Shown: in pieces, positions 1 through 64,000 of the stretch | Layout: every line of letters starts with the position of its first letter | Position numbering within the stretch: the first letter of the stretch is position 1 | NCBI GenBank assembly: GCA_903863885.1 | Contig: CAIPEB010000438.1 | Location: forward strand, 1-64,000 | Direction: 5' to 3' | Origin: an uncultured Planctomycetaceae bacterium | GTDB lineage: Bacteria; Planctomycetota; Planctomycetia; Pirellulales; Pirellulaceae | DNA: 64,000 bases | The notes under the pieces: generated by a model | Database searches by the model: none | What the model saw: only the letters and a program-made list of their open reading frames with translations | Told to the model about the DNA's origin: nothing | Translations under genes and position numbers: made by a program

Positions 1-817
1 CGAATGCGCCTTCCAGTTTCACATCGAGCGCGCTGACGTAGTACTCGGGGCTGCGGTATTTCTTGTCGACACGCGCCCACGTCTTTTCCCATTGGTCCGG
101 GTTCTCGTCGTACCATTGCAGCATGTCGCGAACCATCTCGGCATAGCGACATTCGCCGGGAATGCAACGCAGGCCGGCTTCGATCACTTTGCGAATATCC
201 GTTTCGAAGAACGCTTCGGCGTACATGCCGCCCATGAACTGGCCTGCGTACAGCCCGTCGCCATAGTTCATCAGGCGACCGAATTTCTCTCCCAGCGCGA
301 TGACGACGTTGGGCATGCCGGGCGCGATCAATCCCGAGAAGTCCGCCTCGATCTGATAATCGATGGCTCCGGCGCAATTGTGAAATTTGGGGTGACTCGA
401 ATCCGGCGGAGCGATTCCGTCGCGGAGATTTCTGCGGCCCGCGTCATTCGCGACCCAGAGCGGATATCCGCTGTTCGCGAAATCGATTCCCGCCTGGCGA
501 ATCGAAACATCCATTCCATATTTTTCCAGCGAACGCAGGAAGGTCATCTCGACGTAGAGATCGTCCTGGCCGAATGCATTGTTCACCAGCGAGTCGGTAA
601 ACGGGGGCATTTCTTTTTCGGGCATGATATTGCGGTAGCGGCCCTCGGTCGGTGCGCCCCACGACACGCCGATGATCTGGCCGATCCACCCGGCCTTCAT
701 CTTGTCGCGGAATTCACTCACCGGCAGTTTGCGGACGGGGGTCTCCGCGGATATCGCGCGGCCACACGTCGCACATACCAGTCCCACGAGCAGGAATCTG
801 CCTATGCGGTTGATCAT
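1..817 (-). CDS. ADP-ribosylglycohydrolase-family secreted protein (partial, 3' end outside window)
   Basis: The reading frame opens at an ATG at 817 (AAAGGA about 7 bases upstream) and runs off the left edge without a stop, giving 272 residues. Residues 1-24 form a signal peptide (basic start, LLVGLVCA core, ISA cleavage region), so the protein is exported. The mature start KAGWIGQIIGVSWGAPTEG and the later QDDLYVEMT and MNYGDGLYAGQFMGGMYAEA stretches match the layout of ADP-ribosylglycohydrolase-fold proteins (PF03747), whose paired Asp/Glu residues bind magnesium. Secreted members of this family are common beside glycoside hydrolases in Planctomycetes and probably act on a glycoside rather than on ADP-ribose, which is inference. 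The 3' part, which would carry the second metal motif, is not visible. Confidence 0.8.
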   Translation of the reverse strand, partial: MINRIGRFLLVGLVCATCGRAISAETPVRKLPVSEFRDKMKAGWIGQIIGVSWGAPTEGRYRNIMPEKEMPPFTDSLVNNAFGQDDLYVEMTFLRSLEKYGMDVSIRQAGIDFANSGYPLWVANDAGRRNLRDGIAPPDSSHPKFHNCAGAIDYQIEADFSGLIAPGMPNVVIALGEKFGRLMNYGDGLYAGQFMGGMYAEAFFETDIRKVIEAGLRCIPGECRYAEMVRDMLQWYDENPDQWEKTWARVDKKYRSPEYYVSALDVKLEGAF

Positions 818-843
818 GATGCGTCCTTTCCCGGGTATGAGAT

Positions 844-2751
844 TCAGTTGTCGGTTTGTTGGAGGAAGATCACGGAACCCGGCCGATCCGCCGCACTGCC
901 GGCGCCGATCGCCTGCGAGGTCACTGTGATTTGGTGAGTGCTTCCGGTTTCGCCGCGCAGCAGCAGGGAGAACCGGCAGGTCGGTTGCGTGGCAATCGCT
1001 CGCAGGCGGCGTTCGATTTCGGGTTCGCTCAGAGCCAGGCCGTCTTTGTCGATCGCGCGACGGCACAGTTCGTCGAGGGAGCCCCGCTTCAGTTGCTCTG
1101 AGGGAATCCCGCAGACACTGGCCGCCAACGGATTACTGTCGCGGATCTTGCCGTCCCGATCAACCACCAGGATACCGCAGGGCACGGCGTCGATCACTGT
1201 TCGATACCGCTGCTCGACTTCCTGCAGCGTCTGCTCCATCTGCTTTCTCGCCGTGATGTCCACGTGCGAACCGGCCATGCGAAACGCTTTGCCGTTCTCG
1301 TCGCGCAGCGCCACTCCCCGCGCGAGAATCCAGCGGTACGATCCGTCCTTGTGCCGCAATCGATATTCGTATTCGTAGTGCGAGGTGGCGTTGTCGATGT
1401 GCGCCTGATTAGCCGCCATCACCCGCTCGCGCTCATCGGGGTGCAGACGTTTGGTCCATTCATCGAGTTCGTTGGGAAGTTCGTCGTCCTCGTAGCCGAG
1501 GATGCTCTTCCAGCGCGCGGAGAAGAAGACCTCGTTCGTGCGGAGGTCCCAGTCCCAGAGGCCGTCCTGCGATCCGCGAACCGCCAGCTCGAACCGCTCG
1601 CGGCTGCGACGCAGTTCCTCGAGAGCCTGCCGCCGCTGCACTTCCTGCCAGGTATGAACTTCCTGCCCCAGCGCGGCGGCCGATTCGTAACGATCCGCCG
1701 GGCGCTTCGACAGCGCCCGCATACAGATGGCTTCCAGCGCCGGCGGAACGTCGGGCCACAGTTCCCGCGGAGCAGTCGGATCGTCTCTCAGCACTTTGCC
1801 CAGGACGTCCCACGTGCTGGTCCCGGTGAACGGAGGCTGGCCGGTGAGGATCTCGTAGAGTATTGCTCCCAGGCCGTAAATATCCGTGTGCATATCCACG
1901 AGATCCTGGCGCCCGTTGGCCTGCTCCGGCGCCATGTACGCCGGTGTGCCGACGATGTCGCCCTGCATGGTCCGGCCGTCGTTCTCCGCGGAGTCCGGAA
2001 TCGAGATGCGACTGCCCGCCGCTTCTTCGTCGGCGCCGAGCACCTTGGCCACGCCCCAGTCCACCAGGAGCACCTCGCCGAAGTCGCCGACAAGCACGTT
2101 TTCGCCCTTGAGGTCGCGGTGAATAACGCCGCGCGAGTGCGCGTAGGCCACGGTGTGGCAGATCGCGACGAAAGCGCTCAGCAGCGAGATCAGGCCGAAC
2201 CGGTCCGACTCGCCCGCCCGCCGGCGCTCGTGGTACTGCCGCGACAACTCAACCAGCGTGCGGCCATTGACGAACCTCATGGCATAGAACGGAGAGCCTG
2301 AGTCGGGCGCGGCCACCAGTTCATAAACCGGCACGATCCCCGGGTGCTCGAGTTGTCCGGTGATCTGTGCCTCCTGAATGAACCGACGCTGCACGCGCTG
2401 GCGGCGCGACATCGCGGGCCGGAGTTTCTTGACGGCGACAACGCGGTTGAGCTGCTGGTCGCGAGCCAGCCATACCTGACCGATGCCGCCTTCCGCATAG
2501 AGTCGTTCCGTCGCGTAACGGCCCTCTTGGCCCGCGGTGCCGGACACCGGGGCGCCGGCGGAACCCGGCCCGCCCGGATCCAGCGGCCGCGAGTTCGCGG
2601 CAGCGACTGACTGCGGATCGACCGACTGCATCGACGAGCAATCCGTGGTTCGCTGGACCTGATTCGGATCGGTCTCGAATCGCGTGCCTGGCGTCGTCGC
2701 TTCGGAATCGTAGTCTTCGGTTCGCCCGCCGGATGATGTCGCATCACTCAT
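844..2751 (-). CDS. Ser/Thr protein kinase with C-terminal PAS sensor domains
   Basis: Predicted 635-residue cytoplasmic signalling kinase. After a low-complexity N-terminus of about 77 residues the kinase domain shows a glycine loop (EGGIGQVWLA, 87-96), the catalytic lysine K108 (VAVKK), the HRDLKGEN catalytic loop (211-218) and an APE motif (275-277, in YMAPEQ). The magnesium loop reads DWG (231-233) instead of DFG, a variant often seen in planctomycete kinases. Residues about 385-505 form a PAS/PAC domain (SQDGLWDWDL, then RLRHKDGSYRWI and a DITARKQ exit), and a second PAS starts near 515. There is no membrane segment, so the sensed signal is probably intracellular. The gene has no obvious operon partner; its start lies 207 bases from the divergent WYL regulator, so the two may share a promoter region. 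The ligand and target are unknown. Confidence 0.88.
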   Translation of the reverse strand: MSDATSSGGRTEDYDSEATTPGTRFETDPNQVQRTTDCSSMQSVDPQSVAAANSRPLDPGGPGSAGAPVSGTAGQEGRYATERLYAEGGIGQVWLARDQQLNRVVAVKKLRPAMSRRQRVQRRFIQEAQITGQLEHPGIVPVYELVAAPDSGSPFYAMRFVNGRTLVELSRQYHERRRAGESDRFGLISLLSAFVAICHTVAYAHSRGVIHRDLKGENVLVGDFGEVLLVDWGVAKVLGADEEAAGSRISIPDSAENDGRTMQGDIVGTPAYMAPEQANGRQDLVDMHTDIYGLGAILYEILTGQPPFTGTSTWDVLGKVLRDDPTAPRELWPDVPPALEAICMRALSKRPADRYESAAALGQEVHTWQEVQRRQALEELRRSRERFELAVRGSQDGLWDWDLRTNEVFFSARWKSILGYEDDELPNELDEWTKRLHPDERERVMAANQAHIDNATSHYEYEYRLRHKDGSYRWILARGVALRDENGKAFRMAGSHVDITARKQMEQTLQEVEQRYRTVIDAVPCGILVVDRDGKIRDSNPLAASVCGIPSEQLKRGSLDELCRRAIDKDGLALSEPEIERRLRAIATQPTCRFSLLLRGETGSTHQITVTSQAIGAGSAADRPGSVIFLQQTDN

Positions 2752-2958
2752 AAGTTCTCATCTTCCCAGCATTCGCAGCAGCCTATCAACGCAAACCTAC
2801 CACAAAGCCGCGGAAAAAACTCCAGCGACCCGGCAAATACCTTCTTCAAATGCCCCGCGCGGGAGAGATCCCCGGCCGATTGACGCCTTGCGTATAATGG
2901 CGATCATCTCAGTCCAGAAAGTGCAACGGATTACCACCGCAGATCTCAGGTAAACATC

Positions 2959-4035
2959 ATGAGCGAAGAGACGCCTCTCGTGCGGCAATGGCTCCTGCTG
3001 CGGATGCTCGCCGCCCGGCATCACGGTGCAACCGTCAAGGAAATGGTCGACGAGACGGGGGTCAGCGAAAAGACGATCCGTCGGGATCTCGAGTTGTTCC
3101 AGCAGGTCGGCTTTCCGGTTGTGGAATCGGTGGAAGAACACGGCCGCAAGAAGTGGCGAGTCGATCCGGACCGAAACCAGCCGGGCTTGTCATTCACTCT
3201 GGACGAGGCCATTGCCCTGTATCTGGGCCGGCGTCTCATGGAACCGCTCGCCGGAACGCTGTTCTGGGACGCTTCCCAGAACGCGTTCAAGAAGATCCAC
3301 GCCACGCTGGGCGGCACCGCGCTGAAATACGTCGAACGTTTTGCCTCGATGTTCCACAACACGGCTGTCGGCTCCAGCGACTATGCCCGGAAGGACGAGT
3401 TGATTGACAATCTGATGCTCGGCATCGAGGATCGGCGGGCCGTCTTCATCACCTATCGGTCCCTGCGGGCTACGGAACCGGTCACCTACGACATCTATCC
3501 GTACGGGCTGGCCTACCATCGGGGTTCGCTCTACCTGATCGGCTTTGCTCCCGACCATCGCGAGATACGGCACTGGAAGGTCGATCGCATGGAAGACGCG
3601 GAGGTCACTCCCGTGCATTTCAATCCTCCCCGGCATTTTGATCTGCGGGAGCATCTTGCCAAATCGTTCGGCGTGTTTCACGGCGAAGGAGACGTCCACG
3701 TCAAGGTCCGTTTCGACGCGTCCGTCGCGCGCTACGTCACCGAATCCCAGTGGCACGCCAGCCAGAAACTGACGATGCTGAAGGACGGCAGCATGGTTGC
3801 CGAGTTCGATCTCAGCCACACCGAAGAAATCAAACGCTGGATTCAGAGTTTCGGCCGACATGCCGTCGTGCTGGAACCCGACCGGCTGCGAGCCGAGATG
3901 CTGGAGGAACTGAGCGCGCTTCGAGACGCCTACGGGGCCACTGCACCGGGAGCATCGGGAGCGGACGGCCGCCGGGTTGATTCCGCGCGACCGCAGTCCA
4001 AGGCCGGCAGGCGTCGCCGCGCGAGTCTCAAATGA
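2959..4035 (+). CDS. WYL-domain transcriptional regulator (DeoR-type HTH)
   Basis: A 358-residue regulator with an N-terminal winged helix (residues about 5-60; VKEMVDETGVSEKTIRRDLE is the recognition helix region) followed by a WYL domain near 155-230, recognised from the RRAVFITYRS strand, the YPYGLAYHRGSLYLIGF block and the HWKVDRM exit, and then a WCX-type C-terminal extension. WYL proteins are ligand-responsive transcription factors that often bind nucleic acids or nucleotides. The start ATG follows a purine-rich stretch and is the first in frame. The last 30 or so residues are basic and low-complexity. A nuclease-like gene follows on the same strand and may be co-transcribed. Its regulon cannot be read from the sequence. 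Confidence 0.88.
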   Translation: MSEETPLVRQWLLLRMLAARHHGATVKEMVDETGVSEKTIRRDLELFQQVGFPVVESVEEHGRKKWRVDPDRNQPGLSFTLDEAIALYLGRRLMEPLAGTLFWDASQNAFKKIHATLGGTALKYVERFASMFHNTAVGSSDYARKDELIDNLMLGIEDRRAVFITYRSLRATEPVTYDIYPYGLAYHRGSLYLIGFAPDHREIRHWKVDRMEDAEVTPVHFNPPRHFDLREHLAKSFGVFHGEGDVHVKVRFDASVARYVTESQWHASQKLTMLKDGSMVAEFDLSHTEEIKRWIQSFGRHAVVLEPDRLRAEMLEELSALRDAYGATAPGASGADGRRVDSARPQSKAGRRRRASLK

Positions 4036-4108
4036 GAGCGGGACTCAGTCGGCCGGCCTCGGATCCCCGGGCAAAGATGCCGATCGCACGCGAAGGAATC
4101 ACTGCAAC

Positions 4109-4615
4109 TTGCCAGCTCCATCATGGATCCTTATCGACGGCTACAACCTGCTTCACGCCAGCGGAGTGTTTGGCGCCGGAGGTCGCACGTCGCTGGAGAC
4201 CTCCAGAAATGCGCTGCTGGACTGGCTCGGCTCGGTGTTAAGCGAATCGCAGCGGCAACGCGCCACGATCGTCTTCGATGCGCGCGAAGCGCCGCCCGGT
4301 TTGCCGCGGTTCGGCCAGAAACACGGGATAAGAATCGTCTTTGCTCCGCGGGGATGCGAAGCCGACGTTGTGCTGGAAGACCTCATCCAGGAGCACAATT
4401 CACCCCGATCGCTGCTTGTTGTTTCCAGCGATCATCGAGTTCAGCGCGCCGCGCGGCGCCGCAAGGCGACCCCGATCGACAGTGAGCTGTGGGTTGGACA
4501 AGTCCGCCGCGGTGCGCGGGACGAGGAGCCCGCAACCGACCCGCGCCACGATCCCCGCCTCGACCCGCACGGCGACGACCTGCAGAACTGGCTTGAGGAG
4601 TTCCGTGACGATTGA
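4109..4615 (+). CDS. NYN/PIN-like RNase family protein (YacP-type)
   Basis: The frame reads WILIDGYNLLHASGVFG, the N-terminal signature of NYN (YacP/Rae1-like) nucleases, whose first Asp binds metal. Further conserved pieces are TIVFDAREAPPG, the EADVVLEDLIQEH acidic segment and LLVVSSDHRVQRAARRR, where the SSD motif supplies another metal ligand. The frame is open back to a start at 3977, but that would overlap the WYL gene and the extra residues look like read-through of its tail. A TTG at 4109 with AAGGA at 4093-4097 is a better start and gives 168 residues. Known family members degrade ribosome-associated mRNA or process rRNA. The role here is inferred from fold signature only. Confidence 0.75.
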   Translation: MPAPSWILIDGYNLLHASGVFGAGGRTSLETSRNALLDWLGSVLSESQRQRATIVFDAREAPPGLPRFGQKHGIRIVFAPRGCEADVVLEDLIQEHNSPRSLLVVSSDHRVQRAARRRKATPIDSELWVGQVRRGARDEEPATDPRHDPRLDPHGDDLQNWLEEFRDD

Positions 4616-4669
4616 GCGGGCTAGAACCGCCGCGGCGCAACAAGGGCAAGTTGCGCGCCGCGGCGTGGT

Positions 4670-6829
4670 TCAGCCTTCCAGATCCCGTTGAGCGCGGACT
4701 TCGTCGAATGCGGCCCGCAGGTGCGCGGCAGTGATCTGCAGCGGAGTCTCCGCCTCAGGTTTGCCGTCCGCGGCGCGGGCGAGGGTCTCTCGGACCGCCG
4801 CCAGCGCGCCGCGCCGGCAGATCGCCTGGATTTCCGCACCGCTGAAACCCGCAGTCATGGCGACCAGTGCATCCGCGGTCACGTCCGCGGCGACGGGCTT
4901 GCCCCTCAGCCCAATCTGGAAAATCTCCTGCCGCCCCGCTGCATCAGGCAGATCAATCGTCACCTGCACATCGAACCGTCCGGGCCGCAGCAGTGCCGGA
5001 TCGAGCAGGTCCGGACGGTTCGTGGCAGCCAACACCAGCACCCCCGCCAGTTCCTCGACGCCGTCCATCTCCGTCAGGAACTGGCTGATCACTCGCTCGC
5101 TGACGTGCGAATCCGATCCTCCGCTGCCCCGGGCCGGCACGAGCGAATCGAGTTCGTCGAAGAAGACGATGCAGGGCCCCGCCTGCCTCGCCTTTTTGAA
5201 GACCTCCCGGACCCCCTTCTCGGATTCGCCGACGTATTTCGACAACAGCGCCGGCCCTTTGACCGAAATGAAATTGACCTGGCTTTCGTTCGCAACGGCC
5301 TTGGCCAGAAGCGTCTTGCCGCAACCCGGCGGACCGGAGAGCAGCACGCCTTTCGGCGGACGAATGCCGGCCTGCTCGAACAGCTCCGCGTGCTTCAGCG
5401 GCCACTCGACCGACTCGATCAGCTGCCGCTTGATATCCTGCAGACCGCCGACGTCGGCCCAGTGCACATCGGGAACCTCGACAAACACCTCGCGGATCGC
5501 GGAGGGATCAACCTCCTGAAGCGCCCGCATGAAGTGGCTCATTTCCACTTCCAGTTTGCCCAGCGTCTCGTAGGGAATCTCGGCGGACGCGAAATCGATT
5601 TCCGGCAGGATGCCTCGCAGGCAGATCATCGCTGCTTCGCGGCAGAGCGCTTCGAGGTCCGCACCGACGAAGCCGTGCGTGATGTTCCCGAGCCGGTCCA
5701 GATCGACATCCTTGGCCAGCGGCATGCCGCGGCTGTGGATCTCGAGGATTTCGCGGCGACCGTCGCGATCCGGAATCGAAATGGAGATCTCCCGATCGAA
5801 GCGACCGGGCCGGCGCAAAGCCGGATCAAGCGCGTTGGGTATGTTGGTTGCGCCGATGACGATCACGTGCTGGCGTTTGGCCAGGCCGTCCATCAAGGCC
5901 AGCAATTGCGCCACGACCCGTTTCTCGACGTCGCCGACAACCTGTTCGCGCTTGGGAGCGATGGCATCGATCTCGTCGAGGAAGATGATGCTCGGCGCCT
6001 GCCGGGCGGCTTCGTCGAAGATCTTGCGCAGGTGGGCTTCGGACTCGCCGTAGAACTTGTGGATAATCTCCGGTCCGTTGATCGAGAAGAACTTGGCTTC
6101 TGTCTCGTGCGCCACGGCGCGCGCGATCAGCGTCTTGCCGCAGCCCGGCGGGCCGTACAGCAGCACGCCCTTCGGCGGATCGATGCCGAGTCGCTCAAAC
6201 ACCTCGGGATAACGAAGAGGCAACTCGATGATTTCGCGGATCCGCTGCAACTCGCGTTTCAGGCCGCCGATTTCTTCATACGACAGCGGCCTCGCGGACT
6301 CCGGTTTTTCCTTTTCCTTGCCCTGGGTGCGGCCGACCTGCAGAGCGGTCCCCGACGAGATCATCACGGGACCCGTGGGAACGGTCGACACCACGACGAA
6401 ATCGGCCGTGCGGGTGCCGAACAGACGGGCGCGCAGCCGGTCTCCGGCGACTACGGGCAAGCCGTCCAGCAGTCGGCCGATGTAGCTGAGATCGCGTTCC
6501 CGCAGCGTGATCGAGGCAGGCGAAAGCACGATCTTCTCCGCGGGGCGAATCGCCACCTTGCGGACTTCGACGGCCTGATCAATGGCCGTGCCCGCGTTGT
6601 CCCGGGTCAGGCCGTCGATCTGGATCCGCGACTGGCCCCGGAGTTCCTTGTAGGCCGGCATGACCTTGGCAACGGTCTTGCGCTTGCCGCTCAGCTCGAC
6701 GATATCGCCGATCTCCAAGGCCATCTGGGTCATGTCCGCGGGATCCAGCCGCGCCAGTCCGCGGCCCACGTCCTTGGGCAGTGCCTCCGAGACCTTGAAC
6801 TTGGACGAACTCTCCCCGGTCGCTGCCAT
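4670..6829 (-). CDS. CDC48/VAT-type double AAA+ ATPase
   Basis: A 719-residue protein with the full CDC48/p97 plan: an N-domain with a double-psi barrel (about 10-170), then two AAA+ modules. D1 has Walker A GPPGCGKT (226-233), Walker B IIFLDEID (281-288) and an RRPGRFD arginine-finger region; D2 has GPPGCGKT (499-506), IVFFDELD (554-561) and LRPGRFD. The pore loops are KFYGESE in D1 and KYVGESE in D2. Such hexamers unfold proteins or pull apart complexes. It is the last gene of the gas vesicle run, 52 bases behind gvpH, an Hsp20-like gene, so a job in folding, dosing or recycling gas vesicle proteins is likely but inferred. The ATG start is preceded by GGAG. There is no sign of degeneration. 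Confidence 0.93.
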   Translation of the reverse strand: MAATGESSSKFKVSEALPKDVGRGLARLDPADMTQMALEIGDIVELSGKRKTVAKVMPAYKELRGQSRIQIDGLTRDNAGTAIDQAVEVRKVAIRPAEKIVLSPASITLRERDLSYIGRLLDGLPVVAGDRLRARLFGTRTADFVVVSTVPTGPVMISSGTALQVGRTQGKEKEKPESARPLSYEEIGGLKRELQRIREIIELPLRYPEVFERLGIDPPKGVLLYGPPGCGKTLIARAVAHETEAKFFSINGPEIIHKFYGESEAHLRKIFDEAARQAPSIIFLDEIDAIAPKREQVVGDVEKRVVAQLLALMDGLAKRQHVIVIGATNIPNALDPALRRPGRFDREISISIPDRDGRREILEIHSRGMPLAKDVDLDRLGNITHGFVGADLEALCREAAMICLRGILPEIDFASAEIPYETLGKLEVEMSHFMRALQEVDPSAIREVFVEVPDVHWADVGGLQDIKRQLIESVEWPLKHAELFEQAGIRPPKGVLLSGPPGCGKTLLAKAVANESQVNFISVKGPALLSKYVGESEKGVREVFKKARQAGPCIVFFDELDSLVPARGSGGSDSHVSERVISQFLTEMDGVEELAGVLVLAATNRPDLLDPALLRPGRFDVQVTIDLPDAAGRQEIFQIGLRGKPVAADVTADALVAMTAGFSGAEIQAICRRGALAAVRETLARAADGKPEAETPLQITAAHLRAAFDEVRAQRDLEG

Positions 6830-6881
6830 GGCGATTCTCCTGCGACCTCGCCGGCGGCACAGGATCCGTGCGCGCCGACGG

Positions 6882-7403
6882 TCAGCCCTGGGTGAACTTG
6901 ATTTCCAGGATTCCGCTGTGACACGTGTAGCTCATCTTCTCCGGCGGGAACGCGGCAGGGAGCAGCACTTCCTTGTGGTACTTCTTGGCGCCATGTTCAG
7001 CGGCGATGGTCAGCACGTCGTCCTGCAGTTCGAGTTTCACATCCGCATGATCGATGCCCGGCATTTCGGCGACGACCAGGACATGGTCTTTTTCCTCGAA
7101 GATATCGACCATCGGCTCGCGGATTTCGTCCACGACCGTCTTGCCGGTTTCTTCGTCCCGGCGGACGTTGCCGAACGGTTCGACCTTCAGCCCGTCTTCG
7201 CCCATGCCGACCTTGATCGAGAATCCGTAGACACCTTTGACGTTGCCGTCCTGGCTTTCGAGCACGCCGGACTTGCGGAGTTCTTCGCCCTTTTCGGCGA
7301 GTTCCCCGAGTTTTTCCAGAAGACCACCCAAGCCCCCGAGCAGACCTCCGAGCCCGCGAAAGCCCTCCTCGACGGGTTGCTTCTTCGGATCTTTTTTCGT
7401 CAT
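6882..7403 (-). CDS. gvpH: Gas vesicle protein GvpH (Hsp20-like)
   Basis: The start is the ATG at 7403, marked by a strong GGGAGGA about 7 bases upstream; a longer frame from a TTG at 7421 would place that ribosome binding site inside the gene. The 173-residue product has a glycine/leucine-rich N-terminus (GLGGLLGGLGGLLEKLGEL), typical of GvpH, and then an alpha-crystallin-like core: EPMVDIFEEKDHVLVVAEMP, DVKLELQDDVLTI and the terminal GILEIKF strand. GvpH-type small heat shock proteins are thought to keep hydrophobic gas vesicle proteins soluble before assembly. The gene sits between gvpJ and the CDC48-type ATPase, suggesting that holdase and unfoldase work together. Confidence 0.88.
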   Translation of the reverse strand: MTKKDPKKQPVEEGFRGLGGLLGGLGGLLEKLGELAEKGEELRKSGVLESQDGNVKGVYGFSIKVGMGEDGLKVEPFGNVRRDEETGKTVVDEIREPMVDIFEEKDHVLVVAEMPGIDHADVKLELQDDVLTIAAEHGAKKYHKEVLLPAAFPPEKMSYTCHSGILEIKFTQG

Positions 7404-7493
7404 GGACGATTCCTCCCGCAATGTGACACGCCGATCAACAGACGACTTCCGCTGGAGACCGCGGCGGCTCCGCAGCCGCTCGTGCCGCCCTTC

Positions 7494-7808
7494 TCAAGGC
7501 GTCTTCGCGGCACACAGGCGGGACTCCAGCTGAGCGATGCGATCTTGCAGGGCCGCAATCTCCTGGTCTTTCTCGACGTTCCGCCCGGACGACGAGAAAT
7601 CCGGGTTCCGCAGCCACCAGTCCATGCCGATTTCCTTGGCTTTATCGACCGAGGCGATCAGCAGTCGGATTTGAATCGTGAGCAGTTCGATGTCGACCAG
7701 TTTGATCTTGATGTCACCGGCGATGACGACGCCCTTGTCAAGAACGCGTTCCAGCACATCCGCAAGCGTAGCGCTGGACACCGAGTGCTTCGTGGTCTGG
7801 GTCGGCAT
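7494..7808 (-). CDS. gvpJ: Gas vesicle protein GvpJ (GvpA-family)
   Basis: A 104-residue protein of the GvpA/J/M family. Residues about 14-60 carry the family core (LADVLERVLDKGVVIAGDIK, then VDIELLTIQIRLLIASVDKA), and it continues KEIGMDWWLRNP, which is the hallmark of Bacillus megaterium-type GvpJ rather than GvpA. The C-terminal 30 residues (EIAALQDRIAQLESRL) form a short coiled coil. GvpJ is a minor, essential shell or nucleation protein at the cone tips. AGGAGCTGAC lies just before the ATG. It follows gvpN and the tiny ORF and precedes gvpH in the same direction. Confidence 0.93.
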   Translation of the reverse strand: MPTQTTKHSVSSATLADVLERVLDKGVVIAGDIKIKLVDIELLTIQIRLLIASVDKAKEIGMDWWLRNPDFSSSGRNVEKDQEIAALQDRIAQLESRLCAAKTP

Positions 7809-7847
7809 TTGTCAGCTCCTGGTCGTCCGCGGCCGCCGCGACTTTCT

Positions 7848-8033
7848 TTACGGCCGGCCGGTGCGCACGCGGGAAATCGCTGCGAGCGACGCCACCGGGT
7901 GGCGGCCCCGCAGCAGCAGGCCGCGCCATGTGCGGATCTCGCGGACAGCCCAGGTGCGCTGGTCGCACGTCACCCGGCGAAAGGCCGATGCGCGCAACGA
8001 GGAGATCAACGATCGCGATGTTTTAATAGCCAT
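7848..8033 (-). CDS. Small arginine-rich ORF coupled to gvpN (uncertain)
   Basis: The 225-base gap between gvpN and gvpJ contains a 61-codon frame whose ATG shares its first base with the gvpN stop codon (TGATG), with AAGGA about 8 bases upstream inside gvpN. This geometry suggests translational coupling. The product (MAIKTSRSLISSLRAS at the start) is very basic and low in acidic residues, with no family I recognise. It may be a genuine small protein or chance read-through of a GC-rich spacer. No membrane segment is visible. Only the start geometry supports it. Confidence 0.35.
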   Translation of the reverse strand: MAIKTSRSLISSLRASAFRRVTCDQRTWAVREIRTWRGLLLRGRHPVASLAAISRVRTGRP

Positions 8034-9151
8034 CACAGGTTTCCTTCCGGGTCTCCCTCAATGGATGGCGGACCGGCCGCTTCCAGTTCCACTGCCTGAG
8101 CAAACAGCCCGGCCTCGGGCGCGTCCTCCGCGCCGTGGATGACGGCCGACTTCCGTTTGCGGCGGCCGTTCGAGGGTACCGCTCGAGCGCCGGTCTTCGC
8201 CGGCCTGTCTGTCGTCTCGGCCGGCGGATCGGAAATGGCGCACGCCTGCTGGATGAGCTGTTCCAGGCGATCTTCGCCGACGGATTCGCCATCGTGTGTG
8301 ATCTTGATGGTATCGCAGCACAGCACGTCCCGGCAGACTTCGCGGAAGATCGCGTCATCGGCCGTGGCCCGCGCGTTTCGCAGCGCCGTCAGTCGGGCAA
8401 TCATGATGCAGGCCCGGATGGTGGGCCGGTAGTGATTCACGCCCATCGTGCGGAAGCTCCGCACCAGGGCGACGACGCGTTGCGCGTCGTCCATCGGCAG
8501 ACCCGACTTGGCCGACGTGATGCTCGCCTCGGTATCGGGATCGTAATGGCCGAGCTTGATCGTGATCATGCGATCGAGCAGCGCATCCTGCGTCTTGTGC
8601 ACACCCGCGTATTCCTCGGGGTTGCTCGTGAAGATCGCGCGGAACTCCGGATGGACCTGCAGATAACCGTCGCCGCTGCGGCAGGTCGGCAGTTCCAGGA
8701 GCCGTTCCTCGAGCACGCCCAGCAGCACGTTGTTGGCTTCGGGACGCGATCGGTTGAACTCGTCGTAGATCAGCGTCAGGCCGAACTTGCAGGCCGTCGT
8801 GATGCGATTGTCCATCCAGACCTTGGAGACGTTCTCTTCCGTCTTCACCACGGAGTGGATGAAGTTGTCGACGACTCGCGAAGCCCGGTAGCCCAACTGC
8901 CCGCCGATCAGGTCCGAGCTGCCGAATTCGTCGTCGCCATGCACCAGAATCACGGGGCGCCCCAGCTCCGCGGCCACGTGCATGGCCAGAGTAGTTTTGC
9001 CCGTGCCGGCCGGTCCGCTGAAATGCACCGGATAGCCGGCCTGGGCATAGAACCCAGCCCGCTCGCAAAGACTCCGCACACAGGGAGTGTCGACGAAGTC
9101 AGGCTTGCGCCGCAGCGAAAGCACCGTCAGTTCCTCTGGGATTCCGATCAC
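8033..9151 (-). CDS. gvpN: Gas vesicle AAA+ ATPase GvpN
   Basis: A 372-residue MoxR-type AAA+ ATPase. Walker A is GPAGTGKTT (46-54), Walker B LTLIYDEF (125-132), sensor 1 lies in AIFTSNPEEYAGVHKTQDAL and the arginine region follows in LLDRMITI. The GDDEFGSSDLIGG stretch is characteristic of GvpN. GvpN is essential for enlarging gas vesicles from small biconical precursors and works with GvpC and the shell. The C-terminal 80 residues beyond the usual GvpN end are Pro/Arg/Ala-rich and variable. The order gvpA, gvpC-like, gvpN matches the cyanobacterial arrangement. Confidence 0.95.
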   Translation of the reverse strand: MIGIPEELTVLSLRRKPDFVDTPCVRSLCERAGFYAQAGYPVHFSGPAGTGKTTLAMHVAAELGRPVILVHGDDEFGSSDLIGGQLGYRASRVVDNFIHSVVKTEENVSKVWMDNRITTACKFGLTLIYDEFNRSRPEANNVLLGVLEERLLELPTCRSGDGYLQVHPEFRAIFTSNPEEYAGVHKTQDALLDRMITIKLGHYDPDTEASITSAKSGLPMDDAQRVVALVRSFRTMGVNHYRPTIRACIMIARLTALRNARATADDAIFREVCRDVLCCDTIKITHDGESVGEDRLEQLIQQACAISDPPAETTDRPAKTGARAVPSNGRRKRKSAVIHGAEDAPEAGLFAQAVELEAAGPPSIEGDPEGNL

Positions 9152-9201
9152 AGGTCACTCCTTGTGGTCTGGGACGAAAGTTCTCGTTCGTAGCTGACGA
9201 T

Positions 9202-9215
9202 CCGCCGCGCGGCGG
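9202..9215. repeat. Perfect 14-bp GC palindrome between gvpC-like gene and gvpN
   Basis: CCGCCGCGCGGCGG reads the same on both strands. It lies in the 87-base gap downstream of the gvpC-like stop (9239) and upstream of the gvpN start (9151). There is no T-run, so it is not a classical terminator; it could be an RNA processing or stability element, a protein-binding site, or chance in GC-rich DNA. Confidence 0.4.
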
Positions 9216-9238
9216 GTGGTATCGGCGGTTCAACCGGG

Positions 9239-9655
9239 CTACTCGCGTGCCCGCATTTCGCGCCACAGCCGCGTTGCGGTCTGGCACTGCGTGCGGAACT
9301 CTACCTGGACTTCATTGAAGCCCTTGAGCATCTCGTTGACCGCCTCTTGGCGTTCACGCTGGTTGGCATCCAGCTTGTCCCGCAAGTCATCGGCTGCTGC
9401 CTGCTGCTTGGCGCGGGTGGCCTCGCGAAAGGCCTGAACCTGCTCCGAGCGTTCACGGCAGTTGGCCGCCAGCGCTGCCTTGTCCTCGGCCGCCTGCTCG
9501 CGCTGTTCCGCCTGGACGGACTGCATGGACCGAAGATTCTCGTCCATCAGTTCCTTGGTCTGCACCTTCAACTCCGCGACCGCCGTCTGCCGCCCTCGTT
9601 TGGCGGCGAACACCGAATCGCAGAGGGACTGAATTTCCTCGGCAAAGTTTGGCAT
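9239..9655 (-). CDS. GvpC-like gas vesicle outer protein with 33-residue repeats
   Basis: Start chosen at the ATG at 9655 (GGAG about 10 bases upstream) rather than the in-frame GTG at 9685. The 138-residue product is almost entirely charged amphipathic helix rich in Gln, Glu, Arg and Ala. It shows three loosely repeated units: Leu at 29, 62 and 95, and the motif NCRERSE at 65-71 against NQRERQE at 98-104, all exactly 33 residues apart. Cyanobacterial GvpC is built from 33-residue repeats that wrap and stiffen the shell. Together with its place directly between gvpA and gvpN, where gvpC sits in cyanobacteria, this supports a GvpC role. Sequence similarity is low, so the name is inferred; a generic coiled-coil protein is the alternative. 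Confidence 0.75.
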   Translation of the reverse strand: MPNFAEEIQSLCDSVFAAKRGRQTAVAELKVQTKELMDENLRSMQSVQAEQREQAAEDKAALAANCRERSEQVQAFREATRAKQQAAADDLRDKLDANQRERQEAVNEMLKGFNEVQVEFRTQCQTATRLWREMRARE

Positions 9656-9699
9656 GGACCTGATCTCCACTTGACTGAGCGACACCGTTTAGACCCACT

Positions 9700-9735
9700 C
9701 CGACGGCAAGGGCCACAATGGGCCCCTGCCGTCGG
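9700..9735 (-). terminator. Strong stem-loop between gvpA and gvpC-like gene (attenuator-like)
   Basis: In the transcript of the minus strand, a 15-base arm (complement of 9721-9735) pairs with the complement of 9700-9714, with one G-U wobble and a 6-base loop. It begins 29 bases after the gvpA stop. No U-run follows, so full termination is unlikely; partial termination or protection of the gvpA mRNA 3' end is more likely. This would let GvpA, the bulk shell protein, be made in excess over the downstream products. Confidence 0.65.
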
Positions 9736-9764
9736 GTCCCCTCTCAAGCGGTTGCCGGACGCGA

Positions 9765-9983
9765 TCAGGCGGGAGCGGCCGCAGTCGCGGTCAAGCCAAT
9801 TGCCTCGGCGTACTTCAGGTAGGTCTCGACCGACGCGATCACCACGCGGGCCTCCACCGACAACAGCTCGATGCCCACGAGGGACACCTTCACCCACGCA
9901 TCCACCACGATACCCTTGTCCAGGATGCGGTCGACGACTTCCGCCAAACTGGAACTGTCCGTTGACTTCATGACCTTGGCCAT
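9765..9983 (-). CDS. gvpA: Major gas vesicle shell protein GvpA
   Basis: The ATG at 9983 has a consensus AGGAGG 7 bases upstream, the best ribosome binding site in the cluster, as expected for a very abundant protein; longer in-frame starts are not needed. The 72-residue product has the textbook GvpA sequence: [40 protein letters not shown] and [14 protein letters not shown]. GvpA polymerises into the ribs of the gas-permeable, water-excluding shell. It is the only true GvpA in the window, with GvpJ and GvpS as divergent relatives. A sigma-54-like site lies about 105 bases upstream and a large hairpin follows the gene. Confidence 0.98.
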
Positions 9984-10082
9984 CTCGCAACCTCCTATCC
10001 CAATCTGAAAACACTTCTCGCATCGGCCCCGCACGAGCGAGTACTTGGGAACACCCCGAAGCATTCCGGCGAGTTGGAATTC

Positions 10083-10664
10083 CTATTTAGCGAACGGCAT
10101 GCCGGTACCTCCGCTTTTTTCAATTGATGACCGCAACTGTTCTATTGATATGGTCTTAGAGTTTTTTTCATCAGAAACGGCCTGATTCAGTCCGTCGGCA
10201 TCGGCCACTTCGGTAGGTTCGCAAATACCACCCTGAGGTACCGAAGGCCCACCGCGCGACACTTCGGGCTCCACGGAACGCGCCACGGCAAACCGCTGCA
10301 GTGCATTCTGGATCTCCGACAGCAAGAAGGGCTTGCCGATAAAGCCGACGATCAGCCCCGAAGCCAGCGCTCCCTGGACGACCTCGTCGTCTTCATAGTG
10401 AAAACCTGAGACCATCATGCACGGCAGGCCCGGTGAGCGGGCCGTGAGACGCCGCACGAGTTCAAAGCCGTCGATGTCGGGCAGCTTGACGTCGACAAAC
10501 GCGAACTGGAATACCTCGCGGTCGACGAGCTGCTGAGCCTCGAGTGCGGTCTTGGCCGCGGCACAGCTGTGCCCCTGCGACACGACGATCTGCCGCAATG
10601 CCCAGCACATGTCGTCTTCGTCGTCCACCACCAGGACGCGGATTCGCTGAGGATCCGTGTTCAT
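10083..10664 (-). CDS. Receiver-domain response regulator without output domain
   Basis: A 193-residue protein. Residues 8-125 form a CheY-like receiver: acidic pair in VVDDEDD (13-18), phosphoacceptor D58 in FAFVDVKLPDIDG, the switch Ser in MMVSGFH and the conserved K111 in FIGKPF. The last 70 residues have no recognisable DNA-binding domain. It is probably a phosphate sink, relay or protein-protein regulator cooperating with the histidine kinase and NtrC-type regulator of the same cluster. It lies between gvpK and gvpA; a sigma-54-like site overlaps its 3' end, so its transcript probably runs into gvpA, which can also be started separately. Confidence 0.9.
   Translation of the reverse strand: MNTDPQRIRVLVVDDEDDMCWALRQIVVSQGHSCAAAKTALEAQQLVDREVFQFAFVDVKLPDIDGFELVRRLTARSPGLPCMMVSGFHYEDDEVVQGALASGLIVGFIGKPFLLSEIQNALQRFAVARSVEPEVSRGGPSVPQGGICEPTEVADADGLNQAVSDEKNSKTISIEQLRSSIEKSGGTGMPFAK
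10089..10105 (-). promoter_or_regulatory. Sigma-54 (-24/-12) promoter-like site upstream of gvpA
   Basis: On the minus strand the bases read CCGGCATGCCGTTCGCT. The GG (complement of 10102-10103) and GC (complement of 10090-10091) are separated by exactly 10 bases, the invariant sigma-54 spacing. It matches the better site at 15909-15925 at 13 of 17 positions, including CGTTCGCT. Transcription would start near 10078 and leave a leader of about 95 bases before gvpA. It lies inside the end of the response-regulator gene. Confidence 0.55.
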
Positions 10665-10715
10665 GGAAACACAGTCGGTTGGCAGTTGACGCGTGACGAC
10701 GGGCGAGTGCTCACG

Positions 10716-11069
10716 CTAGAGAAGTTTCCCCAATGGCCCCAGGTCGATATTCAGGTCCTCGCCCTCCAGACCGAATTCGCGTTTCATGCGTTCCATCTGC
10801 TCGGATAACTGTAGAAACGTCGTGCCCAGCCGCTCGACTTCCTCGTCGGTCAGCGAACCCGCATCAATCCGGCGTATGGCCTGCCGCTCCAGCAATTCGC
10901 GCAGCAGTTCCACCAGCGTCAGCACGAGCCGCCCCAGGCCGTTCTTGACGTCCTCGGTCTTCAGGTCCAGCCGCGGCGCGCGACTGCTGGTCTGCGGAGT
11001 CATGATCCCGGCAAAGTCGCCCAGCGACGCGGAGTCCGCTCTCGGCAGATTCTGCACCTCGAAGGTCAT
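10716..11069 (-). CDS. gvpK: Gas vesicle protein GvpK
   Basis: Start taken as the ATG at 11069, which overlaps the gvpS stop by four bases (ATGA); the frame is open further upstream but only as a shadow of gvpS. The 117-residue product carries the GvpK signature: LGRLVLTLVELLRELLERQA, IRRIDAGSLTDEEVERLG and a final DLNIDLGPLGKLL. GvpK is a small essential accessory protein needed in the early steps of vesicle assembly. The overlap points to coupled translation of GvpS and GvpK. Confidence 0.94.
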   Translation of the reverse strand: MTFEVQNLPRADSASLGDFAGIMTPQTSSRAPRLDLKTEDVKNGLGRLVLTLVELLRELLERQAIRRIDAGSLTDEEVERLGTTFLQLSEQMERMKREFGLEGEDLNIDLGPLGKLL

Positions 11070-11296
11070 GGGTCCCTCGCAGCCGGCTTCTCCGGCCAAT
11101 TGCCAATCTGAAGTTGTTTGGCCGACTCGACCGACGTCAGCACCAGCTGCAGGCCGAGGTAGATCAGATCGATGTCCGCCACCGAGATGATGACCTCGCC
11201 CGCAATCACCACGCCCTTGTTCAGCACGCGGTCGAGCGTTTCGCACAGCGAAATGTGCTCTTCATGGCCGTTCGTGGTCGCGATCTCCGGATGCAT
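11066..11296 (-). CDS. gvpS: Gas vesicle protein GvpS/GvpM-like (GvpA family)
   Basis: A 76-residue GvpA-family protein: CETLDRVLNKGVVIAGEVII, then VADIDLIYLGLQLVLTSVES. The ISVADIDLIYLGL strand is closer to Bacillus GvpS than to GvpA, GvpJ or GvpM, which is why this symbol is used; GvpM is the main alternative. These minor relatives are thought to help nucleate or cap the shell. The gene is followed by gvpK with a 4-base overlap. The short C-terminal tail lacks the coiled coil seen in GvpJ. Confidence 0.85.
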   Translation of the reverse strand: MHPEIATTNGHEEHISLCETLDRVLNKGVVIAGEVIISVADIDLIYLGLQLVLTSVESAKQLQIGNWPEKPAARDP

Positions 11297-11359
11297 ATGC
11301 GATCCCCCGTGCGCTGCAACGGCAACGCGTTCCGGCCGGCGTCCCCGCGCTGCGATACA

Positions 11360-11716
11360 TCACTCCGATTCTTCGGCCGGCAGCCAGCCGCGGCCATGGC
11401 AGTTCAGGCACGGCAGGCACGGAGCCGAACCGTCATCCCCCGAACCCCGGCATTCCGGACAGGGAGCACTCGGCCCGTCCGGCGCTGCGATGGCTCCCGC
11501 GCCGTGACACACCGTGCAGGTGAATGTCTTCACGGCCCCCGAGCCGTTGCAGTGAACGCATGGAATGCGCGGGACGGGCAGCGAGACGACGCCGCTCCCT
11601 GAGCACACGGTGCACGTGGAAAGATACGACATGATGCCGAACGGATCCTTGCCGGTGCCGCGACAAAAAGCGCAGGCCGCATTCTCCGACGTCCGTTCCT
11701 GTTTTTCGACGCTCAT
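11360..11716 (-). CDS. Stand-alone DnaJ-type zinc-finger protein
   Basis: A 118-residue protein starting at the ATG at 11716; the longer frame would run into the TPR gene. It contains six C-x-x-C-x-G-x-G type modules beginning at C15, C35, C53, C67, C86 and C103 (for example CAFCRGTG, CTVCSGSG, CVHCNGSG). The DnaJ central domain has four such modules binding two zinc ions, so six could bind three. No J-domain is present. It is probably a cytoplasmic chaperone-like or redox-active helper that binds unfolded hydrophobic gas vesicle proteins, an inference from location. It lies between the TPR-like gene and gvpS. Confidence 0.8.
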   Translation of the reverse strand: MSVEKQERTSENAACAFCRGTGKDPFGIMSYLSTCTVCSGSGVVSLPVPRIPCVHCNGSGAVKTFTCTVCHGAGAIAAPDGPSAPCPECRGSGDDGSAPCLPCLNCHGRGWLPAEESE

Positions 11717-11811
11717 GAGGAGATCCCCCGTCGATCGTGCTTCAGCGAATTGCCCATCTCCGTCCCCACGACTCTGCCGCTCCCGTCCTCCATCGCGGCA
11801 GATTGTCCCGA

Positions 11812-12162
11812 TCAAGTCGCTGCGCCCGCGGCTCCCAGCAGTCGTTCATATATGCTGCGGGCCTGCCGCAACTGTCCCTGCAACTCGTATTCCTCCGAGA
11901 TCTCCAGCAATCGTCCGCCGGCCTGCTGGCCTTCCAGCGACGCCGGGTGCTTCTCCACCAATTCGAAGTACATTTCGAGCGCCTGCTTCGGAGCGCCCGA
12001 CCGGCGATAGGTGTCCGCCATCCGCAGCAAACGGCCCAGAATCGGCGACGGCCCGGCCGGCGACTCGGAAACTGTCACTGTGACTTCGCGCACCTGGACT
12101 TCTCGCGGCTGCAGCGGGATTTCCAAATGCAGCTCGGCGCTGTCGGGGGATGAGTTATCCAT
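11812..12162 (-). CDS. Small TPR-like protein in gas vesicle cluster
   Basis: Start at the ATG at 12162, with GGAGGT 6 bases upstream; an open frame reaching further upstream is a shadow of the ArsA gene. The 116-residue product has a variable N-terminus (PLQPREVQVREVTVTVSES) and then helical pairs, RLLRMADTYRRSGAPKQALE and RLLEISEEYELQGQLRQARS, spaced like tetratricopeptide repeats. TPRs mediate protein-protein contacts. It probably acts as an adaptor for the neighbouring ArsA ATPase or zinc-finger protein, but no partner can be shown from sequence. Confidence 0.75.
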   Translation of the reverse strand: MDNSSPDSAELHLEIPLQPREVQVREVTVTVSESPAGPSPILGRLLRMADTYRRSGAPKQALEMYFELVEKHPASLEGQQAGGRLLEISEEYELQGQLRQARSIYERLLGAAGAAT

Positions 12163-12194
12163 GATGACCTCCAGAGATTGAGTTGCTCCAAACA

Positions 12195-14174
12195 CTATCC
12201 GTACAATTCCCTTCCGAGCCGCGACAGGCGGTCCATTCCGCGCGGCTCGCCGCAGCGAAACACGTCCGCCTGACGGACGTCGGCCAGAAAATCGGCGAAA
12301 GAACGGCGAATGCGCGCCTCGGCGACCGCCAATTCCCGGCACAAAGGACAATCGCTGGCGGGCGTGGCCAGATTCAGGAATAAGGCCGGCACGTACACGT
12401 GCGCCTCGCGACAGGCTGCCAGCAGATCGCGTGTCTCGTCCAGCGCCATGCGAGTCAGTATGCTCACCGCGAACAACTGCGTTCGACGCGGATCGCAAAG
12501 CAGCGATCTCAGCAGCTTCAGACGCTTGGACATCTCGACCAGGTACTCCACAATCCGCGGCAGCCGAATCAGATTGCGGTACTTGAGGAACAGCCCGAAC
12601 ACCGCCTTCAGCCATCGTTCAATCAACTCGGGTGTTTCCAGCAGCCGGATCAAGTGTCCGGTCGGTGCGGTATCCAGGACGAACAGGTCGTATTCGTCGG
12701 CGTCCAGCAGTTCGACCGCCCGCAGCAAAGCCATCACTTCATCCAACCCGGGCGGCGACAGATCGAGAATCCGCTGCACGACATCATGATCGAATTCCAG
12801 GTCCATTCCGCTGCTGTTCAGCAGCGATTCGAAGAACCCCTCGACCTCGGTGAGATAACGCTGCTTCAACGTCTCGAACTCCGCGGCCGCGTCGACCTCC
12901 ATCACAAACACGCGGTCGGTCAACGGAACCGGCTGCGAGCCGACCGGCCGCTCGAGACAATCGGCCAGCGAATGCGCCGGATCGGTCGAGAAGAGCAGGA
13001 CTCGTTTCCGTGAATACGTCTCCGCGAGCCGCAATGCCGAAGCGCAGGCCAGCGTGGTTTTTCCGACGCCGCCCTTGCCGGCGAACAGAATCAGCCGCGT
13101 CTCGCCGTTGGGCAGCGCAGGCTGCCGCATCGCCAGCGGAACCAGAGGTACCGGCGCTTCAACGTGCTCCGACGGCTTTTCAATCCGGGCAATGCCGTCC
13201 CAGAATCCGCGCAATGCCTTGTTTCCGCGGACTTCCGCCGGATACATCGGAATTCCCCACAGTTTCAGGCCGCTGAACTGCGCCGCGGCGTGGGCCAATT
13301 CGCGTTCCTGTTGGCGGTGTGCTTCGCGGCAGACCAGGCATTCGGCGCCCGATGGAAAAAGCCGATTGACAAGCACGTCCTCGACCGAGATCTGCAGCGT
13401 CCGCAGGCGGGCCGCCAGCCGCTCGGTTTCGTTCACACTCATGGCCTCGGCGAGCATCACGGGAATGAAACGGCACTGGCAGTGGTCCGTAAGCAGCGAC
13501 GCGAGCCGGTTGATCGAGCCCCGCAGATCGGTGAGAAACGCCTCCGTTTCATCCTCGCGGTCGGGCGGGCCATAAAGTTGAGCGAGGAAACGGTGCTTGG
13601 CCAGCATGGCGTCGCAGGCGCCGAGCCACACCCGCATCAAGTCCGGCAATTCAAGAAACCTCAGGGTATGCCCGGTCGGCGCCGTGTCGATCAGCATGCA
13701 GGAATACTTTTCTTCCTGCAGAACGGCCGCGATGTTCAAGAACGCCATCAGCTCGTCGAAGCCCGGCAACGACAGATCCAGGAACTGCGAAATGTCGTCG
13801 TCGTCCAGGAAAGTGCCGCGCCGCGCGATCTCGCGGAAGTGCGCGACATGTATCGCGCGGAACTGGTCCAGGCTCTGACGAAAATCGATTTCCCGGCAGG
13901 TCAGATTCTCCGGCAGCGCCGTCCCGGCAAGGCTGTCGCTGAGCGAATGTGCGGGGTCCGTCGAAGCCAGCAGAAAGGTGCGCTGCGGAAAACGGGTGGC
14001 CAAGTCGATCGCAGAGGCCGCGGCGCACGTGGTCTTGCCCACCCCGCCCTTGCCTCCGAACAGCAGCAGGCGAAGCTGCCGGTCATCGAGAAATCCAGGC
14101 CTGCTCGCGATCACAATCGACGCCCCTTCCCGCGCGGTGACGCGGCCGTCGAGAGCCTTGCCGGCAACTCTCAT
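12195..14174 (-). CDS. ArsA/GET3/TRC40-family ATPase with two fused ATPase domains
   Basis: A 659-residue tandem of two similar ATPase domains. Domain 1 has the deviant Walker A GGKGGVGKTT (40-49), STDPAHSLSD switch I and DTAPTGHTLR (163-172). Domain 2 has AGKGGVGKTT (365-374), STDPAHSLAD and DTAPTGHLIR. Each domain ends with a C-x-x-C (CLVC, CPLC) like the zinc-binding pair that dimerises GET3. The arsenite-specific cysteines of ArsA are not apparent and no arsB or arsR is nearby, so arsenic efflux is unlikely. GET3-type enzymes shield hydrophobic segments of tail-anchored proteins; by analogy it may chaperone hydrophobic gas vesicle proteins. It lies between gvpG and the TPR gene. Confidence 0.92.
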   Translation of the reverse strand: MRVAGKALDGRVTAREGASIVIASRPGFLDDRQLRLLLFGGKGGVGKTTCAAASAIDLATRFPQRTFLLASTDPAHSLSDSLAGTALPENLTCREIDFRQSLDQFRAIHVAHFREIARRGTFLDDDDISQFLDLSLPGFDELMAFLNIAAVLQEEKYSCMLIDTAPTGHTLRFLELPDLMRVWLGACDAMLAKHRFLAQLYGPPDREDETEAFLTDLRGSINRLASLLTDHCQCRFIPVMLAEAMSVNETERLAARLRTLQISVEDVLVNRLFPSGAECLVCREAHRQQERELAHAAAQFSGLKLWGIPMYPAEVRGNKALRGFWDGIARIEKPSEHVEAPVPLVPLAMRQPALPNGETRLILFAGKGGVGKTTLACASALRLAETYSRKRVLLFSTDPAHSLADCLERPVGSQPVPLTDRVFVMEVDAAAEFETLKQRYLTEVEGFFESLLNSSGMDLEFDHDVVQRILDLSPPGLDEVMALLRAVELLDADEYDLFVLDTAPTGHLIRLLETPELIERWLKAVFGLFLKYRNLIRLPRIVEYLVEMSKRLKLLRSLLCDPRRTQLFAVSILTRMALDETRDLLAACREAHVYVPALFLNLATPASDCPLCRELAVAEARIRRSFADFLADVRQADVFRCGEPRGMDRLSRLGRELYG

Positions 14175-14194
14175 TCGCCGCCCGCTTTCACCCG

Positions 14195-14575
14195 CTATTC
14201 CTCATCGTCGATCTCGAGTTCGTCGTCCGCGAGTTCCTCTTCGTCGAACTCTTCGTCGTCGAACTCCTCCTCGTCCTCTTCGATTTCGTCGGGCTCTTCG
14301 TCTGCGTCGTCCGCAGACTCTTCGTCGCCGATCTTCATCGCCTCCGTGCGGGCTGTTTCGATTTCATCCAGCCGGTCGAGCAGCGCCCGTTCGCGTTCGT
14401 CGAACTCCGCCTCGCTCAACTGCTGCGTCTCGAGACGCATGTACAGTTCGCTCAGCTCCGTGCGGATCGCTTCCGATTCGCTGGCCGCATCCTGCTGGGC
14501 CGCGTTGTAAACTTCCCGGAACACGGCCATGATCCCGCGCGCGGGCATCATCAGCAGATCGTCGAGGAGAAACAT
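14195..14575 (-). CDS. gvpG: Gas vesicle protein GvpG with long acidic tail
   Basis: Start at the ATG at 14575 (GGGAG upstream). The first 80 residues are classical GvpG: FLLDDLLMMPARGIMAVFRE, then a helical stretch with LSEAEFDERERALLDRLDEI. The last 45 residues or so are almost only Asp and Glu (EDEEEFDDEEFDEEELADDE is part of it), which makes this GvpG about half as long again as the usual 80-90 residues. GvpG is a small accessory protein that works with GvpF/L during assembly. The acidic tail may bind basic partners or prevent aggregation, which is inference. It follows gvpF by 50 bases. Confidence 0.92.
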   Translation of the reverse strand: MFLLDDLLMMPARGIMAVFREVYNAAQQDAASESEAIRTELSELYMRLETQQLSEAEFDERERALLDRLDEIETARTEAMKIGDEESADDADEEPDEIEEDEEEFDDEEFDEEELADDELEIDDEE

Positions 14576-14625
14576 GACTGGCTCCCGCGTGGTTTCGCCG
14601 TCCGGCGTATGCTCCGGTCTCGGCG

Positions 14626-15405
14626 TCAAGTCTGCAGAGTGATGTCCACGAAATTGTGCGGTGGCCAGGGGCCGTTGAAGTCAAACGCAAAATGGTGGTC
14701 AAAAAACTTCGCGGCGGCGAACACACCCTCTTCGAATGCTTTCTGCTGTCCGCGCTCAATGAGGCAGGCCAGGTTCATCACCTCGCGCTCGTCGCGGGGC
14801 TTGTTCTCCTTCACCTCGAAGCACTGGGGGCCGAGCACGCTCAGCACCTGCGCAATGTGGTGTTCGCGATCCTGCAGCAGGGCGCGGTCAAAGGTCCTCC
14901 CCAGCTCGATCTTCTCGTCCTGCGTCGGCTCGCGGCTGGTGCGGAACAGGCTGTCCCGCAACAGCTTCAGATCGGCATGCGTATCGACGAAGTACTCGAA
15001 GATGTTGGGCACGTCCCAACAGACGCGCAGACCCATCTCGACCTTGCCGGCAAAGCGATCGAGCTGCTCGCCAAACGCTTCTTCATTCTTGTCCAGGATG
15101 CGCTGCACGGCGTCGCCGCCGTCCGCCACGACACCGAAAGCCATCGGCAGGATCGTCTCGGTCTGCAGCAGCCGCTTGAGCACTTCGTGATGCGCGGCAA
15201 GCCGGCGGCGCTCGGGACGCAGCCGCTCGTTCGGAATGTCGCTGACCACGGCGGCAACTCGCGATTTGCCGATGGTGTACACCATCCCGCCGTCGATCCC
15301 GAACGGCCCGAACTCGTCTTGAGTCGGCCGCGAGATGATGGCGTAAAGGTAACGACCGGTGACTTTGCTGGACTTCTGCGGCTTTTCAAGGGCGCTGGCG
15401 GACAT
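14626..15405 (-). CDS. gvpF: Gas vesicle protein GvpF/GvpL
   Basis: A 259-residue member of the GvpF/L family and the most canonical of three in the window. The N-terminus reads GRYLYAIISRP, the middle has HHEVLKRLLQTETILPMAFG and the C-terminus NGPWPPHNFVDI, all family hallmarks. GvpF is a two-domain protein that binds GvpA and is found on the gas-facing side or in early assembly complexes. GAGTCC lies before the ATG. It precedes gvpG as in most clusters. Confidence 0.94.
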   Translation of the reverse strand: MSASALEKPQKSSKVTGRYLYAIISRPTQDEFGPFGIDGGMVYTIGKSRVAAVVSDIPNERLRPERRRLAAHHEVLKRLLQTETILPMAFGVVADGGDAVQRILDKNEEAFGEQLDRFAGKVEMGLRVCWDVPNIFEYFVDTHADLKLLRDSLFRTSREPTQDEKIELGRTFDRALLQDREHHIAQVLSVLGPQCFEVKENKPRDEREVMNLACLIERGQQKAFEEGVFAAAKFFDHHFAFDFNGPWPPHNFVDITLQT

Positions 15406-15453
15406 GAGAGGGACTCCTGAGTGGGGGCGCCGCGAGGCGCAACTTGCAATGCT

Positions 15454-15765
15454 TCAATAACGGATCTCTTTGGCCTTGATGCGCCGGCCGGTATCGGGCG
15501 GCGTTTGGGGACAGACGATGCCCACCATGTCCGGTTCTTTGACAAATCCCTGCAGGCGATGCTCTTTGGCGGCGATCTCTTTCAGCCGCTCCACGATCTC
15601 CGCCTGACGACGGGCCGCGGCCGTGAGTTCCTTGTTCAGACGCTCCTTCTCATTCGCCAGTGCCGACAACTCCAACAGGGCGCCTGCCGCGGTGCGAGTC
15701 CGCCGCAAATCGACCAGGGACCCCATCGTCTTGACACCGCGAAGCGTTTTTCTTGCGCCGCTCAT
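15454..15765 (-). CDS. Short coiled-coil protein, first gene of the sigma-54-driven gvp unit
   Basis: A 103-residue protein I cannot assign to a family. After a basic N-terminus, residues about 28-70 are a coiled coil (LLELSALANEKERLNKELTA, then RRQAEIVERLKEIAAKEHRL), followed by a conserved-looking tail with PDMVGIVCPQTPPDTGRRIK. AAAGG lies about 7 bases upstream of the ATG. It is the first gene behind the sigma-54 site at 15909-15925 and is followed by gvpF after 48 bases. A structural or adaptor role in vesicle assembly is likely but unproven. Confidence 0.75.
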   Translation of the reverse strand: MSGARKTLRGVKTMGSLVDLRRTRTAAGALLELSALANEKERLNKELTAAARRQAEIVERLKEIAAKEHRLQGFVKEPDMVGIVCPQTPPDTGRRIKAKEIRY

Positions 15766-16095
15766 CGCAAGGACCTTTCATGCCCGAGAAGAACCGACCG
15801 GGGACAACCGCTTGACCGCTGACGTGAGGAAAGGGGACATACATCCGTTCCGCGCCGGCGAACGTCCAGGGACCGACTCCGGCGCGCTCGCTTGGCAATC
15901 GCACCTTGAGCGAACGCCGTGCCAATCCAGCGGGGGGCAGGCAGCCGCTCGCCGAACTGACGGCCGACCAGGGAATTGGGCCGCGATCGTGCCTGCCGGT
16001 CACTCAGGATGCGGGTATCCCATCGCCGTCGCGGGAGCGGAAAATACCACTGAGCGGGTTCGCATGCCCACTGGCCCGACCACAGAAGTGGGTTG
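15766..16095. other. Intergenic control region inside the gvp cluster
   Basis: This 330-base gap separates the histidine kinase from the coiled-coil gene in an otherwise tightly packed run. No convincing gene fits in it; open frames here are short and run into neighbours. It holds a near-consensus sigma-54 promoter, leaving about 170 bases upstream of that site for enhancer-type sites of the NtrC-like regulator. I looked for a clear inverted repeat there and saw only weak candidates. Confidence 0.6.
15909..15925 (-). promoter_or_regulatory. Sigma-54 (-24/-12) promoter of the gvp structural unit
   Basis: The minus strand reads TTGGCACGGCGTTCGCT against the consensus TTGGCACG-N4-TTGCW. The -24 block is perfect, and the GG to GC spacing is exactly 10 bases; the only core change is TCGC for TTGC. 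Transcription would begin near 15898, about 130 bases before the first gene. An NtrC-type activator gene (19273-20757) lies in the same cluster, as this promoter class requires. Confidence 0.8.
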
Positions 16096-17685
16096 TCATG
16101 CCGCGTCGTAGTCGCCGCGTTCCCTGCCCAGCGGCAGCATGACTTTGACGGTCGTCCCCTGGCCCTCCTGGCTGGCAATCTCGATCTTCCCGGCGTGCTG
16201 CTGCACGATGGTGTGGCAGATCGACAACCCCAGCCCGGTACCCTGGCCCAGCGGCATGGTGGTGAAGAAAGGATCAAAGACCTTCCGCAGGTGCGCCGCC
16301 GGAATGCCGCAGCCGACGTCGGCCACAAATAGCAACGCGTGCGAGTCGGTGAATTCCACCGTAACCGCCACGTTGCCGCTCCGCCCCGCCATCGAATGCA
16401 CTGCGTTCAGCACCAGGTTCGTGACCAGCTGCTGCAGCAGGCACGCGTTCCCGTGCACGACGACGGGGTCTTCCGGAAACTGCGTCAGCAAATCGTGCTT
16501 GGCCATCGCTCCCTGCTTGGCTACCGCCGCAAGAGCTTCCGTAATGATCGGGCGCAGATCAAGATCCGTTTTCCTGCCCTTGTCCGGAGGCCGCGCGAAC
16601 GAGAGCAGGCCTTCGATGATGCCGGCCATCCGAACGACGCCGTGACAGATCCGCTGGACGCATTCCTCGGCGCCGTCCGGCGGCAGGGAATTGTCCTGCA
16701 GCAACTGGGCGGCGGCGGAGACCACGGCCAGCGGATTGCGGAGTTCGTGGGCGATGCCGCCGGCGAGCACCCCGAGCGACGCCAGTTTCTCGTTCTGCAG
16801 CAGCTGGGCCTCGAATTCGCGGCGTTCCGTGAGATCTCGGCCGACCGCCACCAGCGCGATCACCCGCCCGTCCGCATCGCGCATCGCCGAGAATACCCAC
16901 GAGATCGGTATGATCGCGCCGCTGCGGCTGTTCAGATCCACCTCGACGGGTTCGGTCCGTCCATGTTGGCGAACACGATCCAGGACATCGGACAGCAGCT
17001 GCCGATGCGACTCGACTCCCAGATCGCAGAGCGGGCGATCGCAGACCTCGTAGGCCTCGAAACCGAGCACATGCCCGGCAGCCGTGTTCCACGTCAGGAT
17101 CTCGCCCGAGGGACGCAGCGACAGGACGATATCGCTCGCGCTCTCGATCACACTGGCCAAGTGCCGCTCCGCGTGCCGGGCTTCCTCGCCGAGCCGGATC
17201 ATGTCGGTGATGTCTTCCATCAGCAACATCACGGCGTCGACTTTTCCGTCGCCGGGGAAGGGGATCAAGCTGTAGTAATACGTGCGTGAAGGCAGCCCCG
17301 GGGCGCGATAGACCAGCCGCTCTCCCTCGGTCGCCTTGCCGCTGCGAAACACCTCGGTGACACGCCGCCGAAAATTCAACTCCTGATAAATCACGGTCGG
17401 AAAGACTTCTTCAAGCCGCCGCCCGAGCACCGCGGAATGCGCCAGTCGCGACTTGGACAGGAACTTGTGATTGGCCAGCACGATCCGCAACTGAGGGTCG
17501 AGCAGCAGGACCGAGGAGGGAATACGGTCGAGCACCATGAGGCACAGTCGACTGTCCCGCGTCGGATCCAATCCTTCGAGCAGCGCGCCGACCATCGCCG
17601 GACTTGGCACGCGACACTCTCCCCCCGCGGTTGTCTCGACGGAGGGAGAGCCCTGATTTTCAGGCGCCCGCCAATGCGACGTCAT
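16096..17685 (-). CDS. PAS-domain sensor histidine kinase
   Basis: The ATG at 17685 overlaps the preceding GvpF/L stop by four bases; an open frame further upstream is a shadow of that gene. The 529-residue product has no membrane segment. It has two PAS domains (about 50-160, RIPSSVLLLDPQLRIVLANH; and about 175-290, with a DLTERREFE exit), a HisKA helix with phospho-His H313 (AHELRNPL), N-box N423/N427 (TNLVLNAV), G1 box DVGCGIP (456-462) and G2 box GTGLGLS (482-488). This is the NtrB/AtoS/ZraS-like class that phosphorylates NtrC-type regulators, and such a regulator lies three genes upstream in the same unit. The signal is cytoplasmic and unknown; redox, oxygen or nitrogen status are possibilities. 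Confidence 0.92.
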   Translation of the reverse strand: MTSHWRAPENQGSPSVETTAGGECRVPSPAMVGALLEGLDPTRDSRLCLMVLDRIPSSVLLLDPQLRIVLANHKFLSKSRLAHSAVLGRRLEEVFPTVIYQELNFRRRVTEVFRSGKATEGERLVYRAPGLPSRTYYYSLIPFPGDGKVDAVMLLMEDITDMIRLGEEARHAERHLASVIESASDIVLSLRPSGEILTWNTAAGHVLGFEAYEVCDRPLCDLGVESHRQLLSDVLDRVRQHGRTEPVEVDLNSRSGAIIPISWVFSAMRDADGRVIALVAVGRDLTERREFEAQLLQNEKLASLGVLAGGIAHELRNPLAVVSAAAQLLQDNSLPPDGAEECVQRICHGVVRMAGIIEGLLSFARPPDKGRKTDLDLRPIITEALAAVAKQGAMAKHDLLTQFPEDPVVVHGNACLLQQLVTNLVLNAVHSMAGRSGNVAVTVEFTDSHALLFVADVGCGIPAAHLRKVFDPFFTTMPLGQGTGLGLSICHTIVQQHAGKIEIASQEGQGTTVKVMLPLGRERGDYDAA

Positions 17686-18422
17686 GATTGCCACCTCGGC
17701 GTCTTCCAGGCTGCGAAGCTGTATGGCGGCCAGGGACCGGTAAGCAGCAAACGGTCCGGCGAGTCTTCCTGCAACTGCGCGAATGCCTGGCGAAAACCAG
17801 CGAGCGCCGCGCGCGAAACCAGAAAACACAACGACCCGGAACCACCCGGACCCGCCGGAGGTGGTTCGGCCACCGAGTCGATCGACCACCCTGCAAATGC
17901 CAGGCCGCACCGCTGCACCGCCTGTTCAAAAACTCGCCGGCTGCGATCATGGCCGTCGAATCGTCGCCGGCGCTGCGCAAGATAGGCCAAGCCGGCGGAA
18001 GCGGCCGAGATCGCGGGCGATGCGGATGCCGGTTGGTCTGCGGCAATCTCGCCATCGGGTTCGGCGGGAAGCACCCGGAGTCCCATCTCGACACAGCCCT
18101 CGACCCGCCGCAGGCCCTCCTGCAGCGATATCGAGTTGCGGCTGAGCAGTTGCCGAAGCTCTTCCTCCCGATCCAGCCAATAGCCGTATCGCATCGGGAG
18201 CACCGTGACCCGCTGGAACAACGCCTCGACGACGCCCGCGTAAGCCATGAGATCCGATACGGAGGGGACCGCTCCCGCCGATTGGCTCGGTCCGGCCGGA
18301 GACCAGGCGGCTGCCAGCGGTCCCGCACTGACCGTGGCCAGCGGAGTCCCGTCCCCCCCCGCTGCCTGTGCGGCCTGCAGCGTGTCTCGGCTCCAGAAAA
18401 TGCCGTACACCAGGTGTTTCAC
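17682..18422 (-). CDS. Gas vesicle protein GvpF/L paralogue
   Basis: Start set at the GTG at 18422, which overlaps the preceding stop by four bases (GTGA) and gives the family-like beginning MKHLVYGIFWS; an ATG further upstream would overlap the neighbour by 49 bases. The 246-residue protein has the GvpF/L pattern: AGVVEALFQRVTVLPMRYGY in the middle, VEGCVEMGLRVL, and the terminal LTGPWPPYSFA. It is more divergent than the copy at 14626 and lies between another GvpF/L gene and the histidine kinase. GvpF/L proteins interact with each other and with GvpA during early assembly. Confidence 0.88.
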   Translation of the reverse strand: MKHLVYGIFWSRDTLQAAQAAGGDGTPLATVSAGPLAAAWSPAGPSQSAGAVPSVSDLMAYAGVVEALFQRVTVLPMRYGYWLDREEELRQLLSRNSISLQEGLRRVEGCVEMGLRVLPAEPDGEIAADQPASASPAISAASAGLAYLAQRRRRFDGHDRSRRVFEQAVQRCGLAFAGWSIDSVAEPPPAGPGGSGSLCFLVSRAALAGFRQAFAQLQEDSPDRLLLTGPWPPYSFAAWKTPRWQS

Positions 18423-19249
18423 GGCGACTCGTCCCCCCAGCGCGGACAGAAGTTGAAGGGAGGCCACGGCCCCGTGATTTCGAGCGTCAAGCCACGGTCA
18501 CGATGCGCGGCCTGAACTCGCTCCGCGTAGTCCCGGAAAGCGCCGACCGACACTCGGGGCAGCAGCAGCGCGGCATGCAGGATCATCTCCCGCCCCGAAT
18601 CGTCGGGCGGACGGCTGCCGAGCGGTCGGACCTCCACCGCAGGTGCCGTCAGGTCGGCGGCCAGCGACTCGGCCAGCGTTCGCCCCAATTGCCGCGCCCG
18701 CTCCTGGATCTCCGCCTGAAGCCGCTTTTCCTGGAAATAACGGGCACCCGGCGCTGCGGGGAGCCTCTGGCGCCGCTCAGCAAGCGCCGGATCGCTGAGT
18801 GCCACCCATTGCTCCGCCGCTTCCGAGTGCAGATAGCCTTTGAGCGACCATTCTTCCAGTTCCCGCATGCGGTCGAGAAACTGCGAGATCTCGCCGAGTC
18901 TCGGCCGCATGAACTCGAGCAGCGCCGCTTCCGATGAGAATATCGCCCCGAAACGCACCGGCAGCACGGGCCCCCGCGCCAGGTGCTTCTCGATCACCTG
19001 CTCATGAGCCAGGGCGCGCGGAATCACCCACTGCGAATCCTGCAAGTGAGCTTCGGCCGCCGGCCCCTGCCAGTCCGCCAGCGGCACGGTCGAAAACACG
19101 GCCGCAACCTCCCCCGCGATCAGCCTGCCCCGGCCCGAGGACTCGACGTCCGGCGGCTCGGCGGGAACCCCCGGTGGCGTGAAGCAATACAGGTAAACGC
19201 CGCGTCCGCTGAGAGACTGCTCGCACGTCTCCTGAATTGACGGAAACAT
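18419..19249 (-). CDS. Gas vesicle protein GvpF/L paralogue
   Basis: Start at the ATG at 19249 with GGGAG 7 bases upstream; a longer frame would overlap the NtrC gene. The 276-residue product starts with GRGVYLYCFTPPGV, has ALAHEQVIEKHLARGPVLPV followed by RFGAIFSSE, and ends in ITGPWPPFNF, all GvpF/L features. It is coupled by a 4-base overlap to the next GvpF/L gene. Having it in the same transcription unit as the two-component regulators could let the cell link regulator and assembly-factor supply. Confidence 0.9.
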   Translation of the reverse strand: MFPSIQETCEQSLSGRGVYLYCFTPPGVPAEPPDVESSGRGRLIAGEVAAVFSTVPLADWQGPAAEAHLQDSQWVIPRALAHEQVIEKHLARGPVLPVRFGAIFSSEAALLEFMRPRLGEISQFLDRMRELEEWSLKGYLHSEAAEQWVALSDPALAERRQRLPAAPGARYFQEKRLQAEIQERARQLGRTLAESLAADLTAPAVEVRPLGSRPPDDSGREMILHAALLLPRVSVGAFRDYAERVQAAHRDRGLTLEITGPWPPFNFCPRWGDESP

Positions 19250-19272
19250 CTGCAATCTCCCGCAAACCGTGC

Positions 19273-20757
19273 TCACTCGTCGGTCCCGGATCGACTCCAC
19301 TCCAACGGAATGAGCTTGTACTGCTTGGCCTTGATCCGGATCGTCTTGTAGTCCATGTGCAGCATCATCGCAGCCCGCTTCAAGTTCCCGTGAGTCTTCT
19401 TGAGGTACCGCTCCAGGATCGAGCGTTCCGCGCTGCACGTGATGTCATGCACCATCTCTTTGAATGTCGCTTCATCGACGGACTCCGCTGCGACGGACTC
19501 CGATCCGATGGAAACCGGCAGGGAGGAAAGTGGCGGGGCAAGCGGCACGGCTGCCTCGGTTTCCTCCCGCGGCTCGACGATCTCGGCCAGTTGCAGATGC
19601 TCCTCGGTAATCGTGGATTCCGCCAACAGGACCGCTCGCCGCACGACGTTGCGCAACTCGCGGACATTGCCGGGCCAGGAATGTGCGAGGAGGGCCTCGA
19701 CAGCCGCGTCGGTCATCAGCATCGGCGAGCGGTGCAGTTCCTTGCAGGTCCAGTCCAGGAACCTCTTCGCCAGGAATATGACGTCTTCGGGACGCTGACG
19801 AAGCGGCGGGATCGTCGTGCTGAGTTCATTCAGCCGGTAGTACAGGTCGCGGCGGAACTCGCCCTTTTCGACCAGACTCGCCAGGTCTTCATTCGTCGCC
19901 GCGACGACCCGCACATCGAGTTCGACCGGAGCGGTGCCGCCGATATGGTGAATCACGCGCTCCTGCAGCGCGCGCAGCAGCTTTGCCTGCATCGCCAGCG
20001 GCAGGTTGCCGATCTCGTCGAAGAAAAGCGTGCCGCCCATCGCGGCCTCGAAGCAGCCGACCCGGGCATGATCGGCCCCCGTGAACGCGCCCTTTTCATG
20101 CCCGAACAGTTCGCTTTCGATCAGCGTCGCCGGGATTGCCCCGCAATCAACCGCCACAAACGGACCGGACGACCGCCGGCTCAGCCGATGAACGGCCTGA
20201 GCCACCAGCTCCTTGCCCACGCCCGTCTCGCCGTGGATGATCATTGTGAAGTCCGACGCCGCGACGCGTTCAATCCGCGAGACGACGTTTTGGATGGCAG
20301 CACTGGGCCCCATGACCTCCCTGAGCAGAAATCCGTCCAGCGGCGAAACCCGCTTGACACCGCTCTGCTTGCGGGGGCGTCCGGCCAGCGCCATGCGAAC
20401 GGCCAGCGTCACATCGTCATTCTTGAACGGCTTTGTCAGAATGCCGTCGGCCGCATGCTCGCCGGCCTCGACCGCCACGTCCTCGCTGCCGTGCCCGGTG
20501 ACCATGATCACGGGCAGGGAAGCGTTCAGCTGTCGAACCGAGCGGAGAACCTCCAGCCCGTTCATCCCCGGCATCACAAGGTCCAACAGCAGCACATCGG
20601 CCAGACCTTCACGGACCATCCGCAACGCGGCCTGTCCATTTTCGGCCGCCAATGGCTCAAAGCCCTCTTTCCGCAGAACCGCTGTCAAAGCCCATCGAAT
20701 GCCCGCGTCATCGTCAGCGATCAATACTCGCGAGGGCTGTGCTGTAGTCCGGCTCAC
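19273..20757 (-). CDS. NtrC-type sigma-54-dependent response regulator
   Basis: A 494-residue protein with the complete NtrC plan. The receiver (8-125) has DD at 15-17, phospho-Asp D59 (LLLDLVMPG) and K109 (LTKPF). The AAA+ domain (about 145-380) has Walker A GETGVGKE (176-183), the sigma-54-contacting GAFTGA loop (223-228), Walker B GGTLFFDE and the WPGNVREL motif. The Fis-type helix-turn-helix is at about 440-482. It starts at a GTG overlapping the preceding stop by four bases. GAFTGA is intact, so it should activate sigma-54 promoters; the sites at 15909 and 10089 are the obvious local targets. An equivalent regulator (GvrA) is known for Serratia gas vesicles, as I recall. Confidence 0.95.
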
Positions 20758-21389
20758 GGCGTCCCCTCCTGTGTCTTCACAAGGCTCTCTTCAGTTGCCA
20801 GCTTGCGGATGCGGATGCCAGCCGGCAGATGCGGATCCAATGAGTGCAACATGCCGAGAAACAGCAGGCCCGTTTCGCCAACTTGCAGCGTGTCGTTGAT
20901 GCGGCTCGCGATAAAAGCGTCCCGGCGTTCCAGCGTGCGGCGACTTGCGTCCTGCTGACTGCGGCCGACTGTCCTGGAGCCGCCGCTCTCCATGGAACAC
21001 AGCACCTGTTGGGCCAGTTCATATTCCGCCAGCAGCAGCTCGGTGGACTCCGTGCCCATCAGCTGTGCGCCCCGCCCGATCAGGTCCAGCAGCAATTGAT
21101 GGTTCTGACTTCCGGCTCCGGCGAGATCCTGCACGATCTTGGCCTCGTGACCGCAGGCCGGCAGACCATCCTGATAAAGCCGGACTCGGCGATAATCCAG
21201 ATTCAGCAAGTCCAGATTCTCGCGAATCTGCTGCCAACGCGCGTCGACAGACCGCACGTGCTGTTCCCACTTCTGCTTGCCCACTCGCCGAATGTAGAGC
21301 CGGCGTATGGACTCGCTCATGCTGCCCTGGTCCACCTGCGAATGGATTATCGGAACCCAGATGACGTCTCGCACCATGTCGTCTGCCAT
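20754..21389 (-). CDS. Conserved unknown protein, first gene of the gas vesicle run
   Basis: A 211-residue cytoplasmic protein that I do not recognise by name. It begins VIWVPIIHSQVDQGSMSESI, has a WEQHVRSVDARWQQIRENLD helix, then YRRVRLYQDGLPACGHEAKI, and ends with RRDAFIASRINDTLQVGETG and LLFLGMLHSLDPHLP. The two histidines at the ends of the hydrophobic strands (VPIIH and LGMLH) look like a conserved pair, reminiscent of a hydrolase or metal site, though this is speculation. It is translationally coupled (4-base overlap) to the NtrC-type regulator, so it is probably part of the signalling or stress-sensing input. Confidence 0.8.
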   Translation of the reverse strand: MADDMVRDVIWVPIIHSQVDQGSMSESIRRLYIRRVGKQKWEQHVRSVDARWQQIRENLDLLNLDYRRVRLYQDGLPACGHEAKIVQDLAGAGSQNHQLLLDLIGRGAQLMGTESTELLLAEYELAQQVLCSMESGGSRTVGRSQQDASRRTLERRDAFIASRINDTLQVGETGLLFLGMLHSLDPHLPAGIRIRKLATEESLVKTQEGTP

Positions 21390-21627
21390 GGTCCACTCCG
21401 ACCGTTTTCAGGGCGGGATTCGTCAACGCAGTAGTCGTCACGGCGCGGATAGCGGCTGCACCGGCTCCCCCTTTTCCGGCAGAACCGCACAGCAAGGCAC
21501 GCGAATTCACCAACCGAAATCCGGAGTCGCCAAACTTCCCCACCCAAAACCCCGGTGCCGCAGACAATTGGGCGCTCAAAATTAAAGATTGCCACCTAGC
21601 ACCCGATTACGTGCGCAGAACTCCCAT

Positions 21628-21656
21628 AATCTACAACTGCGAAAAATTAATACCAA
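21628..21656 (-). promoter_or_regulatory. Possible sigma-70 promoter upstream of the regulator operon
   Basis: On the minus strand TTGGTA (complement of 21651-21656) is followed after 17 bases by TAGATT (complement of 21628-21633); each hexamer matches the housekeeping consensus at four of six positions with ideal spacing. It would start transcription near 21621, about 230 bases before the first gene. The match is modest and the DNA is AT-rich, so chance is possible. Confidence 0.3.
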
Positions 21657-22293
21657 TGGGTAAATTGCGACATTCTCTATGGGGACGCGACTATCCTGCG
21701 ACTCTATTGATTATTAATACCGCCACGGATTATCAACTCTGCAAAACACCGCATTCTGCATGCCGGGCCGGCAACTGGAAACCGCCACGACGGATCGCGC
21801 AACTCCGACGTGCATCAGAATTGCCAATACCCAAGAAGGCGGCTTTTTTCGATGTTTTCGCAGCGCAGCAGCAGACACGCGACCACACCCGCCGGAAAAC
21901 GCGGACTCGCCGCTCTCACAATTAGCCGCACCCGCAGCACCGCGGATGACCATACACTACCAAGCAGTCTATATATACTGCCACGCGACTAATGTGATTA
22001 AGAAACTCAGTCCGACACGTCAGCAACACTCATTCGAGAGCTACATGAAGTGACCGACTAAGTGCTTTAGAGATGCCTGGACGACTCAAATTGTAAAACA
22101 CTTCCGCAGCACTCTGGTGCTGCACCTTTGGCACCCACGGCTTAATTAGTGCTCCCAGTCCGACCGCAAACAAGGCATAGGGGCCTCCTAATCGTCCAAT
22201 GTTTTATCGCATTCTTCCGAGGCCCGTGCAAGCAGATTGAAACACTCATCCCGAAAGGAGCAGTAGCGGCCACGGGGCATACGCGGTGGAGGT

Positions 22294-22599
22294 TCACCTC
22301 GCAGGATGAAAATGCGGATGCCTGATGCCGGAAATCGGCAGTAGGCAATCGGTTGGATGTTCGTGTTCCTCCAGATTCCATACTTCTTCGCACGAGACGT
22401 CTTCTCTCAGCCGCAGTCGTTCGTCGAGCACATCCCAGGGTTCTTTGGCACCTGGTCGATTCAGTCTGGCCGGATCCGACCGGGCGCGAGCATCCATACC
22501 GCCCGGCGCTCCATCGACGATGACCAGACGCGATGATCTGGCCGGACCAGCGTCGGCCATCCGTACGAACGCCGGGAATTCCTCTGTCGTATTCGACAT
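22294..22599 (-). CDS. Weak hypothetical ORF (possible gene remnant)
   Basis: A 101-codon frame with balanced composition (SNTTEEFPAFVRMADAGPAR at its start, SCEEVWNLEEHEHPTDCLLP near its end) in the GC-rich half of the large gap. The opposite strand is serine-rich, as expected for the antisense of a coding region. No ribosome binding site precedes the ATG and no family is recognised. It may be a remnant of a longer gene or not a gene. Confidence 0.25.
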   Translation of the reverse strand: MSNTTEEFPAFVRMADAGPARSSRLVIVDGAPGGMDARARSDPARLNRPGAKEPWDVLDERLRLREDVSCEEVWNLEEHEHPTDCLLPISGIRHPHFHPAR

Positions 22600-22720
22600 A
22601 CCAATGGAAACGAACGCCGAATTGGCAGTTATCTCGATCGGAATCCAGCGGTTCGTGTCTTATTGAATGAGCGGAGAAGATCGGGATAGGGCCGCAGGAC
22701 TTTGATCGTGGAGGCGCAGT

Positions 22721-23662
22721 ATGCCCAGCGAATCGATCCATGCTGTAACCGGAGCCTACGGATACTCCGGCAAATACATTGCCCAGCGTTTGCTGGGTGA
22801 AGGCCGGAATGTCATCACACTGACCAATTCCGTTTCCCGGACGAATAACTTCGGCGACCGGATCAAGGCGTTTCCGTTCGACTTTGACGAACCCGACAAG
22901 CTGGCCGAGCATTTGCACGGCGTCTCGGTTCTCTACAACACGTACTGGGTGCGGTTCAATCATCGCCTGTTCAAGCACGCCGATGCGGTGCGGAACACGC
23001 TTATGCTGTTTGAGGCGGCCAAGCGGGCGGGCGTCAAGAGAATCGTCCACGTCAGTATCACGAACCCTGCGGAGGGCTGCGGGCTGGAGTACTTCGAAGG
23101 CAAGGCCACCCTGGAAAAGGCGCTGATCGAGTCGGGGATTTCCCACGCCATCCTGCGGCCGGCAGTCTTGTTCGGCAAGGAAGACGTGCTGATCAACAAT
23201 ATCGCCTGGGTCCTGCGCCGACTTCCCGTGTTCGGAGTGTTCGGCAATGGACGATACCGTATCCAGCCGATCCATGTGGATGATCTGGCTGCCTTGGCTG
23301 TCGAGCAGGGCAAGGTCCGCGAGAATGCCATAATCAACGCCATCGGGCCGGAGACCTTCACCTTCCGTGAGCTTGTGGCGAAGATCGGCGAGATCATCGG
23401 CAAACCCCGTCCCGTCATATCCGTTCCGCCGCGATTCGGTTACGTAGTGGGGCGATTGCTTGGAACGCTCGTCGGAGATGTGGTCATCACTCGCGAAGAG
23501 ATCGAAGGCCTGATGGCCGATCTCCTGTATGTGAACGCGCCGCCCGCCGGCACGACGGTGCTAACGGATTGGGTCAAGGCGCACGCCGAAACCCTGGGCC
23601 GCTCGTACACAAGCGAACTGGCCCGCCGGACGGATCGGACGTCTGCGTACAGGTCGAACTGA
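22721..23662 (+). CDS. NAD(P)-binding NmrA/NDUFA9-like epimerase-reductase
   Basis: A 313-residue atypical short-chain dehydrogenase. The N-terminal nucleotide-binding motif is TGAYGYSGKYIAQRLL (GxxGxxG pattern, residues about 10-25). The middle has RIVHVSITNPAEG and LEYFEGKATLEKALIESGIS, in which the YxxxK pair of classical SDRs is replaced by FxxxK (F-E-G-K), and LRPAVLFGKED, which matches the NDUFA9/NmrA class. GGAGG lies 8 bases before the ATG. Such proteins act as redox sensors, quinone-related reductases or nucleoside-diphosphate-sugar epimerases; the substrate is not predictable. It is a single gene facing away from the gas vesicle cluster. Confidence 0.85.
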   Translation: MPSESIHAVTGAYGYSGKYIAQRLLGEGRNVITLTNSVSRTNNFGDRIKAFPFDFDEPDKLAEHLHGVSVLYNTYWVRFNHRLFKHADAVRNTLMLFEAAKRAGVKRIVHVSITNPAEGCGLEYFEGKATLEKALIESGISHAILRPAVLFGKEDVLINNIAWVLRRLPVFGVFGNGRYRIQPIHVDDLAALAVEQGKVRENAIINAIGPETFTFRELVAKIGEIIGKPRPVISVPPRFGYVVGRLLGTLVGDVVITREEIEGLMADLLYVNAPPAGTTVLTDWVKAHAETLGRSYTSELARRTDRTSAYRSN

Positions 23663-23717
23663 ATCGAGCTCGCGTTGCGTGAAGAGGGCACCGGTCGAAC
23701 ACGGCTTCCGGATGCAC

Positions 23718-23757
23718 TCATCCGCGAAAATCCACTCACCATCCGTGGCCTCTTCCG
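23718..23757 (-). repeat. CACGGAT dispersed repeat, copy 1
   Basis: Contains TCATCCGCG, then CCATCCGTGGCCTCTT, matching the other copies when read on the minus strand (AAGAGGCCACGGATGG). It sits between the NmrA-like gene and the HAD gene. Confidence 0.6.
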
Positions 23758-23780
23758 TGAGCGCCGGTAAAATCGCCCCT

Positions 23781-23936
23781 ATGGATGACTCGCGCCACGA
23801 CGATCACGAACTGCACCGGAACCTGGTCGTTCGCGTCCGGGGATGGAGCGGCTGCTTCTGCGAATTGGACGGGACCTATCAGGACCGGATTATCGGACTG
23901 CACAACTACGGAGCGGAGCGATGCGGCACGCAGTGA
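23781..23936 (+). CDS. Very small ORF overlapping the HAD gene start (uncertain)
   Basis: A 51-codon frame (MDDSRHDDHELHRNLVVRVR at its start) that ends 15 bases inside the next gene. Its composition is plausible and it stops just after the ribosome binding site region of the phosphatase gene, so it might act as a coupled leader. No good ribosome binding site of its own and no family match. Low support. Confidence 0.25.
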   Translation: MDDSRHDDHELHRNLVVRVRGWSGCFCELDGTYQDRIIGLHNYGAERCGTQ

Positions 23937-24625
23937 TCTTCGACATGGACGGCGTGCTGGTCGATTCGTTCGCCCTGCATCGGATCGTCTGGGCGGAAAT
24001 GGCCCGCGACGAAGGACTGTCGTTCGACGTGGCCCGCTTCGACGAGGCATTCGGACGCACGAGCCGCGAGGTTATCGCGCATCTCTGGGGCGCGGGCCGA
24101 TACACGCCCGCTCAGATCGCGGTCCTTGACGAGCGCCGCGAGGGTGCTTACCGCGACTTGCTTAAGACGCAGTTCCCGGGCATGCCCGGTGCCGGGGACT
24201 TAATTAATGCACTCCACGTCGACGGGTTCGCCCTGGCGATGGCAACTTCCGCCCCGCTGGAGAACGCGGAACTGGTGCTCGACAAGCTCGGCCTGCGGCA
24301 TCTCTTTCCCGTCATCGTCACCGCAAAAGACGTGCACAGGGGCAAACCCGACCCTGAGGTCTTTCTCCTGGCTGCCGCGGGAGTTAATATTCCGCCCGGC
24401 CGTTGCGCCGTGATCGAGGATGCTCCGCCCGGTGTCGAGGCGGCCAACCGCGCCGGCATGCTGAGCATCGGACTGACCAGCGGCGGCCGCACTCGCAAGT
24501 CACTCGCCGCGGCCCGCCTCGTGATCGGTTCACTTGACGAACTCTCGCCTTCGCTGATTCGACAACTCTTGAAGAACCACGGCGGCAGAGCCGCCTCCCA
24601 ATACGGTGCTGACGCACCGGCCTGA
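23921..24625 (+). CDS. HAD-superfamily phosphatase (beta-phosphoglucomutase-like)
   Basis: Start at the ATG at 23921 (GGAG upstream), giving 234 residues and the usual beginning RHAVIFDMDGVLVDS, where D8 is the nucleophile and D10 the acid/base. Motif II is MATSAPLENAE, motif III the lysine in RGKPDPEVF, and motif IV VIEDAPPGVEAA. The helical cap (about 18-85) matches the subfamily of beta-phosphoglucomutase, phosphoglycolate phosphatase and sugar-phosphate phosphatases. It probably handles a sugar phosphate, fitting the carbohydrate genes that follow, but the substrate is unknown. Confidence 0.88.
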   Translation: MRHAVIFDMDGVLVDSFALHRIVWAEMARDEGLSFDVARFDEAFGRTSREVIAHLWGAGRYTPAQIAVLDERREGAYRDLLKTQFPGMPGAGDLINALHVDGFALAMATSAPLENAELVLDKLGLRHLFPVIVTAKDVHRGKPDPEVFLLAAAGVNIPPGRCAVIEDAPPGVEAANRAGMLSIGLTSGGRTRKSLAAARLVIGSLDELSPSLIRQLLKNHGGRAASQYGADAPA

Positions 24626-24702
24626 AGCCCCGCTCCCGTTGGTCGCTGAACTTTGCGCGAATTACCTACGTTCTTACCGTTAGCGCCACAGAAGACTGCC
24701 CC

Positions 24703-27198
24703 ATGAAGCCAATCATCCCGCAACTGCTCGCCGTGCTCGCTCAAGCCGCACTAATTCAGGCGTTATCCGCGGCCGAAAACCCCAAGCCGCATCGGCTCGA
24801 ACCTGTGCCGGTTTCGCAGGTGGATATCGAAGACGAGTTCTGGTCGCCCAAGATCAAGCAGTGGCGCGAGGTGACGATCCCGGATTGCCTCGACAAATTT
24901 GAAAAAGACCGCGGCGGGGCCGTCAACAACTTCGACCTCGTGCGCGACGGCAAGACCGGCCAACACGCGGGCCCCGAGTTCTTCGACGGACTGCTTTACG
25001 AGACGATCCGCGGGGCCGCGGATTTTCTGGCCGTTCGGCGCGACGCGCCGCTCGAAGCGCGGCTGGACGGGTATATCCAGCGCATCGCGGACGCGCAGGC
25101 TAAGAGTCCCGACGGATACATTAATACCTGGACGCAGACCATAGGGTCTCAGAACCAGCGCTGGGGCATGAATGGCGGAAACGATGTTTTCCAGCACGAT
25201 GTCTACAACGCCGGGGCATTGATTGAAGCCGGCGTGCATTACTATCGCGCCACGGGGCGCCCCGCGCTGCTGGCCGTCGCGACGCGCATGGCGAACCTGA
25301 TGTGCGATACGATCGGTCCGCCGCCGAAAGCGAATGTCATTCCGGGCCACTCGATCACCGAAGAGGCGCTGGTCAAGCTCTATTGCCTTTATCGCGACGT
25401 GCCGGAAGCCAAGAAGGCCGTCGCGGTTCCTGTGGACGAACGGCGCTACCTGCAACTGGCCGAGTTCTTCATCGACGCGCGCGGGCATTACGAAGGACGC
25501 ACCAGCCGCGACAAGAGCTATGGAGACTACAGCCAGGACCACGCGCCGCTGGCGAATCAGAAGACGATCGAAGGACACGCCGTGCGGGCAACTCTGTTTT
25601 GCACCGGTATAGCGGCGGCTGCAAGGGCCGATGACCGACCGGAATACAACGCTGCTGCCTGCCGACTGTGCGATAGTTTCATTCGGCACAAGATGTATAT
25701 CACGGGCGCAGCGGGCGCGATCGGCGGCGAAGAGAAATTCGGACCCGACTACTTCCTGCCCAACGACGGCTACATGGAAACGTGTGCCGCAATTGGCGGA
25801 GGCTTCTTCAACCACAACATGAATCTGCTCTCCGGCGAGTCTCGCTATGTCGACGACCTCGAACGCGCGCTCTACAACGCGGCGCTGGGCGGCATCGGCT
25901 TGACCGGCAATCAATACTACTACCAGAATCCGCTGATGGGCGACTCTCTCCGCCGCTGGGAATGGCACGGTTGCCCATGCTGCCCGCCCATGTTCCTGAA
26001 GATCATGGGCGCTCTGCCCGGCTACATCTATGCCATGGAGCCCAACGCCGCGTACGTGAACCTGTTCATCGGCAGCCACGCAAAGCTGACTCTCGCAGGT
26101 ACAAAAGTCTCGTTGCGTCAAACCACGCGGTATCCGTGGAACGGCCAGGCGAAGATCGCCGTCGAGGCCGAAAAGCCCGCGGAATTCGATCTCATGATCC
26201 GCATCCCCGCGTGGTGCCAGGGCGAGACAGCCCAGGACGACCTCTACCGGATCTTAGGTCGGCCGGCCGGCGGAGCGGTGAAACTGTGCGTGAACGGCCA
26301 ACCCGTTGCACCGATCGACGTCGAGCGCGGTTACGTAAAACTGCACCGAACCTGGAAGACGGGGGACGTCGTCGAACTTGCGCTCGACATGCCGGTTCGC
26401 GAGGTGCTCGGTAACCCGGGGATCGAAGCGGCTCGCGGGCTCGTGGCGCTGATGCGCGGACCGCTGGTTTACTGCGCCGAGTCGTTGGACAACACGACTG
26501 GACTGCGGCAACTGATCGTGACACCGGAGGCATCCTTCACAACCGAGTTCAAACCCGACTTGCTCGGCGGCGTTGAGGTAGTGCGAGGCAAGGTACTCGC
26601 TCGCACCGTGGAAGAAGGCCAGGCCAGTACCGCGCCCGCGGAACTTACGGCGATTCCGTTTTATGCCAGCGCAAACCGCCAGCCGTGCTCGATGCGGGTG
26701 TGGCTGGCCGCGAGTCCGGACAAAACCGTGAAGCCGACGATTGCCGAACGAAGCCGCCCGTCAGCTTCTCATTGCTGGCCGACCGACACGCTGGCCGGCC
26801 TCAACGACCAGCGCGAGCCGGCGACATCAGACGACCTCACGATCCCGCGTTTTACGTGGTGGGACCATCGCGGCACGAAGGAATGGGTTCAATACGAATT
26901 CGAACGGCCCACCAAGGTCTCGGCAGTCGAAGTTTACTGGTGGGATGAACGCCGCATCAAAGCCCAATGCCGCGTTCCTCAATCCTGGCAATTGCTCCGC
27001 ATGGCCGACGGCAAATGGCAACCGGTGACCGGAGCCTCTGCATACACCACGGAAATGGACCGATTCAATCGCGTCACGTTCGACCCGGTCGAGACCACCG
27101 CGCTGCGGATCGAAGTCCAACTACAGCCCGAATGGTCCGGCGGCATCCTCGAATGGAAAGCGTCCCCGCCCGCCGCGACGGAGAACAAGCAGCCATGA
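24703..27198 (+). CDS. GH127-type beta-L-arabinofuranosidase-like protein
   Basis: An 831-residue secreted protein with a signal peptide (1-24). The (alpha/alpha)6 barrel has the GH127 zinc/catalytic set: E359 and C361 in MYMETC-like sequence GYMETCAAIGGGFFN, and C426-C427 in HGCPCCPPMF, corresponding to Glu338, Cys340, Cys417 and Cys418 of Bifidobacterium HypBA1, in which a cysteine is the nucleophile. The WHGCPCCPP block is diagnostic for the DUF1680/GH127 group. A C-terminal region of about 150 residues (from FTWWDHRGTKEWVQYEFERP) resembles a carbohydrate-binding beta-sandwich (F5/8 type C-like). It overlaps the following GH51 gene by four bases, so both are probably made together for arabinofuranoside release. 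Confidence 0.9.
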   Translation: MKPIIPQLLAVLAQAALIQALSAAENPKPHRLEPVPVSQVDIEDEFWSPKIKQWREVTIPDCLDKFEKDRGGAVNNFDLVRDGKTGQHAGPEFFDGLLYETIRGAADFLAVRRDAPLEARLDGYIQRIADAQAKSPDGYINTWTQTIGSQNQRWGMNGGNDVFQHDVYNAGALIEAGVHYYRATGRPALLAVATRMANLMCDTIGPPPKANVIPGHSITEEALVKLYCLYRDVPEAKKAVAVPVDERRYLQLAEFFIDARGHYEGRTSRDKSYGDYSQDHAPLANQKTIEGHAVRATLFCTGIAAAARADDRPEYNAAACRLCDSFIRHKMYITGAAGAIGGEEKFGPDYFLPNDGYMETCAAIGGGFFNHNMNLLSGESRYVDDLERALYNAALGGIGLTGNQYYYQNPLMGDSLRRWEWHGCPCCPPMFLKIMGALPGYIYAMEPNAAYVNLFIGSHAKLTLAGTKVSLRQTTRYPWNGQAKIAVEAEKPAEFDLMIRIPAWCQGETAQDDLYRILGRPAGGAVKLCVNGQPVAPIDVERGYVKLHRTWKTGDVVELALDMPVREVLGNPGIEAARGLVALMRGPLVYCAESLDNTTGLRQLIVTPEASFTTEFKPDLLGGVEVVRGKVLARTVEEGQASTAPAELTAIPFYASANRQPCSMRVWLAASPDKTVKPTIAERSRPSASHCWPTDTLAGLNDQREPATSDDLTIPRFTWWDHRGTKEWVQYEFERPTKVSAVEVYWWDERRIKAQCRVPQSWQLLRMADGKWQPVTGASAYTTEMDRFNRVTFDPVETTALRIEVQLQPEWSGGILEWKASPPAATENKQP

Positions 27199-29792
27199 GG
27201 ACATTAATCAACTCAGCGATTCTTCTGACGGCTTTCGCATGTTGCAGCGACATTACGAACGTGTTTGCTCAACCCGATTCACCCTCCTGCATTGCGGGAG
27301 GGTCGGATGCGATAGCGTCCGGGGAGGGCCAAGCCCCCCTCTCCGGCCCTGCCGGGCCGACTCTCCCCAAGGGGCGAGTGAATTCTGAAGCACATATCGG
27401 GGTTCAGGCCGACCGGGTGCTGCATCCTGTTTCGCGTCTTCTTACCGGCGCGTGCATCGAGGACGTGAACCACGAGATTTACGGCGGCATCTACAGCCAG
27501 ATGATTTTCGGCGAGAGTTTCGCTGAACCCGCGCCGCCGCTTCCGCTGCGCGGTTTCGCGGCCTACGGCGGACGATGGATGCCGAAGGACGGCCAGTTGT
27601 TCGCAGCCGCAGGGGACGGCCCCAAGCTGATGAGCGACCTGCCGCCAATATCCGAGGGTGAAATCAGCGTCGAGTTATGGTTTGCCGAGCAGAAGGGCGG
27701 CAACGCGGGGATGATTGTCAAAGTGAGCGAACCCGGCGTGGGTGCTGATCGCTTCACCGGTTATGAAGTGTCGCTCGAAACCACCGGGCGATTTGTGCTG
27801 GGTCGCCACCGTAAGAACTGGGAGCCGCTCCTTAATCTGCCGTGCGAGGTGCCGCTCAACCAATGGATCAAGCTGACGACTCGCATGACCTCCAATTCCC
27901 TTGAGGTGCTGGTCAACGGCAAGATCATCACCCGTTACGAAGATAAGGAGCACCCGCTGGAACCGGGCTCCGTCGGGCTGCGCACGTGGCAGCGCGAAGC
28001 GCGGTACCGCAATCTCACGGTCTCCACCGGCGGAACGACGCGCACTCTGGCATTCGAGACGGCTGGCTCTAATACGTGGGGCGACGGTGTAAGCGGCATG
28101 TGGCGCGCCATGCGGCGCGGCGATGCGACCGGCGAGTTCGCTCTCGATGAGCAATCCGCATACTCGGGGCGCCAAAGCCAGCGGCTCACATTCACCGGCG
28201 GCCAGGGCGAAATCGGAATCGAGAACCAGAGTCTCAACCGCTGGGGCATGAACTTCGTCGAGGGCAGGCCTTACGAGGGCTTTGTCTGTGTGCGGGCCGC
28301 CCAACCGACGCAATTCGTCGTTGCGCTGGAGAGTCGCGACGGTGCAAAGGTCTACGCCGAGCAGTCGCTCGAAACGTCGGGCACCGATTGGCAGCGAGTC
28401 GCGTTCAACCTGACTCCGGACGCAGCCGACAAGGCCGGCCGTTTTGCTTTGAAGCTGAAGAAGCCGGGTTCGCTCTCCGTCGGATTCGCATTCCTGCAAC
28501 CGGGCGAGTGGGGACGATTCAAGGGCCTGCCGGTGCGGCGCGATGTGGCGGATGGCTTGATCGACCAGGGCGTCACGGTACTCCGCTACGGCGGCTCGAT
28601 GGTCAATCATCCCGAATATCGCTGGAAGAAAATGATCGGTCCGCGCGATCGTCGTCCTCCGTATACCGGCACGTGGTACGCCTACTCGTCCAATGGCTGG
28701 GGCATCTGCGATTTCATGCAGCTTTGCGAAGCGGCCGGATTTGAATACATCCCGGCTTTCAACATGGGCGAGACGCCGCAGGACATGGCCGACTTCATCG
28801 ATTACGCCAAAGGGCCCGCGACCAGCCAGTGGGGTCGGCGCCGAGCGGAAGACGGGCATCCCGCGCCGTATCGTCTGAAGTACATCGAACTCGGCAACGA
28901 GGAGCGAGTGGACGAGAAGTACGCCGCCACATTCGAGGCGCTCGCCAAAGCCATCTGGGCAAAAGACCCCGACGTGATCCTGGTGGTGGGGGACTTTGTT
29001 TACAGCCAGCCCATCAAAGACCCGTTTCATTTCAGCGGCGCGATCGCCGGCATCACGAGTCTCGTCGGCCAGCAGCGCATTCTGCAACTCGCGAAACAGC
29101 ACAATCGCGAGGTCTGGTTCGACCTGCACGTGGGCACCGACGGACCGCGGCCCGATTCGACGTTCGCAGCGATGTTCACGTTCCGCGACGCGTTGGCCAA
29201 AATCGCGGACGGCGCGCGGCATCGAGTGGTGGTGTTCGAGTTCAACTCAGGCAACCACAGCCAGAAGCGTGCGCTGGCCAATGCGTTGGCCATTCAAGCC
29301 ATCCAGCGCGACGGTCAGATCCCCATCGCCGCCTCGGCGAACTGCCTGCAGCCCGACGGGCAGAACGACAACGACTGGAACCAGGGTCTGCTGTTCCTTA
29401 ATCCTTCGCAGGTCTGGCTCCAACCGCCCGGCTATGTAACGCAGATGATCTCGCGCAATTACCAGCCTCAATCGATCGAGTGCCAGGTAGCATCCGCCAA
29501 GGACGCTCTCGACGTGACCGCCACACGCAGCGACGACGCCAAGACGCTCGTCATCCAGGCCGTGAACCCGACGGATCAACCGGTCGTCGCATCGCTGGCC
29601 ATCGACAAGTTCGTACCGAGCAAACCCACGGTGAACGTGCTGCAGTTGTCCGGGCCGCTCGACGCCCGCAACTCCGCCAGCCAACCCGACTCCATCGTCC
29701 CTCAGCAACAAGACTGGCCCCACAACCTCACCAACGGCGAAACCCGCTACACTTTCCCGCCCTATTCACTCACCGTGATGCGCTGGGAGTGA
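27195..29792 (+). CDS. GH51-like alpha-L-arabinofuranosidase with inserted laminin-G/DUF1080-like domain
   Basis: Starts at the ATG at 27195, overlapping the GH127 stop by four bases; an open frame further back is a shadow. 865 residues with a signal peptide (1-25). After a low-complexity insert (see repeat at 27281) comes ADRVLHPVSRLLTGACIEDV, the typical GH51 opening. Residues about 125-275 form a concanavalin-like domain (ISVELWFAEQKGGNAGMIVK) and 290-435 a beta-sandwich. The catalytic barrel has acid/base E569 (YIELGNEERV) and nucleophile candidate E682 (VVFEFNSGN). It should cleave terminal alpha-arabinofuranosyl residues from arabinan, arabinoxylan or glycoprotein. Confidence 0.88.
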   Translation: MRTLINSAILLTAFACCSDITNVFAQPDSPSCIAGGSDAIASGEGQAPLSGPAGPTLPKGRVNSEAHIGVQADRVLHPVSRLLTGACIEDVNHEIYGGIYSQMIFGESFAEPAPPLPLRGFAAYGGRWMPKDGQLFAAAGDGPKLMSDLPPISEGEISVELWFAEQKGGNAGMIVKVSEPGVGADRFTGYEVSLETTGRFVLGRHRKNWEPLLNLPCEVPLNQWIKLTTRMTSNSLEVLVNGKIITRYEDKEHPLEPGSVGLRTWQREARYRNLTVSTGGTTRTLAFETAGSNTWGDGVSGMWRAMRRGDATGEFALDEQSAYSGRQSQRLTFTGGQGEIGIENQSLNRWGMNFVEGRPYEGFVCVRAAQPTQFVVALESRDGAKVYAEQSLETSGTDWQRVAFNLTPDAADKAGRFALKLKKPGSLSVGFAFLQPGEWGRFKGLPVRRDVADGLIDQGVTVLRYGGSMVNHPEYRWKKMIGPRDRRPPYTGTWYAYSSNGWGICDFMQLCEAAGFEYIPAFNMGETPQDMADFIDYAKGPATSQWGRRRAEDGHPAPYRLKYIELGNEERVDEKYAATFEALAKAIWAKDPDVILVVGDFVYSQPIKDPFHFSGAIAGITSLVGQQRILQLAKQHNREVWFDLHVGTDGPRPDSTFAAMFTFRDALAKIADGARHRVVVFEFNSGNHSQKRALANALAIQAIQRDGQIPIAASANCLQPDGQNDNDWNQGLLFLNPSQVWLQPPGYVTQMISRNYQPQSIECQVASAKDALDVTATRSDDAKTLVIQAVNPTDQPVVASLAIDKFVPSKPTVNVLQLSGPLDARNSASQPDSIVPQQQDWPHNLTNGETRYTFPPYSLTVMRWE
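27281..27380. repeat. Multi-hairpin GC-rich element inside the GH51 N-terminus
   Basis: About 100 bases with stacked inverted repeats: ACCCTCC (27281-27287) with GGAGGGT (27297-27303), GGCCC-TGCC-GGGCC near 27344-27358, and GGGGAG/CTCTCCCC across the element. It lies in frame between the signal peptide and the enzyme and codes for a Pro/Gly/Ala-rich linker. It looks like a mobile intergenic palindromic element that has entered a coding region without breaking the frame. Confidence 0.5.
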
Positions 29793-29800
29793 TGTAAGAA

Positions 29801-29869
29801 AGGAGGCCGCGGATCGGCACGGATTGCACGGATAATCCGTGTCTGATCAGTGACCATCCATGGCCTCCT
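29801..29869. repeat. Two CACGGAT repeat arms head to head (copy 2), between convergent genes
   Basis: AGGAGGCCGCGGAT at 29801-29814 faces ATCCATGGCCTCCT at 29856-29869; 12 of 14 arm positions are complementary, and the interior carries GGCACGGATTGCACGGATAAT. It sits in the 82-base gap between two convergent genes, where a stem-loop could serve as a bidirectional transcription end, although no T-run follows. Confidence 0.6.
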
Positions 29870-29874
29870 CGCAT

Positions 29875-31617
29875 TTACGGCCCCGCTTCGAGCCCACGCA
29901 CGTTGTCGCAGCGGATCGTCATCACGGGCTTGAGCTGCTTGTCGATCAGCCCGAACCGATATCGCGTCCACTCGGGTGCGGTCTTGCTGTCGAACGATTG
30001 GGAGGTGTTCCGGCCGAGTTCAAGCCCGCTGGTGGACGTAACAAGAATATTGGGCAGCGGACTGTCTGATATGGCGTTGCCGCTCACCAGAATGTTGCTG
30101 TGCGTGCCGGCGGGAGCGATGCCCGGCGAACCCCCGAAGGCAAAGACCGCGATGGCGATGTCGCCGCAATTGCGAATCGTGTTGTTGACAATCTTCAAGT
30201 GATCGCTGCAACCGGACTCGAGCCACCACCACTCGGGCGCCACCATGATCGCGGACATTACGTTGCCCGTGAGCACGTTGCCCTCGATGATGCCATCGCC
30301 CGCCTTGACGAGAATTCCCCGCGAGCGATTGAACCCGAAGTCGCACTTCCGCACGACAAAACCGTTTCCCTTGCGCGAACTCGGGCACAACGCCGAGCCG
30401 ATCGGAAGTTCGACGGTCCGGTCGAGAGTGATGCGAAAAGCCGAAGCGCGCATCAGGTGTTCCTTGGTGCCCGCGTCCATTCCCTGCTTGGAAATAAACT
30501 GCCTCTCCGCTTCGGTCGCACCTGTGTCGGGCTCGATGCTCGTTACCTTCGCGTCGGGCAGACGCCGGCCGTTGTAAGCGAGCAGTTCCACGCTGTCGCC
30601 GATACGCACGTTGATCCCGTTGCGGTGCTTGGAAAGCACGCGCACAACGGGGCCTGCGGACGAAGTGATCAAGTGATAGTCGCTGCAGATGTTGATGCAG
30701 TCGTCCGCCATGAATCGCGCAGAGCACTCGAGGTATTCCGGTCCTTGTGCAGCGCAGATGCAATGAAACGCATCCGCATTGAGCGAACGGATGCGGGCTT
30801 CGGCCCGCGGCACGAGATCGTCCGCCGGCGGACGGCGGTCGATTCTGCATCGCAGATACGTTGTTGCATCGCAGTTGTCCTCCAGAAACGCAAAACAGTT
30901 CGAGGCGTAGACGGAGATGTCTTCGAGCCGCACTTTCTTGCTTTCCGAGACGTAGACCGCGTGCGGGATGCTTCCGCCCGGGGCCGAATCGGAACCGATG
31001 GCGATGATGTCGCCAACCTGCTCGGGGTCTTTAGCGCTGCTGTTGATGCGAGTGATCCGCAGATGTTTCGAATCCGGGCGTTCCAGTGTCTTGATGCCGT
31101 ACTCGCCGCAACGATACGTGCGAGTTTCGGAATTGAAGATCTCGTACTTGAATTTGTTTGCGGTGTCGGCGCTGCCGTATCCGTCCGTCAACTCAATGTC
31201 GTGCACTGACTTGTCCGCGGAAATCGCCACAATCCGGCCCTGCGTGAAGGGCAGCGGATCGTAGTCGATACTTAATCCGCGCACCGTGACGTTTTCACAG
31301 TTCGCAATCGTCAGCGCCCGCGTTGTCTCGGTGCAGATCATCTCGACGCCGTCGCAGAGAATCCGCACATCCTTGACTCCTCGCAGCGAAAGGCACTCGC
31401 GATTGCGCGGCGCGACTCGATGGCGTCCCGGCGGCACAACGATCGTCTTCTCGCCCTTGGCCAGCGCGGCATCCACGAGCGCCTGCAGATCGATAACCGC
31501 TCCGGACGAAGTGTTTGGCGGAGGCGAGTCGCCGGCCTGAGCATGATCCGAGATGATCACTGTAATCGCCAGCGAGCTGACGATCGCGGCGAGACGCGAA
31601 AACAAGTTTCTGTTCAT
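29875..31617 (-). CDS. Secreted right-handed beta-helix protein
   Basis: Start at the ATG at 31617, two bases after the upstream gene's stop; a GTG six bases earlier would overlap that stop. 580 residues with a signal peptide (1-28, ending SDHAQAG). The rest has pectate-lyase-like beta-helix coils: NVTVRGLSIDYDPLPF, VRLEDISVYASNCFAFLEDN, GNGFVVRKCDFGFNRSRGIL, DHLKIVNNTIRNCGDIAIAV and SNILVSGNAISDSPLPNILV. Such folds are found in polysaccharide lyases and GH28/GH110-like glycosidases; the HC-rich ADAFHCICAAQGPEYLECSA region could be part of the site. Catalytic type cannot be fixed by eye. It forms a two-gene unit with the large GH-like gene upstream. Confidence 0.82.
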   Translation of the reverse strand: MNRNLFSRLAAIVSSLAITVIISDHAQAGDSPPPNTSSGAVIDLQALVDAALAKGEKTIVVPPGRHRVAPRNRECLSLRGVKDVRILCDGVEMICTETTRALTIANCENVTVRGLSIDYDPLPFTQGRIVAISADKSVHDIELTDGYGSADTANKFKYEIFNSETRTYRCGEYGIKTLERPDSKHLRITRINSSAKDPEQVGDIIAIGSDSAPGGSIPHAVYVSESKKVRLEDISVYASNCFAFLEDNCDATTYLRCRIDRRPPADDLVPRAEARIRSLNADAFHCICAAQGPEYLECSARFMADDCINICSDYHLITSSAGPVVRVLSKHRNGINVRIGDSVELLAYNGRRLPDAKVTSIEPDTGATEAERQFISKQGMDAGTKEHLMRASAFRITLDRTVELPIGSALCPSSRKGNGFVVRKCDFGFNRSRGILVKAGDGIIEGNVLTGNVMSAIMVAPEWWWLESGCSDHLKIVNNTIRNCGDIAIAVFAFGGSPGIAPAGTHSNILVSGNAISDSPLPNILVTSTSGLELGRNTSQSFDSKTAPEWTRYRFGLIDKQLKPVMTIRCDNVRGLEAGP

Positions 31618-31619
31618 TG

Positions 31620-34361
31620 TCACTTAACGCTTACAATCTCTTCCCGCGCCACTTCGAACTGCTTCCCCGACAACTTGATGCGGAGGTCGCCGAAACCGTG
31701 GTAGATCCGCACTCGCGAGGATTCGGCGATCGGTTTTCCGTCGAGACTTCTGGCCGTAAACAAAGCGGGGGTGCCGTATTCGATGCCGCCGAAGCGAGTC
31801 GCGCAGAAGGCGACGAACTGCGGACTTTCGATAATGAACCCGTTCGCGGGCAATGCGTTGCCTTCGATTTCGGCAGGACGCTGGTAGGCAACGGTAACCG
31901 TTACGTCGCCAAAACGTGTGCGCTGCACCATGCGATCGGCCGTGACGAACTCGTGGCTCGCGAGCGGCATTTCGGCCGTGATCACATTCAGCGGGCTCAG
32001 CACTTCCCAGCTGTTTTTGATCACACGATCAGCCGCAGTGAGCTTCTCCGTCCATCCTCCGTCGCCGCGATCCCAGAGTCCGCGTGCGGCTTCGGGCTGT
32101 CCGTTGTTCGTCTTCCAATAAAGGTGGTTCCCGAAACTGGGCAGCGCCATCTCGGCGAACAGCACGTGGTCGACAATCATCTTGTCGGCACCGGGGCCGA
32201 TGCGGTAACTCTGGTGCGTCATGATCTGGGCACAATCGCTGTAGACCAGCGGAAACAACGGGATAACCTGGCCCGGAGCGGCATCGGTCTGCTGCGTGAA
32301 CAGGCCCTCCAGATAATCGGAGCACGGGACGGCCCACTCCCGGCCTTCTTCGCTGCCGAACAGCCCGAAGTGTTTCTTGGCCAGCAGGCACAACCGGGTC
32401 TTCCATCGCAGGTCGTCGCCGCGGGTCATCGGGTGCGATGGGTCCTCGCAGGTCACCAGCGGCCAGGCGAAGACGGTGTCGATAAAGTAAACGGCAGGGT
32501 CGAACAACTGCGAGACTCGCGGCAAGTTCGTTTCCGACCGCTCCGCAAGCTCGACTTGCTTGATGGCGCAAACCTGCCACGCCTGCCCGCCATTCCAGTT
32601 GCCGCCCATGCGCGACTTGCCCTGAGCATCTTTGTTCAGCCACGAATGGCCGAAGGACGGTGCGTTCTCGTACATGTCCTGGTAATTGTCGTGCAGCCCA
32701 AACAGGTAACCGCACGCCTTGATCCGTGCGGCCGCATCGGCCAGCGACTTGTCGCCGCCGCATTCGGGCGCAGCCGGCAGGACATCGGGGTGCCGCACGT
32801 CATAACCGCCATTGATCCAGCCGGCCAGCACCACCATGGCTCTATCGATGCCCAGATCATTGCGCCAATGTTCGGCGCACTGAGCCGCCTCTTCAAACGT
32901 GAAAGACAGGTGCGCATGCTCCTTGCCGTCCTTGCTGAAGCGCGAACCGGGCACCACGCGACTGAATACGAACGGCTTGAAATCAGCGGCCCCGAACATC
33001 CGATCCACGGTCGGATACTCTTTGCGTTTTTCAGCCCAGGTCCGCAGCCAGCCCTTTGCCTTGGCCAGCGGCCGATAAGCACGGGCGATTTCCACATAGC
33101 CGCCACGTCCGAGAGGATGAAGGCTGCACATACCTTTCGGCGAACCGAGTTCAAGCGAAACGGCACACGCGCGGCGACCGGGGACAAGAGGCATGTCGGG
33201 CCAACTCGAATCAATGCTTAGCCGCGCCTCGACGTCTTCCCAGTTCAACAACAGCGCCGACCCCTGCTTGACCAACCCGCACATGGCCATCGACAGGTCG
33301 TCGTAGGTCGTCCACGATTCGCGGCCGGGAAAGCAGCTGGCCGCAGTGCGTTCTATGCCCAGCCTATGCGGCACATAAGCGAGCCCGCCATCTTCCTCCG
33401 TGACCGTCAGCGAAGAGTCGAGCAGACGCACTCTGGCCACTCGCCAATCCGCAGTCTGTGTCGAGTCATACGCCAGGCGCAGGCCTGCGGGTTCGCTCAG
33501 CGGCGTCAGCGTGAAGGTCACCGAGACACCTGTCGGCTTCCCGTCCGCCTGCGGCCGGGTGATCAGGCTGAGCTTGCCCGAATCTTCGCGGATCTCGTCG
33601 AAACGCTCGATCGGCCAGACGACTGTTCGCTCTCCGTTGCGCAAGACGAGCTGGCCGAATCGCGGCTGCACCGGGTCGGAATTCCACATCACGCCGCTGG
33701 CTTTGTCGAGCAGCGTCCACACCGCGCTGCCGCGTCCGACAGCAAAACGCCATGCACTCGTGTCAAGACTTGCGCGATCTATGTCGGGTATCCGCGCCGC
33801 GAGGTCGCGTCGGCGCTTTTCGACCTCCTCGCGGGCCAGCGGCTCGGGACCAAGACGACCGGAGGGCGGCGCGCTGCCGCTGACGCGAATAACGCCGGCA
33901 ACGTACGTGTCCAGCAGACGTTCTCCGCGTCCTCCCGTCGAAAACAAGCCGACGTGAACGTGACAGGTCTGGTCAGGCCGATCAGCGGGAACGACCAGCA
34001 ACTGCGGCCCGTCCACCACGACCTTGCCCGGCTGCCACTGCGACGTGGACAGAGACGGCTCGTGATCTCGCTGCATCACGATGTGCGGACAGCCCTTCTC
34101 CGGTGACTCGAAGTGAAGGAACACCATGTAGTCCGACCGTGCCGCTTTCGTTCCCTTGTTGCGGAACTTGAGCGTGACGGCCAGCCGATCGCCGGGCCGC
34201 ACTTCACGCGAGCTGAACTCCGCGGCCACCAATTCAGGCTTGAAGTCCGGATCGATTGCCTGCGCATAAGCCGGTGTCCGCCCGCCCGCGAAGAAGACGG
34301 CAAACGTACACGCCAAGACCGTCCATACCGGACAACCACGCACGCATCGTATTGATCGCAT
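31620..34361 (-). CDS. Large secreted glycoside-hydrolase-like protein (DUF5696/GH101-like barrel)
   Basis: A 913-residue protein with a signal peptide (1-34, ending PAYAQA). Residues about 40-160 form an Ig-like domain (REVRPGDRLAVTLKFRNKGT), followed by a beta-sandwich that opens the catalytic part, and then a TIM-barrel-like region with CGYLFGLHDNYQDMYENAPS, YFIDTVFAWPLVTCEDPSHP and a LFGSEEGREWAVPCSDYLEG stretch. The HDNYQD, DTVF and SEEGREW acidic groups sit where GH101-like and DUF5696 proteins carry catalytic residues. The family assignment is by pattern memory and moderate. A likely role is removal of sugars from O-glycans or plant or algal glycans outside the cytoplasm. It is the first gene of a unit with the beta-helix gene. 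Confidence 0.72.
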   Translation of the reverse strand: MRSIRCVRGCPVWTVLACTFAVFFAGGRTPAYAQAIDPDFKPELVAAEFSSREVRPGDRLAVTLKFRNKGTKAARSDYMVFLHFESPEKGCPHIVMQRDHEPSLSTSQWQPGKVVVDGPQLLVVPADRPDQTCHVHVGLFSTGGRGERLLDTYVAGVIRVSGSAPPSGRLGPEPLAREEVEKRRRDLAARIPDIDRASLDTSAWRFAVGRGSAVWTLLDKASGVMWNSDPVQPRFGQLVLRNGERTVVWPIERFDEIREDSGKLSLITRPQADGKPTGVSVTFTLTPLSEPAGLRLAYDSTQTADWRVARVRLLDSSLTVTEEDGGLAYVPHRLGIERTAASCFPGRESWTTYDDLSMAMCGLVKQGSALLLNWEDVEARLSIDSSWPDMPLVPGRRACAVSLELGSPKGMCSLHPLGRGGYVEIARAYRPLAKAKGWLRTWAEKRKEYPTVDRMFGAADFKPFVFSRVVPGSRFSKDGKEHAHLSFTFEEAAQCAEHWRNDLGIDRAMVVLAGWINGGYDVRHPDVLPAAPECGGDKSLADAAARIKACGYLFGLHDNYQDMYENAPSFGHSWLNKDAQGKSRMGGNWNGGQAWQVCAIKQVELAERSETNLPRVSQLFDPAVYFIDTVFAWPLVTCEDPSHPMTRGDDLRWKTRLCLLAKKHFGLFGSEEGREWAVPCSDYLEGLFTQQTDAAPGQVIPLFPLVYSDCAQIMTHQSYRIGPGADKMIVDHVLFAEMALPSFGNHLYWKTNNGQPEAARGLWDRGDGGWTEKLTAADRVIKNSWEVLSPLNVITAEMPLASHEFVTADRMVQRTRFGDVTVTVAYQRPAEIEGNALPANGFIIESPQFVAFCATRFGGIEYGTPALFTARSLDGKPIAESSRVRIYHGFGDLRIKLSGKQFEVAREEIVSVK

Positions 34362-34503
34362 GACCGAAGCCTTTCATCACACGGCGTTAGAACCGCCAGC
34401 CACTGCAGTGTTCTCGCACCGGCGTATTGTCACCATCAGTTTCTGGTGCTACAAGGCAGCGAAGGAGCGTCGGAAAAGCAACGGAGGAAACACCGGCAGG
34501 AAC

Positions 34504-34540
34504 AGGAGGCCACGGATGGGCACGGATTTACTCGGATGAA
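34504..34540 (+). repeat. CACGGAT dispersed repeat, copy 3
   Basis: AGGAGGCCACGGATGGGCACGGATTTACTCGGATGAA, in the 220-base gap between divergent genes at 34361 and 34584. The rest of the gap shows nothing clear. Confidence 0.65.
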
Positions 34541-34583
34541 GAAGGGCTGTTTCGCACGTCAAATGAACTCGGAGTAATCAGGA

Positions 34584-35570
34584 ATGTCAGGTGCGAGGGG
34601 ATTGCTCGGGTGCGAAATCAGCCTGATTTTAGTTTCGCTCGCAAGTACGGCGTTTGCCGCAGACGCGGACAGTGGTGTAAAGGTGCCGGCGATCGCAGGA
34701 CCTTACGTTACGGTCTATCACCCCGCGGGTGATCGGTTTCCCGGGCCAGATACGCGGCAGTTGAAAGCCGGGCAGTTCTATCCCGACTGGGTTCCCAACG
34801 ATCACGCGATCATCCGCGGAACAGACAACCGGTGGCATGCGATCGGTATCACGCACCCGTTGACCACCACCGAGAACGTCCATGAAGGGGAGTTCCAATC
34901 CTTCCACGCAGTATCTCCCGAGGGGAGCCTGCGGGACTCGCTGAGGGACGGAGCGTGGCAGGACCGGCCCAAGATCCTCCCGCCCGCTGAACGGCCGGGC
35001 GAGATCCTCGAGAATCACGCGCCGGTTGTTTTTCGAAACGACGGCCAGTTCGTCATGGTGTACGGGCCGACTCCATTGCGATTGGCGACGTCGCCGGACC
35101 TTTCGACATGGAAGCCTCAAGGGACGATCTACCGCCCGCCTGCCTCGGGTCGCGATCCGAACATGCTGCGATGGAACGATCGTTATTACATGGTTTATTG
35201 CGTCGAGGACCGAGTCGAAGCGTGCACTTCAATCAACCTGAAAGACTGGAGTCCGTCCAAAACAATCGTCGTGATGCCCAAGGGCGTAGCGCCCGAATCG
35301 CCATCGCTCGTGCGATGCTGTGATACGTTTTATCTGTTCGTATGCGGATGGGACGGAATCTGGGACCAGAAGACGGTCGAAGGCGCCTACCAACACGTGA
35401 CCTACGTCTACCAATCATCCGATCCGCTTGATTTTACGGCAAAGGAACCCGTGACCCGACTCGATTCCCATGCGCCCGAGATCTTCCAGGACGAGCAAGG
35501 AGATTGGTATATCTCGAGCGCCGAATGGCCGAAGCGCGGCATCAGCATCGCACCGCTCCGATGGCAGTGA
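34584..35570 (+). CDS. GH43/GH117-like five-bladed beta-propeller glycosidase
   Basis: A 328-residue secreted protein (signal peptide about 1-25, LGCEISLILVSLASTAFAA). Propeller blades carry the usual acidic residues: WVPNDHAIIRGTDNRWHAIG (base candidate Asp), GRDPNMLRWNDRYYMVYC (transition-state Asp), VAPESPSLVRCCDTFYLFVC (acid candidate Glu) and DSHAPEIFQDEQGDWYISSA. GH43 and the related GH32/GH68/GH117 groups release arabinose, xylose, fructose or 3,6-anhydrogalactose residues. GGAG lies 9 bases before the ATG. Which family it belongs to needs a profile search; arabinose release would fit the GH127/GH51 pair upstream. Confidence 0.8.
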   Translation: MSGARGLLGCEISLILVSLASTAFAADADSGVKVPAIAGPYVTVYHPAGDRFPGPDTRQLKAGQFYPDWVPNDHAIIRGTDNRWHAIGITHPLTTTENVHEGEFQSFHAVSPEGSLRDSLRDGAWQDRPKILPPAERPGEILENHAPVVFRNDGQFVMVYGPTPLRLATSPDLSTWKPQGTIYRPPASGRDPNMLRWNDRYYMVYCVEDRVEACTSINLKDWSPSKTIVVMPKGVAPESPSLVRCCDTFYLFVCGWDGIWDQKTVEGAYQHVTYVYQSSDPLDFTAKEPVTRLDSHAPEIFQDEQGDWYISSAEWPKRGISIAPLRWQ

Positions 35571-35585
35571 GCCGCGTGCCGAATT

Positions 35586-35617
35586 TGTCCGTGCCAATCC
35601 GTGTTCATCCGTGGCTT
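35586..35617 (-). repeat. CACGGAT dispersed repeat, copy 4
   Basis: Reads TGTCCGTGCCAATCCGTGTTCATCCGTGGCTTC on the plus strand, the reverse of copies 3 and 5. It fills the gap between the convergent propeller and sulfatase genes. Confidence 0.65.
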
Positions 35618-35620
35618 CGT

Positions 35621-37096
35621 CTACCGGCTGCCGGTCGCGGTCTTGCGCCGCGGCGTCTGCACCTTCATCTCCTTGTCGCTGTATGCGACGCTGCCGTGCT
35701 CGGCAATTTCGTAGCCCCACTCGGCGATGTATGCACGGGCCGGCCGAAAGTCGTCGCCGATTCTCTTCAACTCGGCATTGAGCTTGCCGTCGAGTTCTTC
35801 GCACAGCGACGCGCATTCCGGTTTGGCCGCGAGATTGTTCAGCTGATGCGGGTCTTGCTCGTTGTCGAACAACAGCCACGGGCCTTCCAGACTGCGGACG
35901 TAGGTGTGCTGACTGGTTCGTACAGCGCGATACTCCTTGGCAAACGCGGGCGCAACGAACGGCGCGACTCCCATATACAGCGCTGCACGTCCGGGAATCT
36001 CGCGTCCTTCACGGACGACGGCCGACAGGCTCTCGCCCTCAACGCTGCCCGGAATTGCGACACCGGCCAATCCCAGCAGCGTCGGCATGATGTCGGGAGT
36101 CGTCAGCGGGGTATCCACGACGCGGCCCTGCCTGCCGTGCACCGCCGGGTATCTCAGCAGGAACGGCACTCGGGACGACTCGCTCCAGGCGACCTGCTTC
36201 ATCAACGGCGGACAACCGTGCGAGCCCAGCATCTCGCCGTGATCCGAGGTGAAGACCACGATCGTGTTCTCGGCAATGCCCGTCTCGGCGACAGTCTGTA
36301 AGACATCGCCAACGCACTTATCCAAAGCAGTGCAGTGTGCGTAATAGCCCTGCGCTTCCTTGCGCGCCTTGTCCTGCAATTCTTCGGGAACGTTGGGCGG
36401 CAGTTGGATCTTTTCGGGCGGATAGAGGGCCTTGTATTCCTCGGGCGCCGTGTTGTGCGGGAAGTGCGGTGTGCCGTACGAGACCATCAGCATGAACGGT
36501 GCCGCTCCCCTTGCATGGTCACGGATATACTGCTGAGCGTCACGCGTCTGCGCGAACGCATCATAGCCGTTCCAGAACTGCTTCTCGCCGGAGTCGCCCG
36601 TGTAGTAGTGCGAGTGGTTGTAGTTGTGATCGCACTCGGCACCCTTCCAATATTCCCAACCCTGCCGTCGCGACGAAGGAATGAACGCCCCGCGGCCGTG
36701 ACCATCGAGATGCCATTTGCCGATATAACCCGTCGTGTATCCGGCCGGCCGGATTGCTTCGGCGAAGCACACTTCTTCGTCGGGCAGGTGAGCGTCATTG
36801 AGAAACATGCCGGTCGAAGTCGGATACCGGCCGGTCATGAGCGACGCGCGGTAGGGTGTGCAGACCGGGCACACCGAGACCGCATTGCGGAAGTTCAACG
36901 CCTCCTTGGCCAGCCGATCCAGGTTCGGCGTCTTGACCACCGGATCACCCGCATAACCGGTGGCCGAACCTCGCCACTGGTCCGCCAGCAGGTACACGAT
37001 ATTCGGCTTCGCCGCCGGCTTCTGCGGTTCCGCCGCATTCAGCGCGGCGCACGGAGCAAACGTCAGGACCAACACCAACGCGGGAAGGTTGTTCAT
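35621..37096 (-). CDS. Formylglycine-dependent sulfatase
   Basis: Start at the ATG at 37096, in front of a signal peptide (LPALVLVLTFAPCAALNAA); a longer frame has no signal sequence. The 491-residue mature enzyme has NIVYLLADQW (metal-binding Asp39 and Gln40) and the sulfatase signature CTPYRASLMTGR, with C79 in C-T-P-Y-R the cysteine converted to formylglycine by an anaerobic or aerobic maturase. Further metal and sulfate contacts are in GYIGKWHLDG and VFTSDHGEMLGSHG. It removes sulfate esters from a sugar or aryl substrate, probably from sulfated algal or host polysaccharide before the neighbouring glycosidases act. No maturase is in the window. Confidence 0.93.
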   Translation of the reverse strand: MNNLPALVLVLTFAPCAALNAAEPQKPAAKPNIVYLLADQWRGSATGYAGDPVVKTPNLDRLAKEALNFRNAVSVCPVCTPYRASLMTGRYPTSTGMFLNDAHLPDEEVCFAEAIRPAGYTTGYIGKWHLDGHGRGAFIPSSRRQGWEYWKGAECDHNYNHSHYYTGDSGEKQFWNGYDAFAQTRDAQQYIRDHARGAAPFMLMVSYGTPHFPHNTAPEEYKALYPPEKIQLPPNVPEELQDKARKEAQGYYAHCTALDKCVGDVLQTVAETGIAENTIVVFTSDHGEMLGSHGCPPLMKQVAWSESSRVPFLLRYPAVHGRQGRVVDTPLTTPDIMPTLLGLAGVAIPGSVEGESLSAVVREGREIPGRAALYMGVAPFVAPAFAKEYRAVRTSQHTYVRSLEGPWLLFDNEQDPHQLNNLAAKPECASLCEELDGKLNAELKRIGDDFRPARAYIAEWGYEIAEHGSVAYSDKEMKVQTPRRKTATGSR

Positions 37097-37374
37097 GGGA
37101 GTGCCTCGAGTACTTGTGCTGCCCGATTGTCGGGAGTTGAACGAAATTCTAGGCGACGGCGGGACGGTCGAGGAGCCCATCGACGCTGACGGACAGCGTC
37201 GATACATCGCTCGTGCGAGCTTCGCCACTCGCTCGGCGAAAGCGGAATGGCCGGTCGAGGGACCGTTGACGTCTGTCATGCCGCTGCAGTTGTTTGACGG
37301 AATGCGTCGCTCTTTTTATGCTCGGCAGAATCTCTTGCGAGAACTATCGCCTATCCGCCAAGCGATGCCCGGGT

Positions 37375-38349
37375 ATGAAGACAAACAGAAAGACCGCGTT
37401 TACGCTGATTGAACTGCTGGTGGTTATTGCGATCATCGGCATTCTGGTTGCTCTGCTGTTGCCGGCCGTGCAGTCGGCGCGGGAAGCGGCGCGGCGACTG
37501 GAATGCGCGAACCATCTCAAGCAGATAGGTCTGGCTTGCCTGAACCACGAATCGTCGCAGCGGTACCTCCCCAGCGGCGGATGGCGCTGGGATTGGGCGG
37601 GCGATCCAGACCGGGGCTTCGGCCGCCGCCAACCCGGCGGATGGATCTACAGCATCCTTCCGTACGTCGGCGAAGTTCCGCTTTATCAGCAGGGAGCCGG
37701 CAAAGCGTTCAGCGACAAAAAGGCCGACCTGTCCAAGACCTGCCAGACGCCCTTGAGCACGCTGCACTGCCCGACACGCCGCGCATCGACTTCCTATCCG
37801 AACACGGAGACCCCTTTGAACATCCTGCCGATCACCACGGCAGCGCATACGGACTACGCAGCCAACGGCGGGATGGCGTTGGTGGTCACGGATCACGACG
37901 CGTACGACCTGTGGTGGAATCCGGGCAATCCGCTGGGCAACGGCGATCCGTCCTTTGCGGACGCTCCCGGATTTGTGTGGCCGAATCCCCCGCAGTACGA
38001 CGGCGTGTTTTACGCGACGAGCATGACCAAGCTGGCCGATATCCACGACGGCACGAGCAATACCTATCTGGTCGGCGAGAAGTATCTGAACGTCGACGAC
38101 TATCTGGGCTTCAAGGACGACGGAAACAACACGCCCTGCTACGCCGGCTACGATTGGGACATGGTTCGCTGGAGCGCACGCGGCCCGAAGAAGGACCAAC
38201 GCCAATCCGACTGGAACAGCTTCGGCAGCGCCCACTCGGGCGTGTTAAACATGGCCATGTGCGATGGTTCAGTCCGCGCCATCAACTACACCGTCGACCT
38301 CGAAACTCACAATCGACTCTGCAATCGCCGCGACGGAGCTTCGTTCTGA
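37375..38349 (+). CDS. DUF1559 type IV pseudopilin-like protein
   Basis: Start at the ATG at 37375, giving a 324-residue protein that opens with a class III-like prepilin leader ([20 protein letters not shown]) and its hydrophobic helix, then [20 protein letters not shown], the DUF1559 signature. The C-terminal [20 protein letters not shown] matches the H-x9-DG box of this family. These proteins occur in large numbers in planctomycete genomes and are probably minor pilins or parts of a secretion or adhesion system. No pilus machinery is nearby. It supports the planctomycete assignment. Confidence 0.92.
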
Positions 38350-38364
38350 TGCGAGGCGAAAAGC

Positions 38365-38402
38365 AGGAGGCCACGGATCGGCACGGATGTTCACGGATAA
38401 TA
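38365..38402 (+). repeat. CACGGAT dispersed repeat, copy 5
   Basis: AGGAGGCCACGGATCGGCACGGATGTTCACGGATAATA. It starts 15 bases after the pseudopilin stop and is followed by CAACGCCGACTCGC, a further similarity to the region after 48448. Confidence 0.7.
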
Positions 38403-38470
38403 ATCCGCGCACGCAACGCCGACTCGCAGGTCGCGAGTCCGCAATGGCCACCAAAGAACTGATCCGTCAA

Positions 38471-39667
38471 TTAGTGACTTAAGTTCTCGTACCAGACGAG
38501 GTTGTTGGTACGTCCGGCGATGGCAACCAGGTCGAGCCAACCGTTGCCGTTCATATCGGCGGCAACCAGACCTTCGACGGCGATGCCCTGGTCGATATCT
38601 TTGGTCTGGAATTTCATCGACTGCTGGTCGGCCAGATCGTACACGCGCAGCCCGCCGCTTCCGCCGCGCCATCCCGCGATGATTTCGTCTGCGCCGTCCT
38701 TGTCGATGTCGGCCACAACCAACGCATGTCCCTCTTTCAACGTGTCATCCAGCACCTGGCGCTGCCATGACTGCCCGTCGGCGGTCGGCGTGTAGACGAC
38801 TACCTGATTGCCGTGCCAAGGCTCGATAGCTGCCAGCATCGAACGGCCTTCGCCTAAATTACCCGGCGCGATTTCACTCGAACCTCTCGCAGCACCGGGT
38901 TGAGTTGAGTCGGGAGAAGCCCCGGCGCTGATCTGGCTCTTTTTCCAGCGCCAAAGCGATGGATCTCCCTCCAGGTCAAACCGATGAATCCCCTCGAAAC
39001 TCGCGGTGAGAATCTCATCCCGCCCGTCGTTGTCCAGGTCCGAGACGCAGATTCCGTGCAGCACCGTGAGGCTCTCGTCGATCATCTTGCCGTGCGGATC
39101 GAGTTGGTCGGCTTCGGAGTCCAATCGGAACGCCATCAAGTGTGCCGGCGTGGGAGCCACTGCGCCTCGCGATCCCGGCCCGAACAGCGGAGCGTGGATC
39201 AACTGTTTGCGGCCGCTGCCGTCCAAATCGCCCCAGCGAAGCCGGTGCGTGACGGGATCGACTGCGATGCGGCGCGACGGCCACACGCTGTCCAATCCCG
39301 CGCCCTTCGGCCGCTGCAGCAGGTAAACCTCGCCTCCGCGGCTTGCATCGTCGAAATAGAATCCCGTAGCGATGGCCAACTGCAAACCGCCGTCGACCTC
39401 GCGCACAGCCAGATCGATATTCTTGGGAGTCGTGGCTACCGGGCGCCGTTTCCAACCGGGATTCTCGTACCAGTCGATGCGGTCGGCGTTGGTCGACAAG
39501 GCCAGCACATCCAATCGCCCGTCACCGTTGACGTCAACCACCGCGACCTGGTACCCCGCCGGAAACGCGTCGATGTCATGGCGTCGAAATTCCACCGGTC
39601 CTCCTGCGACAATTGATGCGACGATCAGACAACCGCAGATGCCCATGCTTAAAGCTCCGTTGGTCAT
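38471..39667 (-). CDS. Secreted FG-GAP/VCBS beta-propeller protein
   Basis: A 398-residue protein with a signal peptide (about 1-22, MGICGCLIVASIVAGG). Calcium-binding loops recur in each blade: DVNGDGRLD, DLDGSGRK, DLDNDGRDE, DIDKDGADE and DMNGNGWLD, which is the FG-GAP/VCBS pattern of a seven-bladed propeller. Such proteins bind ligands or act as adhesins and are often encoded beside glycan-degrading genes in Planctomycetes. It is probably cell-surface or periplasmic. No enzymatic residues are apparent. It converges with the pseudopilin gene. Confidence 0.85.
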   Translation of the reverse strand: MTNGALSMGICGCLIVASIVAGGPVEFRRHDIDAFPAGYQVAVVDVNGDGRLDVLALSTNADRIDWYENPGWKRRPVATTPKNIDLAVREVDGGLQLAIATGFYFDDASRGGEVYLLQRPKGAGLDSVWPSRRIAVDPVTHRLRWGDLDGSGRKQLIHAPLFGPGSRGAVAPTPAHLMAFRLDSEADQLDPHGKMIDESLTVLHGICVSDLDNDGRDEILTASFEGIHRFDLEGDPSLWRWKKSQISAGASPDSTQPGAARGSSEIAPGNLGEGRSMLAAIEPWHGNQVVVYTPTADGQSWQRQVLDDTLKEGHALVVADIDKDGADEIIAGWRGGSGGLRVYDLADQQSMKFQTKDIDQGIAVEGLVAADMNGNGWLDLVAIAGRTNNLVWYENLSH

Positions 39668-39753
39668 ACGCCGCTCGATTCATGCGAGGCAGCCTCGCGC
39701 AGCATACTCGGCGCTTGTCGCGGGCGTCAATCAACTGCATTGACCTCGCCCGG

Positions 39754-39789
39754 TCATCCGTGAACCTCCGTGCCGACCCGCGGCCTCCT
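39754..39789 (-). repeat. CACGGAT dispersed repeat, copy 6
   Basis: TCATCCGTGAACCTCCGTGCCGACCCGCGGCCTCCT on the plus strand, in the 198-base gap before the membrane protein gene. Confidence 0.6.
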
Positions 39790-39865
39790 CGCTCCCCTGT
39801 CGAACATCACGGTGGTAGACTGCGCGTTGTCACGTCCTGCTGCCTGTTATGAATAAGGTGCGGCG

Positions 39866-40477
39866 ATGATAAAGGCGGGGGAGTTTCCATCATTCAAACC
39901 ATCGCGTGCCGAGCGGATCGGCTGGGCGTTGCTTTACTTGTTTGCGCTGGCACTCGCGACGGTACTCTTTCCTTTCAGTTTCTGGGCCGTCTGGTCCGGC
40001 GTGCCCATGCTGGGGTTCGCGATAATAATGGGCTTTCCCATGATGGTCATGGCCGCAGTCTTGGTTGCGGCGAGTTGTCTCAGTTTTCTGCCCTCCATCG
40101 GGCTGGTGTTCTCGGTCTTCTGGTTTGGCTCCATGCGTCGCGAGCGTCGATACCGGATGGCCATCGCGCCCGTGTGCCTGGCCGAAGCCACCGTGCGAGT
40201 CGAAACGTCAGGCACAGCGGGAGACCCGGTAACGATCACATCGGGTCAGCGCGGCGTGCTGCTTGGCCGAGATCTGAATTCGGAAGTCACGCTGCGGTTG
40301 ATCGGGCGAAGTCAGGTACGAGCCGGCGAGGAAGGGACTGCCGAATTGTGCTTTCCCCGCAACGCAGAGCGACCGACGGGTCTTGGCCAGGGAGTTGAGT
40401 TCGAATTGCTCGATCTTCGCCGCAGGCTGCTTGGCCGGGGCGTCGTATCGCAACTATGGTTCCAGCCCGCCCGTTGA
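39866..40477 (+). CDS. Small membrane protein with soluble C-terminal domain
   Basis: A 203-residue protein of unknown family. Two or three membrane segments are visible at about 18-43 (WALLYLFALALATVLFPFSF) and 47-92 (MLGFAIIMGFPMMVMAAVLV, then CLSFLPSIGLVFSVFWFG). The C-terminal 100 residues or so form a beta-rich soluble domain with GEEGTAELCFPRNAERPTGL, reminiscent of the EF-Tu C-terminal-like beta-barrel found in planctomycete membrane proteins. The start ATG is the first in frame. No operon partner is apparent. Confidence 0.7.
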   Translation: MIKAGEFPSFKPSRAERIGWALLYLFALALATVLFPFSFWAVWSGVPMLGFAIIMGFPMMVMAAVLVAASCLSFLPSIGLVFSVFWFGSMRRERRYRMAIAPVCLAEATVRVETSGTAGDPVTITSGQRGVLLGRDLNSEVTLRLIGRSQVRAGEEGTAELCFPRNAERPTGLGQGVEFELLDLRRRLLGRGVVSQLWFQPAR

Positions 40478-40522
40478 ACATACGGCGGCGATCAAGGGGC
40501 CGCCGAGTCGCAAGCCGGTGCG

Positions 40523-40939
40523 TCACTCGCCCATAACAGTCACCACCACGGTTCGCTGCCTGGGCCGCACATCGCATTCGAGGTGGATGATCTGCTGCCA
40601 GGTTCCGAGTACCGGTTGACCGGAGGCAACGGGAATCGAAAGCGATGGTCCGAGGAGCGTGGCCTGCAAATGCGAATGGCCGTTCCCATCGTGCCATGCC
40701 TGCTCGTGGCCGTAACTGCGACTCGGCGGGATCAGCCGATCGAGAATTTCCGGCAGATCGCGTTGAAGGCCCGGCTCGAATTCTATTTTCATTTCCTTGA
40801 TACAGCAGTTCGAGCAACGACTGACAAAGCCAGCGAACAGTCCTGAGGTTTGTGTCGAGTTTAGCAGGAGCTTACGATACGGGGCCAGGGCGAGTGCAGA
40901 ACAGGCTGCAGAGACCGGCAGCACGCGGTACACTCGCAA
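40523..40939 (-). pseudogene. YjbQ/UPF0047-like protein with missing N-terminus
   Basis: The C-terminal 85 residues match YjbQ well: EPGLQRDLPEILDRLIPP, the GNGHSHLQATLLGPSLSIPV metal-binding block and LGTWQQIIHL. The first 50 residues do not: the family opening with an HTS/HTT motif and NEN-x-DP is replaced by unrelated sequence (RCSNCCIKEMKIEFEP). YjbQ was described as a secondary thiamine phosphate synthase. An internal ATG at 40792 could start an 89-residue product, but its ribosome binding site spacing is poor. I interpret it as a 5'-truncated or recombined remnant; a diverged functional protein is possible. Confidence 0.6.
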
Positions 40940-40968
40940 TCCACACGGTCAGCGAAAGGTTTTCGTTC

Positions 40969-43900
40969 ATGAGATCTTCATTCGCGTTGAAGTTCTGTGC
41001 CGTCGTGTTTCTCGCGTTGAACGCGACCTTCAGCGCTCGAGCCGTTCCCGCCGAACCGACATTGCAACTGACGGGATTGCGTGCCGAGGCCATGCCCGCC
41101 CCCGCGCCGAATTTCGTGGCGAACTACAGTTTCGAGGACGCATCGCCCGACGGCCGTCCGATCGCTTGGAATTGGGACCATCGCAATACCGATGCGACGA
41201 TGCTGGTGGACGACTCGACTGCACACTCGGGCCGACGCTCGGTGCGCATCACCAACGGCACGCCGTTCGGGCCGCACGTGTTCGGTACGCTCTGGATGAC
41301 CGAGTCGATCAAGTTGAAGCCCGGCACGAAGTACACGCTGAGCTTCTATGCGAAGTCCGCTTCGCCCGGCGCGGCCTGGGTCGGCGGCGGACATCAGTGG
41401 CGAGTGCGGGTCTCGCTGTCCGGCACCGGCGAAACGTGGCAACGATTCGCAACCACGTTCAGCGCGGTGGATGAAGAAAAGGATTTCCGTCTGCAGGTCA
41501 ACACGGACAGCCCGACCGCCGGTTTCTGGATCGACGACCTGAAACTCGAGGAAGGAGAAAAGCCGACGTTCTGCGTCCCGCCGGCTTCCGCCGAGCCGGC
41601 CACACTGGCCGCTTCGCTGCCCCGCGATTACGGCGACGGACCGTGGCAGAGCGAGTTCGAGGTTTTCGTTTCAATGCCGCTGTCCCGCATCGGTGCGACG
41701 GCCGCTCTGTCGCTGCCTGCCGGACCGGTGACGCACCGCGCCGAACTCGACCTGCCTGCGGGCCTGACGCGGCTGATCGTGGCCGGCAGCGCTCGCCAGG
41801 CCAGTCCCGAACCTGTGAACCTTACGCTGACGCTCCAGGATTCCACGGGCAAGCGAGTTGCAGAAAGCCAGACCAGACTCGCATTTCTTTCTGAAGATTT
41901 CGCGAAGGCACGGATTGCAGCGATGAGGCAGCGAGTCGTCGGATTGCAGCAACTGATTGCCCGGTGCACGCAGCGGAAGCTGGATGCCGCCTATCCGCTC
42001 GTGGGCGTCACCGTGCTCGAAAACTTCGTCGACTACGTGGCCGACGATCTCAACCACGGAGAAACCCGTCGAGCCGTCGATCAACTGACGGCGATGGAAC
42101 AGATTGCCGACCGAACCGAACGGCAATTGCGCACGGCACTCGATGGCCAGTCCGCACTGCCGGTCGTTCCCCGCTATGTCACCAGCCCGATCGAAATCGT
42201 CGGACCTTCGTTCATTGCGAGGACCGTGACACCCAATGCTCCGTCGAGCAGCGAACGCCGAGTCTTCTTCACGGGCTACGGACATTTTGGCCAGGTCGTC
42301 AGCGATCTGGAGAAGTTCCACGGATACGGCGTCAACATCATCCAGATCGAACTCGGGCCGCACGCCGTGTTCACAGCCGATGGACAGACGGACGACGGGC
42401 CCGTGCGGAACCTGCGGGCCGTACTCGATCGCGCTGCGCGAGCGAACGTCTCGGTCACGCTGCTCATCAGTCCGCATTACATGCCCGGCTGGATGCTCGA
42501 GAAATACCCGGAAATGCAGAAGAAACGCGAGGGCTTCCTCAAATACTGCCTCCATGCCAAGGAAGGTCAGGATCTCCTGAAACGCTTCATCGAGTTGCTC
42601 ATTCCGGCGATCAAGGACCATCCGGCACTGCACAGCATCTGCCTGAGCAACGAACCGGTCAACGTCGAGGAACCGTGCGATCCGGGTCGAGGGCTATGGC
42701 ATCAATGGCTGAGCGTCCGTCACCGCGACATCGGCACGTTGAATCGCCGGTGGCACACGCAGTACGCGGACTTTGACCATGTGCCCATGCCCAATGCGCT
42801 CGGCGCTCCCGAGCAACTGAGCCGCCAACTGCAATACGATTTCATTCTCTTCAATCAGGAGTTCTTCGCGGGCTGGCATCGCCAGATGGCTGATGCAATT
42901 CATGCGATCGCTCCGCGCCTGCCCGTGCACGCCAAAGCCATGACCTGGACATTCCTGAACGACGGCGATGTGCGGTACGGCGTCGATGCGCAGTTGTTCG
43001 GCGACTTCAGCCAGATCAATGGCAACGATTCGGTGAACTTCTACGACCACGAGGGACGCGAGTGGGCCGAGGGATGGCAGTTGAACGCAATGAGCCACGA
43101 CCTGCAGCGATCGGTGAAGGACGCGCCGGTCTTCAATACCGAAAACCACGTGATCGTCGATCGCGAGACCCGCGCGATCCCGCCGCAGCACATTCGCTCG
43201 GCACTCTGGCAGGCGGCGGTTCACGGCCAAAGCGCGACGACCATCTGGGTCTGGGAACGGACATTCGACGCCAAGGGCGACTTTGCGGGGAGCATCATGC
43301 ATCGGCCGGCCTGTGCCGAAGCAACCGGCCACACGGGACTCGATCTGTTGAGGCTGGCCGATGAAGTGACAGCCTTGCAGACGCTGCCGCCGCAAGTAAC
43401 CGTGCTTCATTCCACCACTTCGCTCTTCTACGAAGCGGGAGACTACACCGACTGCGAAGGCCAGGTATATCGAGCGTTGGCGTTCAGCGGTTTGAAGATC
43501 GGCTTTGCGACCGAACGTCAACTGGCCGCGGGCAAGATGCCTTCAGCTCCCGTGCTGTTCGTGCCTGGAATTCGCCATCTGCCGCGGGCCGCCTCCGAAG
43601 CCTTGCGCCGTTACAGCGGCAAGGTCGTGTGGGTTGGCGGCGACGATTTGCTCGGAAGCGACGAATGGGGTGAAAAAATGCCGAGTGACGCAATCAGGCC
43701 ACCGGACGCACGTGTCGCATTTCAGCGCGGAGCGAAGGATGAAAAACAACTGTGGCGCGACATACTCAAGCAGCTTGCCGCCTGGGGTGTGAACCCTGAC
43801 GTAACGGTTCAAGACGCAAAAGGACAGCCCGTCTGGGGCGTCGAGTGGCTTACCGCGTCGGTCGGCGGACGGCGCGTGGTCAACATGGTCAATTTCCGGC

Positions 43901-44037
43901 GTGAGCCGGTCTCGATCGAACTGCGAAGCAACGGCCGTCCGCTCAGCGGCCGCAACTTGTTCAGCGGTGCGTCCGCATCCGGCGCGATCGTATTGCCATC
44001 GCTCGAACCGATGCTGATCGCGGTCGGGAATCCGTGA
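40969..44037 (+). CDS. GH42-like beta-galactosidase-type enzyme with N-terminal carbohydrate-binding module
   Basis: Start at the ATG at 40969 (AAAGG upstream) in front of a signal peptide (1-26, ending SARAVPA). 1022 residues. Residues about 35-190 form a CBM4/9-like jelly roll (NFVANYSFEDASPDGRPIAW, then GTLWMTESIKLKPGTKYTLS). The TIM barrel has NIIQIELGPHAVFTADGQ, the acid/base E562 (SICLSNEPVN) and a nucleophile candidate E725 (VFNTENHVIV), and the C-terminus a Rossmann-like trimerisation domain (VLFVPGIRHLPRAASEALRR) as in GH42. It should attack beta-galactosides or related beta-glycans. The family is inferred from motif order. It is coupled by a 4-base overlap to a small repeat protein. 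Confidence 0.78.
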   Translation: MRSSFALKFCAVVFLALNATFSARAVPAEPTLQLTGLRAEAMPAPAPNFVANYSFEDASPDGRPIAWNWDHRNTDATMLVDDSTAHSGRRSVRITNGTPFGPHVFGTLWMTESIKLKPGTKYTLSFYAKSASPGAAWVGGGHQWRVRVSLSGTGETWQRFATTFSAVDEEKDFRLQVNTDSPTAGFWIDDLKLEEGEKPTFCVPPASAEPATLAASLPRDYGDGPWQSEFEVFVSMPLSRIGATAALSLPAGPVTHRAELDLPAGLTRLIVAGSARQASPEPVNLTLTLQDSTGKRVAESQTRLAFLSEDFAKARIAAMRQRVVGLQQLIARCTQRKLDAAYPLVGVTVLENFVDYVADDLNHGETRRAVDQLTAMEQIADRTERQLRTALDGQSALPVVPRYVTSPIEIVGPSFIARTVTPNAPSSSERRVFFTGYGHFGQVVSDLEKFHGYGVNIIQIELGPHAVFTADGQTDDGPVRNLRAVLDRAARANVSVTLLISPHYMPGWMLEKYPEMQKKREGFLKYCLHAKEGQDLLKRFIELLIPAIKDHPALHSICLSNEPVNVEEPCDPGRGLWHQWLSVRHRDIGTLNRRWHTQYADFDHVPMPNALGAPEQLSRQLQYDFILFNQEFFAGWHRQMADAIHAIAPRLPVHAKAMTWTFLNDGDVRYGVDAQLFGDFSQINGNDSVNFYDHEGREWAEGWQLNAMSHDLQRSVKDAPVFNTENHVIVDRETRAIPPQHIRSALWQAAVHGQSATTIWVWERTFDAKGDFAGSIMHRPACAEATGHTGLDLLRLADEVTALQTLPPQVTVLHSTTSLFYEAGDYTDCEGQVYRALAFSGLKIGFATERQLAAGKMPSAPVLFVPGIRHLPRAASEALRRYSGKVVWVGGDDLLGSDEWGEKMPSDAIRPPDARVAFQRGAKDEKQLWRDILKQLAAWGVNPDVTVQDAKGQPVWGVEWLTASVGGRRVVNMVNFRREPVSIELRSNGRPLSGRNLFSGASASGAIVLPSLEPMLIAVGNP

Positions 44038-44324
44038 CAGACTCGCTTGTGCTGGGCATCATTTCGGCGAACAAGAGCGACCCCGCGTCGATCTCCAACG
44101 AAATCGGCCAGTACGGCAGTCCCGTCGGTCGGTTCTCGATTTTCAACGAGTCGGGCCAATACGGCGGCGAATCGGGGCGATTCTCGCCTTTCAATAAGAC
44201 CTGTCTCGTTCCGCCAAAGGTCTTTGTTGACGGTAAGTTACTCTGCTATCTCACGACAAATCCGGCCAAAACACCTCGCATCGATCCTCGCGCCCTCAAG
44301 ACATGGCTGGCTGCAAAGCGGTGA
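44034..44324 (+). CDS. Small YG-repeat protein coupled to the GH42-like gene
   Basis: A 96-residue protein starting at a GTG that overlaps the previous stop by four bases. It has three 16-residue repeats: SISNEIGQYGSPVGRF, SIFNESGQYGGESGRF and SPFNKTCLVPPKVF-like, followed by FVDGKLLCYLTTNPAKTPRI. I recall a widespread uncharacterised family with the pattern N-x-YG-x-YG-S and a DG-x-YL-x-N ending, often small and stand-alone. Function unknown. Its strict coupling to a secreted glycosidase suggests a role in that pathway, though no signal peptide is visible. Confidence 0.75.
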   Translation: MTDSLVLGIISANKSDPASISNEIGQYGSPVGRFSIFNESGQYGGESGRFSPFNKTCLVPPKVFVDGKLLCYLTTNPAKTPRIDPRALKTWLAAKR

Positions 44325-44400
44325 GAGAGTGAACAGTCTGAAGTCCGGAGCCTGCGAGCTGCGGGTCGTTCGCTGGTTCGACGGGCGTTGCCTGTTTTCT

Positions 44401-44436
44401 TCATCCGCGGTTGTCCGTGCCCATCCGTGGCCTCTT
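44401..44436 (-). repeat. CACGGAT dispersed repeat, copy 7
   Basis: TCATCCGCGGTTGTCCGTGCCCATCCGTGGCCTCTT on the plus strand, close to copy 1 in sequence. It lies in the 213-base gap before the DUF362 gene. Confidence 0.65.
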
Positions 44437-44537
44437 CCCTCCGGACTCCGGACTACGATCTCCGTTGAGCCGCGGGAGAGAAAAGACTACGATCGCGCTT
44501 GTGATCGTTGTTCTTTTTCCTGCAAAGGACCCACGCC

Positions 44538-45470
44538 ATGAACAACATGAACCGCAGAGATTTTATCGTCGGATCGGCAGCCGGTGCTGTGGCACTGTCC
44601 GCTTCCAGCCTGCTGCGGGGTGCCGCGGCGGCGGAAACTCCGGCCATGACCATTGCCAAGTGGAGCGGAGCAAAGGAACTTGATGCGGCCCAGATGAAAC
44701 AGGCCGCGGTCAAGTTGACGGAAAAAGCCATCGAAGGCATCGGTGGCTTGAAGCGTTTTGTCAGCCAGGGTTCGGTCGTGTGGGTCAAGCCGAATATCGG
44801 CTGGGACCGCGCGCCCGAACTGGCCGGCAACACGAACCCGGACGTCGTCGAGACGATTGTGCGACTTTGCTTCGAGGCCGGAGCCAAGACCGTAAAGGTC
44901 GGCGACAATCCGTGTGACCTCGCCGCCAAGAGTTACGTGTCCAGCGGGATTTCCGATGCGGCGAAGCGGGTCGGGGCACAAGTCGTGTTTCTCGACAAAA
45001 CCCGCGCCAAGGAAGTGGCCATCAAGGGGGAACGCGTCAAGAGCATTCCGATTTTTCCTGAGATGATCGAATGCGACCTGATGATCAACGTGCCGGTCAT
45101 CAAGCACCATGCGTTGGCCACCGCCACGATGTGCATGAAGAACTACATGGGAGTGATCGAGAAGCGCAACACGTTTCACCAGGACATTGCCACGTGCATT
45201 ACGGACCTGACGCGTTTCCTTAAGCCTCGTATCTGCCTGCTTGATGCAGTGCGCATTCTCACGAACCACGGGCCGCGCGGCGGGGATCCCAAGGACGTCG
45301 CAGTGAAATTGGCTGTGGCGGCTTCCACGGACATTGTCGCGTTGGATGCCTGGGGCGCCGAAGTGCTCGGCAAGTCCGTGAACGACATTCCCTCGATTGC
45401 CAAGGGCGTCGAGTACGGACTGGGCCGCAGCGACTATCGCGCGATCGCCAGGGAGATCGCGGTGACATGA
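44538..45470 (+). CDS. DUF362 protein with Tat signal
   Basis: Start at the ATG at 44538 (AAAGGA upstream), giving 310 residues with a twin-arginine signal (MNRRDFIVGSAAGAVALSAS), so the folded protein is exported, probably with a cofactor. The body has KPNIGWDRAPELAGNTNPDV, AKTVKVGDNPCD and INVPVIKHHALATATMCMKN followed by YMGV, the DUF362 signature. Some members carry iron-sulfur centres; here only a few cysteines are present, so the centre may come from the partner. The next gene, a polyferredoxin, overlaps by four bases, indicating a two-protein redox system. Confidence 0.88.
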   Translation: MNNMNRRDFIVGSAAGAVALSASSLLRGAAAAETPAMTIAKWSGAKELDAAQMKQAAVKLTEKAIEGIGGLKRFVSQGSVVWVKPNIGWDRAPELAGNTNPDVVETIVRLCFEAGAKTVKVGDNPCDLAAKSYVSSGISDAAKRVGAQVVFLDKTRAKEVAIKGERVKSIPIFPEMIECDLMINVPVIKHHALATATMCMKNYMGVIEKRNTFHQDIATCITDLTRFLKPRICLLDAVRILTNHGPRGGDPKDVAVKLAVAASTDIVALDAWGAEVLGKSVNDIPSIAKGVEYGLGRSDYRAIAREIAVT

Positions 45471-47146
45471 CTCGCCCTCGCGCGATCTGGAGCATCGCGA
45501 CCACGCGGCGCCTCGTCCAACTCATCGTTCTGGCCACCTTCGTCGCTTTGGTGCTCGGAACACGCTGGGATGCGACAACGCCGTCGAGAGCGGAGCGACT
45601 GCGGACTTTCTTCGCGGTCGATCCGCTCGTGTTGGTGACAACCCTGCTGGCCGCGCACAGCGTACCGAAGATTCTGTTCTGGTCGCTGGCAACGCTCGGC
45701 GTGACCTGCCTGCTGGGACGAGTGTTCTGCGGATGGTTCTGTCCGCTGGGCACTTGCCACGCCATGGCCAGCCGGTTGCTGCGTCCCGGAATCCGGCAGC
45801 GCAAGCAATGGGGAAGATGGGATTCCTGGCAGGGCCTGAAATACTATGTGCTGTTCGCGTTCCTGCTGGCTGCCGCGTTCGGGATGCGCTGGATCGTGAT
45901 TCTGGATCCGATCGTCCTGCTGACTCGCACCACGGCAACGGCCTTGTATCCGGCGACTTACTGGGCTTTGAAAGAGACTCGTAATTCGGTCTATCGCAAC
46001 GATCCGGGCATCGGCCCGGCGCGATTGGCAAAAGTCACTGATCCCACGTTCGACTGGCTGAATCGAAACGTATTCGGCGCGGAGGGAATGCCGGACCCGG
46101 TCTACCTCGGCGGCGGCCTGGTCCTGGGGCTGTTCGCGTTGACGTTAGCCTTGAACGCATGGCGTCCGAGATTCTGGTGTCGATACGTGTGCCCGACCGG
46201 CGCACTGCTGGGACTGTTCTCGTGGCGTCCTCTGCTGCGACGTTCGGTGCTGAGCGAGAACTGCAATCATTGCGATCTGTGCGGCATGCACTGCCACGGC
46301 GCTGCGGCAATTGAACCGGGCGGCGCATGGAAGCCCATGGAGTGCTTTGTCTGCGTGGACTGTCGCGAGTCATGTCCGCGCGGCGGTCTCCGTTTCAAGT
46401 TCGCTCTCCCAATGCTCAAGGATCCGGAATTGGCTGCCGTGGACTTCTCCAAACGCGGCATGCTGTTATCAACCGCCGGCGGAATCGCGATGCTCGGAGC
46501 GATGCGGATTCATCCTCAGAGCCGCGGGCGACAGTACGCTCCGCAACTGGTGCGTCCGCCCGGATCGCGTGCCGAGCCTGAGTTCCTTGCGCGCTGCCTT
46601 GCGTGCGGACTGTGCATGAAAGCCTGTCCCACCGGCGGGCTGCAACCCAGTTGGAGCGAAGCGGGGCTCGAAGGTCTCTGGACTCCGGTGCTCAAACCGC
46701 AGATCGGCCAGTGCGATTACGATTGCGGCGCCGGAAATCTATGCGGTCGCGTCTGTCCCACGCAGGCGATCGTGCGACTGACGCTTGAAGAAAAACACGC
46801 CACGAAGATCGGCCTTGCCTCTTTCGATGTGACGCGGTGCATACCGTACGCGTATGGCCGCAACTGCATGGTATGCGAGGAACATTGCCCCGTTCCCGAT
46901 AAAGCCATCTTTTACATCGAAGTCGAAATCACCGATCGCACGGGAGGCAAAACAAAGATCAAGCAGCCGCACGTCGATCCCGAGAAGTGCATCGGCTGCG
47001 GCTTCTGCGAAAAGGTCTGCCCGTTCAAGGATCGCCCCGCAATTCGCGTCACCAGCGCGAACGAAAGCCGCCATCCCGCCGACCCGTCGCTGCGTCCCGA
47101 AGGCAACCAGCCGATCCTGCCGGGCGAGGCGGCTCCGTACGGGTGA
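45467..47146 (+). CDS. Membrane polyferredoxin (NapH/NosR/MauN-like 4Fe-4S protein)
   Basis: A 559-residue membrane protein overlapping the DUF362 gene (ATGA). Membrane segments lie near 15-35, 50-85, 125-150 and 215-235. Two CxxxCP motifs (FCGWFCPLGTC; CRYVCPTGALLG) are typical of NapH/NosR/CcoG-type electron-transfer proteins. Then come clustered ferredoxin motifs: CNHCDLCGMHC, CFVCVDCRESCP, CLACGLCMKACP, CDYDCGAGNLCGRVCP, CMVCEEHCP and CIGCGFCEKVCP, enough for perhaps six 4Fe-4S clusters. It probably carries electrons between the quinol pool and the exported DUF362 protein. The ferredoxin-rich segment also includes residues 330-350 (SKRGMLLSTAGGIAMLGAMR), which resemble a second Tat-like signal. 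Confidence 0.9.
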   Translation: MTRPRAIWSIATTRRLVQLIVLATFVALVLGTRWDATTPSRAERLRTFFAVDPLVLVTTLLAAHSVPKILFWSLATLGVTCLLGRVFCGWFCPLGTCHAMASRLLRPGIRQRKQWGRWDSWQGLKYYVLFAFLLAAAFGMRWIVILDPIVLLTRTTATALYPATYWALKETRNSVYRNDPGIGPARLAKVTDPTFDWLNRNVFGAEGMPDPVYLGGGLVLGLFALTLALNAWRPRFWCRYVCPTGALLGLFSWRPLLRRSVLSENCNHCDLCGMHCHGAAAIEPGGAWKPMECFVCVDCRESCPRGGLRFKFALPMLKDPELAAVDFSKRGMLLSTAGGIAMLGAMRIHPQSRGRQYAPQLVRPPGSRAEPEFLARCLACGLCMKACPTGGLQPSWSEAGLEGLWTPVLKPQIGQCDYDCGAGNLCGRVCPTQAIVRLTLEEKHATKIGLASFDVTRCIPYAYGRNCMVCEEHCPVPDKAIFYIEVEITDRTGGKTKIKQPHVDPEKCIGCGFCEKVCPFKDRPAIRVTSANESRHPADPSLRPEGNQPILPGEAAPYG

Positions 47147-47155
47147 ATTCCGCGA

Positions 47156-47191
47156 AGAGGCCACGGACGGGCACGGATTCTCACGGATGAA
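47156..47191 (+). repeat. CACGGAT dispersed repeat, copy 8
   Basis: AGAGGCCACGGACGGGCACGGATTCTCACGGATGAA, in the 78-base gap after the polyferredoxin gene. A downstream stretch ATGCCACAAAGATCGG also resembles bases in the end of that gene (near 46800). Confidence 0.65.
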
Positions 47192-47224
47192 AGAAAGACA
47201 TGCCACAAAGATCGGCATCATATC

Positions 47225-48445
47225 ATGACCTCACGGAACGACAGTCGCTCGCATCAACTGCATCAACGTCGCGGGTTCCTTGCCGCATGTGCTGCATGCG
47301 CGGCAACATCGTTCGCAGGACGCGAGCCGCGCGCAAATGCCGCGGCCGACAACGAGCCAACTCCGCCGGCGCAGCGAAAAGTCCCGGTCATCGATTGCAC
47401 CGACCTTTATCATCCGCATCAGGATGTGGGCGATAATTTCGACATCGTCGCGGCCTACGCATTGCCTCAAGTCGACTTGCGCGCGGTCGTGCTCGATATC
47501 ACGCAGGGGTTTCGCGATGCACACGGCCAGCATCCTGACCCGAAGTATCGCGATCCGGTCGGCCCCCGCGACCCGGGCTATGTCCCCGTCGCCCAGTTGA
47601 ACTACATCTTCAACCGTGGCGTACCGTGTGCGTGCAGTCCGTTCACCGCCATGAAATCGCCGACCGACAAAATGCTGGACGCGCCCGGGTTCCAGCAGGC
47701 AGGCATTGAGCTGCTGCTCTCGACGCTCGAGTCCGCCGAAACGCCGGTTGATGTGCTTTCGTTCGGCTCAGCGAGGACGATCGCCGTGGCCTATAACCGG
47801 CAGCCTGAACTGATGCGTGCCAAGGTGCATCGCATTCACCTGTGTGCCGGAGCGTCCTCGGCTGAATACCTCGAGTGGAACGTGGCTCTCGACGTCCATG
47901 CTCACGTGCGAGTTCTCCGAAGCGATCTACCTGTGGCGATTTATCCCTGCGCCACGAAAGACGGACCTTTTGCCTACGGGCCGAACAACTGCTTCTGGAA
48001 GCTGCCCGACCTGAAGTTCATCGCCCGGATGTCGCCCAAGTTACAGGCGTACATGGCTTACGCGTTCACCCGGATGACGCGGAGTGATTTCCTGCGAATG
48101 CTCGACGAGCCTCCGCCCGACGCCGCGATTCGCGAGATCGCGGGCCGGCCGCACAATGTCTGGGAAACGGGCGTATGGGCTCAAGTCGCCAATCTGCGAA
48201 TCGTCCGTCGCGCCGATGGCGTGCATCGACTGGTGGCAGCCGATCAGGTGCGGCCCGACGATAAAGTCCTGCCCAACGAACTGCGCCCCTGCAAGCTCGA
48301 CGTTCGCGATGACGGCCTGTTCAGTTTCCAACACACCGACCGGCCCACGAACTTCCTGATGTACGACCGCGGCGACCCCATGGAGAACGAGCGGGCGATG
48401 CGCGAGGCACTGCCGGAATTGTATGCGGGTTTTCGCGCGGCTTAG
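47225..48445 (+). CDS. Secreted nucleoside-hydrolase-like protein
   Basis: A 406-residue protein with a twin-arginine-like leader (HQRRGFLAACAACAATSFAG). The mature part starts VIDCTDLYHPHQDVGDNFDI, placing an Asp cluster where inosine-uridine nucleoside hydrolases have D-x-D-x-x-x-D-D, but the usual DTDPGxDDA is here DVGDNFD. Later pieces VDVLSFGSARTIAVAYN, RIHLCAGASS and VRVLRSDLPVAIYPC follow the family strand order. It may hydrolyse an N-glycosidic or O-glycosidic bond, or have lost calcium binding. Identification is moderate. Confidence 0.65.
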   Translation: MTSRNDSRSHQLHQRRGFLAACAACAATSFAGREPRANAAADNEPTPPAQRKVPVIDCTDLYHPHQDVGDNFDIVAAYALPQVDLRAVVLDITQGFRDAHGQHPDPKYRDPVGPRDPGYVPVAQLNYIFNRGVPCACSPFTAMKSPTDKMLDAPGFQQAGIELLLSTLESAETPVDVLSFGSARTIAVAYNRQPELMRAKVHRIHLCAGASSAEYLEWNVALDVHAHVRVLRSDLPVAIYPCATKDGPFAYGPNNCFWKLPDLKFIARMSPKLQAYMAYAFTRMTRSDFLRMLDEPPPDAAIREIAGRPHNVWETGVWAQVANLRIVRRADGVHRLVAADQVRPDDKVLPNELRPCKLDVRDDGLFSFQHTDRPTNFLMYDRGDPMENERAMREALPELYAGFRAA

Positions 48446-48447
48446 GG

Positions 48448-48484
48448 AGAAGCCAAGGATAAACGCGGATCATCACGGATAAGG
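48448..48484 (+). repeat. CACGGAT dispersed repeat, copy 9
   Basis: AGAAGCCAAGGATAAACGCGGATCATCACGGATAAGG, followed by CTCAACGCCGACTC as after copy 5. A more diverged copy in the 102-base gap between convergent genes. Confidence 0.55.
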
Positions 48485-48547
48485 CCGTGCCTCAACGCCG
48501 ACTCTCTGGTGTGCCCGCGCTCGCCGACACAGCGAGTTTGACACGCC

Positions 48548-50335
48548 CTACAAAGTTGATTTCTTGAACAGAGCGAAGAACGTGAGCGGGTCGAGCACCT
48601 CGATGTTCAGTTCGGGGTGCTTCTTGTTCAATGCGGCGAGGGTAGCTTCGATCTGCGTCGGGTTCACCCACACGATGCGGAAGAAATAGAAGCCCGGCAT
48701 CTTGTTACCGCGATCCTTGATCGCATTGGCCATCATGTCAGCCGTTTGTTCGGCTCCCGCGAAATTGCAGGCGTTGTTGATCAACTCCGTGACCGGCATT
48801 CCGTCCCATACCTGCGGCTTGGGTGTCACGCCGCCTTTGCCGTGCAGGTCCATTACGATCGTCGCAAACCCGTCCGGCGAGAATTGCTTGAACGCGTCCT
48901 TTACTTCAGCCGTGGGCTGATCCCAATCCAGCACCATCGGGGCCATGGTCATGCCCGCTTCACGAAAGAAACGCAGGTTGTGCTGCACAAACAGCGGCAT
49001 GTACTCCTTGCGGACCCGATTCGGATTCATGTAGCCGGCGGCGCTGGCATCGGCCGTAAACGTGTCGGCCGGAGTCGCCGTGCTGTACAGATACGAGATC
49101 ACATCCGGGTACGTTTCGAGCAGATTCGGGTTGATTCCCCAAGCCAGCGGAATCGTGCCGCGTTTCGCATCGTGCCAGTGATTGGGCAGGAACTCGTACA
49201 GCGGCGTCGCCGAATCGTAATCGGCCATGAGAATGCAAACGTACGATTTCTTTTCCAGCGGAAGCGACTTCGCAGCGCGAACCTGTTTCAGCGGCCGGCG
49301 AGGCGCCTGGCTGTGTAGAGACTGGTTATAGCAATCGCTCGCCACCGTGTTCTGGTAACAGTTGTACGGCGAGATCAGCCAGACCGTTTCCCATTCGGTC
49401 GGAACGGGATCATGGGCGCTGTTGTGGTCCGGCATGTTGGAGTACTTGGAAAAAGCGAAAAAGCCCGTCAATTCCGTCATATGCCTGCCCGCGGATTGGC
49501 GCAGCGTTTCCTCGAGAATCATGTGGTACGTCTCGAGATCGAGTCCGAGCTTCTGAGTCGCGTCGTCCTGCGGCTTCTCGTCTCCCCACGGTGAAAGATC
49601 AAACACGAAAGCGCGGTTCTTCACCGCCCAATCGCGAGTGATGACATATCCCAGATCGACTCGCGCCCGCGCAGCGAACGAATCTTCGAACAGGCAGAGC
49701 TGTTTCGATGAACATTGACCTTTCGCCAGGTACTCGCGTATCGCCCACCGATACGCGTCGTTCTTTCGACTGCCGGTTTCGGCTCCGGTAAACAACCCCC
49801 GCAGGTCCTTGATAATCGGCAATTGCCAGGCTGCGACGTAACGCTCGGCAAGTTGCGGACTGAGAACCACCGCGTCCTGCACCCCGGCGATCGTTGTGGC
49901 CACATTCACGCTGGCCGGCACATCCGGATCCCAGATCACGACTCCTTTGACTCGACCGCCGGCTAATTTCACCAGCGCATTAATATCCGCCAGCCGCACC
50001 TGTTCGCGTCCCTGCAGCCAGCGGCCTTCCTTTGCAAACAGATCAAGCCAGTATTGCGGGCGATTGTTCTTCGTCGACAGCACGTAGACTTCGGGCGACT
50101 CGCGATTGATGATCCCCTGCAATGAGGCCACGGCCATCGCCTCGTCGTAGCCGGCCGCCGATCCCTCCGGATTCATCGTGTAGATGTGCAGCGGCGGAGC
50201 TTTCTTCGCTCCTTCCGTTCCCGGAGATTCGGGACCCGCCGGTTGTGCTGCCGACAAGCCTCCCGCGAACAACAACCCGGCCCCAAACAGTGCAAGAAAC
50301 GGCTTCCGGCAGACTACATTCGCGAATAACTTCAT
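48548..50335 (-). CDS. GxGYxYP-family putative glycoside hydrolase
   Basis: A 595-residue protein with a signal peptide (about 1-30, FLALFGAGLLFAGGLSAAQ). The N-terminal region ASLQGIINRESPEVYVLSTK and the middle CILMADYDSATPLYEFLPNH, GTIPLAWGINPNLLETYPDV and DASAAGYMNPNRV (the box equivalent to GxGYxYP) match PF14323/PF16216 proteins, which are found mostly in Planctomycetes and Bacteroidetes and are predicted glycoside hydrolases. Its start overlaps the preceding GH5-like gene by four bases. Catalytic residues cannot be fixed. It probably degrades a shared substrate with the GH5-like protein. Confidence 0.85.
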   Translation of the reverse strand: MKLFANVVCRKPFLALFGAGLLFAGGLSAAQPAGPESPGTEGAKKAPPLHIYTMNPEGSAAGYDEAMAVASLQGIINRESPEVYVLSTKNNRPQYWLDLFAKEGRWLQGREQVRLADINALVKLAGGRVKGVVIWDPDVPASVNVATTIAGVQDAVVLSPQLAERYVAAWQLPIIKDLRGLFTGAETGSRKNDAYRWAIREYLAKGQCSSKQLCLFEDSFAARARVDLGYVITRDWAVKNRAFVFDLSPWGDEKPQDDATQKLGLDLETYHMILEETLRQSAGRHMTELTGFFAFSKYSNMPDHNSAHDPVPTEWETVWLISPYNCYQNTVASDCYNQSLHSQAPRRPLKQVRAAKSLPLEKKSYVCILMADYDSATPLYEFLPNHWHDAKRGTIPLAWGINPNLLETYPDVISYLYSTATPADTFTADASAAGYMNPNRVRKEYMPLFVQHNLRFFREAGMTMAPMVLDWDQPTAEVKDAFKQFSPDGFATIVMDLHGKGGVTPKPQVWDGMPVTELINNACNFAGAEQTADMMANAIKDRGNKMPGFYFFRIVWVNPTQIEATLAALNKKHPELNIEVLDPLTFFALFKKSTL

Positions 50336-51786
50336 TGTTTTGTTTCCTCGGTCTTTGACGGAATCTGCCCCGACACAATCAGAGCACCCGGGCCGGATGG
50401 CAATATCAGACGCTCTCCGGAGCGCATAGTCGCCGACGTCAGCATCTCGCCCGTCAGCGGATCATGGGCACTGAAGCGCAGTGCCGTTCGTGCCTGAACT
50501 TGCAGGCCGCCGGCACGAATCCCGATCGGCACGCAGACGAATCGATCGCCCTTGCGATTGCCCGTATTCCGCACACACCCGTCGGTGGCCGACTTGAGTT
50601 CGGGCCAGTATCGGTCGGGTTCGTCGCCGGCAAAGACGGTGAACGGCGCACGCGGTTCCTTCCCGTCGTTCCGCTCCCAGTTTGCCAGATCGCCGGGAAG
50701 CAATCGCAGGATCGGGCCAAAGCACTTGATTCCCGGCATGTCTTCAAAGCGAGTCTTGCCATACGTCCCGGCACCGCAATGAAACACGTACATCGGAAGT
50801 TTCGCGGAATACGCGAAGGCCGCAGCCATCACAAGCCGGATCGGCTCCGTCTCGACATTCACGGATGAACCTGGACCGATCGGTTCATTGCTGCTGACCG
50901 GCAAAAAGCCCGGTCGATCGCCGTACGGCCAGCAGTCGACTACAGGGCCCCATCCCTCGTCGATGCGACGATCGCGGCTGAAATGCCACGTGGCAATATC
51001 GGCCGAGGAGTCCTTGTAGATCTGCTCGAATCCCAAGAGGCTCCGCAACTCGGGCCAGTCATGGTTGGACGAGATCGCCACCAGTATGTCCGTCTTGCCG
51101 CTGAGGAAAGCCGCAAATTCCCGCAGGTCCGCCACGCCCTCATCGCCGGGGAAACCGTTTTGCCACGCCTCGTTCGCCACTTCGATCATGATGATCTTGT
51201 GCTCGCGGCCCGGGACAACCTCCGCGAGAAGCTTGCGCATGTGGTCGAGTCGCTCGCGTTTATCCGGCATGAGTTGCGCATCCGCAAACACCGTGATCTC
51301 GGTCCGCATTCCGTACCGATCAAACGCAAGATCGATCAGTTCCCGCAACTGCTGCCAGTAGTCCGGCCACGCCTCCACTCGCTTGCCGTCCTGATTGGCG
51401 AACGATACCGGGGAAATCTCCCGACCACTCCAGGACGGGTGATAACCCACCATCGAGAACATCCGGTAATAGTTGAATCCCTGCTTCGACAGAAACTCCA
51501 GATCCGCTTCGAGCCTCGGCCGATCGAATTTGCAGCGCCAGAGGGAGGTGAAGTGCGAGACGCCGAGTCCAAGAAAGCACCCGCGGTCATCGGCCAGCGA
51601 ATGGCCTTCCAGGCGAACGCGACCGGAACGAACGACGTGCGTTTGCTCAGGACGATCCGTCCCGGCTGGTCGTTCGGTTAAGTCGGCCTTTGCACCAGAC
51701 GATAGAACATCGGCCTGTTGCGCAACGGCACTCGAGCAGCACATGGCACTCGCGACCAGAATCGTCATCGCAATCCAGGATTTCAT
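50332..51786 (-). CDS. GH5-like (cellulase-fold) secreted glycosidase
   Basis: Start at the ATG at 51786 before a signal peptide (WIAMTILVASAMCCSSAVAQ); 484 residues. The TIM barrel begins RGCFLGLGVSHFTSLWRCKF and EFLSKQGFNYYRMFSMVGYH, and the acid/base candidate Glu lies in IMIEVANEAWQNG, the NE motif at the end of strand 4 in clan GH-A. A nucleophile Glu at the end of strand 7 is harder to place (FLPVSSNEPIGPGS is the best candidate). A beta-sandwich tail follows. It is coupled to the GxGYxYP gene. Confidence 0.78.
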   Translation of the reverse strand: MKSWIAMTILVASAMCCSSAVAQQADVLSSGAKADLTERPAGTDRPEQTHVVRSGRVRLEGHSLADDRGCFLGLGVSHFTSLWRCKFDRPRLEADLEFLSKQGFNYYRMFSMVGYHPSWSGREISPVSFANQDGKRVEAWPDYWQQLRELIDLAFDRYGMRTEITVFADAQLMPDKRERLDHMRKLLAEVVPGREHKIIMIEVANEAWQNGFPGDEGVADLREFAAFLSGKTDILVAISSNHDWPELRSLLGFEQIYKDSSADIATWHFSRDRRIDEGWGPVVDCWPYGDRPGFLPVSSNEPIGPGSSVNVETEPIRLVMAAAFAYSAKLPMYVFHCGAGTYGKTRFEDMPGIKCFGPILRLLPGDLANWERNDGKEPRAPFTVFAGDEPDRYWPELKSATDGCVRNTGNRKGDRFVCVPIGIRAGGLQVQARTALRFSAHDPLTGEMLTSATMRSGERLILPSGPGALIVSGQIPSKTEETKQ

Positions 51787-51911
51787 GGCCGGTATTCCCC
51801 GAAACGCGTTGTTCACCCACGCACTGCGAAAAAACAAGATGACCATTTCGTTCCGTTGTGGAAACGAATCGAATGCTCACAACTACGTGACGAATAGTCT
51901 GCGTCGTTTCG

Positions 51912-53177
51912 TCACTGTGCCTTGCCGATGCAGAACAACGAACTCTCGGACCGAATGTAGATTCGTCCGTTCGAAATTGCAGGCGAAGCGTTGCACGTGC
52001 CTTCGAGCCGGTTGCTTGCCAGTTGCTTGAACTCGCGACCGGCGGCGATCACGCACGTCGTTCCATCTTCGGCCAGACAGTAGAGTCGCCCTTCGGCCAG
52101 GACCGGAGAGGCTCCGAATTTGCCCGCAAGGCGTTGTTTCCACAGCGTCTTTCCCGTCGCGGCGTCCAGACACGTGGCGATTCCGTTTTCCTTGACGCAA
52201 AACAACAGTCCGTCGTGATACGCGAACGACGGAACCAGCGACACATTGTCGCGCGACTCCCACGCAACGTGGCTCGACGTTACATCGCCGCGGCCGTCAG
52301 GTCGTATCGCGCGAATCGCGGGTGCTCCGTAGCCCGACGACGTGAACACGAGTTCCGGACCGCGAACGATCGACGGCACAACGCCTTCACCGGAACTGCG
52401 GACTGTCCAGAGCAACTCGCCTGAACCGGGATCGAACCCCTGCACAACGTCCCCCGCGCCGCTGATCAGTTGCGTCTTGCCCGATACGTCAATGATCATC
52501 GGCGTCACGTGGGCCTGCCGCGACAACCCGCGTTTGGCTCGCCACTTTTCTTTTCCTGTCCGGCAGTCCAGGCCGACGATGAACGCGCCATCCCAGGCAA
52601 TCGAGTAGCCGATGTTGTTGACATCCGCCGCGCCGTTTCCATCAAACGGCATGATCAACGTGTCCTGATACAGGATGGGCGATGCGGCCAGTCCGTGTTT
52701 GCTGACGAACTGTTCATCCCGCCAACTCCACGCCACGCTTCCATCGAGATTGACGGCGACAATCCGGCCGCCGTTGAAAGCGGCGTACACGAGCTTGCCA
52801 TCGGTGACCGGCGTCGGCGTGGCATGCGAGTTCTCGGACAGTTTGCGGTTCGCGGTCTGAGTGAGCACCTCCTTGTCCCATGCGATCTTGCCCGCAGCCG
52901 ATTCAACGCAGATCACGTGGCAGGAGGTGCCGTCCGGTGAGGTAGAGGTCAAATAGACATGCTGCTCCCACACGATCGGCGAGGACCAGCCTACGCCCGG
53001 AATGCCGGCCCGCCAAGCCAGATTTTCGTTAAGGCTCCAGGTGACCGGCAGGTTCGTCTCGTGCGAAATCCCCTGGCCGGTCGGTCCGCGAAAGCCCGGC
53101 CAGTTCTCGCCGGTCGCCGCTGCGGCGCACAGGGCCGCAAGCCATCCCACCGACACCGCGACAAGTCGAGTTCTCAT
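51912..53177 (-). CDS. PQQ-like beta-propeller repeat protein
   Basis: Start at the ATG at 53177 with a signal peptide (about 1-24, VAVSVGWLAALCAAAATGEN); 421 residues. After NWPGFRGPTGQGISHETNLP, the usual opening of planctomycete PQQ-propeller proteins, the repeats read like W-x-V-x-S-P-I-V-x3-x-V-Y: VGWSSPIVWEQHVYL, IVAVNLDGSVAWSW, GLDCRTGKEKWRAKRG, GFDPGSGELLWTVRS and CLDAATGKTLWKQRLAGKFG. Most such proteins are not PQQ enzymes but BamB-like scaffolds. The role is unknown; it is exported. Confidence 0.88.
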   Translation of the reverse strand: MRTRLVAVSVGWLAALCAAAATGENWPGFRGPTGQGISHETNLPVTWSLNENLAWRAGIPGVGWSSPIVWEQHVYLTSTSPDGTSCHVICVESAAGKIAWDKEVLTQTANRKLSENSHATPTPVTDGKLVYAAFNGGRIVAVNLDGSVAWSWRDEQFVSKHGLAASPILYQDTLIMPFDGNGAADVNNIGYSIAWDGAFIVGLDCRTGKEKWRAKRGLSRQAHVTPMIIDVSGKTQLISGAGDVVQGFDPGSGELLWTVRSSGEGVVPSIVRGPELVFTSSGYGAPAIRAIRPDGRGDVTSSHVAWESRDNVSLVPSFAYHDGLLFCVKENGIATCLDAATGKTLWKQRLAGKFGASPVLAEGRLYCLAEDGTTCVIAAGREFKQLASNRLEGTCNASPAISNGRIYIRSESSLFCIGKAQ

Positions 53178-53241
53178 TCTGCTCGGGGAGCCCGTCCCGC
53201 ATGCCACTTTGCTCTTCACGGATTTACCTTTGCTGACACCG

Positions 53242-54393
53242 TTAAATGCTGCGATTCGTTTGAATGCGATCGTCGCTGGCGCCGCCGCATCCGATTTCAT
53301 CGCGCACACGCCGCGCGGCTTCCGACAGCCGCCGGAGCTTCTCGTACGCTTCGTCGAGCGTCGGAGGTTCACCGGCGTCGGGAGCGAATCCGCAGTCCGG
53401 GTTGAGTGCGATGCGATCCGCGGCAAGTACCTTCAATCCCTCGCGCACCAGTTGAGCAATCTGTTCGACCTCGGGCAACTGTGCACTGCGCACATCCACA
53501 ACGCCCATGCCTGCGCACAGATTGGGCGGCAGGAGCCGCAGATCGCTGACGTCGCCCGTGCCGGGATATGCAAATTCCAGATTCACGCGATCCGCGCGAA
53601 GATCGCGACAATACGGGAGCAGCGGACGATAGTTTCCTCGCACGTCGCTCTTGCGCTTGTAGACGCTGTGGCAGCAATGCAGATGCGTTTCGCACGGCAG
53701 TCCGTCGATCACTCGACAAATTGCGTTAATCGCTATCGGTAACTCCGCTTCGATATTCCATTCGCGCTGCAGGCGTTCGTCGTGTGTATTCCCGACAAGA
53801 AGATCAGGATCGCAATAGTAGGTCAGCGCGGGATCGTCGATCTGGACAATATCGATGCCGCTCGCGGCGAGTGCCTGAGCTTCCCGCGCCAACATTTCCG
53901 CCAGATGATCCAGAAAATGCCACATCGTCGGGTAGGCATCGCGACTGTGAGCGGGATGCCAGTAGCGGATCGCGATGAGAAACGGACTGGGCAGCGCGAA
54001 CTTCGTCACGCGATCGGTATTTTCCACGAGAAAATTCGCATCCGCGGCAAACACGGGCTCCGCGTCCGCCATGCGGCGGACCACCACGTCCGTCGTCTTC
54101 TCCTCACCCTGATGACGATAACGACGGCACTTTTCGAATCCGCCGATCCTCAGCAGGAACTCGCGAATGTACTGCACGCGGCGCCACTCGCCGTCGCTGA
54201 CAACATCCATCCCGGCCAATTCCTGCAGATGGATCGCGAACCGCACCATGTCGTCCAGCACGCCGCGAAAACGAGCGGCATCCATCTCGTCGCGCCGACT
54301 GAGCAGATCCCGCACCGCCTGCGGCCGCGGCAGCGAGCCGATCGGATGCGTGTAAAGCAGCGGCAATCGCCGAGTGGCTTGAGTCTTCATCAT
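53242..54393 (-). CDS. MetE-like cobalamin-independent methionine synthase family protein
   Basis: A 383-residue cytoplasmic protein resembling the C-terminal half of MetE, without the N-terminal half. It opens LPLLYTHPIGSLPRPQAVRD, has GMDVVSDGEWRRVQY and ASGIDIVQIDDPALTYY, and the zinc ligands are probably in CETHLHCCHSVY (His and Cys) and LNPDCGFAPDAGEPP (Cys). Such short MetE-like proteins act as methyltransferases for methionine or other thiols, sometimes with methoxylated aromatic or methanethiol substrates. It has no membrane or signal segments. Substrate unknown. Confidence 0.85.
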   Translation of the reverse strand: MMKTQATRRLPLLYTHPIGSLPRPQAVRDLLSRRDEMDAARFRGVLDDMVRFAIHLQELAGMDVVSDGEWRRVQYIREFLLRIGGFEKCRRYRHQGEEKTTDVVVRRMADAEPVFAADANFLVENTDRVTKFALPSPFLIAIRYWHPAHSRDAYPTMWHFLDHLAEMLAREAQALAASGIDIVQIDDPALTYYCDPDLLVGNTHDERLQREWNIEAELPIAINAICRVIDGLPCETHLHCCHSVYKRKSDVRGNYRPLLPYCRDLRADRVNLEFAYPGTGDVSDLRLLPPNLCAGMGVVDVRSAQLPEVEQIAQLVREGLKVLAADRIALNPDCGFAPDAGEPPTLDEAYEKLRRLSEAARRVRDEIGCGGASDDRIQTNRSI

Positions 54394-54418
54394 CGTGTGC
54401 TTTGGCGATAACTGCTCG

Positions 54419-54450
54419 GTGTTTATCCGTGAAGATCCGTGGCTACTTCC
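54419..54450 (-). repeat. CACGGAT dispersed repeat, copy 10
   Basis: GGTGTTTATCCGTGAAGATCCGTGGCTACTTCC, a diverged copy in the 79-base gap between two minus-strand genes. Confidence 0.5.
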
Positions 54451-54472
54451 TGCTGGCTGAGAATCAACCTCG

Positions 54473-57379
54473 TCACTTGGCCGGCATCTTCAGATCAGCA
54501 TCCAGCAGCAGAATCTCCGTTGGACGCAGGTCGAAGTCGCCGGTTCGCTCGCCCGAACGCACTCTGACTTTGCCGCCGCGTGCCGAGATAAGCCTCGCTT
54601 CGACGAGCTTGCCGTCTTTCCAGGCGATATCCACCGTGACCGCGCCGCGTGCCCGAAGCCCACGAACGCTTCCGGCGGCCCAGGCTTTCGGCAGTGCGGG
54701 AAGAAGTTCAATCTCGCCGGTGTGCGATTGAACGAACATCTCGCCGATCGCCGCCGTGTTTCCGAGATTGCCATCGATCTGCCACTCGGTAAACCGCGCC
54801 GTCATATTGGGATTAACGACTCGCTGCACGTGGGCGTCAAACACGGACAGGGCGGTATCACCGTCGCCGAGCCGCACGTACGCATTGGATTGGAACGCTC
54901 CCTGCCAGCTTCCAACCATGCCCCGTTTCCAGAATTGCTCGGAATCGAAGATCTTTCGCAAACCCGCAGCCAGTTCCGGTGTTCCGCGCGGAGTGATCTG
55001 AGTCCCGCAGATCGCACCCCAACTCGACAATACCTGACCCTCCGCGGTGCGCCGCCAGTCCTCGACCCATTCCTGCAGCTCGCCTGTCGTCGGACTGATC
55101 TGCATCGGCGCGAGGCGGGGCAGAGCCTTTTCGATTTCTTCGCGAAACTCGGCATCCGTATCGAGTATCTTCGAGGCCTGAACGCAGTTCTGAAACAGTT
55201 CGCGAACCATCTGCATGCTTGCCGTCGGCCCCATGCACGTGCAACCGGTCTCGCCATTGGGCTTACGGAACGGGTTTTCGAAGTTCGTATCCGGGCCGGT
55301 GACCAGCCATCCGTGAGTCGGTTCCTGCATCAGATTGTCGAGATGGAAGCGAGCCGCGCCTTTCATCGTCGGCCAGACACGGCGAAGGTACTCGGCATCT
55401 CCGGAAAACGCGTAATGATCCCAGACATGCTGACATAGCCACGTCCCGCCCACCTGGAAAATGCTCCACAATGCGCTGCCCGCAACCGGACCGGCCTGTC
55501 GCCATATGTCGGTATTGTGATGGGCCATCCAGCCTCGGGCGCCGTAGAGATCCTTCGCGGCGTGCGCACCATCCACACTCAGCTGCTCCGTCAGATCGAC
55601 CAGCGGAAGGTGACATTCGCCGAGGTTCGCCGTTTCGACAGGCCAGTAATTGATCTCGGCGTTGCAGTTCAAAGTCCAATTCGCCGACCATGGCGGGTGG
55701 ATCTCGTGATTCCAGATTCCCTGGAGATTCAGCGGCTGAGTGCCCGGACGCGAGCCCGCGATCACCAGGTATCGGCCGAACTGGTAATAGAGCGCGGCGA
55801 GCGGCGCATCCTGGCCGGGCTTATATCGCTTGATGCGAACGTCCGTCGGCAGGTCATCGCCGGCCGACCGGCCAAGATCAATGCTCACTCGATTGAACAA
55901 CTGCTGATGATCCGCAACGTGCGCGTCGCGCAAGGCCGAATAGGTCTGGCCAACAAGCGGCCCGAGATACCCGTCGCAGAGGCGAGCGGGGTCCTTGCCT
56001 TCCTTGCTGGGACTCTTCTGCGGGCCGTTGTAGCTCGTCGCGGCAACGACCAGCAGCGTGACGCTTTCGCAGCCCTCGGCGGTGATGCCTTCGGAGCTGA
56101 TCGTCAGGCGTCCGCCCTGATTTACCGGAACGATTCGAGTCTCGAACCGCATCCCTTTTCCATCCGGCGCATCGTCCCACACAACCCCCCGGCCCTGGTA
56201 ATCCGGATCGACATGAGCCGGACAGCGTCCGGTCATACGAAGGTAGTTCTGCTCGGCCTTCAGTTGGCTGTGCAACTGACAGTTGAGCAGAGCTTTGAAC
56301 GAGAGGCTGCCGGGCTTGTCGGCGGAAAGCCGCACCACGATCGCTTGTGCCGGATGCGATGCCAACACTTCGCGCACGTAATGAACGCCCTGATGCGTGA
56401 ATACGACTCGGGACACGGCTTGGGCCAGATCGAGTTCGCGGCGGTATTCGGTCACTTCGCCGCTCAGCGGAAACTCGATCGAGAGTTCACCCAGAGGCTG
56501 GTAGCTCTGGTTGTACCGGCCATTCATGTCGCGTTCGACCAACTGCTGGGCTTCCTGATTCTTGCCTTGCACGAGCAGACGCCGAATCTCCGGAAGCGAC
56601 TTCAAGCCGTTTGGATTGATGTTGTCGTACGGTTCGCCGGACCAGAGCGTGTCCTCGTTGAGGTCAATTCGTTCCCGTTTCACGCTGCCCCAGACCATTC
56701 CACCGAGCCGGCCATTGCCGACGACCATCGCCTCCGTCCAGCGCGCGGCTGGCCGACGGTACCAGAGAGTTAGCGGTTTGCCCGGCCCTTCGGTCGCGCC
56801 GTTGACGATGACGCCGTCGACTTCCGCCGCGGATCCGCTGACGATACTGCCGTTGACGAACAGTGCCGGAATCCCGCTTGCGTCGATCGTGGCAACCACG
56901 TGGACCCATTCGCCTTTTGAGGACAAGGCATGCGAGAGCGTCTCGGTGCCGACGATCAGCCGCAATGCATCGCCCGGGTGAGTATCAAGCATGAACCCGT
57001 CGACGCCGCCCGGCGTGATCTTGTCAACGATCCGGCCGCTCCTGCCTGCTTCCGGCCGGATCCATGCTTCGATCGAGCAACCGTTCGGAAATGCGAAGTT
57101 CTTGTCCGAGACCGTCGGCAGCCTGGGCTCCAGCCACTCGGAGATCATGCCCGCCATGGAGACGCGAGCCGAACGCTGGTTCCGTGCGAGCGACTTCACC
57201 TCGTCTTTCGACAGCGCGCGATCGTACAATCGCACCGCCGCGATATCCCCGGCAAAACGGCTGCCTTCGGATTGATCCGCCCCAATGCGGAGCGGGTGCT
57301 GGTTATCCGGGACCTGTGCCAACGTTGATGCGGCGAAGAGCGAAAGCCACGTCACCAGCGATCCTGTCATATTTCTCAT
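54473..57379 (-). CDS. GH95-type alpha-L-fucosidase with N-terminal laminin-G-like domain
   Basis: A 968-residue secreted protein (signal peptide about 1-21, LVTWLSLFAASTLAQ). Residues about 25-195 are concanavalin-like (FPNGCSIEAWIRPEAGRSGR). The GH95 part begins PLTLWYRRPAARWTEAMVVG. Catalytic features of Bifidobacterium AfcA are present: NCNAEINYWPVETANLGECH (substrate Asn residues), E770 in GELQEWVEDW (acid) and D869 in EWQIDGNLGNTAAIGEM. It should release terminal L-fucose (1,2-linked) or L-galactose. The fucose released would need a transporter and metabolic genes not in this window. The signal peptide implies action in the periplasm or outside. Confidence 0.92.
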   Translation of the reverse strand: MRNMTGSLVTWLSLFAASTLAQVPDNQHPLRIGADQSEGSRFAGDIAAVRLYDRALSKDEVKSLARNQRSARVSMAGMISEWLEPRLPTVSDKNFAFPNGCSIEAWIRPEAGRSGRIVDKITPGGVDGFMLDTHPGDALRLIVGTETLSHALSSKGEWVHVVATIDASGIPALFVNGSIVSGSAAEVDGVIVNGATEGPGKPLTLWYRRPAARWTEAMVVGNGRLGGMVWGSVKRERIDLNEDTLWSGEPYDNINPNGLKSLPEIRRLLVQGKNQEAQQLVERDMNGRYNQSYQPLGELSIEFPLSGEVTEYRRELDLAQAVSRVVFTHQGVHYVREVLASHPAQAIVVRLSADKPGSLSFKALLNCQLHSQLKAEQNYLRMTGRCPAHVDPDYQGRGVVWDDAPDGKGMRFETRIVPVNQGGRLTISSEGITAEGCESVTLLVVAATSYNGPQKSPSKEGKDPARLCDGYLGPLVGQTYSALRDAHVADHQQLFNRVSIDLGRSAGDDLPTDVRIKRYKPGQDAPLAALYYQFGRYLVIAGSRPGTQPLNLQGIWNHEIHPPWSANWTLNCNAEINYWPVETANLGECHLPLVDLTEQLSVDGAHAAKDLYGARGWMAHHNTDIWRQAGPVAGSALWSIFQVGGTWLCQHVWDHYAFSGDAEYLRRVWPTMKGAARFHLDNLMQEPTHGWLVTGPDTNFENPFRKPNGETGCTCMGPTASMQMVRELFQNCVQASKILDTDAEFREEIEKALPRLAPMQISPTTGELQEWVEDWRRTAEGQVLSSWGAICGTQITPRGTPELAAGLRKIFDSEQFWKRGMVGSWQGAFQSNAYVRLGDGDTALSVFDAHVQRVVNPNMTARFTEWQIDGNLGNTAAIGEMFVQSHTGEIELLPALPKAWAAGSVRGLRARGAVTVDIAWKDGKLVEARLISARGGKVRVRSGERTGDFDLRPTEILLLDADLKMPAK

Positions 57380-57397
57380 TTGCGAAACCTGTTGTTT

Positions 57398-58630
57398 CTA
57401 GAGTCCTTCAATCAGCACTGCCGCTGCCGCCAGTGGATCCGCGTCGTCGAAGAGTCGAGCTACTTCGCCGCAGCGCCCTTTGATCTCGGGTGCCATGATT
57501 CGCTGCAGAGCTTCTGTTATCAGCGGCGCGGTGTGCCGGCGTCGCGAGAGCCAGTCACCCGCGCCGAGCTGCTTCACTCGCTGCGCATTGTCCGGCTGGT
57601 CCCAGGCCAGCGGCATGATGAGCTGCGGCGTACCCGCGGCCAGTGCCTGTGATACGGTGCCGATTCCTCCGTGGTGCACGATTGCCGCACAGTGCGGCAG
57701 GAGTTTCCTCAGCGGAGCAAAGGAAACGTGCCGCACATTGTCCGAGAGTCGTTGGGGCATTTGTTCGTGGTATCTGGTCAGAAAAACGGCGCGAAGTCCC
57801 AACTTGGCGCACGCCTCGAGTGCTGCCTGAAAAGTCTGCGCGGCGTGCAGCATTCCGGTCCCGAACGTAAACACCACAGGCCGCGGGCCCACGGAGCAGA
57901 AGCTCTCGAGATCAGCGGGCAGATCCTCCTTGGGGCGGCCGTCGTAAAGCGGAAACCCGGTCAGGCGAATCTGTGACGGCCAGTCCGCCTGCGGCGCGGC
58001 ATACCAATCGGGAAACAGCCCGATCACGCGCTGCGGCGAATACCACCACGAGAAAACGCCTCGAACAGGCTTCAGCCCCAGAAATGCCCGGGCCTGCCCA
58101 ATCTGTTTCCCGACCAGCGTTCCGCCAAGCGTGTCGATCAGTCGAAAAAACAGACGGCGCAGCGGCAGGGGAGCCCATCGTGGAAGAGAAAGCCCGCCCG
58201 GCATCGCGGGCGGCGCGATCGCACTGGGAATCAACCATGGCTGGCAGATGACTGTGGCCATCCGCACGGAGAACCGCTCGCGGACAATCGCGGCCGCGAA
58301 GACGCCGGGCGACGCAACAAATACCGTATCTCTTCCTCCGACGAGCTTGGTCAGCAGCAGGCATTGTCGCCGGATGAGCGGGGCGCCCACGCGGGCACCG
58401 AGCAACGGCCCCCTCACGGGATGCCAGAAGTCCGGATTGGAGAACAACTGATGTTCTTCGTTGCTGGAGATCAGCGTATGGAATCCGAAACCATGTTCGA
58501 TGGCCGAAGCTTCGTAGCGTTGATTGGCCACGAGCGTGATCTGATGTCCCCGCGCACTGAGCTTTGCGCCCAGTGCCAGGTACGGAAAGACATCACCATC
58601 CGTTCCCATCGTCACCAGGATCGCGTGCAT
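57398..58630 (-). CDS. UDP-glycosyltransferase-like (GT1/MGT-type) enzyme
   Basis: Start at the ATG at 58630 (GAGGGA upstream), giving 410 residues; the longer frame is not needed. The N-terminal Rossmann half begins HAILVTMGTDGDVFPYLALG, and the C-terminal half has VVFTFGTGMLHAAQTFQAAL and the GT1 donor-site signature HCAAIVHHGGIGTVSQALAA, followed by GTPQLIMPLAWDQPDNAQRV, where the H, G and D/Q residues bind the nucleotide sugar. It probably glycosylates a lipid or small molecule, like rhamnosyl- or sterol glucosyltransferases. It is transcribed in the opposite direction to the GH38-like gene. Confidence 0.92.
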   Translation of the reverse strand: MHAILVTMGTDGDVFPYLALGAKLSARGHQITLVANQRYEASAIEHGFGFHTLISSNEEHQLFSNPDFWHPVRGPLLGARVGAPLIRRQCLLLTKLVGGRDTVFVASPGVFAAAIVRERFSVRMATVICQPWLIPSAIAPPAMPGGLSLPRWAPLPLRRLFFRLIDTLGGTLVGKQIGQARAFLGLKPVRGVFSWWYSPQRVIGLFPDWYAAPQADWPSQIRLTGFPLYDGRPKEDLPADLESFCSVGPRPVVFTFGTGMLHAAQTFQAALEACAKLGLRAVFLTRYHEQMPQRLSDNVRHVSFAPLRKLLPHCAAIVHHGGIGTVSQALAAGTPQLIMPLAWDQPDNAQRVKQLGAGDWLSRRRHTAPLITEALQRIMAPEIKGRCGEVARLFDDADPLAAAAVLIEGL

Positions 58631-58905
58631 GATTTCCCTCGCTTCGCTCCGCCAACGCCGAACCGTCGCTTCCGAAAGTATCCGCAGTCCGCGAGCAAAG
58701 AACAATCGAAAACGGGGCCTGAACCACCGCGTTTGACAAAACTCCGGCAATTGGAGGCTGATCGGACAATCGATTGCCAACGCGAGGTTCAGAGCGTAGA
58801 CAATGAGTTCTTTGACGCTGATGCAGCATGAAGACATCCCTGCCGCGAGGGTTCCGGGCGCAGAACGGGATGCCTGTTCGTCCAACGTAGAAAGAAAGGG
58901 ATGTG

Positions 58906-61900
58906 ATGAGTATCACCCGCCCGTTGTCGGTCTTCGCCTTGCTGGCCTTCGTTTCGCTTGCCGCTGCGGGAGCCGGCTTTGCGGCCGAAACACTCCATAT
59001 TCTGTCGCTCGATCCGACACCGCTGTTCCCCAGGACTTCGCCCGGAGAACCGGTTCGGCAGTTGGCGAGGCTCAGGCTGCAGAACGACGGCGCGGCGGTT
59101 CAAGCACGCATGACCGTCACCATCGCGGGGCAGCCGCCCCATGTCGAAGAACTCGGTCAGATCGAGCCCAAGGAGTCGCTCAAGGCCGTTCAACTCCCGG
59201 ACGTGAAGCAACCGACGGAGATCAGCTTGACACTGCACGTCCAGGGCCGCGAACAGCCGGTCGATTCGCGCACTTTTGCCTGGCAGCCGCAGAAGAAATG
59301 GACGCTCTACTGCGTTGCCTATTCGCACCACGACCTGGGATTCGGCGACTATCCGCATCGCCTGCGAACAACCATCCGCCATGCCAACATCACGCGGCCG
59401 CTGCAATTCTGCCGCGACACGGATGGCTGGGACGAGGACAGCAAGTTCCGTTTCGTCATCGAAACGAGCGAACCAATCACCAGCTTCCTCTGCACGCAGC
59501 CGATCGAGGTGGCGGAAGAACTGGGCCGCCGCATTCGCGAGGGGCGCATTCAACTCGGCGGCTTTCACAACACGGCAAATACCGAGCAACTCGGGCACGA
59601 ACTTCTGGCGAGACTGTTCTACCTTTCCAATCGACATGCCCGCGATCTGCTCGGAATTCCCAAGAGCCGCACCGCCATGATCGACGACGTCATCGGTCTG
59701 ACCTGGCCCCTGGCCGGATTCTGCGCCGAGGCCGATGTGCCCTACCTGTTTCACGGCCCGAACGGTTGCGGTCGCTGTTTCGGTCAGGCGGCAGACGAGC
59801 CGATCTTTAAATGGGAGGGCCCGACTCCAGGAAAGCATGTCACCGTTCGATCGTCCGCTTACGGCGGCTATGCCGGAGATGCACCCGGCGACTTGTCGGA
59901 GGCTCGAGTCCAAGAGGCAATCGCCAGGCTCGGGGCCAAGTGGCCGTACGATGCGCTGCTTCTGCAGGAAGGCACCGATTTTCAACTGGTCACGATGGAC
60001 ACAGCTACTCGCATCCACGCATGGAACGCACGATTTGCGTATCCGCGCCTCGTGTGCGGAACCATGGACATGTTTCTCGACACTATTTCCGCGCAGGCCA
60101 AACCCGAGCAGGTCAAGAGTTTCGCCGGGGACGGCAACAACCAGTGGGCCGACCAGGACGGAAACGATGCCTGGGCCTTGGGCAAGGCCCGCCGCCTGGC
60201 TGAAGACATTCCCACGGCGGAGAAGTTCGCGACCGTCGCCCAGATCGTCGCGGGAGGCGGCAATTCCTGGACGGATATCTACCAGGCCTATCACCGCCTG
60301 CTGGCCTGGCACGAACACACCAACGCGATCGACGTCGTTGCCCCCGACCTTCAGCGCATGAGACGCTACGAAACGGAACTCGCGGAAAACCGCGAGATGC
60401 TGCTTGAATCGGCCGATTTCGCCAACCGTGCTCGCAGTTCCGCGTTGGAACGGATCACCGCCAAAATCACTCGCGAGAGCGACCGCTCGCTCGTCGTCTT
60501 CAATCCTCTCGCACGTCAACGGACCGACATTGCGCGAGTCGATCGCGGATTACTCGCCGCCGGTGATCGCATCGTCGACCCGTCCAACAATCGGGAGATT
60601 CCGTGGCAAGCCATGCCCGATGGCGGCGCGGTGTTCGTCGCAACCGAAGTTCCGTCGCTGGGCTATAAGACGTTCGCCGTGCACACGGGCGAAGCGCCGT
60701 CCGCAGCGCCGGACACTCGGCAAGGCACGGCCCTGGAAAACCGGTTTTTCCGAGTGGCGTTCGATCCAGCCAGCGGCGCGATCACGAGCATTCGCGATAA
60801 ACAGAGAAACGCCGAGCTTGTCGATTCCTCGGCTGCATTTCGATTCAACGAATATCTCTATCAGCGATTTGAATCCGCGGATTCGAAACAGCCAATCAAA
60901 TGGCAGCGAGTGCAGTCCGCGACCGTGACACTTTCTTCAGGAAAAGTGGCGCAATCGATGCAGATCAAGTCGCATCCCGTTGGCGTTGAAAGCCTGACGC
61001 AGACTGTCGTCCTTTACGACGGACTGCCCCGAATCGATTTCGCGATCGATCTGGTGAAGTCGCCGTCGGGCCGGCGCGACTCGACGTCCAACGGCGATGC
61101 CCGCGGAAAAGAATCGATGTTCGTGGCACTGCCGCTGGCGATTCCCAACCCGCAGGTAAGGCACGAACTGCCCGGTTGCGTTTCAGAACCGGTCAAGGAT
61201 CTGTTCGATGGAGCGAACACGGCACACTACGCGATCCGGCACTTCAGCGACATTGCCGGCGATCGTTACGGAGTGACGGTGTCGGCCACCGACAGTTCGC
61301 TGGTGGAATACGACCGCCCGCGACCCGATCTGATCCTCGGCGGTCAGGAAAACGCTTTCGAGAAAGCCAAGAAGCCGATCACCACCGGACATGTGTACCT
61401 CTATCTGATGAACAACATGTTCGACGTCAACGTCCGTTGGGATCAGGCCGGCCCGGCGCACTTCGAGTACTCGTTGCAACCCCACGACGGCAATTGGCAG
61501 AACGGCAGAGCGGACGAATTCGGCTGGGATGCCATGAACCCGCTGCTGGCCGTCGATGTCCGCGGGGCACAGCGTGGCGAATTGCCTGCGACGAACAGCT
61601 TCGTAACGATCGATCAGCCGAATGTGGCCTGCACAACATTCAAACCGGCCGAATTCAACGGCAGCGGCTTCATTCTTCGCTTTATCGAGACTCGCGGCAT
61701 TCAGACCGAAGCCTGCGTCTCTCTGCCGCTGCTCGCGCCATTGTCTTCCGCAAATGTGACCAGCCTCGTCGAAGATGACCGGCAAGAACCTCTGAAGATC
61801 TCGGACGGCAATCGTGTGACGATCAAGTTTGCGCCTTTCGGCGTCAGAACGATCCGCGTCGCGCGGCAAGCCACGGCACCGGCCGCGGTGGCGGATCTCG

Positions 61901-63093
61901 CCGCGCAGACGTTGTCCGATATGGAAGTGGCCCTTGCCTGGAAGGCACCGCCAGCCGGGGATCCACTCAGCCACTACCACGTCTATCGATCCACGAAAGC
62001 GGACTTTGAACCGAATGCGTTGAACCTCGTGCAGCGAGTCAGCGAGACTTCGTGCACCGACCGACCGCAACTGCACTTCGGAGGCTGGATCAATAATCGG
62101 CTCGAACCGAAGACGACTTACTACTACCGTGTTGCCGCCGTTGATCGGTCGAACCGCGAAGGCCCTCTCTCCCCGGCGGTTTCAGCAACCACGAAGGAGC
62201 CGCGGGAAAAGAACCTGCTGCCGCTCCAGGTTCAATGCCTGCGCGCCGTTCCGGTCAGTCCGCTGTCCCGCTTCAACGCCGTGAATCTCCTGTGGCGCAC
62301 CAACTGCGAGTCGGACGTCCGGAGTTACGAAGTTCACCGATCGACCGCGGGCGGCTTCGAACCGAATGAAAAGACACGCATCGCGGTTGTCGATGCGCAA
62401 TCAGTGCTCAAAGGCGGCACCGGCTACGGCCAGACCGTGATCGAATATCGACTGGGAGAGTTCGATCACCAGATGTACCTCGACGAAGCCGTCGAACCTT
62501 CAACGACTTACTATTATCGAGTCTGCGCCGTCGACACGGCCGGACAAAAGGGGGCCCCTTCCGTCGAAGTCCGCGCCGCGACGAAAGCCGCCGATCCGTT
62601 GGCGATTCTCGGGAAAGGCATCACGGCGCAGTCCGTCTATGCACCCGAGTACGGCGTGGAACTGGCCATCGACGGCTCGACGGATCCCTATTTTGCCTGG
62701 ATTTCAAAGCCCTACGGCGGAGGTACGAAGCAAAACCCAAACGATGTTTGGTGGGCTTTCGAATTTCCCAAGGGACGACGCCTTGCCATCTCCGGCGTGA
62801 AGATCATCGGCGACCACCGCGAAGTAATTCCGCTTCAGAAAAACCTCCAGGTTCAAGCGCGAGTCGACGGTCAATGGAAGACCGTCGGCCAGGCGATAGA
62901 TGCCAAACAGAAAGACATTGTCGTTCAATGGCAGCAGCCGATCGAAACCGATGCGATTCGCATTTACGTTCCAGCTGCGGACCTGCCGGAAACACCGCCT
63001 CTGGATACCACCGGAATCGTGCGCATCTGCGAGTTGCAGTTCCTGCTTGGCGACGGACGGACCGTCGCGCCGGTTGACGTTCTTGTTCCGTGA
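58906..63093 (+). CDS. GH38-like multidomain glycosidase with Fn3 and C-terminal sugar-binding domains
   Basis: Start at the ATG at 58906 (AAAGG before it) for a 1395-residue secreted protein (signal peptide about 1-27). The N-terminal barrel resembles GH38: SHHDLGFGDYPHRLR has the H-x-D type metal group (H141, H142 and D143), and MIDDVIGLTWPL (D260 and D261) lies where the nucleophile Asp is expected, though the usual D-x-FG motif is absent. A beta-rich domain with ALENRFFRVAFDPASGAITS follows, as in alpha-mannosidases. Residues about 985-1210 contain two Fn3 domains (TYYYRVAAVDRS, TYYYRVCAVDTA), and the last 150 or so residues resemble an F5/8 type C domain. Linkage and sugar are not certain; alpha-mannoside or related substrates are likely. 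Confidence 0.8.
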   Translation: MSITRPLSVFALLAFVSLAAAGAGFAAETLHILSLDPTPLFPRTSPGEPVRQLARLRLQNDGAAVQARMTVTIAGQPPHVEELGQIEPKESLKAVQLPDVKQPTEISLTLHVQGREQPVDSRTFAWQPQKKWTLYCVAYSHHDLGFGDYPHRLRTTIRHANITRPLQFCRDTDGWDEDSKFRFVIETSEPITSFLCTQPIEVAEELGRRIREGRIQLGGFHNTANTEQLGHELLARLFYLSNRHARDLLGIPKSRTAMIDDVIGLTWPLAGFCAEADVPYLFHGPNGCGRCFGQAADEPIFKWEGPTPGKHVTVRSSAYGGYAGDAPGDLSEARVQEAIARLGAKWPYDALLLQEGTDFQLVTMDTATRIHAWNARFAYPRLVCGTMDMFLDTISAQAKPEQVKSFAGDGNNQWADQDGNDAWALGKARRLAEDIPTAEKFATVAQIVAGGGNSWTDIYQAYHRLLAWHEHTNAIDVVAPDLQRMRRYETELAENREMLLESADFANRARSSALERITAKITRESDRSLVVFNPLARQRTDIARVDRGLLAAGDRIVDPSNNREIPWQAMPDGGAVFVATEVPSLGYKTFAVHTGEAPSAAPDTRQGTALENRFFRVAFDPASGAITSIRDKQRNAELVDSSAAFRFNEYLYQRFESADSKQPIKWQRVQSATVTLSSGKVAQSMQIKSHPVGVESLTQTVVLYDGLPRIDFAIDLVKSPSGRRDSTSNGDARGKESMFVALPLAIPNPQVRHELPGCVSEPVKDLFDGANTAHYAIRHFSDIAGDRYGVTVSATDSSLVEYDRPRPDLILGGQENAFEKAKKPITTGHVYLYLMNNMFDVNVRWDQAGPAHFEYSLQPHDGNWQNGRADEFGWDAMNPLLAVDVRGAQRGELPATNSFVTIDQPNVACTTFKPAEFNGSGFILRFIETRGIQTEACVSLPLLAPLSSANVTSLVEDDRQEPLKISDGNRVTIKFAPFGVRTIRVARQATAPAAVADLAAQTLSDMEVALAWKAPPAGDPLSHYHVYRSTKADFEPNALNLVQRVSETSCTDRPQLHFGGWINNRLEPKTTYYYRVAAVDRSNREGPLSPAVSATTKEPREKNLLPLQVQCLRAVPVSPLSRFNAVNLLWRTNCESDVRSYEVHRSTAGGFEPNEKTRIAVVDAQSVLKGGTGYGQTVIEYRLGEFDHQMYLDEAVEPSTTYYYRVCAVDTAGQKGAPSVEVRAATKAADPLAILGKGITAQSVYAPEYGVELAIDGSTDPYFAWISKPYGGGTKQNPNDVWWAFEFPKGRRLAISGVKIIGDHREVIPLQKNLQVQARVDGQWKTVGQAIDAKQKDIVVQWQQPIETDAIRIYVPAADLPETPPLDTTGIVRICELQFLLGDGRTVAPVDVLVP

Positions 63094-63134
63094 CTTCGCC
63101 GGAAAGCCGCACACCAGTTCTGGAGAACAGCCCC

Positions 63135-64000
63135 ATGTGCATGATCACGCTGACACACATCTCGCTGTGTCTGGCCATACTTGCCGGCAGTCCGGGCGAC
63201 GCCGACACACAGATTGCCGTTCGCCTCGTGCCGCAGCCGCGCGAGCTTCATCTGGCAAACGGCTCGTTTGTTATGCACGGGTTTTCCGGAACGCTGGCCG
63301 TGCCGGACGGACCGGAACATGAGGCATGTCGCACTATTCTCGATGAGTCGATGCGATCGGCTGCCGGTGCGAACGCCGCATTGCAGCTGACCTCGGATTC
63401 CGCGAACCGCTTCACGCTCGGCGTAGAGCAGTCCGTGCCGAAACTGCCCGACGGTGTATCCGACGAGGCGTATGTGCTGGCCATTGGCCCCGACGGAATC
63501 ACCGCGGCGGCCGCATCACCGGCGGGACTGCTGTACGCGGCTCAAACGGTGCGGCAACTCGTCCGGCAATTCTGCGAAAGCGGATGCATTCCCTGTCTGA
63601 CGATCGTCGATCACCCCGATTTCAAACTGCGCGGCATCTACATCGAGGGTGGTCAGGAACGGTACGGGCGGATCGTTGCGGCGGACTACCTGCGAGAACA
63701 GATCCGGCGGCTGGCCGAGTTCAAGATGAACACGATGGTAATCGAATGCTACAACCTGTTCCCGTTCAATTCGTTCTCCGCATGTGCGGATTCGGGCACG
63801 CTCTCGCCGGCGGATTGCCGGAGTGTGGTCGCCGAGGCAAAGAAGTACCACGTTACGCTCATTCCGTCACTGCAGACACTCGCCCAAGCCTCCGAACTCG
63901 TGTGGGGATGCGACGCCGGCGCGCCGTATCGCGAACCTACGGCACCGGGCCTGATGTGCCCTTCGTCGCCGGAGATCTATCCGTTCATCAAGGGCCTGTA
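63135..64000 (+). CDS. GH20-type beta-N-acetylhexosaminidase-like protein (partial, 3' end outside window)
   Basis: Starts at the ATG at 63135 (GGAG about 10 bases upstream) and is still open at the right edge after 288 codons. A short signal peptide (MCMITLTHISLCLAILAGSP) is followed by LVPQPRELHLANGSF, the opening of the GH20b N-terminal domain, then SPAGLLYAAQTVRQLVRQFC and IVDHPDFKLRGIYIEGGQE, where the catalytic barrel begins. The catalytic Asp-Glu pair lies beyond the edge. GH20 enzymes release N-acetylglucosamine or N-acetylgalactosamine; this would extend the glycan-degradation region. Confidence 0.82.
   Translation, partial: MCMITLTHISLCLAILAGSPGDADTQIAVRLVPQPRELHLANGSFVMHGFSGTLAVPDGPEHEACRTILDESMRSAAGANAALQLTSDSANRFTLGVEQSVPKLPDGVSDEAYVLAIGPDGITAAAASPAGLLYAAQTVRQLVRQFCESGCIPCLTIVDHPDFKLRGIYIEGGQERYGRIVAADYLREQIRRLAEFKMNTMVIECYNLFPFNSFSACADSGTLSPADCRSVVAEAKKYHVTLIPSLQTLAQASELVWGCDAGAPYREPTAPGLMCPSSPEIYPFIKGL

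Follow-up and report, generated by a model that had tools for sequence, protein, structure and literature searches.

A probable second sigma-54 promoter in a planctomycete gas-vesicle gene cluster

The gas-vesicle gene cluster described here most likely contains a second sigma-54 promoter, specific to its lineage and belonging to a gas-vesicle switch of the GvrA type. The site, named P2, lies in the gap between a histidine kinase gene and the gene in the GvpV position; another site, P1, lies upstream of gvpA. P2 is probably a working promoter, the second of two, which would be run together with P1 by the GvrB/GvrA-type system of the cluster. We favour this reading because P2 has a perfect –24 element, exact element spacing and the best score in the window (the whole 64-kb stretch of DNA that was analysed), because the regulators are intact and the genome has one rpoN gene, and because a survey of gvpA sites and the precedent of Serratia agree with it. 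Further reasons are the –12 variant that P2 shares with related sites, its likeness to the gvpA site of locus L315, the presence of GTGGTATTT upstream of both P1 and P2, and the order of the kinase and 103-aa genes, which among the loci compared is found in the window only. The sites, the genes, their differing order and the comparative pattern are read directly from the sequences.

The gas-vesicle gene cluster

The window is a contig of an 11.0-Mb genome assembled in 789 contigs. The gas-vesicle cluster occupies the minus strand from 21389 to 4670. Its genes, with the evidence for each assignment, are as follows.

20754–21389, minus strand: 211-aa protein without family, which stands before gvrA in many related clusters (locus comparison)
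19273–20757, minus strand: gvrA type, receiver, sigma-54 interaction AAA+ domain with GAFTGA and Fis-type helix-turn-helix (Pfam, motifs)
18419–19249, minus strand: gvpF/L copy 1, start codon inferred (PF06386)
17682–18467, minus strand: gvpF/L copy 2 (PF06386)
16096–17685, minus strand: gvrB type histidine kinase, PAS-PAS-HisKA-HATPase (Pfam, motifs)
15454–15765, minus strand: 103-aa coiled-coil-like protein in the GvpV position (relatives in 18 other loci; no family)
14626–15405, minus strand: gvpF/L copy 3 (PF06386)
14195–14629, minus strand: gvpG (PF05120)
12195–14174, minus strand: ArsA-type ATPase, two domains (PF02374)
11812–12162, minus strand: TPR protein, start codon inferred (TPR matches in the longer open reading frame 11812–12615)
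11360–11716, minus strand: DnaJ-type zinc-finger protein (PF00684)
11067–11296, minus strand: gvpA/J-family protein, gvpJ-like (PF00741)
10716–11066, minus strand: gvpK (PF05121)
10083–10664, minus strand: single receiver protein, 193 aa (PF00072 at residues 10–122; comparison of open reading frames)
9765–9983, minus strand: gvpA, main structural protein (PF00741; NCBIfam NF006874)
9239–9685, minus strand: 148-aa coiled-coil-like protein in the gvpC position, without family
8033–9151, minus strand: gvpN (TIGR02640)
7494–7808, minus strand: gvpA/J-family protein, gvpJ-like (PF00741)
6882–7403, minus strand: Hsp20-type chaperone (NF041800, slightly below cut-off)
4670–6829, minus strand: CDC48-type AAA ATPase (PF02359, PF00004)

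An earlier note on this DNA had placed an NtrC-type activator with intact GAFTGA in the cluster. Pfam matches and motifs bear this out, and the Walker A motif and the receiver Asp region are present as well. The gvrB-type kinase, placed after the gvpF copies, has its H, N and G boxes. The GvpV position, filled here by the 103-aa gene, lies between gvpN and gvpF/L in relatives. The genome has a single sigma-54 gene (one Sigma54_DBD match, in a 516-codon frame) with the RpoN box ARRTITKYR. Downstream of the cluster, a Ser/Thr protein kinase with PAS domains is encoded on the minus strand at 844–2751. The third best sigma-54-like site of the window, TGGCAATTCTGATGCA (21811–21826, minus strand), is found in A+T-rich DNA upstream of the gene for the 211-aa protein. 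It was rejected as a conserved promoter: any site scoring at least 9 is found there in only four of 42 relatives, about the null rate.

A sigma-54 site in the largest gap of the cluster

15909–15925, minus strand: P2, sigma-54 site TTGGCACGGCGTTCGCT (sequence; best matrix score in the window)

Sigma-54 promoters have the –24/–12 consensus TGGCAC ... TTGC(A/T). The matrix used here was built from consensus frequencies, its absolute scores are rough, and shuffles and other genes served as controls. The 17 letters of P2 run from 15925 to 15909 and the 16-base site itself from 15924 to 15909. As the earlier note had described, the –24 element (TGGCAC) is perfect and the GG-N10-GC spacing exact. 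P2 has the top score of the 64-kb window (14.9) and is its sole match with at most one mismatch to TGGCACNNNNNTTGCW. The transcription start computed from the spacing is at about 15898.

The –12 element, TTCGCT, has one mismatch to TTGC(A/T). This C is probably no defect, because it is carried by six of 17 planctomycete gvpA sites versus one of 43 other sites (loci including the best 80 of 579 gvpN matches). The TTCGCT variant is common to P2, P1, several other planctomycete gvpA sites and the site of L315. Of 16 bases, P2 shares 13 with P1 and 14 with the gvpA site of L315.

Sites as good as P2 occur by chance at a mean of 0.6 per 64 kb on both strands (20 simulated windows, two-base context). 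The strength of the match is by itself without significance, and it is because of this chance rate that the location of P2 matters. The gap between the kinase gene and the GvpV-positioned gene is 330 bp long, the largest within the cluster; the second largest is 224 bp. For this gap alone, on one strand, the chance rate is about 0.0015, and it is higher if all cluster gaps are counted. P2 is a good site in a telling place, not a self-proving one.

The site had also been described as standing in front of the gvp structural genes. It does stand upstream of accessory gvp genes. The main structural gene gvpA (9765–9983) is found 5.9 kb downstream of P2, where a separate site, P1, precedes it; P2 is not the gvpA promoter.

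It is conceivable, and in our view unlikely, that P1 is the only sigma-54 promoter and P2 a chance match; the genes from the gvpV-like gene to gvpK would then be transcribed by read-through from gvrA-gvrB or from an unseen housekeeping promoter. The expectation of 0.6 equal sites per 64 kb fits this alternative, as does the presence of P2 in only one of the 19 loci having the downstream 103-aa gene, namely the window, which counts against P2 as a promoter; the conserved upstream box described below is also absent. A chance match would, however, have to be the best site in 64 kb, fall, correctly oriented, in the widest gap that the cluster has, carry the –12 variant of its own lineage and have GTGGTATTT at the same distance as at P1 (pair null 0.011). 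Nor does a sigma-70 scan of 7000–22800 supply a housekeeping promoter on the cluster strand: two promoter-like sites were found versus 2.2 expected, both on the opposite strand.

The gvpA site and the rearranged gene order

10089–10104, minus strand: P1, sigma-54-like site CGGCATGCCGTTCGCT upstream of gvpA (matrix; comparison with other clusters)

P1 overlaps the final codons of the receiver gene and has a predicted start at 10078. Its matrix score (10.1) is weaker than that of P2. Its placement relative to the receiver domain and gvpA equals that in other clusters. The receiver open reading frame encodes 193 aa in the window versus 98–168 aa in the others measured, and its tail (10083–10290, minus strand) extends across the DNA in which other clusters have the enhancer and promoter, as though the frame had lost a stop codon. 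In 35 of the 37 other loci tabulated, a sigma-54 site lies 71 to 565 bases beyond the receiver stop; the two that deviate are L108, where bases are masked, and L069, where the distance is 904.

The loci compared, which include the best 80 of 579 gvpN matches, contain 39 kinase matches. In 34 of these the next gene after the kinase, the receiver being skipped, is gvpA; only in the window is the kinase followed by the 103-aa gene, and among the same loci only the window has gvpK before receiver and gvpA. The cluster of the window appears to be permuted, with P2 at the rearrangement junction. From the gene order and the receiver-to-site distances, P1 is therefore best read as the counterpart of the gvpA sites of other clusters, the ancestral promoter of gvpA, which travelled together with its block, and P2 is read as occupying the junction that remained. 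P2 would have arisen with the rearrangement. No genome with the gene order of the window was found, which counts against this reading of P2. Searches of the P2 gap for receiver, gvpA or gvpN remnants gave nothing at E below 0.1, and the alignment of the gap with the post-kinase region of L094 is limited to the kinase end and the bases directly behind it.

The closest gvrA among the matches listed is in genome G1536 (56%, in two adjacent pieces); the next full-length one is 49%. The gas-vesicle genes of G1536 are split, regulators and accessory genes being on one contig and gvpA elsewhere: the cluster L296 has no gvpA, and a gvpA gene that stands alone on a second contig (L315) is headed by the sigma-54 site TGGCACGAGGTTCGCT. 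Neither gvpN nor the kinase was seen in the stretches L296 and L315.

In L305, from a relative of the same class (genome G1525), gvrA, the kinase and CDC48 are each matched in two pieces, and the genome has no GvpA-family match. The L305 cluster is perhaps decaying. A similar decay of the switch in the lineage of the window, with the sites as relics, the enhancer lost and the cluster poorly expressed or under other promoters, would fit L305, the absence of the box at both sites and the extension of the receiver frame through the gvpA promoter region. We regard it as very unlikely, as the regulator, kinase and gas-vesicle genes of the window are all open, with their motifs intact.

Sigma-54 sites upstream of gvpA in other bacteria

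The loci had two origins. One was genomes of the order and phylum, where 3 of 147, 26 of 392 and 9 of 396 have the gvpF/L family; the other was a scan in which species genomes were compared with an alignment of gvpN, and from which the best 80 of 579 confirmed matches were used. Duplicates (L069, L155, L156 and L160) were left out, and 78 loci with gvpA and upstream DNA remain. A site was counted if it scored at least 9 within 350 bp upstream of gvpA.

In this set, limited to those best 80 of 579 gvpN matches on the scan side, 40 loci have gvrA, and 36 of them have a gvpA site (35 of 39 if the window is left aside). The site is also found in three of the nine loci that lack gvrA despite 8 kb of upstream sequence, and in 21 of 29 loci of undecided gvrA status. 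The four gvrA loci without a site (L118, L134, L148 and L153) count against the proposed switch, as do the four such loci of the held-out set below. Clusters that have gvrA tend to be those that have the site (Fisher P 0.001). Shuffled upstream regions have a site in 6% of cases, and the regions upstream of twelve other genes of the loci have one at rates of 2% to 14% (48 of 710 overall).

The three loci with a site and no gvrA would be no true exceptions. For L087 and L107, a different contig of the genome carries a gene that resembles gvrA strongly (364 and 378 bits, the scores of other paralogues going up to about 330), and L140 stops next to the gene for the 211-aa protein, after which gvrA usually follows. 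The genome of L090 has a 408-bit gvrA match, yet its gvpA has no site.

A held-out set was drawn from the phyla of two already-used loci, duplicates removed, and from plasmids; five of its loci had no gvpA match and one was too short. The site is present in 11 of 15 held-out gvrA loci, the others being L252, L257, L263 and L264. It is also present in four of eight loci without a gvrA match (L244, L249, L253 and L256), three of which come from contigs shorter than 14 kb; L255, a gvrA cluster, belongs to the same genome as L256. Plasmids of Methylosinus and Methylocella have gvrA and the site, and plasmids of Spartinivicinus and Octadecabacter have neither. Within the class of the window, L302 has gvrA and a site (18.5), and L297 to L301 have no gvrA and no site (best score 8.4), three of these five repeating L088, L089 and L093. 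Locus L303 (genome G1341) has a site of 17.5 and no gvrA within its 19 kb. These results give a rule that can be tested: where a cluster includes gvrA, its gvpA has a sigma-54 site, and where gvrA is missing, the site mostly is too.

The association also bears on which activator P2 would answer to. Each of the 18 other genomes searched has 17 to 89 matches to the activator, and the window has no box; P2 could in principle be a sigma-54 promoter that answers to an activator other than that of the cluster. Since the gvpA site goes with gvrA in the cluster itself, we give this hardly any weight.

Candidate activator-binding sites

A motif search of 59 sites revealed a palindromic box, CTATGGAA-N4-TTCCATAG, upstream of the gvpA sites in many gvrA clusters. 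Over 20 positions its log-likelihood is 297 versus 25 to 28 in three shuffled sets; near-identical loci were partly retained, and the shuffled sets had fewer starts than the real set. A box score of at least 15 is reached in 32 of 59 regions versus 0.06% of shuffles. These are training data, the matrix having been built from the same regions, and the held-out set alone is an independent test: there, six of 15 non-duplicate loci with a site have a box of at least 15, the lowest scoring 15.02. The distances from box to –24 element (37 boxes) are phased near 11 and 22 bp. An exact search of 59 genomes found the box in four, in three of them within gas-vesicle loci; in the fourth its position was not placed, and that genome also matches the reversed control. 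We regard the box as a candidate GvrA enhancer.

Neither P1 nor P2 has the box upstream, which counts against the reading with two promoters, and the box is not enriched in the genome of the window (75 matches versus 77 for the control). Other gvrA clusters, e.g. L112, L113 and L133, also are without it, whereas that of Desulfocicer vacuolatum (L123) is among those that have it. The recognition helix of GvrA is nearly uniform across clusters and that of the window is similar, yet the window has no box. A regulator site had been predicted in 15926–16095; by sequence, this region lacks the conserved box and offers a divergent candidate element alone, which has a partner upstream of P1.

16042–16080, minus strand: candidate activator element upstream of P2, with GTGGTATTT at –126 (position match with the P1 region; found post hoc)
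10223–10260, minus strand: candidate activator element upstream of P1, with GTGGTATTT at –127, in the long tail of the receiver frame

Both are candidate GvrA elements. The two copies of GTGGTATTT are the only ones in the whole window. The 40-bp similarity around the word has a shuffle P of 0.0015 and is not unique in the window, where the P2 element has one slightly better match elsewhere (32 versus 31). GTGGTAT occurs, inverted, at –126 in L315 (0 of 3000 shuffles). These position-locked tests were run after the word had been noticed, and their P values are optimistic. The whole-length alignment of the two upstream regions is not significant (35 versus a null maximum of 42), and the six-base core of the element is found upstream of none of the 58 other sites.

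Proposed mechanism

The promoter activity of P1 and P2, the phosphorelay and the activator-binding sites are predictions. The GvrB-type kinase would phosphorylate the NtrC-type, GvrA-type activator, which would bind about 120–150 bp upstream of P1 and P2 and then loop, its ATPase opening the closed complex of sigma-54 RNA polymerase at both sites. P1 would drive gvpA, the 148-aa gene and gvpN; P2 would drive the gvpV-like gene, gvpF/L, gvpG, arsA, the gvpJ-like gene and gvpK. In most of the related clusters compared, a single predicted promoter stands before gvpA, right after the kinase and receiver genes. In the window the receiver-gvpA-gvpN block would have been relocated behind gvpK together with its promoter, and P2, at the vacated junction, would keep the accessory genes under the same control. 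The two-component control of gas-vesicle production proposed earlier is the best reading, given the Serratia precedent and the comparative survey; what changes is the place of P2 in it, as a second site and not the promoter of the main structural gene.

More tentatively, and with somewhat less than even confidence, we suggest one ancient GvrA/sigma-54 gas-vesicle switch across many phyla, with the helix-phased palindrome as its enhancer; in the lineage of the window the cluster would have been permuted, the promoter doubled and the enhancer changed to a GTGGTAT-type site common to both promoters.

Comparison with known systems

Systems of the NtrC/NtrB type consist of a PAS-containing kinase and a receiver-AAA+-HTH activator acting at –24/–12 promoters. 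The window has the same kinase and activator architecture and a –24/–12 site; it differs in that its regulator scores 410 bits versus the NCBIfam cut-off of 558.6 for true NtrC and sits in a gas-vesicle cluster.

The closest precedent is Serratia sp. ATCC 39006. The gvpA1 start has been mapped there with a sigma-54 site before it, and gvrA, gvrB and gvrC are required for full expression (PMC4982088); in an rpoN insertion mutant vesicles were lost and transcription of gvpA1 fell (PMC11778176, citing a thesis). The likeness consists of a sigma-54 site before gas-vesicle genes, the NtrC-type activator GvrA in the cluster and its partner GvrB (PMC4982088, PMC11778176). The tabulated Serratia order is gvrA, then gvpF copies and gvrB, as in the window, with gvpN-gvpV-gvpF-gvpG (PMC9501494). 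Serratia has one mapped sigma-54 promoter, at gvpA1, and a sigma-70-type promoter at gvrA, whereas the window has two candidate sigma-54 sites, one of them before the gvpV-like gene, and a permuted order.

In haloarchaea, as summarized in PMC9501494, the cluster-encoded activator GvpE and a short upstream element (a 20-nt upstream activating sequence) likewise control gvpA; it is an archaeal activator beside BRE/TATA promoters, with no sigma-54. In Cereibacter sphaeroides, according to PMC11999139, gas-vesicle genes are also under a phosphorelay (CckA/ChpT/CtrA), but CtrA controls them and sigma-54 (RpoN3) acts merely indirectly, via the repressor XrpA.

As far as the available literature tells, Serratia is the one organism in which gas vesicles have been shown to be under sigma-54/GvrA control. 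The mechanism is known in kind; judged by titles or the beginnings of abstracts, none of the publications found points to the box, the breadth or a planctomycete case. The breadth of the GvrA/sigma-54 association, the box and the second promoter appear to be new. P2 adds the case of a rearranged cluster seemingly held under one control by a second promoter. For moving such clusters to another host, the results show which regulators and promoters must accompany them.

Other gas-vesicle loci

Several loci have unusual arrangements of genes and sites. On the Methylocella tundrae plasmid (L178:8518–9913), gvrA is annotated as two pieces and a sigma-54 site is present. In genome G1341 (L303, L316; 5.47 Mb in two contigs) the gvpF copies are dispersed throughout the genome, and a strong site, TGGCACACCAGTTGCT, precedes gvpA by 173 bp. 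Three gvpA genes are present in locus L162, a Myxococcales record, and every one is preceded by a strong site (13.8 to 15.0) at –76 or –77. Locus L101, which carries the label Candidatus Anammoxibacter, includes a pair of gvpA genes separated by 4.4 kb (L101:3594 and L101:8009); both have the identical sigma-54 site TGGCATTTAGTTCGCT at –173, another doubled promoter.
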